This document shows positions 1-37,192 of a DNA stretch of 37,192 bases, piece by piece (position 1 is the first letter of the stretch; every line of letters begins with the position of its first letter). A model generated the notes under the pieces. It made no database searches, had not been told where the DNA came from, and was given only the letters and a program-made list of their open reading frames with translations. The stretch is from the NCBI GenBank assembly GCA_016930435.1, contig JAFGGQ010000061.1, forward strand, positions 1 through 37,192, read 5' to 3'. The translations under genes were made by a program, and so were the position numbers. Source of the stretch: a bacterium. Its GTDB lineage: Bacteria; UBP14; UBA6098; JAFGQG01.

Positions 1-8
1 ATCATAAT

Positions 9-1280
9 TCATGTTTTACCCTGATAATTTCTATATCTCCAGGTTTTAATTAACTCAGAACTACCTGCAATAACCGAAAAGAATAGAACCATGGCAATGA
101 TAGTGACGGTTGAAACCTCGTTGATCTCACGGCCACAAAGAGAGAAACCGATCATGTAACTTGCTAATGCCGCAAGTCCTAATGGTAATCCGGCCAGCCA
201 CTTTAAAAACGGAAGATAATTTTTACCATACACAAAAAAGAACAGACATCCCAGGTAAACCAGATAGAGATAAAGATGTATTTCCCCAATCAAAAAAGAA
301 TTCATGATCAAAAGTACCGTTCCAAAACAAGTTACGGTAGTAATTGCAGATGATTTTTGAAAGCGGAAGTTAACTTTCCGGAACCCTGTACCCAAATTGA
401 TAATAAGCCAACCTCCCATCGTCATTATGCTACATAAGACAATATTCACAAAACGTATTTGCCACAGATAGGAGGGGTTATTTTTAATTCCCATTAACAA
501 TCCCCCGAGCATCATCAAGGGGCCTAAAAGGCCGGACAAGTATGAATATCTGGGTATGGGGAGCAAATTAAGGGTGGATTTTCGATTTGCAAAAAGAAGC
601 AGAATGATTTCAAGGTATAACAGCAAAAAAAAGAAATCCGGGTATCCCAGGTAACTGGCAGTTTCCGAAAAACCAACAGTCATAATCAGCCGGCTTATTA
701 AGTTTTTATAGAACGGGATGGATAGAAATAAAAAGGTAATTACATAAAATGAAATTACTGCTAATATTGTTTTTGTGATTTTTTTGCTAAGGATATAAGT
801 GAACCATCCTATACCTGCCATTGCCAGGGCCAATTCTATGCGGATACTTAGGGTTACACCCCGGGAAAGGCTTGGGGCCGAAAAATAAAATGTAAAAAAT
901 GCCCTGACCAGTTCCCTGAAAGAATTTACATAGAGATACATTAGTCTGAAATTTTCCCTTCCGAAAATAATCGAGTCGAGGATTGGTGGAAGAAGAATTA
1001 TAATCGATCCGGAGATAATAAGTTTGAGAATGCTGATTAAAGATTTCTTCAGAATAACGCTCATGAAGGCTGAAATAGCGAGGATGAGGCTAATGAAGAA
1101 AGCGGGATAATGCAGTAAAAGCGTTTCCGTTCCTAAAAATTTGCCCTCTACCAGAATGGTTTCCAAAAATCCCCGAATTAACACTATTATGAGCAGGAGA
1201 ACCAAGTATAATGGAAGCGGAGGTGAGGCATTTTCCAGGTTCACAAAGTAATTGCTGATGCTTTTTCTAAGTCGGGCCAT
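9..1280 (-). CDS. Multi-pass membrane protein, unknown family
   Basis: The predicted protein has 423 residues, starts at ATG 1280 and ends with TGA at 9-11. It is dominated by about twelve hydrophobic segments joined by short basic loops, so it is an integral inner-membrane protein. The N-terminal 20 residues are basic and polar. The first membrane segment follows a PPLPLY stretch and contains a RGFLE motif. I see no catalytic signature, no conserved acidic pairs and no ATP-binding motif, and I do not recognise the family. It lies 42 bp downstream of the giant secreted protein on the same strand, so the two are probably co-transcribed. A role in export, anchoring or modification of that protein is possible but unsupported. 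There is no clear Shine-Dalgarno site before the ATG. Confidence 0.8.
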   Translation of the reverse strand: MARLRKSISNYFVNLENASPPLPLYLVLLLIIVLIRGFLETILVEGKFLGTETLLLHYPAFFISLILAISAFMSVILKKSLISILKLIISGSIIILLPPILDSIIFGRENFRLMYLYVNSFRELVRAFFTFYFSAPSLSRGVTLSIRIELALAMAGIGWFTYILSKKITKTILAVISFYVITFLFLSIPFYKNLISRLIMTVGFSETASYLGYPDFFFLLLYLEIILLLFANRKSTLNLLPIPRYSYLSGLLGPLMMLGGLLMGIKNNPSYLWQIRFVNIVLCSIMTMGGWLIINLGTGFRKVNFRFQKSSAITTVTCFGTVLLIMNSFLIGEIHLYLYLVYLGCLFFFVYGKNYLPFLKWLAGLPLGLAALASYMIGFSLCGREINEVSTVTIIAMVLFFSVIAGSSELIKTWRYRNYQGKT

Positions 1281-1322
1281 TGAAAAACGCGATAAGCCTC
1301 AGGTTGAAAGGATAACAATTCA

Positions 1323-4300
1323 TCAGGGTAGATGTATCTTCGCCTTAAGGGTCAACTGAATCATCTGCTCTTCTTCATAAACGGAGCTATAGGTGGGGGC
1401 TACGAATTGCAGCCACAGATTATTTGAGCTTCCCACTTCAAGGTTATATCCCATAGGGCCGAAGATGTAATCCGTGGACCATACTGTAGTGTATTTAATA
1501 TAGTCGAGCATAGGGTGGAAAAATGCCGGTGGTTCCAGGGTGCTATCGAAACGGGCTCTCAGTATAAAACGGTTATAATCATTGGTATAAGATGCTTCCC
1601 AGTACCTTCCGCTATCGTAAATATAGAGTCCCAGATCTATGTTAATAGTACCGCAATTCTCAACATTGATGACCTCCGGAACATCCATGGTCTTGCATTC
1701 CCCCGGATCCAGAGTACCGATATACCAGAAGGAATCATTCAGGCACAATCGAACGATAGCTTCCACACCATTATAAAAGGCGGTGAATGTTTTAGGACTG
1801 GATATGGGGGTTGTATTATGGACCAATGGACCTCCATCGCTCCAATATTCAAACAGATAGACGGAATCGGCCGAGACATCTACCGGGGAAACCCCTATTT
1901 GATAGACCGAATCCTCAATCCCCCAAAAAACCAATTCGGCTATGCTTTCATAAGTGGAATCCCGAAGGGTGATAGATCCGTAATCTTGATAAGGGTCTTT
2001 GATGATCAGGCATTTATATCCCTTGCTGTAATATGCGGTAAATATACTTGGTCGGTCAATTGGTCCGGCCATGATCGGGTTTTCCAATCCATCATTCCAA
2101 TACAGGAAAGAGTATCGGACGCTGTCATCTATGAAATCATTTTCGGAAACGGTGATGATGTAGGTATCCCCTTCTGCCCACCAGAATGACTGGTAATTCG
2201 CTTCTTCATCAAGCCAAGCGGTTCGGTTAATTTCAAGAAATCCTTCGAGATGGGGCGGGGTTCGCTTGACTATACATAAGAACTTTCGGTAATACTGGGC
2301 TATAAATGTATCGGATTCCTCTACGGGCCCGATTTCCCTTATATTGGAGTCGCTGAGATCATCCCACCAGTGATCGAAAGTATAAAGGACACTATCCGAA
2401 GAATCAGGCGTGGTTACTCCTATATCATGATATGAAGAGGGTGCAAGCCATATTTCAAGGCTGCCGGTATAGGGGAATGTATAATCGTCGAGAATAATAC
2501 CGCCTGCGTTCTGGAATGGGACTTTGGAGATGAAGATTGGGATCGCGCCTCCTACATAATTGGCGACAAGTGAACAGCTGGTATCAACGGTAACAAAAGT
2601 GTAAAAATGGGTGCTGTCCCAGACTAATGTTCTTAAGGGCGTGGAGCTCCAATGAGTGAAAGCATAGACTATTGAGTCGCCTACCCATGGGTCGGTAAAG
2701 ACTGTGGCGGTATCACCTGCAAAATACCAACCTTCGCCGGTCTGCTCCGGGGTATAGTCTCCAGTGCCCGAATAGTCAAGGCTTACGTAGAACTGTGATG
2801 TCCAGAGCCACGTCAGCATGGATGTTTCATAGATCGTGAAATATACATTTGCAGCATCTCCGGAAGGGGGAACCGAGCCGTAGCCATCCCATCCCACACA
2901 GATAGAACGGAGCCTGCTGGTTTCAATTATAGAGTCGGCTACGAATGCCCAGATCTCGGAACCCAGCGGGAAGTAGTAAAGTCCTACCGGGGGATAAGGG
3001 TGTCCGTAAGGTGAGATAACCAGGAGGGTGGCAAGATTGCGAATATCATCCCATAACCAGGTAACCCCGGAAGGGGTTAAAATATCGAAACTAAATGACG
3101 TGTCTATGCCATCGCCCAACGATCCGCTGCCATCATAGCCGTAGCAGACCATAGTTCCCTCAAAGCGGTTGATCCATCCATTAACTTCAGAACCGTCCTC
3201 AAACCAATGGGAGCCTACAGGCGGTTCAGGGTCTCCATAATCGCTGTTAACCGTAAAGCGGTAAGTATTTGTCCAGTTCCAGGTCAATGTTGAATTGGTA
3301 TAGATGGTGAAGGAGACGTAATTGCTATCCCCTGTGGCTGGTACCGATCCGGTTCCGGAAAACCCGCTACACGAGAACCTTAAATTGGGGAATCCTTCGT
3401 CAACCGGGCTGTTCACATAGGCATTGATGACCGTTCCCCGTAGATAGTAATGGAGCCCCCGTGATGGAGATGGTTCGCCATGCGCGGAAGCGATACTCAG
3501 GGTGACGGTATTGGTATCGTCCAAGGTCAGCCAGAGCCATTGGATGCCGGATGGAGCATTCAGAACAAAGCTAAAGGTGGTGTCTATCCCATCGCCCAGC
3601 GATCCGGTGCCGTTATATCCTGCGCAAAAATAGGAATCCGGCCATTCATAGATCCCATGATTAACCCATCCGGACAGGGGTGTGCCCGGATCGAACCAGT
3701 ATTCGCCTACCGGTGGTTCCGGCGAACCGTGAGCACTCTGGACCGTAAAGCGGTATTGTTGGCTCCATAACCAGGTGATGGATGAGCTATCGGTAATGAT
3801 AAATGTCAGGCTGTCTTCGAACCCTTCTCCGGGAACCGAACCGGTTCCCCAGTAGCCGATGCAGACCCATCGTTCACCGGGAGAGACCGTATCTGCACCG
3901 CCGCTGTTTACGAACATTTCACGGCCCAGTGCTACATAATGATTCCCTACCGGCGGGGATGGCTCTCCATAGTCCGAATAAATTGTGAGGGCTACCGGGA
4001 TGGTAGTCCATAGCCATTCCACACTGGATGGTTCATTAATATCGAAGGAGAAGTAGTTTACGAACCCATCATCGAGCGAGCCGGTGCCAAGGTAGCCGGC
4101 GCAGAAGAGTGTACCGGCTTCGGCATCGATGAGTCCATAGACGGTAACCCCGGAGTCGAACCAGTGTACCCCTGCAGGTGGTACGGGTCCACCTATGGCC
4201 AGTGGATTTATAACCCTGAAGCGGTATTTTGTTCGCCAGTGCCAGAATAGGCTGGAATTTTCATAGATATGAAAGCCCACGTGAATGCTGTCTCCGGCGG

Positions 4301-7300
4301 GAGGAGGTGAACCGCTTCCCGACCAACCGGTACAAAGATGCATGGTTCCAGAATCTGCCGTATCGATGACGGTTGATGGCCATACATAGCTATGAACCCA
4401 GGATCCGGTAAGGTAATAATAGAGCCCAGGAGGCGGAAAACAGCCATGGTCGGACTCCAGTAATAGTTGGCAGACGCTGGAAGCCCCTGCCCAGTTCCAG
4501 GTGATACCGGAGGGCCCCAGCAGTATAAATGTAAAAGTGGTTCCAGGAGCACTGGGCAAGACCCCACTTCCCGTATAACCAATGCAGAACATTGTGTCGT
4601 CCCTCGAGTTTATCCAGCCGCTGACGGTGGCGCCTGCATCGTACCAATGATCCCCTTCCGGAGGATGGGGATTATCATAGTCCCCGGGATTGTTTACGGT
4701 GAACCGGTACTGAAGTTTCCAGAGCCATGTTATAATGCTGTTTTCATAAATAGTGAAGGTGAACAAGTTGGTATCCCCGCTGTCCGGCGCGGAGCCGCTA
4801 CCCACCCAGCCCTCACAATATGCCCGTATATCCGGTCCGTAACCAGCCGTCAGGGGAGAGGAAGCTTCGATCACCATGCCGGGATCATAAAAAGTAGTGC
4901 CCGCCGGAGATGGAGAACCATATTCGGAATAGACTATCAAAAGTAGTTGTGAATCCCACTGCCACTCGACAGTTGATGGTGAGATTATACTGAAGGCAAA
5001 GCTGGTGTCAGGGCTGCTGACCAGGGAACCGGTGCCAATGTAGCCGATGCAATACATGTGGCTTTCATCATCATAGGATTCCGCATAACCGATAACTACT
5101 GCAGATGAGTCGTACCAGTATATTCCGACTGGCGGGAATGGATGATCGTGCCCCTCCGGATTCTGTACAATCAACCGGTACTGCTTTTGCCACTGAGCGA
5201 TCTGGGTAATCGGTCCGTTCATTATGCAATGAGCAGGATTATCGTTTCCCAGGTAACATCCCGGTCCTACACCGTTCCAGTGGCTGAAAATTACCCTGAT
5301 CCCTCCGGAAAGGCTTATTAGCGTGTCACAACTAAAGGGAACCGATGTACCCGCAGCGTACCAGCCGGAACCGGTAGTGCTTCCATGTCCACCATTATTG
5401 ACCTCCAGATAATATTCTGCATCGAAATAGGCGGTATATGTCTCGGCTGAATCGGGGGTTACCTCATGGGCAATAGCCCCTCCATCACTCCAGTTTATCC
5501 AGTTGTAACGGGCGCCGGTTATCGCGCTGGAATCTAAGGCTTCGATGTAATGTGTAGTTCCCTCATCCCACCAAACTATGTAAGGAATATGCTGAGACAC
5601 TGCATCCACCTCGACATAACCGCCACCTGCCCCCTCAGGTTCATAGGTGATGGTTATCTGATACTGCCGGGACAGGTAGGCAGTATAGACCACATTCGTA
5701 TCGGGTACGGTTATTTCATGAACCCGGGCCTCCCCGTCACTCCAGTGATCGAAGAGATAACGAACACCCGCATATTCAAGCTGGGGTGATGGTAAGGAGA
5801 TCTGGTGTACGGACCCTATTGCCCAATTTACCGTATATGGAGAAAAATAATTAGTGCTGTCTGCGGTAATAATGCCACCCGGGATATCGGTTTGAATCGT
5901 GACCTCGGAGGATGGAACTTGTACCAGGAAATGCCAGATCGCACTCCAGGGTCCGTTTTCATAACCATCGTTGGCGTAAACCCGCCAAAAGTAAGTATGA
6001 CCACCCTCGACCGTGAACGGGCGGGAGACCGTCTCAATAGTTGTACCGCTATGCAGATAGGGGATCACCGGCGGCGCTGTTGTATCCACAAACCAGTGGT
6101 AATTCAGATCGTCCATGTCGCAGTCTGTAGAAGGATTCCAGCTCAGAATGACCTCACCCGGGGGGAGTACTTCTCCGTCGGCAGGGAAGGAAAGGGCAGG
6201 TGCTGAAGGGCGTCCATTCTGCTGAAAGCTTCGGACACTGCTGTAACCGGAATATTCATAGCCGTCGAACGCTCTGACCTGCCAGTAATAGGTATAACAG
6301 TCGGCAACCGGAACCTCCATAAATGTGAATCCGGTAGTGGTATAATATGCCGGTGGAGTAGTAGTCCCGAAATACAACAGGTATTGGGCTGAATCACCGT
6401 CACAGTCTGAAACGGGGTGCCAGCTCAGGGTAATCCAGTCGCCGGTGAGTCGCACGCCGGGGTCGGGACTTTCCAAAAGAGGTACGGGCATGGTTCCGTT
6501 CTCCCGGAACATCCTGCTCTCCGTACTGTAACGGATACAGTCGTTGTAAGCCTCCACATGCCAATTGTATTCGTAACAGTCAACTGTTGGATAACCGTTG
6601 TAAACGGTGGCTTCACCATCAGCAATGGTAATGCCATTGACCACTAATTTATATCCGGTAGCTCCCATTGCCGGGGTCCAGGAGAAATTTACCAGGTTCC
6701 CAATGGTCCGTGCGCTGTCCGCAGGTGAGATCAAGAGGGGGAGACCAAGTGACTGATCTACTAATTCGGTCATTCCAAAAATGTAATCGCAGATGTTATC
6801 GTTATTTCCCTGTTCATCTACCTTGATATAGTAGGTTCCCGGCGGTTGACAATGAGCCTCTATACGCGAAAACAATCCAAATCCACCATCATTGTTATAA
6901 GCGACTTCGGTAAGTGCTGAACAATCCCCCCGGTATAGCCACATACGTGTGTCGCCGGCCAGTCCGAAAGTTGTGCAAGTGAAATCTGAATAATGGGAGG
7001 TAGTAAAAGTGTACCAGTCTATGTCGAGACCGTCCCGGTTAATGGTGCGGGGATAATAACTGCCCGGAGTTACAGGAAGCGCTGTTGTGCAGGCGTCATC
7101 AATCTCAAATTCATCTATATTGCATGTCAGATCGGCTACATAGATGTAGTTCAATGTATAGGAGCCGGTAGTGTAGGCGCTGTAACCCCTGATCCAAAGG
7201 CGGTAATAATCCGATTCTGTACAACACCATTCAATACTGAAATTCAGGCCTTCTCCGCCATCATCATTTTCCATCATGATGACACAATCGTCCGTGCCCA

Positions 7301-9200
7301 GGTAACCATAAGTATCGGTGGAACCGGTGCTATAGAAGGTGTATCTGCGTCCACAATGCCCGTAAAACCTTATATAATCATAATCGCCGGGGGGAAATAT
7401 CGAACGTTGCTGGGTTTGATTAATGGTAGTTGGATCAATTACCGAATATTCGTAGCAGCTGTTATCGGGTTCGTACTGGTCAACAAAATAAGCATCAAAT
7501 GAATAAACCCCGTATCCGTTATAACGGTGTACCCTGAAATACCAGTAGCCATCGGTATCAATCACCGCGGAGACCGAATCAGTTACTGAACCGCTTAAGT
7601 TAGAATAACTCTTCAGTACACCGATGGGATTGTATAGATACAGATCGAAATCACCCGAGAATTCAGGGGTCATCTTCACTACGATGCGCCCATCTTCAGT
7701 AGATGCTTTGAACTTGTAAAAATCCTCCCCATCCTTATAGTAGGAATTACCGTAATAGGTATAGACCAAATACCCTTTCTCGCCATATACAGGTATGGTC
7801 AGGTCATTATAATCATTAACCAACTGATCTGAAAAGCGTAAAAGGAACCACTGGGCATAAGGGGTAGCAGCATGTACTTTGATATACCACCAGCCATCCT
7901 TATCTGATGTTATCTCTACTTGGTCGCTGGTAGGTCCGCCAATGACCCCCGAATCCCTTAATATTCCATCCGGATCATAAAGATATAGATCGTAATTATG
8001 CCCCCCGGTGAAATTATAGATAGTAACCTGGAAATAATCGCCATCTTCGACGAAGAATTTATAATACTGGTCGGTATAGCTCTGATAATCCTGGTAGGGG
8101 TTACCCCCGTTGTTCTGGATTACCGGCGCGGTGGAGAGGTAGCCTCCTCCCCACATTACTCCGCTCCGATAATGGCTATCCCATATCTCCCAGGAGATAT
8201 TCCTTTCACCGACGTCATCATCGTATGAACTACTGACTTTGAACCAGGCTTTTCCGTCATCACTCCCCCAGCTATAAGGTCCGGAAACGTCGCCGGTCCA
8301 TAGCTTGGTGCTTGCACTGTAGGTTATATTTATGTCATCACCCACAGGACTGATGTCGATCTGGTCATCGGAAGACCATCCCCCATCGGTATCCCAGGAT
8401 TCAATCTCAATGCTGACGGTGCCGGATGAAAAGGTCTGAGCGTGTTGGACATCGCACTCGAAATCATCCTCATCATCTGATATCTGACCGCTTCGGAAAA
8501 GATTGCCGTTAATTGAAGTATGGATAATTACATCATTATCGCCACCTAATCCCAACCAGTCATCCATATCAGTGCTGTGTCCTACGAAACTGATCATGTA
8601 GGTCACCGGTGACCGGTAAAGGGGCCGGGCGAATCCGCTATCGTAATCTTCAGCACTTGTTCTAATCGGCGCTTCAAAAGGAAGGGTGGAATTGTCAACA
8701 GTGGGAAAGGCGGAACAGGTATCGGTGAAGATGATATTTGGGGCACCCCATTCCGGAGGTCTTCGAAATCCAAAATGGTCTCCGCCTTCAGGAAATTTAG
8801 CGGGTTGCCAACGAACCGCTGTGACCAGGTCCAGTAAGCGCTCGGAGCTCTGGGAAAATAAAAGCCTTACAAGGGCTTCATCGGGAATTCCCTTTTTAAA
8901 TTCAAGGTAGATCTGGTTCAGCAGCTTTCGGTCCTGTTCGAGAGATTCCAGGATGTATAGATTTTCGTTTTGCCGGGCTGCATCCTCCAGTTCCAGCAAA
9001 CGATGATGAACCAGACGGTAAATTCCGGTAACATAGGAAAGCTGAGCTTCCGGTGAATCTTCATAAAACAGGCAATATTTGTTGGTTGTAAAATTCTCGG
9101 CGCGGACTATCGTTGCTGGAATTATCAATCCCAAACAGAAGGTTAACACAACTACTTTAAAATACTTGGAAGTGGTACAAAACATCTCGGGTTTTCTCAT
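1323..9200 (-). CDS. Giant secreted modular repeat protein (about 2625 aa)
   Basis: I chose ATG 9200, which has a GGGAG Shine-Dalgarno site 4 nt upstream; a TTG codon directly before it is less likely. A signal peptide is visible (hydrophobic VVVLTFCLGLIIP core, likely cut after VRA near residue 34). Domains in order: an N-terminal region with an acidic Asp-rich C2-like part (to ~370); four PPC-like beta domains (~370-810, motifs such as YDLYLYDPDG); three Fn3-like domains (~810-1100, SP...LSW motifs); InlB-type repeats (~1100-1340, FxHWSDG and YTAYF motifs); ten alternating ~80-residue repeats (~1341-2135); further InlB-type repeats (~2135-2480); and an unknown C-terminal domain. No type IX sorting tail is present, as it ends in AKIHLP. 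It is probably a surface adhesin or structural protein, since no enzyme motif is seen. The frame is intact over 7.9 kb. Confidence 0.9.
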   Translation of the reverse strand: MRKPEMFCTTSKYFKVVVLTFCLGLIIPATIVRAENFTTNKYCLFYEDSPEAQLSYVTGIYRLVHHRLLELEDAARQNENLYILESLEQDRKLLNQIYLEFKKGIPDEALVRLLFSQSSERLLDLVTAVRWQPAKFPEGGDHFGFRRPPEWGAPNIIFTDTCSAFPTVDNSTLPFEAPIRTSAEDYDSGFARPLYRSPVTYMISFVGHSTDMDDWLGLGGDNDVIIHTSINGNLFRSGQISDDEDDFECDVQHAQTFSSGTVSIEIESWDTDGGWSSDDQIDISPVGDDINITYSASTKLWTGDVSGPYSWGSDDGKAWFKVSSSYDDDVGERNISWEIWDSHYRSGVMWGGGYLSTAPVIQNNGGNPYQDYQSYTDQYYKFFVEDGDYFQVTIYNFTGGHNYDLYLYDPDGILRDSGVIGGPTSDQVEITSDKDGWWYIKVHAATPYAQWFLLRFSDQLVNDYNDLTIPVYGEKGYLVYTYYGNSYYKDGEDFYKFKASTEDGRIVVKMTPEFSGDFDLYLYNPIGVLKSYSNLSGSVTDSVSAVIDTDGYWYFRVHRYNGYGVYSFDAYFVDQYEPDNSCYEYSVIDPTTINQTQQRSIFPPGDYDYIRFYGHCGRRYTFYSTGSTDTYGYLGTDDCVIMMENDDGGEGLNFSIEWCCTESDYYRLWIRGYSAYTTGSYTLNYIYVADLTCNIDEFEIDDACTTALPVTPGSYYPRTINRDGLDIDWYTFTTSHYSDFTCTTFGLAGDTRMWLYRGDCSALTEVAYNNDGGFGLFSRIEAHCQPPGTYYIKVDEQGNNDNICDYIFGMTELVDQSLGLPLLISPADSARTIGNLVNFSWTPAMGATGYKLVVNGITIADGEATVYNGYPTVDCYEYNWHVEAYNDCIRYSTESRMFRENGTMPVPLLESPDPGVRLTGDWITLSWHPVSDCDGDSAQYLLYFGTTTPPAYYTTTGFTFMEVPVADCYTYYWQVRAFDGYEYSGYSSVRSFQQNGRPSAPALSFPADGEVLPPGEVILSWNPSTDCDMDDLNYHWFVDTTAPPVIPYLHSGTTIETVSRPFTVEGGHTYFWRVYANDGYENGPWSAIWHFLVQVPSSEVTIQTDIPGGIITADSTNYFSPYTVNWAIGSVHQISLPSPQLEYAGVRYLFDHWSDGEARVHEITVPDTNVVYTAYLSRQYQITITYEPEGAGGGYVEVDAVSQHIPYIVWWDEGTTHYIEALDSSAITGARYNWINWSDGGAIAHEVTPDSAETYTAYFDAEYYLEVNNGGHGSTTGSGWYAAGTSVPFSCDTLISLSGGIRVIFSHWNGVGPGCYLGNDNPAHCIMNGPITQIAQWQKQYRLIVQNPEGHDHPFPPVGIYWYDSSAVVIGYAESYDDESHMYCIGYIGTGSLVSSPDTSFAFSIISPSTVEWQWDSQLLLIVYSEYGSPSPAGTTFYDPGMVIEASSPLTAGYGPDIRAYCEGWVGSGSAPDSGDTNLFTFTIYENSIITWLWKLQYRFTVNNPGDYDNPHPPEGDHWYDAGATVSGWINSRDDTMFCIGYTGSGVLPSAPGTTFTFILLGPSGITWNWAGASSVCQLLLESDHGCFPPPGLYYYLTGSWVHSYVWPSTVIDTADSGTMHLCTGWSGSGSPPPAGDSIHVGFHIYENSSLFWHWRTKYRFRVINPLAIGGPVPPAGVHWFDSGVTVYGLIDAEAGTLFCAGYLGTGSLDDGFVNYFSFDINEPSSVEWLWTTIPVALTIYSDYGEPSPPVGNHYVALGREMFVNSGGADTVSPGERWVCIGYWGTGSVPGEGFEDSLTFIITDSSSITWLWSQQYRFTVQSAHGSPEPPVGEYWFDPGTPLSGWVNHGIYEWPDSYFCAGYNGTGSLGDGIDTTFSFVLNAPSGIQWLWLTLDDTNTVTLSIASAHGEPSPSRGLHYYLRGTVINAYVNSPVDEGFPNLRFSCSGFSGTGSVPATGDSNYVSFTIYTNSTLTWNWTNTYRFTVNSDYGDPEPPVGSHWFEDGSEVNGWINRFEGTMVCYGYDGSGSLGDGIDTSFSFDILTPSGVTWLWDDIRNLATLLVISPYGHPYPPVGLYYFPLGSEIWAFVADSIIETSRLRSICVGWDGYGSVPPSGDAANVYFTIYETSMLTWLWTSQFYVSLDYSGTGDYTPEQTGEGWYFAGDTATVFTDPWVGDSIVYAFTHWSSTPLRTLVWDSTHFYTFVTVDTSCSLVANYVGGAIPIFISKVPFQNAGGIILDDYTFPYTGSLEIWLAPSSYHDIGVTTPDSSDSVLYTFDHWWDDLSDSNIREIGPVEESDTFIAQYYRKFLCIVKRTPPHLEGFLEINRTAWLDEEANYQSFWWAEGDTYIITVSENDFIDDSVRYSFLYWNDGLENPIMAGPIDRPSIFTAYYSKGYKCLIIKDPYQDYGSITLRDSTYESIAELVFWGIEDSVYQIGVSPVDVSADSVYLFEYWSDGGPLVHNTTPISSPKTFTAFYNGVEAIVRLCLNDSFWYIGTLDPGECKTMDVPEVINVENCGTINIDLGLYIYDSGRYWEASYTNDYNRFILRARFDSTLEPPAFFHPMLDYIKYTTVWSTDYIFGPMGYNLEVGSSNNLWLQFVAPTYSSVYEEEQMIQLTLKAKIHLP
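2797..5180 (-). repeat. Ten tandem ~80-residue protein repeats alternating in two types
   Basis: Within the giant protein, residues about 1341-2135 hold ten consecutive units averaging 238 bp. Odd units start with YRF-type strands (YRLIV, YRFTV, YRFRV) and even units with LLLIV/VALTI/VTLSI-type strands, giving an ABABABABAB order. Every unit has a P-x-PP-x-G-like turn near its start (degenerate in some units), a C-x-G-(Y/W/F)-x-G-x-G motif in the middle with a single cysteine, and a W-x-W pair at its end (WQW, WLW, WNW, WHW). The pattern implies growth by duplication of a two-unit block of about 477 bp. I do not recognise the family; it may be a diverged InlB-like beta repeat. Confidence 0.9.
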
Positions 9201-9203
9201 CAA

Positions 9204-9416
9204 ACTCCCATTTAAATTTTATAGCTCGGGTTAAATAAACAATATAAATATGTATAAAATTAACGCAAGAATTTTAATATAGTTTTTTAATCCCGATATA
9301 ATTTGATAAATTTTTTTAATTATAACAAGCTGGCAACTTTCCTGTGGTTTTTACTTGCTAATTTTTTCTTGACACTTAATATATATAGAATATTTTCTAA
9401 CGTTTATTATTTTAGC
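9204..9416. promoter_or_regulatory. Divergent intergenic promoter region
   Basis: This AT-rich 213-bp spacer separates the giant secreted gene (minus) from the riboflavin genes (plus). On the plus strand, TTGACA at 9369-9374 and TATTTT at 9391-9396 with a 16-nt spacer form a good sigma70-type promoter. The expected transcript would start near 9403, only about 14 nt before the ribE ATG. On the minus strand, TTGCGT (9268-9263) and TATTGT (9244-9239) with an 18-nt spacer are a weaker candidate for the giant gene. No FMN riboswitch fits in the short plus-strand leader. Confidence 0.5.
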
Positions 9417-10013
9417 ATGTTTACAGGAATAATTGAAACTATAAGCAAGGTAAGAGCAATTTCATCCAGGAGTGGATTGAAGACCCTGGAGCTGCAGTGG
9501 CCTATAGTAGAAAAACCACAGATTGGCGGGAGTATTGCAGTTAACGGTGTTTGTCTGACTATAACCAGTATTAAACCAGGAGCAATTACTGCAGACATTG
9601 TAAGGGAAACATTAAACAGGACAAATTTAGGAGAATTGAGAACTGGGGATCCTGTAAATTTGGAAAGGCCTTTAACCCTTCAAAAGGAGCTGGGCGGCCA
9701 CATTATCCAGGGTCATATCGATGAAGTACTGAAAATATCCTTTCTGCGCAAACTGGAAGGCGAGCATCGTTTAGGTTTTAAGATTCCTGATGAATACCGT
9801 GACCTGGTGGTGCCCAAAGGATTTATCGCTGTTGACGGGATCAGCCTGACAGTAGCCGGCCTGCAGGGGCAGGATGTCGAATTAGCAGTTATACCGCACA
9901 CTTTTAGAAACACTATACTGCAATATAAAAGAACCGGTCAGGGCGTAAACATAGAATTTGATATTCTCGGAAAGTATGTGAATAGTTATTGCAGAAATAC
10001 CAATAAAGCGTAG
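9417..10013 (+). CDS. ribE: Riboflavin synthase, alpha chain
   Basis: The product (198 aa) joins two 6,7-dimethyl-8-ribityllumazine molecules to give riboflavin and 5-amino-6-ribitylamino-uracil. It shows the classical two lumazine-binding domains: an N-terminal half starting MFTGIIE with a [12 protein letters not shown] motif, and a second half with [10 protein letters not shown] and a VDGISLT motif. The length matches the family. I set the start at ATG 9417 because MFTGIIE is the conserved N terminus; a longer reading from TTG 9303 would add 38 unconserved residues that lie across the promoter. There is no Shine-Dalgarno site before this ATG. The stop is 4 nt before ribBA, so the rib genes form an operon that begins here. 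Confidence 0.97.
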
Positions 10014-10017
10014 GATA

Positions 10018-11238
10018 ATGGACAAAACTTGTTTTGCATCGATTCAAGATGCGTTAGAAGAGATAAAAAAGGGAAATTTTGTTATTGTAGTGGATGACGA
10101 ATCCCGTGAGAACGAAGGCGATTTCATTATTGCGGCCAGTAAGGCGGGTTCCAAAGATATTAATTTTCTGGCTAAACATGGTCGGGGATTGATCTGCATA
10201 GCTATGACCGGGGAGCGTCTGCAAGAGTTGGATCTTCATCCCATGGTTCGTGATAATACTGCTCTTTTAAAAACCGCGTTCACGGTATCCGTAGATGCTT
10301 TAAAGAATGTAAGTACCGGTATTTCGGCGCATGACAGGGCGACAACGGTCAGGGCGCTTCTGGATTCGGATACGCGGCCCGAAGACCTTGCCCGTCCGGG
10401 CCATGTTTTCCCATTGATGGCAATGGAGGGTGGTGTTCTGCGACGGGCTGGACATACTGAAGCAGCAGTGGACCTGGCTTCTCTTGCCGGGCTATATCCG
10501 GCCGGAGTGCTTTGTGAGATCATGGATGAAGATGGAAGCATGGCCCGGTTACCAAAATTACTTGAAATGGCAAAGACTTTTAATATCAAGATAATTACTA
10601 TACAGGACCTTATTGCTTATCGGCAGAAAACCGAAAAACTGGTAAAAGAGGTTATTGTCGTTGATTGTCCCACCAGGTATGGGCAGTTCAAGCTGCATCT
10701 TTTCGAGAGCATTCTTGATGGGAAACAGCATCCTGCCCTGGTGAAAGGGGAAGTAAAAGGGAAAAAGAAGGTGCTTGTAAGGGTTCATGATGAATGCCTT
10801 ACTGGGGATGTTTTCGGCTCCAAACGCTGTGATTGCGGGGTTCAGTTGGGCTCGGCTTTGATGCAAATAGAAAAGGAGGGCCTCGGAGTATTTCTGTATA
10901 TGCGGCAAGAGGGAAGAGGGATCGGGTTCGGCTCAAAAATGCTGGCTTATCATCTTCAGGAGCTTGGATTGGATACCGTAGAAGCGAACATCCGGCTGGG
11001 TTTTAAACCTGATCTACGGGATTATGGGATCGGGGCTCAAATACTGCAAAGCCTTGGACTGAGCACCATTAGATTACTCACCAATAATCCCCGAAAGGTG
11101 GTTGGACTGGAGGGGTATGGCTTACGTGTTGTGGAAAGGGTACCTATCGAAGTAGTCCCTTTCGATGAGAATATTGAATATTTGAGGACAAAAAAGAAAA
11201 AAATGGGGCATATAATGACCCTGGACGAGGACAAGTAA
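10018..11238 (+). CDS. ribBA: Bifunctional DHBP synthase / GTP cyclohydrolase II
   Basis: This 406-residue fusion supplies both starting branches of riboflavin synthesis. The N-terminal half (about residues 1-205) makes 3,4-dihydroxy-2-butanone 4-phosphate from ribulose 5-phosphate. It shows the acidic [10 protein letters not shown] motif at residues 26-35, [18 protein letters not shown] and HTEAAVDLA. The C-terminal half opens the imidazole ring of GTP. It shows the zinc ligands C260, C271 and C273 in DECLTGD and [12 protein letters not shown], the RQEGRGIG motif and [14 protein letters not shown]. All key residues I can check are present, so both halves look active. It starts 4 nt after ribE and is followed 18 nt later by ribH. 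Confidence 0.97.
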
Positions 11239-11256
11239 GAGTTCAAGGAGATATTT

Positions 11257-11730
11257 ATGGTAAAAAATTATGAAGGGCATTTAACTGCCAACGAGATTAA
11301 AGTAGGGATAATCGTGAGCCGGTTCAACGATTTCATCACCAGGAATCTACTGGAAGGAGCCCTGGATTGCTTGAGGCGCCACGGGGCTAACGATAAGCAA
11401 TACGATATAGTCTGGGTTCCCGGAGCATTCGAGATACCGGTTGCCGCTAAAAAGCTGATCAGCAAAGGCGGCTATGATGGTGTTTTATGTCTTGGTGCGG
11501 TGATCAGGGGGGATACCCCTCATTTCGAATACGTTGCGGCCGAGGTGACCAAGGGCATCGCTCAGCTTGGATTGAGCGAGACCTTCCCACTTAGCTATGG
11601 AATTATCACCGCTGACACTATCGAACAAGCCATTGAGAGGGCAGGAACTAAAGCTGGTAATAAAGGCTGGACAGCCGCCCAGAGCCTGCTGGAAATGATC
11701 GACCTGTTCAAGAAAATGCAGATTGGATAA
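11257..11730 (+). CDS. ribH: 6,7-dimethyl-8-ribityllumazine synthase
   Basis: The 157-residue product condenses 5-amino-6-ribitylamino-uracil with the butanone phosphate made by RibBA to give the lumazine substrate of RibE. Recognisable motifs are VSRFNDFIT near the N terminus, VPGAFEIP, the GAVIRGDTPHFEYV block holding the catalytic histidine, and the C-terminal NKGWTAAQSLLEM helix. The length is typical for a subunit of the icosahedral or pentameric enzyme. The start is ATG 11257 with AAGGAG about 7 nt upstream. It lies between ribBA and nusB in the common rib-nusB order, and nusB begins 3 nt after its stop codon. Confidence 0.97.
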   Translation: MVKNYEGHLTANEIKVGIIVSRFNDFITRNLLEGALDCLRRHGANDKQYDIVWVPGAFEIPVAAKKLISKGGYDGVLCLGAVIRGDTPHFEYVAAEVTKGIAQLGLSETFPLSYGIITADTIEQAIERAGTKAGNKGWTAAQSLLEMIDLFKKMQIG

Positions 11731-11732
11731 AG

Positions 11733-12155
11733 TTGGGCAAAAGACGGGAATCAAGACAATTAACCCTCATGGCACTTTACGCCTGGCAGATAGGTAAAAC
11801 ACAAGATCTGTCTAAAATAGAGGCGTACTGCCTGAATTATATGCATTCTCAGGGTGCCGAAACCTTTTTTCACGACCTCCTGAATAATGTCGTGAGTAAT
11901 ATTAAGGAAATTGACTCTATTATTATGGAAAAAAGCCGGAACTGGGATTTCGACCGCATTTCGGTCATTGACAAGAATATCCTTAGGATCGGAATTGCCG
12001 AATTGCTGTACTTTAATGAAATTCCACCTAAAAGCACTATAGATGAAGCTATTGAATTAGCTAAAACCTTCGGCTCGGTTGATTCCTCCAAATTCGTTAA
12101 CGGAATACTGGATGCAGTATTTCATGAAATCCTGAATCCTGAGGAGAGCGTCTAA
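11733..12155 (+). CDS. nusB: Transcription antitermination factor NusB
   Basis: The 140-residue, all-helical product binds boxA RNA with ribosomal protein S10 (NusE) and supports antitermination on rRNA operons. Evidence is the basic N terminus GKRRESRQLTLMALYAWQ, the C-terminal motif IDEAIELAKTFGSVDSSKFVNGILD and the usual length. The start appears to be TTG at 11733: the first in-frame ATG (about 11769) would remove the conserved basic helix that contacts RNA. The gene follows ribH by two nucleotides, an arrangement seen in many bacteria. Its TAA stop directly abuts the GTG of the next gene, which implies translational coupling. Confidence 0.95.
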   Translation: MGKRRESRQLTLMALYAWQIGKTQDLSKIEAYCLNYMHSQGAETFFHDLLNNVVSNIKEIDSIIMEKSRNWDFDRISVIDKNILRIGIAELLYFNEIPPKSTIDEAIELAKTFGSVDSSKFVNGILDAVFHEILNPEESV

Positions 12156-12881
12156 GTGAAGATTGCAGTTTTTTCAGATATTCATGGCAACCTTGAAGCT
12201 TTAAATGTTGCAAAAAAGCTGATCCAGGATTATTCCCCTCATCTGGCGGTTTGTTTGGGTGATATAGTCGGCTACGGACCCAATCCCGCTGAGTGTATCG
12301 ATGAGGTAAGGTCTATAACCCCTTATTGCGTTGCAGGTAACCATGATTTTGCCACGGTAAGAAAGACCTCAATCAGAAATTTCAATGATCGTGCAAAATC
12401 CTCGATTCTATGGACCTCCCGTGTTTTAAGTGAAGAAGCCAGGGGTTTTCTGGCCGGTCTTCCGGAAAGGATAATAAAAGATGGTATTCAATATGTTCAT
12501 TCCAGCCCCTTAAAACCCTTGGACTGGCCTTATATCCTGTCCTATCAGGAGGCCGATGATGCTTTCCCCTGTTTTGATGAACCCCTTTGTTTTATAGGTC
12601 ATTCACACTACCCTTATATCTGGACACAGGGAGAAAAGGGCTTCTACCCACCGGAGAACCAAATGATAATGCTTGATCCCGGAAAAAAACACATCATTAA
12701 TGTTGGCAGTGTTGGTCAACCCCGGGACCATAATCCCAAAGGTTGTATGGTTTTTTACGATAGTTCCCAAAATAGCCTAACTTATATAAGGTTTATTTAC
12801 GAATATAAAAAAACTCAGCAAAAAATAATAGAAGCCGGCCTACCCAAAAATCTTGCTAACAGACTGGCTAAGGGCATTTGA
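12156..12881 (+). CDS. Calcineurin-like metallophosphoesterase (YfcE/MJ0936 type)
   Basis: This 241-residue protein carries the full two-metal phosphoesterase signature: D8 and H10 in FSDIHGN, D36 in LGDIVGYGP, N62 and H63 in AGNHDF, H115, and H149/H151 in GHSHYP. The GDIVGYGPNP spacing and the size match the small single-domain YfcE/MJ0936-like group, which hydrolyses phosphodiesters in vitro. The physiological substrate cannot be told from sequence. The start is GTG at 12156, touching the nusB stop codon, so translation is likely coupled to nusB. The next gene begins 27 nt downstream with its own strong Shine-Dalgarno site. There is no signal peptide, so the protein is cytoplasmic. Confidence 0.9.
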   Translation: MKIAVFSDIHGNLEALNVAKKLIQDYSPHLAVCLGDIVGYGPNPAECIDEVRSITPYCVAGNHDFATVRKTSIRNFNDRAKSSILWTSRVLSEEARGFLAGLPERIIKDGIQYVHSSPLKPLDWPYILSYQEADDAFPCFDEPLCFIGHSHYPYIWTQGEKGFYPPENQMIMLDPGKKHIINVGSVGQPRDHNPKGCMVFYDSSQNSLTYIRFIYEYKKTQQKIIEAGLPKNLANRLAKGI

Positions 12882-12908
12882 AAATTATTACCAGGAGGTT
12901 TTTCGAGT

Positions 12909-15506
12909 ATGAATAATTTTAACGACAGTCCGGAAAAGAAGGGTGACTTCCCCTGGAATTGGCTGAACAGAATCGGCGCTTTTTTTGTTTTTCTGATCAC
13001 TTTCGGTATCTATGCGTTGACGACTCAGGTCTCGGTGTCCTTCTGGGATTGCGGAGAGTTCATAGCCACCTCCTTTACCCTGGGGGTACCTCACCCTCCC
13101 GGGGCGCCGCTGTTCATACTACTTGGACGAGTTATAACCCTCCTTCCCTTGCCCCTTACCCCCACTTTCCTGATAAATTTATACTCCAGTTTCTTCAACG
13201 CCCTGGCTATAACCATCCTATTCTTGATCATAACCTTTACCTTAAGCCGATGGTTCATTAAGGTTGCCAATATCAGCCAGGCTCTGATAGTACTCGCAGG
13301 TGGTATCAGCGGTGCCCTTTTAACCGCATTCTCCGATACCTTCTGGAATAACGCCATTGAAGCCGAGGTTTATGGGGTCTCCATGTTTCTGGTTACACTG
13401 GTGGTTTACCTGGTCATGCTTTGGACCGAGAACCGCAAGGAACCCTGGGCAGATAAATTTCTCGTCTTTATCCCATTTCTATTGTATCTGGGTGTGGGAG
13501 TGCACATGACTACCATGATAATGCTGCCACCATTGTTCCTATATATAATCGTGATTAGCCCTGAAAAGAGAAGGGACCTCCTGTTCTGGTTCACATGGGC
13601 GGTTATTTTTACAGTAGCGACTTCCTTTAAATTATTTATTTTTGCCATGTTATTCGGATTGGTGTTTACCCTGATTGGCTCCCTGGCTTCGTTTGGAGCC
13701 TATGCCCGTAGGTGGCGGCTGGCTTTTATTACTATCCTTGTTTGCGCAATAGGCTTTACTACATACGGGATTATCCCCATTAGGTCCATGCAGGATCCCA
13801 TGATAGACGAGAACGATCCGGAAACACTCTCTGCCTTTGAGGATTATATGGACCGAAAGCAATACGGACAAGATAGCATGTGGAAGGCAATGTTCCAGCG
13901 AAAAGGGGACTGGATCCACCAGTTAGGTTTCAGCCTCAAAAAGGATGGGATTTACAAAACTCCCCAGGGAAAGACTATTAGAGCCGATACTATGCTTGAA
14001 CGGATGGGATTCTGGCGGCAATTTTCAACCCAGATCACCGGAAACCGCAGGGATACTCTGTACGGCTTGATACCATTAGCATTTATAATACTGGGGATAT
14101 GGTGGCAGTATAAAGAGGACAAACGCTGGTGGTTCCTGTTGTTCATGGTTATGTTGGTATCTACGCTGGGGCTTCTGTTTTATATGAATTTTTCGGATGG
14201 CCTGCATGGCACTCGCCTGGAGGTCCGTGTCCGAGATTATTTCTATACTCCGGGATTTATGTTCATGGGGATGTGGACCGGCATTGGGCTTGCTGCCCTG
14301 ATCATGGTCATAAACAGGTTCCTTAAGAAATCGGCAGCAAAGCATCTGGTAAGTGTTATCCTCTCGGTAGCGGTAATTCTGACCCCGGCAATCCCGCTGT
14401 TCGCCAATTATTACACACACGACCGCTCCCGTAACTATATTCCGGAGGACTATGCCTACAATATACTGCAGTCCTGCGATAAAAATGCCATTATCTTTAC
14501 CAACGGGGATAATGATACCTTCCCGGTATGGTTTGTGCAAGCAGTGCAAAGCGTCCGAACGGATGTCCGAGTCGCTAATCTGAGCCTTCTTAATACTAAC
14601 TGGTACATCAAACAACTTAAAAACGAGATGGGGATCAACATCACTTTTTCCGATGACCAGATCGACCGTTTAAGACCCTATAGGACTGAAAATGGGGTTG
14701 TCCGAGTACAGGATATAATGGTCAAACATATCATTAATAATGCCGATGTGGTCGAGGGATCAGATGGGGAACTTTATATAGATCCTCCAATCTACTTTGC
14801 TGTTACCGTATCCCCTGAGAACAAACTGAATTATGACCCCTACCTCTCCATGGAAGGATTGGTCTATAAATTGACTACCGAAAAAGGCAAAAGGCAAGTT
14901 GGGAAAGACAAGATGCATGAAAATCTATTTGAAGTATATCGGTTCCGGGGATTGGCGGATTCCACAATTTTTAAGGATGACAATTCCCAGAAATTACTTC
15001 AGAATTATACTACTGCATTTATGACACTTGCGATGGCTCAAAAACAGGACGGGGAACCAGGTGAAGCTGTAAAGACCATGGAATATGCTAACCAGATTCT
15101 GGGCTATGATTGGAGGTCATACGTTTATCTGGCTAATCTATATGCGGAATCAGGGATGATGAACCAGGCCGAGGACCTTTTCAATGAAACTATGAGTAAG
15201 GACCGGAACAATCCTGAAATCTACCGGGTTTTCGCGGATATTTTTATCAGGGCGAATCAGCAGGAAAGGGGATTGAGCATTTTACGGGATGGCTATAGTA
15301 TGTTTCCTGATGATGAAACCCTGTTCAAAACCCTGGCCTACTATTATAGTAAGCTGGATAAGCAGGGGGAAATGCAGCAACTGGTAAATGAGTGGGTAGC
15401 AAGGCATCCTGAGGACCAGGAGCTCAGTAAATATCTGAGCCGGCCTAAACCCAAAGTCATTCCCGATACTGTCGCAACACCAATTCCCATCGACCAGGAT
15501 ACGTGA
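12909..15506 (+). CDS. DUF2723 GT-C-like membrane protein with C-terminal TPRs
   Basis: This 865-residue protein starts at ATG 12909 with a strong AGGAGG site about 9 nt upstream. The N-terminal half is polytopic and carries the DUF2723 signature: FWDCGEFIATS, then LGVPHPPGAPLF, a pattern distantly like protein O-mannosyltransferases. A soluble part follows with the conserved TNGDNDTFPVWF and VRVANLSLLNT motifs. Residues from about 700 to 840 look like TPR helices, and the C terminus is proline-rich. Such proteins are common in Bacteroidota and relatives, and are thought to transfer sugars from lipid carriers, but the donor and acceptor are unknown. It is co-directional with the metallophosphoesterase gene. 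The next gene, after 100 bp with its own promoter, is a flippase-like protein. Confidence 0.88.
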   Translation: MNNFNDSPEKKGDFPWNWLNRIGAFFVFLITFGIYALTTQVSVSFWDCGEFIATSFTLGVPHPPGAPLFILLGRVITLLPLPLTPTFLINLYSSFFNALAITILFLIITFTLSRWFIKVANISQALIVLAGGISGALLTAFSDTFWNNAIEAEVYGVSMFLVTLVVYLVMLWTENRKEPWADKFLVFIPFLLYLGVGVHMTTMIMLPPLFLYIIVISPEKRRDLLFWFTWAVIFTVATSFKLFIFAMLFGLVFTLIGSLASFGAYARRWRLAFITILVCAIGFTTYGIIPIRSMQDPMIDENDPETLSAFEDYMDRKQYGQDSMWKAMFQRKGDWIHQLGFSLKKDGIYKTPQGKTIRADTMLERMGFWRQFSTQITGNRRDTLYGLIPLAFIILGIWWQYKEDKRWWFLLFMVMLVSTLGLLFYMNFSDGLHGTRLEVRVRDYFYTPGFMFMGMWTGIGLAALIMVINRFLKKSAAKHLVSVILSVAVILTPAIPLFANYYTHDRSRNYIPEDYAYNILQSCDKNAIIFTNGDNDTFPVWFVQAVQSVRTDVRVANLSLLNTNWYIKQLKNEMGINITFSDDQIDRLRPYRTENGVVRVQDIMVKHIINNADVVEGSDGELYIDPPIYFAVTVSPENKLNYDPYLSMEGLVYKLTTEKGKRQVGKDKMHENLFEVYRFRGLADSTIFKDDNSQKLLQNYTTAFMTLAMAQKQDGEPGEAVKTMEYANQILGYDWRSYVYLANLYAESGMMNQAEDLFNETMSKDRNNPEIYRVFADIFIRANQQERGLSILRDGYSMFPDDETLFKTLAYYYSKLDKQGEMQQLVNEWVARHPEDQELSKYLSRPKPKVIPDTVATPIPIDQDT

Positions 15507-15550
15507 TAAAAAGCCTTTTAGGGCTAAGAATATTAATTGAGGTCTGTAAA

Positions 15551-15578
15551 TTGATAGCGTTAGGGGGGACGTTATTAT
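15551..15578 (+). promoter_or_regulatory. Sigma70-type promoter before the UPF0104 gene
   Basis: TTGATA (15551-15556) and TATTAT (15573-15578) with a 16-nt spacer each match five of six consensus bases. The expected start near 15585 gives a leader of about 22 nt. This could give the UPF0104 gene and smc independent transcription within the long rib-to-smc run. Confidence 0.5.
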
Positions 15579-15581
15579 AGT

Positions 15582-15615
15582 AATGATATGGTAAAATAGC
15601 AATGATATGGTAAAA
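15582..15615 (+). repeat. 19-bp-period tandem duplication of the start region
   Basis: The 15-mer AATGATATGGTAAAA occurs at 15582-15596 and again at 15601-15615. The second copy holds the real start codon (ATG 15607). The first copy holds an in-frame-looking ATG (15588) that reads M-V-K and then stops. It looks like a small tandem duplication of the translation start. Confidence 0.85.
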
Positions 15616-16566
15616 AAACCTAAATTTAACTATGCCCTGATTGTTAAATTGCTTATCAGCGCTTTGATCTTGCTTTTCCTGGTTTATAAGCTGGATCTGG
15701 GACTGGTAATGAACCTTTTACGCCGGATAAGTTTCAGCGATATCCTTCTTCTGTTTTTTTGGTATTTGCTTACCGTGCTCGTGACCAGTTTCAGATGGGG
15801 TTTTCTTCTTCGGGCAAAAGGATTAGGCATCTCATTTATCAATACTGTTAGAATTTATCTTATCGGTTTCTTTTTCAATAACTTTTTGCCCACCGGTATA
15901 GGAGGGGATATTGCCCGGGCTTACCATATTTCGCGCATTTCAACAAAACTCAAAGAAGCAGTCGCCTCCATCCTGGTTGAGAGGCTGCTTGGCCTGGTCG
16001 CAACCCTTATGATCGCCCTGCTAATGCTTCCTTTCTGCGCTATAGATTCCAGGTTTAAGATCCTGATTATAGCACTTAATCTCCTGATCTGGATACTGGG
16101 CTTGGCGCTTAGCATTCAGTGGTCTGCAAAACTAATCATTCTGCTGATCACCAAAATCCCTTTCCGGAAAGCAGGTCAGAAGCTGGGTAATCTGGTGGAA
16201 GCTATTCACCTTTTCAGATATAATCCCGGAGCGATATTAAAAGCCTTCTTTTTTTCATTGCTTTATCAGTTTACCCTGATTTTTTATTATTTCTTGGTTA
16301 GCGATGTTTTAAATATTCATGTTGACTTGAAACTCTTTTTAATATTTGTTCCATTGATCTGGGTTATCAGTCTGATTCCGATCTCCCTTAATGCTCTGGG
16401 AGTCAGGGAAGCCGGATTTGCATTTTTTTTCGAGCAGATCGGTCAGCCTGGCAGCGAAGGTTTTATCGTTTCACTTTTGGGATTTACTATTATTGTATGT
16501 GCCAGTTTGATCGGTGGATTGCTATTCCTGCTGGGCAAGGAGAAAGGGAAAAGGGTTGAGACTTAA
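15607..16566 (+). CDS. UPF0104 / LPG-synthetase-type flippase-like membrane protein
   Basis: The 319-residue protein has about eight membrane segments and matches the lysylphosphatidylglycerol synthetase transmembrane family (UPF0104). Signature elements are the NNFLPTGIGGDIARAY motif around residues 95-110 and LNALGVREAGF in the C-terminal third. There is no soluble aminoacyl-transfer domain, so it is the stand-alone membrane type found near glycan and lipid genes, for which a lipid or glycolipid translocation role has been proposed. The start is ATG 15607. No Shine-Dalgarno site is present, and the start lies in a 19-bp tandem duplication. It sits between a GT-C-like gene and smc; the smc ATG follows 6 nt after its stop. 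Confidence 0.88.
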   Translation: MVKKPKFNYALIVKLLISALILLFLVYKLDLGLVMNLLRRISFSDILLLFFWYLLTVLVTSFRWGFLLRAKGLGISFINTVRIYLIGFFFNNFLPTGIGGDIARAYHISRISTKLKEAVASILVERLLGLVATLMIALLMLPFCAIDSRFKILIIALNLLIWILGLALSIQWSAKLIILLITKIPFRKAGQKLGNLVEAIHLFRYNPGAILKAFFFSLLYQFTLIFYYFLVSDVLNIHVDLKLFLIFVPLIWVISLIPISLNALGVREAGFAFFFEQIGQPGSEGFIVSLLGFTIIVCASLIGGLLFLLGKEKGKRVET

Positions 16567-16571
16567 ATGTT

Positions 16572-19500
16572 ATGTACTTAAAAGAACTACATATTAAGGG
16601 ATTTAAATCCTTTCCCAAGGCGATTAGCCTGGAGTTCAGCAAAGGGATTTCGGCTATCATAGGCCCTAATGGCTGTGGCAAAACCAATGTTATGGACGCG
16701 ATTCGCTGGGTATTAGGAGAGCAAAAGACTTCGGCTTTGAGAAGCGATCGTATGTCCGATATTATTTTCAAAGGTACTCAAACCCGCAAGCCAATGGCCG
16801 CGGCAGAGGTATCCATCGTTCTTGGCGAAGCCCAGGGATTACTCCCTAACGATCCGCGACGGTCCGAAATCACCATCACCCGTCAGATGCTTTATTCAGG
16901 CGAAGGAAGCTATTTTATTAATAATCAGCCCTGCAGGCTCAAAGATATCACTCGAATGCTAATGGATACAGGTATCGGTATCTCCTTCTATTCACTCATA
17001 GAACGTTCTATGATCGATAAAATACTGGGAGGAAATCCCGCTGACCGTAGAGCTATTTTTGAGGAAGCTGCTCAAATCATGAAGTATAAAATGGACAAAC
17101 ATACAACCGAATTGAAACTGGAAAGTACCAAGCAGGCCAGGGCAAAAATCCAGATCCAGATCGATGAAAAGAAATTGGCCCTTAAAGAGCTGAAGGGGAA
17201 AGTAGGTCAGGCAAAAAGATACCAAAAATTGGAGGAACAATTGGTGGAGATTATGCTGAAAATCAAGCGTAATCGCTATCATAACCTTGAACAACAGCAA
17301 TCAGCACTCGCTAAAGAAAAGGACGATCATCTTTCGAAATCCCTTATAAAGCAGAACCGAATCAATGAATTAGAAATAGAGAAAGCCGATCTTGAACTTC
17401 AGAAGGGTCAGGTTGATCATGAGGTTCGGCAAACCTCACAGGCTCAAATGAATATTTCCTCAGATCTCCTTGAGCAGAATTCCCTGATGCATAAAAAAAT
17501 GAGCCGTATAGATCTGCTTAAACAAAACATTGAGACTACCGAAACCCAGATCGGCAGCACAAAATTCTTCATTGATAAATTCCATAAAGACCTGAAAGAA
17601 AACTTTACAAATATTGAAAATTTCAAGAAGGAGCTGGATGAACTGGAGGATGATCTCGGCCGGATCACTGCTGAAGGGGATGAGTGTTCCGAAAAACTCC
17701 TTCAAATTAATAATTTAATCTCCCAGGAAGAAGAAAAGGTCGCCAAGGATGAAACCCTTTATTCGGTAAGTATGGGGGAACTTAATGCTATTGAGTCTGA
17801 GCTGAATTTCCTGACTCAGAATAAAACAGAGCTTGGCCAAAAGAAAAACAGGGTCATCAATTCAATTACAGAACTGGAGACTTTGCTATCCGGACTGGAA
17901 AAGGATCATGCTTCAATAGGAGCAGAACTTCAGAGATTTGAGAAGAAAAGTTCAGACCTTCAGGTTGATAAAACGAAACTGGAACAGATGCTAAAGGAAT
18001 TAGAACAGGAGATAAACCAGCTTAATTTGGAACTAAGCAGCAATACTGAGCGTTTGAAGCTGGTTAAAGAGATTGGCCTGCAGTCTATGGAGGATCAAAA
18101 AGGGACGGATAGTCTAATGAAGGATCCTGGTCGATGGGGTTTAAAGGGAAGGCTATCTGAATTGATGACTGTTCAATCTGATTATGCTTCTGGCCTGGAC
18201 ACTTATCTGGGTGAACTCGCCGGAGCCCTGGTAAGTACCAGCCTGCAAAAATCGTTGCAAGCGCTCCAATACCTTAGCAAACAAGGAGGCAAAACAACTA
18301 TTATCATCCCGGATCAACTCCCATCCTCCTCAAATACCTCCTCATTCAATAAAGATATAGCTGTTAATGCTGAGGATGTAGTAGAGGTTAATGAGGAGGT
18401 CAGAGGCCTGAAAAAACTGGTATCCAGATTATGGATATTTAAAGACGGTAGTGGTTTACCCGATGGGGAGGCTGGTCACTTAGACTGGGTTACTATTAAT
18501 GGGGAATATTGCTGCCGGAATGGGATTCTCAGTGGCGGGGCGCGCGAACATCACGAGATAGGCCCGTTCCAGCGCAAACAGGAAGAAGAAAAATTGCAAA
18601 GAGCAAGGGATGTGATCACAAAGAAGGGAGATGAATTAAGATCCCAAAAAGAGATAAACCTTCATAAACTCAGCAGTTATGATGAAGAGTTGTTGAAACT
18701 GTCTGGTGATATTGCCAGACTGGAAAAAGATAAAAATCTGATTAATAATAATATTTCTCAAAAGAGATATGAATTTGAGTTGTACCGGAATGATAAGAAA
18801 GAGCTGGAGGGGCAATTACAGGAAATAGCCCTGAAAAAGCAGGAGCTTGAAAAAAGGGAGAGCGATAAAAAAGCTTTAACCAGCAGCCTTTCAAAAACCT
18901 TGAATGATTTTAGGGCTAAAAAGAAACAACTTGAGAAAGAATATGAAGAACTTCGAATCGCTGAAAGGGAAATTGACCATCGAAGAGGGAGCCTGGATGT
19001 CAAGAGGGTCGGATTAAAGGGCCAATTGCTGAATTCTCAGAGGGAAATAGAACGGTTGCAATTGGAAATCGAGAGCAGGGAGAAATCAATAGTCCAGAAG
19101 CAGGAACAATTAGTAAGTTGGAAAGAAGAAGAAGTCAGGCTTAAAGGTGAGTTAGAAGATGTTCAAGCTGAGATAGACCGGTATTTTAAGCTTCAGGATA
19201 CCAAAGAGGCTGAGCTTTCTCAATTACAGTCCAAGCAGGATGACCTGGCAAAAAAGATATCGGAACTTGGACTGGAAGTGGTAAAAGCAGAAACCGAAAA
19301 GAAACAGATTGACCAGAAAATTAACGATATAGATAAGGAATTACTAAAAATCAATCTGGATAAAGACAATCTTTGTGCTACCGCTAAGAGTGAGTATGGT
19401 GTAGAACTGGATAAGATGGACCCTATTGTATTGAGCTCCAAAGATGAATATGAGCTGAATTCAGAAGCAGAAAAGTTCAGGAATCAATTATCGGAAATCG

Positions 19501-20114
19501 GGACGGTAAGTTCCTCCGTTTTTGTAGAATATGAGGATAAAAAGAACAAGCTGGATGAGCTTGAAAAGCAAGCTGGGGATCTGGATGAAGCTGCCCAGAT
19601 GCTTTATAACACCATAAAAAGACTGAATAAAGAAGCGATTTCGAATTTCCGGGCTACCTTTGAACAAACCAAGGATTGTTTCAAAGAGATATTTTCCACA
19701 TTATTTGAAGGGGGAGAGGGGGATCTTACCCTTGAGGATGAGAGTGATCCTTTAAACAGCAATATAGATATATTAGCCCGTCCATCGGGGAAAAGATTTC
19801 TGGGAATATCCCAGCTTTCAGGGGGTGAAACTGCCCTGACCGCTATTGCGCTATTATTCAGCTTATATATGGTAAAACCCAGTCCATTCTGTCTCCTGGA
19901 TGAAGTGGACGCTCCACTGGACGATGCCAACGTCAATCGCTTGCTGAAACTCTTGCAGGAATTCTCCAAGAAAACCCAGTATGTTATGATTACCCATAAT
20001 CGTCGAACCATGGAAGTTGCTGATTACCTTTATGGGATTACCATGGAAGAAAAAGGTGTATCCAAAGTAGTCTCAGTGAAAGTCAGTGATCTTAAACTGG
20101 ATCTGGATGATTAG
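16572..20114 (+). CDS. smc: Chromosome segregation protein SMC
   Basis: At 1180 residues this is a full-length SMC ATPase, which compacts and segregates the chromosome as a dimer, usually with ScpA and ScpB. The N-terminal head has Walker A (G31-N39, GPNGCGKTN) and a RWVLGEQ motif. Two long coiled-coil arms rich in Lys, Glu, Leu and Gln flank a hinge at about residues 519-656. The C-terminal head has the LSGGETALTA signature (~1082), Walker B FCLLDEVDAPLDD (~1106) and an ITHNRRTME switch. The ATG at 16572 begins the conserved MYLKELHIKGFKSF. No scpA or scpB gene is nearby. It is the last gene of the plus-strand run. Confidence 0.97.
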   Translation: MYLKELHIKGFKSFPKAISLEFSKGISAIIGPNGCGKTNVMDAIRWVLGEQKTSALRSDRMSDIIFKGTQTRKPMAAAEVSIVLGEAQGLLPNDPRRSEITITRQMLYSGEGSYFINNQPCRLKDITRMLMDTGIGISFYSLIERSMIDKILGGNPADRRAIFEEAAQIMKYKMDKHTTELKLESTKQARAKIQIQIDEKKLALKELKGKVGQAKRYQKLEEQLVEIMLKIKRNRYHNLEQQQSALAKEKDDHLSKSLIKQNRINELEIEKADLELQKGQVDHEVRQTSQAQMNISSDLLEQNSLMHKKMSRIDLLKQNIETTETQIGSTKFFIDKFHKDLKENFTNIENFKKELDELEDDLGRITAEGDECSEKLLQINNLISQEEEKVAKDETLYSVSMGELNAIESELNFLTQNKTELGQKKNRVINSITELETLLSGLEKDHASIGAELQRFEKKSSDLQVDKTKLEQMLKELEQEINQLNLELSSNTERLKLVKEIGLQSMEDQKGTDSLMKDPGRWGLKGRLSELMTVQSDYASGLDTYLGELAGALVSTSLQKSLQALQYLSKQGGKTTIIIPDQLPSSSNTSSFNKDIAVNAEDVVEVNEEVRGLKKLVSRLWIFKDGSGLPDGEAGHLDWVTINGEYCCRNGILSGGAREHHEIGPFQRKQEEEKLQRARDVITKKGDELRSQKEINLHKLSSYDEELLKLSGDIARLEKDKNLINNNISQKRYEFELYRNDKKELEGQLQEIALKKQELEKRESDKKALTSSLSKTLNDFRAKKKQLEKEYEELRIAEREIDHRRGSLDVKRVGLKGQLLNSQREIERLQLEIESREKSIVQKQEQLVSWKEEEVRLKGELEDVQAEIDRYFKLQDTKEAELSQLQSKQDDLAKKISELGLEVVKAETEKKQIDQKINDIDKELLKINLDKDNLCATAKSEYGVELDKMDPIVLSSKDEYELNSEAEKFRNQLSEIGTVSSSVFVEYEDKKNKLDELEKQAGDLDEAAQMLYNTIKRLNKEAISNFRATFEQTKDCFKEIFSTLFEGGEGDLTLEDESDPLNSNIDILARPSGKRFLGISQLSGGETALTAIALLFSLYMVKPSPFCLLDEVDAPLDDANVNRLLKLLQEFSKKTQYVMITHNRRTMEVADYLYGITMEEKGVSKVVSVKVSDLKLDLDD

Positions 20115-20338
20115 AACGAGTGATCGGATAAGGTCTTATCATTCACCGGTTTTAACCATATTCTTTGTAAGCATTGTTATAAACTGCAGAAAGCCTCTTT
20201 AGTCATTTCCTACCGCACTGGCAGACAAACTCCTGCCATCTGGATTTTGAACCTGTATCAGGAATCTCTACCGGGCTCGTAATCCTAACATTGATTGAAC
20301 AATCTAACCGCTTTTTTCAAGGGAAGATTGTTTGTGCT
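20115..20338. other. Convergent intergenic spacer with weak hairpins
   Basis: This 224-bp stretch lies between smc and the aldehyde dehydrogenase, whose 3' ends face each other. Three short inverted repeats can be seen: GATAAG/CTTATC just after the smc stop, TGGCAG (20219-20224) with CTGCCA (20233-20238), and AACAATCT (20298-20305) with AGATTGTT (20325-20332). None is followed by a clear T-tract on either strand, so terminator function is only possible. No gene is seen. Confidence 0.35.
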
Positions 20339-21826
20339 CTAATAGTTATCGATTTGAGCCCTTTGCAGCTTTCCGGAAAAGTCCACATAAACCGTTTTCC
20401 ATTCGGTGAACACATCATAGACGGTCCAGCCACCTTCCCGGTGCCCGTTACCGGTTTCTTTGACACCCCCGAATGGGAAATGGCATTCGGCTCCGATAGT
20501 TGGACCATTGATGTAGGTTATTCCAGCCTGGAAATCCCGGACCGCCCGGAACGCGAGGTTCACATCCTGGGTGTAAAGTGAGGAGGAAAGCCCGTAAACG
20601 CTGTCGTTCAATGTTTCCAAGCCATCTTCAAAGGAATTGACCTTGATGATGCTCAGAACGGGCCCGAAGATCTCTTCTTTGAATATGCGCATATTCCGGG
20701 TAACTCCGCTGAAAACGGTGGGTTTATAGAACCACCCTTGAGCCAACTCGGGATCTTCGGGTATGGCTCCGCCACATATTAATTGAGCTCCTTCAGCCTT
20801 TCCGATCTGAACGTATTCATCAACGATCTGCTGCTGGCTTTTGTTTACGCAGGGGCCTACTTCGCTGTTGGGATCCAGGCCATTACCTAACCTCAATTTC
20901 TTTACCCTTTCCAATAACATTTCAATAAACTTATCGTGAATGTCCTTATGAAGAATCAACCTGGAAGTCGCGGTGCAGCGTTGACCGGTAGTTCCGTAAG
21001 CGCCCCACAATACCCCTTCCAGAGCCAGGTCAAGATTAGCATCATTCATTACGAACTGGGCATTTTTCCCTCCCAGCTCCAGAGAAACCCGCTTAAGGGA
21101 TTCGCCTGCCTTAGCGGCGATCTCTTTACCGATCTTGCTGGAACCGGTGAAGGATATAACATTAATATCGGGATGCTCGACTATTGGGATTCCTACCGAG
21201 GAGCCTCCCCCATGCACTAAATTAACGACTCCTTTAGGGATTCCTGCTTCTTCCAGTATCTCTACCAACCGGTGGCCTGTGGCGGGGGTATCGCTTGCAG
21301 GTTTGAATACAACCGTATTCCCGGATACCAAGGCGGGGAATATCTTCCAGGTAGGGATAGCCATGGGAAAGTTCCAGGGACAGATAATACCGGCGATCCC
21401 CAAAGGCAACCGGGCAGTGAAAGCCCATTTATTGGGCAGTTCGGATGGTGCAGCAGGGGCAAACAGACGCCGCGATTCTCCTTCCGCATAATAAGCAGTA
21501 TCGATACCCTCCTGAACGTCTCCCCGGGTTTCATTAATCACTTTTCCCATTTCACGGGTCATCAATTGCGCCAGCTCTTCCTTCCGGGCAACCATAAGGT
21601 CGCCTACACGCCGAAGTATCTTGCCCCTCTCCGGGGGAGGAACTAACCGCCACTTATTAAAAGCACTTTTGGCTGCCGCAACAGCTTTGTCCACATCCTC
21701 CTTCCCCGATTTCTGGAAAATACCTATAACCTCCTCCCAATTGGCGGGATTGCGGTTCTCAAAAGTTTTACCGGTAGAAGCCTCTACCCATTGTCCACCA
21801 ATATAATTCTTGAAAACTTCTGGCAT
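20339..21826 (-). CDS. NAD(P)-dependent aldehyde dehydrogenase
   Basis: This 495-residue protein is a complete ALDH-superfamily enzyme oxidising an aldehyde to the carboxylate. Visible catalytic residues are N152 in PWNFPM, E250 in SLELGGK and C284 in GQRCTA. The cofactor-binding region (VFKPASDTP, FTGSSKIGKE) and the EEIFGPVL motif are intact. The C-terminal FPFGGVKETGNGHREGG resembles the family-7-like and semialdehyde branches more than classical betaine or phenylacetaldehyde enzymes, but the substrate cannot be fixed from sequence. The start is ATG 21826 with GGAAGGAG about 5 nt upstream. It lies 36 nt after the DUF296 gene, on the same strand as rpmA, so it may be read from the rpmA promoter. 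Confidence 0.95.
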   Translation of the reverse strand: MPEVFKNYIGGQWVEASTGKTFENRNPANWEEVIGIFQKSGKEDVDKAVAAAKSAFNKWRLVPPPERGKILRRVGDLMVARKEELAQLMTREMGKVINETRGDVQEGIDTAYYAEGESRRLFAPAAPSELPNKWAFTARLPLGIAGIICPWNFPMAIPTWKIFPALVSGNTVVFKPASDTPATGHRLVEILEEAGIPKGVVNLVHGGGSSVGIPIVEHPDINVISFTGSSKIGKEIAAKAGESLKRVSLELGGKNAQFVMNDANLDLALEGVLWGAYGTTGQRCTATSRLILHKDIHDKFIEMLLERVKKLRLGNGLDPNSEVGPCVNKSQQQIVDEYVQIGKAEGAQLICGGAIPEDPELAQGWFYKPTVFSGVTRNMRIFKEEIFGPVLSIIKVNSFEDGLETLNDSVYGLSSSLYTQDVNLAFRAVRDFQAGITYINGPTIGAECHFPFGGVKETGNGHREGGWTVYDVFTEWKTVYVDFSGKLQRAQIDNY

Positions 21827-21862
21827 CTCTCTCCTTCCTTGAAAATACTTTTTCTATATCTT

Positions 21863-22288
21863 CTATTTTATTTCAATCGGTTTTAAATCCGCATCGGTCT
21901 GCTTACGCTGAATCATACAGGGGAAAACCCTGACTCCAAATTCACCGGCTGCCGAAATGGTGCCCTCAAATAAATGACCTCCAATTACTGAATAATCCTG
22001 ATCGCTGAATATCCCATGCAAATGGATGATAGGTTCTTTTTCGCCTAAATAAGTAATATTCCCGGAAAGCGTACAGACCTCGTAACATCGGGGGAAAGTC
22101 TTCTTTATATAGACGCCCTTATCCCGGTCGTAGTAACCGAGTGTTAAATCCCTGATAGCCCCAATACCTGATATAAAGCCACTTTTTACTCTGTGAGTCA
22201 GGGCAAAGCTCTTCAGTTGGCTGATTACCTCGTCTCCAATTTCCAACTGGACCAGATAGTAAGAATCATCGAGCTTTTTATAATTCAT
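21863..22288 (-). CDS. PCC/DUF296-domain protein
   Basis: The 141-residue protein is a single PCC (DUF296) domain, the fold fused to AT-hooks in plant nuclear proteins and found alone in bacteria and archaea. The diagnostic core is [21 protein letters not shown], with the histidines of HLHG and GGHL that bind metal in solved relatives, preceded by [15 protein letters not shown]. Stand-alone members form trimers; their function is not settled, and DNA binding is often annotated without proof. There is no AT-hook or signal peptide. The gene starts at ATG 22288, 6 nt after the rpmA stop, with only a weak ribosome-binding site, so translation may be coupled to rpmA. Confidence 0.85.
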
Positions 22289-22294
22289 CAGTTT

Positions 22295-22552
22295 CTATTC
22301 TGAGGGGATAATATTAATCCTTTTTTTACCCGAGGAATTCGTGTCAAACTTCACTGTACCCTCTTTCAGGGCAAAAAGGGTATCATCCTTGCCGATTCCC
22401 ACGTTCAGTCCGGGATGGAATTTGGTGCCTCTCTGGCGTATTAGAATAGAACCTGCTTTTGCTTCCTGACCTCCATAAAGCTTCACTCCCAGTCGTTTGC
22501 CAATGCTGTCCCGGCCGTTCCTGGAACTGCCCATTCCTTTTTTATGAGCCAC
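22295..22552 (-). CDS. rpmA: 50S ribosomal protein L27
   Basis: The 85-residue product is L27, which lies near the peptidyl-transferase centre of the large subunit. Conserved features are the N terminus [15 protein letters not shown], the [10 protein letters not shown] stretch, [13 protein letters not shown] and [12 protein letters not shown]. Length and motifs are normal and there is no Firmicutes-type N-terminal extension. The start codon is GTG at 22552, supported by an AGGAGG site (22563-22558) 5 nt upstream. Unusually, rplU (L21), almost always the gene before it, is absent: the upstream neighbour is a TMTC-like membrane protein 111 bp away. obgE, common downstream, is also missing. Instead a DUF296 gene follows. 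Confidence 0.97.
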
Positions 22553-22607
22553 TTTGACCTCCTGATATTATCATATTTTGAATTTGCATAATTATAAATA
22601 GCTATTA

Positions 22608-22636
22608 AATATATTACTATCTATATTCAAAGGCAA
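22608..22636 (-). promoter_or_regulatory. Candidate promoter of rpmA
   Basis: Reading the minus strand, TTGCCT (22636-22631) and TATATT (22613-22608) are 17 nt apart. This is a plausible sigma70 promoter that would give a leader of about 50 nt before the GTG of rpmA. The -35 box matches only four of six consensus bases, and the region is very AT-rich, so a chance match is possible. Confidence 0.3.
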
Positions 22637-22663
22637 CTATTTTTTTATTTTTTCCTGATTCTC

Positions 22664-24457
22664 TCAAGGATTATCACTTTCCCCAACCATTTTTTCGAGG
22701 GCCTCTATGTTCTGTTCGACGAACTCTATTCCCGGAGCCTGCGGAAATAACACTGCGTATTTTCGATAGTATTCCAGGGAGCTTTGGGGAATGCCTATCT
22801 GGTAATATGCCGCAGCAATGTTGTTCAAGAGCATTGGTTCCGGGCCCCATCGGGATTCGATCAGCAGATATTGCTCCAGGGCAGATTCAAAGTCCCCTAT
22901 ATGAAAATAGACTGTGCCCATATTAAAATAAGCATCCTTGTAATCAGGTTTTAATAGTATAGCTCTCTCCAGATAATTCAAGGCTTTTTGATAGTCTTTT
23001 AACCCATCATAGGCGGTGCCCACCTGGTAAAAGGTCAGGGGGTCCTCCGGACTCAGGGCGATCGCTTTCTCTCCGGATTGAATTGCCACTTCATAATGGC
23101 CCAGAGTATAAGCTGCACCGCACAGGTTAAATAAAGCGCTTTCATAATTGGGAAGCGCATCTACAGCCTTCTGAAATTCCCTGTACCCGGCCGCGGTGTT
23201 TCCCTGATCAATATAATACATTCCTAATTGATTATGGGCTAAAGGATGATCAGGATGGCGCTTCAAAGTACTCTTCCAAAGGGTTTCAGAGTTTTTCCAA
23301 TCTGCGGTATAGCAGAATGTCTGGACCCCGTAAAATAAAAGAAATATCACTATTATGAGTATTCCCCAGGATGCTTTGCGTTTCTGAGCTGCCTGGCCGG
23401 CAAGGGCAAATAGTAAAGCATAAGCAAAGGAACTCAGATAGATATAACGGTCTGCCATCAAAGTACTTATGGGAATTATATTAAGTACCGGTAGCATAGC
23501 AAGGTAAAACCAGAACCCGGCGAAACGAAGGTTTTTCCACCTCCGGGCCTTCCGGAATAATACGAAAAGGATAACTAAATTGAATAAAATACCAGCTATT
23601 GCCTTAAGGTTAATTGATTTGAAAACATAGACCATGTAACGGGGATTCAGTTTCCAGGGGAAGATCAGGTTAGCGATGTAACGAAGGATTATCCAGCTTT
23701 CAGTCAATAGGATATAGAATAGGTTCCCTCCATGATAATGGGATTGGCTGGTACCAGCATAAAATATAAAGTAGAATATAACCAGAAGATTTGGTATCCA
23801 GAAAGGGAGCACTAATTTCCACCAGGTTCTAAAGGGCTTACGGTGTATTAATTCATAGAGAGCCAACAGAAATGGCAGTACTACGGTTGAAGGCTTTGAT
23901 AATAAGGATAGCAGGAAGGAAGCAAGAGAGAACAGGTAATAGGAGGTACTTTGGTTTTTTCGAAATTCTATATAAAGCAGAAAGGAGAGGAAGAAGAAAG
24001 CCCCTGAAAGAACCTCCTTTCTTCCTGCAATCCAGGCGACGGCTTCCACGTGTATGGGGTGCACAACGAAGAGCAGAGCTCCTAAAAAAGCTCCCAGATC
24101 ATTTGTAAAATGGCGCAGGATCAAAAAGACCAACAAGCCGTTTAGAACGAATAGCAGGAGATTGTGAAGATGGAACAGGAATGGTTTGGGCCCGGCAATC
24201 GTGTGATCAAGAAGATATGAGAAGGTTCGCAGTGGTTGGTAAGTTCCACTATTCTTGATCTGAAAGATATGCTTCAGGTTCTGAAGGCTGAACTCCTGAA
24301 CAAGAGGGTTGTTATAGGTAAGGCTGGGATCGTCCCAGTTGGTAAAATCGGCTTTAAAAGTGGGTGAGTAAACGATGAAAGCTGCTAAAACAATAATCCA
24401 CCAGAAGCGGCTGAAGTTTATTCCGTAAGGCAGAATTTTTCTTTTTTCTTTTCCCAT
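22664..24457 (-). CDS. TMTC-like GT-C membrane protein with TPRs
   Basis: The 597-residue protein has an N-terminal membrane half and a C-terminal TPR half. The first half resembles TMTC-type O-mannosyltransferase-like proteins: a TNWDDPSLTYNN motif after the first membrane segment, YQPLRTFSYLLD, and FVVHPIHVEAVAWIAGRKE. About ten membrane helices follow in total. From about residue 400 to 590 there are five or so TPR units (for example NYESALFNLCGAAYTLGHYE). The role is probably sugar transfer from a lipid carrier to exported proteins, inferred from the family only. The start is ATG 24457 with no Shine-Dalgarno site; the promoter placed directly upstream predicts a leaderless transcript. It is divergent from the DUF4388 gene. 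Confidence 0.88.
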   Translation of the reverse strand: MGKEKRKILPYGINFSRFWWIIVLAAFIVYSPTFKADFTNWDDPSLTYNNPLVQEFSLQNLKHIFQIKNSGTYQPLRTFSYLLDHTIAGPKPFLFHLHNLLLFVLNGLLVFLILRHFTNDLGAFLGALLFVVHPIHVEAVAWIAGRKEVLSGAFFFLSFLLYIEFRKNQSTSYYLFSLASFLLSLLSKPSTVVLPFLLALYELIHRKPFRTWWKLVLPFWIPNLLVIFYFIFYAGTSQSHYHGGNLFYILLTESWIILRYIANLIFPWKLNPRYMVYVFKSINLKAIAGILFNLVILFVLFRKARRWKNLRFAGFWFYLAMLPVLNIIPISTLMADRYIYLSSFAYALLFALAGQAAQKRKASWGILIIVIFLLFYGVQTFCYTADWKNSETLWKSTLKRHPDHPLAHNQLGMYYIDQGNTAAGYREFQKAVDALPNYESALFNLCGAAYTLGHYEVAIQSGEKAIALSPEDPLTFYQVGTAYDGLKDYQKALNYLERAILLKPDYKDAYFNMGTVYFHIGDFESALEQYLLIESRWGPEPMLLNNIAAAYYQIGIPQSSLEYYRKYAVLFPQAPGIEFVEQNIEALEKMVGESDNP

Positions 24458-24464
24458 AGGTAGA

Positions 24465-24494
24465 ACAATAAATTTCAGGTAAATGAAATGTCAA
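24465..24494 (-). promoter_or_regulatory. Promoter of the TMTC-like gene, possibly leaderless
   Basis: On the minus strand a perfect TTGACA (24494-24489) is followed 18 nt later by TATTGT (24470-24465). The A of the ATG at 24457 lies 8 nt beyond the -10 box, where transcription would begin. The gene has no ribosome-binding site, which fits a leaderless mRNA. Confidence 0.5.
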
Positions 24495-24507
24495 TTCTTT
24501 TCTTGTG

Positions 24508-24536
24508 TTGACAAAGCAGACAAAAATGACTAAATT
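24508..24536 (+). promoter_or_regulatory. Promoter of the DUF4388 operon
   Basis: A perfect TTGACA (24508-24513) stands 17 nt before TAAATT (24531-24536), giving an expected start near 24543 and a 37-nt leader that contains the AAGGAG site (24568-24573) of the ATG at 24580. This promoter decides the start codon: a TTG at 24544 would leave no leader. Confidence 0.6.
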
Positions 24537-24579
24537 TTAGTGATTGAATTGGAAAATCAGTATAATTAAGGAGATAGCA

Positions 24580-25746
24580 ATGGGTTTTTCAGGGAATCTG
24601 GATACGATCCTCTTGCCGGATATACTGCAGTTGCTCACATCCGGTATGAAAACGGGTACGCTTCGGTTTACCAGGGGAGAGATTACCAAAGAGATTTACT
24701 TTAAGGATGGTAATATTATTTATGCTCAATCGTCAACCTCTGAGGATTTGTTGGAGAATATTTTACTTAAAAAAGGGAGAATTTCCCAGCAGCAATTAAA
24801 GCAGTGTAAGACGGTTCAGGAGATGACCAAGAAGGACCTGGCTTCCACGCTGGTATATATAAATATAATACCCAAGGATGAGATAGCTGCTATTGTGAAA
24901 GCCCAGGTTGAGGAGATCATATTTGACCTGTTTGACTGGCCGGAGGGAGCGTTCGATTTTTTTGAGAATGAATTGCCTTCAAGTGATTATATGATATCGG
25001 CATTGAACACCATGAACATCTTGATGGAAGGTACCCGTAGGATCGATGAGTGGACCCAGATCCGGAATAAACTGCCGGATGGCAATACTATTTTGAGGAT
25101 TTCCCCGCAGGCTTTTGCAAAGCAGGATGAAATTAAATTGAGCTCGGAGGAAGCCCAATTGTTTTCCCTTCTGGATGGGGAAAGAAGTCTGGAGGAAATT
25201 ATGGAGAAGAGCTTTTTAGGGGACCTGGCTACCTCCAGGGCAATCTATGGCCTTCTCGCCGCAGGTTTTATTCAGAAAGCCGGCCGTAAAGAATCCAAGA
25301 AACAGGTCATTGCAGAAAAAGAGGAGCTTGTAATCCTTTTAACTAGGATATTTCAAAACGCCCTGAAAACGGTTGCCGAAACATATTCTAAAAAAATGGG
25401 CCGTGGCGGCGATAAAAAATTCCTTGCTATTTTCAATGAATATGTCAAGAAATTCCCCATCCTGGAATATATAAACATTGACAATGCCAACCAGCTTGAT
25501 TTTACCAACTTCACTGAATTAGTTAGAAAACTTCCTATTGAATCCAGAATTCACCAGGTTTCATCAGGCCTGACCAGCTTGCTGGAAAATGAGTTGGCTG
25601 AACTGAAAAATATTTTCGGGAATAGAATTTACGACGAAACTTTCGAGAAAATATTCATGGAAACCAAAACCTATCTTACCGATTACAAGGAGTTTTTCTC
25701 AAAGTACGGAGTTTACAGCGATATTAAAAGAGTATTTGACAAATAG
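24580..25746 (+). CDS. DUF4388 (PATAN) domain protein
   Basis: The 388-residue cytoplasmic protein opens with a DUF4388/PATAN domain (about residues 1-130): GFSGNLDTILLPDILQLL, then TGTLRFTRGE, IYFKDGNIIYAQ and a following LLKKGRISQQQL helix segment. Such domains occur in Gram-negative regulators and motility-related proteins and act in protein-protein contacts. A middle winged-helix-like part (about 150-240, including LLDGERSLEEIME) and a C-terminal helical part follow, neither of which I can name. There is no receiver, kinase or GTPase motif. The start is ATG 24580 with AAGGAG 6 nt upstream. It heads an operon with two small membrane proteins and a large secreted protein; the first membrane gene is 9 nt downstream. 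Confidence 0.88.
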   Translation: MGFSGNLDTILLPDILQLLTSGMKTGTLRFTRGEITKEIYFKDGNIIYAQSSTSEDLLENILLKKGRISQQQLKQCKTVQEMTKKDLASTLVYINIIPKDEIAAIVKAQVEEIIFDLFDWPEGAFDFFENELPSSDYMISALNTMNILMEGTRRIDEWTQIRNKLPDGNTILRISPQAFAKQDEIKLSSEEAQLFSLLDGERSLEEIMEKSFLGDLATSRAIYGLLAAGFIQKAGRKESKKQVIAEKEELVILLTRIFQNALKTVAETYSKKMGRGGDKKFLAIFNEYVKKFPILEYINIDNANQLDFTNFTELVRKLPIESRIHQVSSGLTSLLENELAELKNIFGNRIYDETFEKIFMETKTYLTDYKEFFSKYGVYSDIKRVFDK

Positions 25747-25755
25747 GAGGAGAAT

Positions 25756-26154
25756 ATGAAAGTCGTTGTTTGGGTTATTGTTTTGACTATAATAGCTTTA
25801 TTTTTTGGAATTTCTGTGGCTACCGCCCAGGAAGCTGATCCCGATCTACCCGGAGTTAACAAAAGGTCAACTGATACCTACTTTATCATTGTAGATACAA
25901 TTACTATCCTGTTTCTGCTTCTGGCGGTGTTTTTTGGAACGCAATTATATTCCTATATGCAAGGGGGAGAATTGACCCTTTCATGGCGCTGGCTGGTAGG
26001 GGCTACTATCCTGTTTGCTATTGCCAAGATACTCGAGATTGCTCATCTGGCAGGTATAATATCCGAATATGAATGGCTGCTTCGGACAATATACGCTATC
26101 AGCGCTTTATTCCTGACATTAGGGTTTTTCCAGCAGCGCAAAGTGCTGACATGA
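25756..26154 (+). CDS. Small 3-TM membrane protein, unknown family (copy 1)
   Basis: The 132-residue protein has an N-terminal signal-like helix (residues 3-24, possible cut after ATA) and three more membrane segments (about 42-65, 80-102, 108-125). A loop with GGELTLSWRW joins the first two of these. Charged residues lie inside or at the edge of the segments: D47, K91, E94 and R110. The next gene encodes a paralogue with the same length, the same spacing and about 73% identity over residues 42-132, and all four charges are conserved. I do not recognise the family. The start is ATG 25756 with AGGAGG upstream, 9 nt after the DUF4388 gene, so the two are co-expressed. It could be a sensor or channel-like subunit, but that is speculation. 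Confidence 0.85.
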   Translation: MKVVVWVIVLTIIALFFGISVATAQEADPDLPGVNKRSTDTYFIIVDTITILFLLLAVFFGTQLYSYMQGGELTLSWRWLVGATILFAIAKILEIAHLAGIISEYEWLLRTIYAISALFLTLGFFQQRKVLT

Positions 26155-26269
26155 AAAATATAGAACCTTTTTCTAAGACCCAAATCCTATATCGGGGATT
26201 ACAACTCTTTTCTAATAAAATGCGGAATCACTGATATTACAATGAATCCTTGAATACCAGGGGAAAAGT

Positions 26270-26671
26270 ATGGGAAAAAATATGCAGTTTTTATTGATCA
26301 TCGTTATTCTGTTAAATATAAGTATGGGCATGCCCTTTTCCAGGGATAGTGATGAATACGACGGTACCGTGATATGGTCAACCATGGAAGTTTATTATAT
26401 AATTGCAGATACATTGACTATTATGTTTCTATTACTTGCAGTGTATTATGGGGGGAATCTCTATCTCTTTATGAAAGGTGGAGAACTTACCCTTTCCTGG
26501 CGATGGTTAGTAGGGGGAACCATTCTCTTTGCCCTGGGTAAGATAATTGAGATTGCTTATTTAGCGGGAATAATATCCGATTCCGAATGGCTGGTGAGGA
26601 CCCTTTACGCCATTGTAGCTGTATTTCTTACACTGGGTTTTTATCAGCAAAAAAAGACTTTGACTATTTAA
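26270..26671 (+). CDS. Small 3-TM membrane protein, unknown family (copy 2)
   Basis: The 133-residue paralogue of the preceding gene starts at ATG 26270 with a GGGGA site about 7 nt upstream. Residues 5-21 form a hydrophobic leader, and an acidic stretch (RDSDEYD) follows in place of the other copy's sequence. From residue 42 to the end it aligns without gaps to copy 1, at about 73% identity, with GGELTLSWRW and the charges D47, K91, E94 and R110 all kept. The extracytoplasmic N-terminal 40 residues have diverged almost completely. This pattern suggests a shared membrane core with different external tips. It is followed 14 nt later by the 1228-residue secreted protein. Confidence 0.85.
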   Translation: MGKNMQFLLIIVILLNISMGMPFSRDSDEYDGTVIWSTMEVYYIIADTLTIMFLLLAVYYGGNLYLFMKGGELTLSWRWLVGGTILFALGKIIEIAYLAGIISDSEWLVRTLYAIVAVFLTLGFYQQKKTLTI

Positions 26672-26685
26672 GGGGATGATCAATT

Positions 26686-29600
26686 ATGAAGGTTCTAATT
26701 AAAAGTATGGCAATTCTTTTTATTGTTGTTCTTTTTTGGGGGCCGTTAGAAGCGATAAACAAGATTCCAGCTTCCCGGATGAAGGAGATCGATGGAAATC
26801 CGGTGGGCCCGAAAATATCTGAAAAGATCAGCTATTATCCCGCAGTTACTATCTGGTCAACTGTGGGTTCCACCCGGTACCGCGAACATGCGGTTTATTC
26901 TGATAGCATTCCGATGATGATATGGCCTCATGCCACGGTTGACCGTAATGACCGGGTTCATGTGGTCGCCATGGAGAATCTGGAGTTGGCTGTTGAACCC
27001 CAGATGCTGGGATATTTCCGCTCAGATGACGGGGGCCGTACCTTCGACGCTATGGCACTGGTGGATTCAATTTCGACCATCTCTGCGGTGGTCGCAGCTT
27101 CACCGGTGTCCGATAAAGTAGCAATTGTTTATACCCGGCCCAGGTCCTTCAGCGGTTCTTCCCTGGATGATTATAATAACGACGTGGTTTATGTGGAATC
27201 TACTGACGGCCTAAGTTGGGATTTTGCTACCAGGATCAACACGACCGCCTTTTTCCTCGCGGATACATTCCGGGCTTACTGTGATCTTGACGCCATTTAC
27301 GATTACGAGGACGAGCTGCACATCGTGTTCAATGTAGTATATTTTGATGAGTTGTTAAGCTATATTGGGCCCTCAGCAGCCAAGATCTGGCATTGGTCAG
27401 AAGCTGCCGGTCTGAGTGAAGTCGCCGATGGATGGTACGATGTGACCGATCCTGGAAATTGGAACCGAACGGTCTGCAAACCCAATATCGGGGTGGATCC
27501 CTCCTCCGGCTATCTATATTGTACCTGGACTCAGTTCGACACGCTTGATGTATCCGCTACCGGTCTGAATAACGGGGATATCTGTGCAGCAGTTTCCACC
27601 GATGGCGGTTTGAACTGGGAAGAACCCCATAACCTCACCCGAACACCATCCCCCGGAGCCACAGCAGGCAACTGCAAAAGCGAGCATTGGGCATCCCTGA
27701 GCGCTCTGGTAAATGGATTCTTGCATATTATTTATGTGAGCGACCGGGATGCCGGCGGGGCGGTTACGGACCCTGTCCCTGAAGGCACCTGGACCCTTAA
27801 TGATATCAAATACCTCAAAATCCCCGCTGATCAACTGCTTGAAACTCCTCCTGCCGATACACTCCTGCTGTCACCCGGCCTTACCGTGGGAACATCCTGG
27901 TATGATTATCAGCAAAATGCAAGTATGGGTAAGATGATCGCTGTGGATAACGACGGGGGAGTCCACCTTGTATGGATGAACGGCCTGGATTACCTGGCTA
28001 TAAACAGGCATATCTATTATAATTACTGCGATTCTGAAGGTGATTGGTTAGCCCCCGGCGAGGGAGTGCTCGCCGAAGGATTCACCAGGGGCGGATATTG
28101 CACACTCGGCTTGTTCTCCGATAACCGGCCAGCCATAGCATACCACACTACTTTGATCTACCTGGATGTAAGCGGCCCAGAAGCAGAGATCGTTGCCCCC
28201 ATGCCGGACACCTATAGCGCTTGCCCGGAACAGGATATACTGCTTACCCTCTTTGACCCGCGAGGAGTTAACCCCGCATCGATCATCCTTTCGGTGGATG
28301 CTTTCCTGTATGAACCCAGCGATGACGAGTTGAATTATGACGGCGAATATCTCACCTTTACACCATCTGTCCCATGGGAAAACGGCCAGGAGGTGCAGGT
28401 AGCACTGCTCGCTGCCGAGGATAGCCTGGGCAATCCGCTCGAGGAAATGCTGTTGTGGAATTTTACTATCGACCTCGCACCACCAATCGCTATTTTCCCA
28501 TATCCCGCCAATGGAAGGATCACCTCCTGCCCCGGAAGCCCGGTTACAGTGGTCGTAAGAGATTCACTGAGCGGATTGAACTTGTCCGCTTTTCGCTTCA
28601 ATATACAGGGACGAAGCTTTTCCTTCGCCGATGCATCACTTACACTGGAAGGGGATTTGATTCAATTCTATCCACCCAGCGCAGGGATGATCTTCACCGA
28701 TGGAGAAACACTCACAGTTACACTGGAAATGGAGGATAGCCCCGATTATTGCAGCCCCAACAGCGATGAATTTACATGGTACTATGCCGTGGATATCACC
28801 GGTCCTATCGCCTCGATGCCATTACCGCCGAATGGGGCTATGATCTCCGAGACCAGCCCCGATATCTCCGTTCATATCAACGATAACCTGTCCGGGGTCA
28901 ATCCCGCTACGGTGATACTAACGGTTAATTCGGATACATTCGCCTGGAGCGATTCGGTGTTCGAATGGGATGGGGAAGTCCTGCTTTTACCCGCCGAAAA
29001 CCACGGACTGGTCTTCTCGCCGGGTGAACGGGTAGAGGTGAGTTTAATACAGGCAAAGGACCGCCCCCATATTTGCCCCGCAAACAGCCTCCAGTTCAGA
29101 CCCTTTACCTGGGATTTTACTATATTCGCTGCTACCTCAATGCTTCCGGATACCTCAGGCTCTGCCGGAGATACTGTAGGCATTCCGCTGACCATTCAAA
29201 ACCTGGGAAGCTATGCTGTGGAATCCATTCATATTTTAATGAACATAGATCCCGGGGTAATCATACCCGTCGGATGCAGTTTCACCGGCGCGATCACGGA
29301 AGGATGGACCACTGACCTTTTTTCATTCGATGGCGGTATTCTGAATATTCTAATAAGCGGCAGCCCGGTTTCCGCCGAGAGCGGGATATTCAGCTTTATA
29401 AAATTCCAGGTAGATCCCGCTGCTATCGAAGCCTCATACTCTATCCTCGACCTGTTATCCGTTACCCTAAATGAGGGGGCATCAACCGAACTGATTGATG
29501 GATCTTTTATAGTGGATTGGAACATTCCGGTCTGGCTTATGGATTTAAGGGTGCTCGATAATTCCGGAGCCCTTCAGCGGACTCTGACATTCGGTTTGGG

Positions 29601-30372
29601 TGAAGGGGCTTCCCCGGGTTTCGATCCGGGAATGGATATCATAGCCCTTCCAAGGCCCTATCCCGAAGCGGAAGGCACCTTCTTTATTAACGATGAGGAT
29701 TACCCCTATATAAACAATCTGGTCAGGGACATAAAACCCCCGGATGCTATCCCGGCCATCTGGTTACTACCAACAGCCGGTGATGGATACCTTGAATGGA
29801 ATCCCGATTTCCTCCCCGGAGGGTGGATCACTATTAATGATTCCATGGAGATGCATTCCGCAAGAAATTACCATTTCAATGATTACGAAGAGATAATCAT
29901 TAAATTTGCCCAACCGGAACTGGGAATATTCAACTTTCATTTAGAGCAAAACTGGAACCTTATCTCCTTACCGGTGATCCCGCAGGGCTGGACAATGGAA
30001 GCGCTGTTCCCCACCAAAATAGGGGATATATATTCCTTTAATCCGGTGAGTCATAGCTATGTGATCGCGGAGGAAATCCAGCCTGGTTACGGTTACTGGG
30101 TCTATTCCGACCGCGATACTGCCTACAATGTGGGAGGTATGATTGTGTACAGTATCCGCCGCGGTTTAACCAAGGGCTGGAATTTGTTAGGCTCCCCGGT
30201 TTTTTCTGTTGCGGTGGACGATCTGGAGACCGATCCCCCCGGTTTGATGGTCACCCCGGTCTATGGCTTCGATACAAGTATTACGGGTTATATTCCGGAA
30301 ACCATACTCCAACCCGGCAAGGGTTACTGGATAATGTTCAACGAGGAGGGTTATCTGGAGACGGGTGAATAA
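26686..30372 (+). CDS. Secreted protein with Asp-box propeller, Ig-like and cohesin-like regions
   Basis: The 1228-residue protein has a signal peptide (hydrophobic ILFIVVLFW core, likely cut after LEA near residue 23). Residues about 60-490 look like a sialidase-type beta-propeller, with Asp-box motifs RSDDGGRTF (~112) and STDGGLNW (~304), but no sialidase catalytic set could be recognised. Three Ig-like repeats follow (about 495-815, each with an SGVNPATVILTV-like strand). A cohesin-like domain (about 815-945) has AGDTVGIPLTIQNLG and IFSFIKFQV. The C-terminal 280 residues contain two 'W-N-L-(I/L)' and 'GYGYWV' blocks of the type seen in secreted FCB proteins. It has no type IX sorting tail. 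The TAA stop at 30370-30372 falls in the target duplication of a MITE-like element. Confidence 0.88.
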   Translation: MKVLIKSMAILFIVVLFWGPLEAINKIPASRMKEIDGNPVGPKISEKISYYPAVTIWSTVGSTRYREHAVYSDSIPMMIWPHATVDRNDRVHVVAMENLELAVEPQMLGYFRSDDGGRTFDAMALVDSISTISAVVAASPVSDKVAIVYTRPRSFSGSSLDDYNNDVVYVESTDGLSWDFATRINTTAFFLADTFRAYCDLDAIYDYEDELHIVFNVVYFDELLSYIGPSAAKIWHWSEAAGLSEVADGWYDVTDPGNWNRTVCKPNIGVDPSSGYLYCTWTQFDTLDVSATGLNNGDICAAVSTDGGLNWEEPHNLTRTPSPGATAGNCKSEHWASLSALVNGFLHIIYVSDRDAGGAVTDPVPEGTWTLNDIKYLKIPADQLLETPPADTLLLSPGLTVGTSWYDYQQNASMGKMIAVDNDGGVHLVWMNGLDYLAINRHIYYNYCDSEGDWLAPGEGVLAEGFTRGGYCTLGLFSDNRPAIAYHTTLIYLDVSGPEAEIVAPMPDTYSACPEQDILLTLFDPRGVNPASIILSVDAFLYEPSDDELNYDGEYLTFTPSVPWENGQEVQVALLAAEDSLGNPLEEMLLWNFTIDLAPPIAIFPYPANGRITSCPGSPVTVVVRDSLSGLNLSAFRFNIQGRSFSFADASLTLEGDLIQFYPPSAGMIFTDGETLTVTLEMEDSPDYCSPNSDEFTWYYAVDITGPIASMPLPPNGAMISETSPDISVHINDNLSGVNPATVILTVNSDTFAWSDSVFEWDGEVLLLPAENHGLVFSPGERVEVSLIQAKDRPHICPANSLQFRPFTWDFTIFAATSMLPDTSGSAGDTVGIPLTIQNLGSYAVESIHILMNIDPGVIIPVGCSFTGAITEGWTTDLFSFDGGILNILISGSPVSAESGIFSFIKFQVDPAAIEASYSILDLLSVTLNEGASTELIDGSFIVDWNIPVWLMDLRVLDNSGALQRTLTFGLGEGASPGFDPGMDIIALPRPYPEAEGTFFINDEDYPYINNLVRDIKPPDAIPAIWLLPTAGDGYLEWNPDFLPGGWITINDSMEMHSARNYHFNDYEEIIIKFAQPELGIFNFHLEQNWNLISLPVIPQGWTMEALFPTKIGDIYSFNPVSHSYVIAEEIQPGYGYWVYSDRDTAYNVGGMIVYSIRRGLTKGWNLLGSPVFSVAVDDLETDPPGLMVTPVYGFDTSITGYIPETILQPGKGYWIMFNEEGYLETGE

Positions 30373-30719
30373 TCCTGTAAAATGCAGTTGATAATGTTGA
30401 ATATAAATTATATATTTGATGAACATGTATTTATGAGTATTACGAATTGTACAAAAAAATGCAAATTTTATTCTGAAGTTTATATTCTAATATACTGTTT
30501 TTCGGTGTTTCAGGCATTATAGTTAATTGCAACTGCATTTTACGGGATAATTCAACTCAATGAGCTGTCCTATAGAAAGGCTCATTTAGGTGGGTTGCCA
30601 AGAATACAATAATCAAGACAAATTCAGATATAGCTTGGCTGGATTCTATTTTCCCCTGAGTTTCAATTTGTGAATTAGTGGCTTGTCTTCTTCATGAATA
30701 GAAAACTGAGGCTTACAGC
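30373..30719. other. Convergent intergenic region, 347 bp
   Basis: No gene is seen here. The left half (30374-30546) is a MITE-like inverted-repeat element, described separately. The right part contains a 7-bp stem AATGAGC (30559-30565) with GCTCATT (30580-30586) and a 14-nt loop without a T-tract; terminator function is uncertain. The genes on both sides end here, pointing toward each other. Confidence 0.6.
30374..30546. mobile_element. MITE-like non-autonomous element (173 bp)
   Basis: Terminal inverted repeats of 17 bp, CCTGTAAAATGCAGTTG (30374-30390) and CAACTGCATTTTACGGG (30530-30546), differ at one position and enclose 139 bp of AT-rich DNA without an open frame. The element is flanked by the 5-bp direct repeat ATAAT (30369-30373 and 30547-30551), a target-site duplication. 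Ends beginning with CC and 5-bp AT-rich duplications are features known from the IS1380 family; assignment to it is only a suggestion. Removing the element and one ATAAT leaves the upstream stop codon unchanged. Confidence 0.7.
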
Positions 30720-32756
30720 TTATTTTAAATACACCGCTCTTCTCGTAATGCTTTTTTCCCCGATTTTTGCACGGATCAGGTAGACGCCGGAACCGATGGT
30801 TTTGTCGGGTTGCCAGACGAATTCGTCTTTCGCGTCATTGCGAGAAGGGCTTTGCCCGACGAAGTAATCGCCTTGATTCGATGAGATTGCTGTGGCCTTC
30901 GGCCTCGCAATGACAGAAACGCGTCTGCCATTAACATCGAAAATCTCAATTCCCGCCCCCGCCGGCGCGGTGATGTAGACCGCAGAGTTGAATGGATTGG
31001 GATATGTTAGAAGCTCAAATTTACCCGGTATGTTCTTTCTTTCTGCTACCTTGAGCGGTCCATCCCAGAGGTACACCAGAACACCGCCAAATACCGTGGA
31101 GCAGATCAAGTCTTTTACCCCATCGTTGTTGTAATCCCAGAAACAAACATCATATAATCCTCCGGTCGAATTTTCAAGAAAATCTTCAACGAAGTTTACC
31201 CCCCATTCCGGGGCAGTACTATCACCCGTATTTTCCCAAAATGTAAGTTTGTGTTCGTCAAAGCTTGCACCGGTAAAGAGATCATAATCCCCATCATTGT
31301 CGAAATCTTCAAAGCATAAGTTTGCCCGGTACAATGGCCCCCACCATGGTGTCTCCGGAAATTCACTTAAATACACTCCACTGGAAAAATTAGGGGTTGT
31401 TGAATCACCAGTATTTTCAAAGAAATATAAGCTCTCAGAAGCTGTTCCCACAAAAAGGTCCAGGTCATTGTCGGAGTCTATATCCACCAGCGCAGGACCT
31501 AAGTGATTTCCCAGGGATATTCCGAACCATCCGGTTACCGGGGCCGCCCAATTATGGACACATCGATCGCCAATATTCTCAAAATATCTCAGGGAATCGC
31601 CAATCCCGCCCATTACTATATCCAGATCGCCATCGCTATCCAGATCACCGAAAGCAGGGTCTGCGGAAGCTCCCCATAAACCATCCACAAGACTGGAATC
31701 GACCGTCCAGTCAGGGTCGCCGGCAGTACCGATATTCCTTAGACCCAGTTTATAATGATACCCGAACAGTAGCATTTCAGGGAGGTTATCATCATTCAGA
31801 TCAGCCATAGCAATATGGGTTGAATAGGAAGTTTCGATAGTTTCCCAGGGCCAGGGCGCTTGTTCCCATGTTGGGCTATTTATGGTTCCAGTATTAGTAT
31901 ATAAATAATCTAAGTGGATATCCGAACCCATCACCAATGCTGGTAACCCTGAATTGAACAAGTCCCAGATAGCAACCCCTCCAACTGAAGAAGGCGTATG
32001 CGGAAAATATGAATCATCCGGGGTATCCCAGACTGGATTCGATGCATTCCCAATGTTTTTAACCAGGTGAAAATCATTACCTTGTTGAATAACAAGATCG
32101 AAATCACCATCCAGGTCAATGTCAAAGAGACAAGGATTAACATGATTTGGGTCGAGTACCACAAACTCAGAATCGACCAGCGTGAAATCGAACGAATCTG
32201 CAGTTCCAATGTTCTCATAAAAGGCTATCTTACCCCTTGAATCCCCAATGAAGAGGTCGAGATCAGAATCGGCATTAATATCTGCCAGAAAGGGTTTTGC
32301 CCCATAGACTCCATCATATCCCAGGAAGTAATCTTCGATCAGGGTAAATTCGGGGTAGAGTGCTGTTCCGCCGGTATTTTCATAGTATGCCATCTGCCCA
32401 TTCCAACCACCGAGGATGAGGTCCAGATCACCATCGTCATCAAGATCACCCAATGCAGGGCAAGCATCGTACTCTCGAGAAACATTTCCCCAGTGCTCAT
32501 CTCTCATCCTCCAGTCGGGTATTGAAGCAGTGCCTACATTTTCCCAAAGCTTAATATATCCATCGTCAACTCCCCATAGCAGGTCTGCGTCGCCATCCGT
32601 ATCAAGGTCATAGAACCTGGGTTTAGCATCTTCCATACCGCCTGCAAACAAAGGCGCAATATCACCATCAAATTTGCAGTTATATTCGGGTTCCCAGCCA
32701 GCGTAAACTTGGCCTATAAATACTAAAATACCAAGGGCTACCAAAATTCGTTTCAT
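30720..32756 (-). CDS. Secreted FG-GAP/VCBS propeller protein with type IX-style sorting domain
   Basis: The 678-residue protein starts at ATG 32756 (AAGGA upstream) with a signal peptide, MKRILVALGILVFIGQVYA. About ten FG-GAP/VCBS-like repeats fill residues 25-590. They carry calcium-binding loops such as DLDTDGDAD, DLDDDGDLD, DFDNDGDYD and DYNNDGVKD, which points to one or two beta-propellers of integrin-alpha type. The C-terminal domain has YPNPFNSAVYI, IFDVNGRRV and IGSGVYLIRAKIG and ends in YLK, the tail used for type IX export and surface attachment. Residues 615-641 of this tail are encoded by an 81-bp palindromic element inserted in frame. A reading from TTG 32831 is rejected because that codon lies inside the -35 box. 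Confidence 0.92.
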   Translation of the reverse strand: MKRILVALGILVFIGQVYAGWEPEYNCKFDGDIAPLFAGGMEDAKPRFYDLDTDGDADLLWGVDDGYIKLWENVGTASIPDWRMRDEHWGNVSREYDACPALGDLDDDGDLDLILGGWNGQMAYYENTGGTALYPEFTLIEDYFLGYDGVYGAKPFLADINADSDLDLFIGDSRGKIAFYENIGTADSFDFTLVDSEFVVLDPNHVNPCLFDIDLDGDFDLVIQQGNDFHLVKNIGNASNPVWDTPDDSYFPHTPSSVGGVAIWDLFNSGLPALVMGSDIHLDYLYTNTGTINSPTWEQAPWPWETIETSYSTHIAMADLNDDNLPEMLLFGYHYKLGLRNIGTAGDPDWTVDSSLVDGLWGASADPAFGDLDSDGDLDIVMGGIGDSLRYFENIGDRCVHNWAAPVTGWFGISLGNHLGPALVDIDSDNDLDLFVGTASESLYFFENTGDSTTPNFSSGVYLSEFPETPWWGPLYRANLCFEDFDNDGDYDLFTGASFDEHKLTFWENTGDSTAPEWGVNFVEDFLENSTGGLYDVCFWDYNNDGVKDLICSTVFGGVLVYLWDGPLKVAERKNIPGKFELLTYPNPFNSAVYITAPAGAGIEIFDVNGRRVSVIARPKATAISSNQGDYFVGQSPSRNDAKDEFVWQPDKTIGSGVYLIRAKIGEKSITRRAVYLK
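30834..30914 (-). repeat. 81-bp palindromic repeat inserted in frame in a CDS
   Basis: The element is bounded by a perfect 11-bp inverted repeat, GTCATTGCGAG (30834-30844) and CTCGCAATGAC (30904-30914). Just inside each arm is a small hairpin: GGGCTTTGCCC on the left and GGCCTTCGGCC on the right. It is exactly 27 codons long and lies on codon boundaries (residues 615-641, starting VIARPKATAIS). Repeats with these ends recur in many unrelated bacterial genomes. The insertion is comparable to Rickettsia palindromic elements inside genes. Confidence 0.85.
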
Positions 32757-32802
32757 TTGAAATCCTTTCCTTACTGTTTTTAAAGAGATAGTTATTTGTA
32801 AG

Positions 32803-32831
32803 AATTTAGCTTTTAAAAGGGGAAGTGTCAA
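32803..32831 (-). promoter_or_regulatory. Promoter of the FG-GAP gene
   Basis: On the minus strand a perfect TTGACA (32831-32826) stands 17 nt before TAAATT (32808-32803). Transcription would start near 32796, leaving a leader of about 40 nt with the AAGGA site of the ATG at 32756. The boxes and spacing are identical to those of the DUF4388 promoter. Confidence 0.55.
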
Positions 32832-32900
32832 TACAATTATACTAAATAAGGCTTATTCGATATTTACTTATCACGAAAAGACAATAGGAGTATCTATTTA

Positions 32901-35174
32901 TCATTTAAGAAAAACCACCTTTCTTTTTATCTCCTGATGTTCGGTAAGGATACTCACAATATAGACCCCTGAAGAAATATTTGAATTTGGATTCCAGGTG
33001 ACAAAGCCTGTACCTGATTGCTTTGCCGGGGATATTGGGTTTATTACATCAACGATTTTTCCATTCAAGTTATAGATCTTAATTTCAGAACCGGGCAGCA
33101 TGGAGATTAAGCATTGGGTATTAAATGGATTTGGATAGATTTCAATGTTTAGGTTACGTGTAATTTGGGGAGTTCTATCCTCTACCATGATTACCGGGCG
33201 GTTAAATGGCTCCAGGAGAAAACAACCGGCGTGGAAATCACTGAGATAAAGGGTGCTATCCGGCCCGAATGACACGCTCTGGCAGCCGTATTGGATGTTC
33301 TGCCACCCCTGGGTACCTGGAAACCAGCCCACATTATCTGCCGGGGGATAATCCCCTATATCAAGAACATATAATCCACTATTACCGCAGGCAAGGTATA
33401 GCAGACTATCAAAATATCCCACATCCTGCACCCCCATAAAAAGCCCCCAACTGCCGATCTCGATAAGGCTGTCACCGGTCCAATTATACCAGAACACTCC
33501 GGCCATAGCACAAGCTATCGCCAGTAAATTCCCTTCCCTGCAAAGCGCTTTGCCCTCACCGGTAAGCCGATAATTGAATATATCCTGGAGTGAGTCACCC
33601 AAGTAACGCGCAATGTGCAGTGAATCATCCATCAGAATAAACATAGTATCTCCGAAACAGTGTATATCGACCGGACTGGTGTTATTATAAAACAGGGCAT
33701 GAGAATAAATATCTGGTATATCGTCAAGGTCAACAATATTAACGCCTTCATCATTCTGCCCTAGCGCCAGCAAGGTGCCGGATTCCAGGAACAGAAAGTC
33801 CATGCAAAGGGCGGCGTGCGTTTCCCACATAACAGCCGGTATTGCGAAGGTATCCAGGGGTTCGATCTCCCCGCCATCCCACCAGGGGGCTAAATTGAAG
33901 AAATAGAATTTTTCGCTTTTAGCCAGACACAGAATAGAGTCGAGAAAAGCGAGGTCCAGAGCAAATTCACCCGGTATTCTCCCGATAAACTCCGGCGCAG
34001 TTTTGTCAGTAACATCGTAAATTCCAACGCCATATCCCTCCATAGCTATGTAGAGGGTATCACCGCCAAAGACATAGGAGTGCATTCCCCAACCACCGGT
34101 GGGATAAGTTCTAATAGTATCATCCCGAACGGAGAGATCGGCGAAACTGGTCCAGAGTACACCCACCCATTCCGAGGCGATGGCAAGGGCGGGAAGACTA
34201 TCATGGATGGCAACATCGAAGAACCACAGGCCGGGTATCAAATTACATAGAGTGGGGAGTGAATCAGGGAGACAGGTGGCATCCATCACGGGGCAGGTAG
34301 ACCAGGTGCCCTCTCCCTCTGAGAGAGCTGCCATAGTAACTAAAAACAGGGTATCGTTTCGGGAGTCCATTTTCATGATACAAGCCGCTGAAAATCCGGG
34401 AATACCTACAAAGGTATCGGAATAAACCACATGGAATGAATCATCAATAAGTTGGAGAGCAAAGAAAGTACTGGTCAATCCTGCGTTCGAACTGCCTCCC
34501 ATTACATAGAGAATATCATCCCTGGTATCGGCGAAATAGACGTCGAATACCTGCTTTAAACTGCTGTCACTGAAGGTGCAAATATGGGTAAAGCCGCCCC
34601 CTGAGCGGTTGTACAGATCTACATAACCCAGGAGCAGCGCGCGGCGGGTGACCGCTGCCAGTGAATCCCGGAATCCCGCGCCGGCAATACGGGATAGGGT
34701 AAGGTATTGCTCGATTACCGTGAAGGTGTCCCCCTCAAACAGCATTTTCTTGAGGCTGTTGTTGTCGGACAGCCAAAGGGTATCGGGGGGAGTCAGCTCC
34801 AGGTCAGATACGTACTGATTAGTATTGGGCATTCGGTAACGGGCCCTCACCGGGAAACCGGGTTCCGAGCAATCGACCGCATAAATGGCGTCATGATTAG
34901 CCCCCACGAAAACCATGCTATCCTCTCTTACTATAATGTGGGTGATCAATGACACAAAATTCTGGTATCCGAGAAGCTCCATGTTGGCTGGGTCATTAGC
35001 TTGATAAACGAAGAAAGTATTGCCTGCCCCGACGTATAACCGGCCATGTGCATACTCCACGCAATTGCAGGCAGCGCCTGGGACCGAGCTGATCAAATCC
35101 AAAGTGTCAGGTGCTGCAAATGCAAGTCCGCTAATTAATATAAGTATGAGTAAAATGATCTTGGTGTTTTTCAT
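32901..35174 (-). CDS. Secreted LVIVD-type beta-propeller protein with sorting domain
   Basis: The 757-residue protein begins with a signal peptide (KIILLILILISGLAFA, cut before APDT). Residues about 25-650 consist of beta-propeller-like repeats of the LVIVD kind, for example GVGIYDVTDKTAPEFIG, GVNIVDLDDIPDIY and SGLYVLDIGDYPP. They alternate a short 'what was displayed' strand with a 'how it changed' strand. The C terminus is a type IX-style sorting domain: IYPNPFNTQCLI, KIYNLNGKIVDV, ISSGVYIVSIL, ending VVFLK. No enzymatic motif is visible. It begins 6 nt after the stop of the upstream FG-GAP/ASPIC gene on the same strand, so the two form an operon. Confidence 0.9.
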   Translation of the reverse strand: MKNTKIILLILILISGLAFAAPDTLDLISSVPGAACNCVEYAHGRLYVGAGNTFFVYQANDPANMELLGYQNFVSLITHIIVREDSMVFVGANHDAIYAVDCSEPGFPVRARYRMPNTNQYVSDLELTPPDTLWLSDNNSLKKMLFEGDTFTVIEQYLTLSRIAGAGFRDSLAAVTRRALLLGYVDLYNRSGGGFTHICTFSDSSLKQVFDVYFADTRDDILYVMGGSSNAGLTSTFFALQLIDDSFHVVYSDTFVGIPGFSAACIMKMDSRNDTLFLVTMAALSEGEGTWSTCPVMDATCLPDSLPTLCNLIPGLWFFDVAIHDSLPALAIASEWVGVLWTSFADLSVRDDTIRTYPTGGWGMHSYVFGGDTLYIAMEGYGVGIYDVTDKTAPEFIGRIPGEFALDLAFLDSILCLAKSEKFYFFNLAPWWDGGEIEPLDTFAIPAVMWETHAALCMDFLFLESGTLLALGQNDEGVNIVDLDDIPDIYSHALFYNNTSPVDIHCFGDTMFILMDDSLHIARYLGDSLQDIFNYRLTGEGKALCREGNLLAIACAMAGVFWYNWTGDSLIEIGSWGLFMGVQDVGYFDSLLYLACGNSGLYVLDIGDYPPADNVGWFPGTQGWQNIQYGCQSVSFGPDSTLYLSDFHAGCFLLEPFNRPVIMVEDRTPQITRNLNIEIYPNPFNTQCLISMLPGSEIKIYNLNGKIVDVINPISPAKQSGTGFVTWNPNSNISSGVYIVSILTEHQEIKRKVVFLK

Positions 35175-35180
35175 TGTTGC

Positions 35181-37178
35181 TCACTTTAGGTAAATGGTTT
35201 TTTGTTTTAAATTTGATTTGGAACCGAATTCTGCTTTAATGATATAAACACCACTGCTCAGGTTTGGTTCGGGTATCCATTTTAATTCCTGTATTCTATA
35301 CCCACTTTCATCAAGGTTAAACGTCGGTTTTTTGTCTTTAGAGGATATGCCGAAATTTAAGGTGGATCTATAAACCAATCTCCCATGTATGTCAAAAATG
35401 CTTAATAGGGACAATTCATGAATGGCTCCTATAATAGCAATTTTACAAACTGAATTGAAGGGGTTGGGATAAACTGAAATGGAATAGGAGATCGGAATAC
35501 TTATAGCCTCCTCCAGACCGGTTGCTAACTCATCCAGATAGAGATAATGGACCTGGTTTGCTGGTAAAACATAGGCAAAAAAATGGGTTCCATTACGGAA
35601 TATCTCAACATCCACAGTGTCAACTTCCCCCAAACCGAAGTGCAGCACCGGGTACCTCTTGGAGCGGTAACACAGGTCCGTCCTGATGTCATCCATACCG
35701 ATAAGTTCGAGTGTCCCATGTGGGTAAATCTTGATTGTAGAGAAGAACGCCCAGGTTCCTCCCTCCAAAGTTTTGATATCAAACTGAATCCAGTTATTGC
35801 TATCGGGATTATGGTTTATATAGACCAGCGTGGAATCGGTGCCTTCATACCCTCCGACTGTGCCGTCGCTGATGATTACATCCATTCTACCGTCCTGATT
35901 CAAGTCAGCGATGTTAATATCTCTACCGCCGGATACTCCACCCAGACCATGCTCCTCGAAAGGGATAAGGGAAAAGGTGTTGTCGCCATTGTTCCTGAAT
36001 AAAAACGCATACGGCGCAAAGGTTGAAGCACCATCCTTTCGATTGATGAAGATGATATCCGTCCAGCTATCATTGTTGTAATCGATGGGAACCCCGGCTG
36101 CATAATTTAGCAGTCTTTTTACACTCACAGAAAGCTCGTTAATGTATTCAAGCCCTGTTTCAGATGTCTTTTCTATAAATTGAACCGTACCGGGGATCGA
36201 GATATTTTCATAAAACCTTATCAGATCAGTATCCTCATTTTGTCGGGTGGTTCCCCCTATAATTAGATCGAAGTCCCCATCCCGGTCATAATCAAGGGGG
36301 ACAGCCCCATAGGGATTCCAGAAAGTAGAGTCATTTCCGTGGGCGTCTGATCCAAGAGCCGGATGTGACACTTCTTCAAAACGGATCAATCCAGCAGTGG
36401 AATTATTTCTTAAAATGAACAGGCCTCTTTCCTGCTGGTTCACCCACATCGTAGTAAATGTGTCCGGTTGAAATCCGAGGTCGCAATAGACAGCATTGAC
36501 AATATCCGCTTTCCCATCGAGGTCCAGGTCGCGGACGATCACCCCTTTGGATTGTTTTGCCGACCAGTATTGCGGCCCGTAATCAGGGTGAACTAAGCTA
36601 TCATACCAGAATCCCGGGATAGGAGGATCGAGAATCGTTTCGATTATATCCGGTCCGAATAATCCCATACCGGTACCCTGGTGGAACTGATTGCCTTCCC
36701 TCAGGAATTGAAATGCGGAAGCGCTGTGATATGAATCAGCGAATCCATCATTATTGAAATCGGCATAGATTACATTTCTGGTAGCGCCTACGGATTCATT
36801 TCCCGAATTAGTCGGAATAAAACTGGAGCTGCCAGTATTGATCCAGTTGTCGAAAACAGAGCCATCCCTTTGAGCAATGGTAAAATCCAATAAGCCATCG
36901 CCGTTGAAATCATGGCTTCCAAAACCATTTGAGATATCCACCCAAAAAGAATCATGTTCAACAAAAGCGCCACCACCCAGGTTTTTAACAATGTATAAAT
37001 TTCTCTTATTTGCAGTAGCAAAATCGGGTAGGGTATCACCATTCATGTCGAAAATGACAGTAGCCTGGCTTAATGAACCACCATGAACATAGGAAAGATC
37101 GAATATGGTCTGGCTGAACGCGTTAATACTTACAAGCCAGGTTATCAGGAACACAAGTAATCTGATCTTATCATTCAT
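35181..37178 (-). CDS. Secreted FG-GAP + ASPIC/UnbV protein with sorting domain
   Basis: The 665-residue protein starts at ATG 37178 with a signal peptide (LLVFLITWLVSINAFS). Seven or so FG-GAP repeats span about residues 25-450, with loops DFNGDGLLDF, DFNNDGFADS, DLDLDGKAD, DYDRDGDFD and DLNQDGRMD. Residues about 460-550 match the ASPIC/UnbV module, which follows FG-GAP repeats in CRTAC1-like proteins: the NWIQFDIKT start and the HFGLGEVDTVDVEIFRNG end. The tail is a type IX-style sorting domain: VYPNPFNSVCKI, IFDIHGRLVY, SSGVYIIKAEFG, ending TIYLK. A longer-than-usual loop rich in Lys and Asp lies between its strands. The Shine-Dalgarno site is weak. It heads the operon with the LVIVD-type gene; sequence upstream is cut by the window end. 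Confidence 0.92.
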   Translation of the reverse strand: MNDKIRLLVFLITWLVSINAFSQTIFDLSYVHGGSLSQATVIFDMNGDTLPDFATANKRNLYIVKNLGGGAFVEHDSFWVDISNGFGSHDFNGDGLLDFTIAQRDGSVFDNWINTGSSSFIPTNSGNESVGATRNVIYADFNNDGFADSYHSASAFQFLREGNQFHQGTGMGLFGPDIIETILDPPIPGFWYDSLVHPDYGPQYWSAKQSKGVIVRDLDLDGKADIVNAVYCDLGFQPDTFTTMWVNQQERGLFILRNNSTAGLIRFEEVSHPALGSDAHGNDSTFWNPYGAVPLDYDRDGDFDLIIGGTTRQNEDTDLIRFYENISIPGTVQFIEKTSETGLEYINELSVSVKRLLNYAAGVPIDYNNDSWTDIIFINRKDGASTFAPYAFLFRNNGDNTFSLIPFEEHGLGGVSGGRDINIADLNQDGRMDVIISDGTVGGYEGTDSTLVYINHNPDSNNWIQFDIKTLEGGTWAFFSTIKIYPHGTLELIGMDDIRTDLCYRSKRYPVLHFGLGEVDTVDVEIFRNGTHFFAYVLPANQVHYLYLDELATGLEEAISIPISYSISVYPNPFNSVCKIAIIGAIHELSLLSIFDIHGRLVYRSTLNFGISSKDKKPTFNLDESGYRIQELKWIPEPNLSSGVYIIKAEFGSKSNLKQKTIYLK

Positions 37179-37192
37179 CTCTGAGTATTTAC

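Follow-up and report, generated by a model that had tools for sequence, protein, structure and literature searches.

The ten consecutive repeats encoded in a 37,192-nucleotide stretch of DNA from a bacterium of the class UBP14/UBA6098 (contig JAFGGQ010000061.1; the whole stretch is hereafter called the window) are, by sequence, a Cys/Trp variant of the InlB B-repeat (Pfam Flg_new_2), favoured in this lineage. A conspicuous repeat without a name in the domain libraries searched is now explained. The protein carrying these units, which we call C/W units, very probably combines the variant repeats, arranged as a stalk of fixed length, with an exchangeable head and a shared C-terminal domain. A signal peptide would export the protein, the ten InlB-like domains would hold the N-terminal head away from the C-terminal domain, and the latter would probably retain the protein or sort it further. 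A published survey treats Flg_new as a stalk domain (PMC9210967).

Comparison of sequences establishes the homology to InlB-like repeats, conservation throughout the class, the frozen number of units and the exchange of heads, and gives no sign of cysteine pairing. The class-wide occurrence of a standard stalk together with an exchangeable head and a shared C-terminal domain is our best reading of these results and the most interesting lead that they provide.

Organization of the protein and its repeat array

The array is encoded by an ORF of 2,626 codons on the minus strand (window 1323-9203), whose listed start is TTG, with ATG as the very next codon. Within the 2,626-aa protein, the array occupies residues 1342-2134 (window 2802-5180, minus strand) and consists of ten units of 74-86 residues each (Table 1). 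Two motifs mark these units, C-x-G-[FYW]-x-G-x-G and a W-x-W at the unit end. Each of them matches ten times in the whole protein, every time inside the array, and the shuffled array region contains on average 0.0035 CxG motifs and 1.7 WxW motifs. That an exported protein is concerned, as the original prediction supposed, is supported by its signal-peptide-like N-terminal sequence.

The units form two types that strictly alternate. Mean identity amounts to 46.8% among A units, 39.4% among B units and 30.6% between A and B, and of the 126 possible partitions of the units into five and five, none separates them better than odd versus even. The motif positions, identities and best partition thus all bear out the proposed ABABABABAB order, with both motifs in every unit. 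The lone cysteine ascribed to each unit is found in nine of them, but not in unit 4, which has two extra cysteines (aa 1578 and 1588).

Related repeats without the C/W signature lie on both flanks of the array, so the repeat region exceeds the borders originally drawn around it. The repeat adjoining unit 1 is intermediate in character, having Phe at the Cys place and Ala at the first Trp place.

Table 1. Features of the repeat protein, in window positions
Feature	Position	Strand	Remarks
Signal-peptide-like N-terminus, aa 1-35 (...VRA|ENF)	9099..9203	-	sequence
N-terminal head: ~555 aa unmatched in nearest relatives, followed by beta domains (by eye, PPC-like)	6741..9098	-	nothing above Pfam cut-off
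About three Ig/fn3-like domains, aa ~822-1095	5919..6740	-	sequence, by eye; no Pfam match
InlB-like repeats, ordinary F..W(S/N)DG ... A-x-[YFW] type, upstream of array	5181..5906	-	
Intermediate repeat adjoining unit 1: F-S-H-W-N-G ... A-Q-W	5190..5420	-	matched by C/W unit model
Unit 1, type A	4956..5180	-	
Unit 2, type B	4719..4955	-	
Unit 3, type A	4491..4718	-	
Unit 4, type B	4236..4490	-	two extra Cys
Unit 5, type A	4008..4235	-	
Unit 6, type B	3765..4007	-	
Unit 7, type A	3531..3764	-	
Unit 8, type B	3273..3530	-	
Unit 9, type A	3051..3272	-	modelled
Unit 10, type B	2802..3050	-	modelled
InlB-like repeats, ordinary WSDG type, downstream of array	1782..2801	-	
C-terminal domain, ~150 aa	1326..1781	-	found on several short proteins as well as on the giant stalk proteins

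Relationship to InlB-like repeats

Single C/W units gave no match in sequence searches of Pfam, NCBIfam and the PDB, and a two-unit profile likewise found nothing among PDB sequences. The original prediction had named a strong match of single units to a described family as the outcome that would speak against it; Pfam and NCBIfam returned none. The Pfam cut-off of Flg_new_2 (23.6 bits), which ordinary F/A units in related proteins pass, is not reached by C/W units. A literature search on the motif WNWKTQY and on the candidate phylum name yielded nothing relevant.

Kinship became visible when profiles were compared with each other. A profile of 355 C/W units matched one built from Flg_new_2 members with P 3.7e-5 and a probability of 71%; the reference set comprised nine members, eight from outside the class and one (L071) from the window's own taxonomic family. 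The two profiles align in register, C-x-G-W falling on F-x-x-W, so that the cysteine comes to stand at the core Phe. Ten column-shuffled controls of the same comparison gave P values of 0.1-0.75. When the profile was restricted to the ten units of the window, the match was weak (P 0.048).

Both kinds of repeat are also found side by side in the same proteins. In the paralogue L036, Flg_new_2 covers five N-terminal stretches (E 1.6e-19), and the model of the C/W unit picks out the best of them at the same place, residues 469-545; further along, C/W units alternate with units of W/A-x-W type. L037 too has C/W units alternating with InlB-like ones. In another phylum, the four C/W units of L102, scoring 74-98 bits, are interspersed with Flg_new_2 stretches, six in number (E 7.2e-36), and L109 has one Flg_new_2 stretch adjoining one C/W unit.

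The predicted fold points in the same direction. Modelled as a pair, units 9 and 10 are all beta with very high confidence (pLDDT 97.4, pTM 0.85). Among the structures matched is 2y5p chain D, the B-repeat of InlB from Listeria monocytogenes, with a probability of 0.89 and a TM score (target) of 0.65, the Foldseek E-values lying above 1e-3. Published work characterises this B-repeat as resembling a beta-grasp that lacks the helix (PMC8900821). Superposition on 2y5p_D covers 65 of 72 residues with Z 5.6, an rmsd of 3.0 and about 11% identity; InlB has a single such domain, in contrast to the arrays of ten found here. A SHIRT domain (7avk, Z 5.3) is also among the structural matches. Since unrelated proteins score similarly, a pilin even reaching 6.7, the fold evidence by itself is not decisive.

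Could these units nevertheless constitute an undescribed beta-repeat family having nothing in common with InlB-like repeats? The silence of Pfam, NCBIfam and the PDB about single units and the middling structural Z would agree with it. C/W units, however, interleave with InlB-like units and grade into them within the same proteins, their profiles align in register, and the structural match is to the InlB B-repeat itself, which leaves a separate origin very improbable. The original prediction had allowed for a diverged form of the known InlB-like repeat, and this reservation was well founded, profile comparison, interleaving in paralogues and predicted fold all agreeing. Its suggestion of an undescribed family is correct insofar as Pfam and NCBIfam do not recognise single units; they form a subfamily and no new fold.

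The traits held in common with PF18998 (Flg_new_2, the divergent InlB B-repeat domain; see also PF09479, Flg_new, and TIGR02543) include a unit length of about 70-80 residues and the order of motifs, namely G at the turn, F/C-x-x-W-x-G and a final A/W-x-[FYW]. C/W units differ in having Cys for the core Phe and Trp for the core Ala, an additional P-x-PP-x-G turn, a longer G-T-G-S-x-P loop and single-unit scores below all library cut-offs. With Cys and Trp in place of the core Phe and Ala in all ten units, the array is classed as a variant of the family, distinct from its ordinary members.

Two other similarities were examined and dismissed. Hits to RcnB (PF11776), reaching 1.5e-4, came from five two-unit members; judged by eye, they probably reflect a chance likeness of the Y-G-x-P-x-PP-x-G-x-x-W stretch. 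NCBIfam matches to MbnP 'WxW' remained far under the cut-off.

The variant is concentrated in one lineage. A protein search detected several more ORFs with C/W units in the window's genome and C/W units in all 17 genomes of the class, with none in 44 others. The two-unit profile again recovered 17/17 class genomes, together with 3 of 369 others, one of the three strongly. In the other phylum, matches occur in 12 of 35 genomes, where a protein usually has a single C/W unit or a few of them. The named members of the class are metagenome-assembled genomes throughout, and a search of the window's genome for 16S detected none.

Cysteine and tryptophan positions

In 486 units collected across the class, the Cys place is occupied by Cys in 74% and by Phe in 14%, and the two Trp places hold Trp in 98% and 100%. 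The residues at these places are correlated. In a wider set of units ending in W, Cys is accompanied by W-x-W 336 times and never by A-x-W; aromatic residues at the Cys place go with small-x-W in 84 units and with W-x-W in 4, and W-x-W follows other residues in 41. This provides a recognition rule for the subfamily: Cys is paired with W-x-W, whereas Phe is paired with A-x-[FYW]. It appears that small and large side chains have been exchanged in the core, Phe plus Ala giving way to Cys plus Trp, and the Cys would then pack against the Trp. A tree of 472 units indicates approximately one origin of the C/W type, so a test for independent co-change of Cys and Trp on this tree is underpowered and the correlation is no independent proof of packing or contact.

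Pairing of the cysteines of A and B neighbours through disulfides had been proposed originally, and such cross-links would make the array a rigid, redox-stabilised rod. The probable export of the protein and the retention of Cys in most units of the class would suit this idea. In adjacent C/W units, however, Cys has been lost together three times against 4.1 expected, and singly 64 times, so neighbours lose it independently. It has given way to A, L, N, V, S, R or F, thus also to the hydrophobic Ala, Leu, Val and Phe. Lone C/W units, lacking any partner of their kind, exist in another phylum, and the cysteine aligns with the core Phe of the parent family. We consider a disulfide-linked rod most unlikely; the free cysteines are most likely buried core residues. 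Nor does one hydrophobic-tolerant position per unit suggest the binding of a metal or cofactor, which had been put forward as well.

Another possibility is that the repeats, instead of being a passive stalk, bind a ligand themselves, for example carbohydrate via exposed Trp pairs. Near-invariance of the two tryptophans would be expected in that case, and the InlB B-repeat is capable of functional contacts (PMC8900821). Yet the alignment places the two Trp at core positions of the parent repeat (A-x-F/W), on the same side of a single strand, which makes their packing inside each unit more likely than the stacked ladder between units suggested originally. The first Trp, moreover, is kept almost exclusively where the Cys place is non-aromatic, as packing would demand, and it is the heads that vary, not the units. 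Ligand binding by the repeats is thus improbable, if less so than the disulfide rod, and a stalk function remains preferred.

Unit number, heads and the C-terminal domain

Each of the 16 members examined from two orthologous groups, which span several families within the class, has ten units; other members have other numbers, e.g. four, five, seven or eight. A given unit is closest to the unit of the same rank in its orthologue in 68% and 83% of cases in the two groups. The best match is of the same parity in 406 of 420 and 60 of 60 comparisons within the groups and in 194 of 210 between them. Expansion by two-unit blocks, as originally proposed, is supported by these counts, and it is ancient rather than ongoing; since parity is preserved both within and between groups, AB blocks must have multiplied before the class diversified, after which the number froze. 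On average, adjacent units share 32.5% of residues and second neighbours 39.2%. The alternation, with direct neighbours about 30% identical, fits both old duplication of AB blocks and the avoidance of misfolding between neighbours, unlike neighbouring domains having been proposed to reduce misfolding (PMC8201768).

This history bears on the possibility of a periscope-type stalk whose length is varied by ongoing recombination. Periscope proteins project a head by such arrays (PMC8201768), and the present protein resembles them, their SHIRT-domain rods and fibrillar adhesins in having tandem small beta domains with an N-terminal head; it is also likely to be a surface protein. Periscope units, however, are near-identical and variable in number, whereas here the units have diverged (31-47% identity), keep their rank between orthologues and number ten in sixteen members of two groups. 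A Gram-positive wall anchor is not seen here either. Length variation by recombination is accordingly hardly credible for this array; a stalk of frozen length and diverged units, kept across a class, is the opposite of periscope proteins.

Heads have been exchanged above this conserved stalk, as the comparison with the closest relatives indicates. The stalk of the window protein is 51-53% identical to those of L027 (53%) and L034, and its first ~555 residues have no counterpart in either of the two. From about residue 555 on, the head is 47% identical to these nearest relatives. Other members carry different heads, among them a discoidin domain and a C25 protease (E 1e-62).

The C-terminal domain of about 150 residues forms the end of the members checked, apart from L033, which ends differently, and L032, which runs into the contig end. 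It is also present on proteins of 234-370 aa and occurs in 17/17 genomes of the class and in five others; more than 100 sequences of it were recovered from the class. Pfam and NCBIfam searches with this domain gave no match, and a model derived from four sequences was poor (pLDDT 51). The domain is a good candidate for a sorting or anchoring signal and probably sorts or anchors the protein.

Type 9 secretion offers a parallel, its sorting domains (Por_Secre_tail, PF18962) being likewise placed at the extreme C-terminus of otherwise unrelated proteins. SprA_N is found in 14 of the 17 class genomes, G000 included, and three ORFs in the window show similarity to type 9 sorting domains (ordinary Por_Secre_tail proteins). 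These two facts make it plausible that the protein is exported and possibly attached to the surface. The C-terminal domain differs, however, from type 9 sorting domains in sequence: Por_Secre_tail had no match in the protein (Pfam) or in its C-terminal domain (NCBIfam).

Going further, we tentatively consider a display system of the class's own, in which a standard Cys/Trp InlB-like stalk and an undescribed C-terminal sorting or anchoring domain would carry unrelated, exchanged heads at one fixed height per group. This wider reading is possible, and we hold it with distinctly less confidence than the stalk itself. The heads belonging to such a system would be beta-propeller-like, PPC/fn3-like, a C25 gingipain-like protease and discoidin.

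The C-terminal domain and proteins with C/W units

The giant stalk gene ends in a domain of about 150 residues that is common to short proteins and giant stalk proteins and reaches a maximum of 18 copies in one genome of the class UBP14/UBA6098. Searches of Pfam and NCBIfam returned zero matches to this domain, a candidate for a sorting or anchoring role.

In a 2754-aa ORF (L030, G000:C137), a C25 protease resembling gingipains (E 1e-62), together with its propeptide, is joined to eight C/W units (the Cys/Trp variant of the InlB-like repeat) and to the shared C-terminal domain. A pair of giant genes, L036 (3643 aa) and L037 (3136 aa), lies on a single contig (G001:C189). In both, C/W units alternate with InlB-like units of the W/A-x-W type over about 1,000 residues, a stretch across which the two are 59.5% identical.

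Other genes of the window

Features of the window
Feature	Position	Strand	Remark
423-aa ORF, very hydrophobic	9-1280	-	directly downstream of giant gene, same strand
C-terminal domain, ~150 aa	1326-1781	-	also in class genomes
Riboflavin genes, then nusB	9303-12155	+	divergent from giant gene
1,228-aa ORF	26686-30372	+	
Three tandem ORFs (703, 757, at least 665 aa)	30720-37190	-	

The hydrophobic ORF has no Pfam match, and the riboflavin genes are ordinary (lumazine-binding, DHBP synthase/GTP cyclohydrolase II, DMRL synthase). The 1,228-aa ORF, with cohesin-like and BNR matches that are all weak, none being stronger, is likely one more secreted multidomain protein. Among the tandem ORFs, Por_Secre_tail, the type 9 sorting domain, scores above cut-off at the C-terminal end of two (32901-35174 and 35181-37178) and below it in the 703-aa ORF; FG-GAP repeats occur in the 703-aa ORF and in the one of at least 665 aa.
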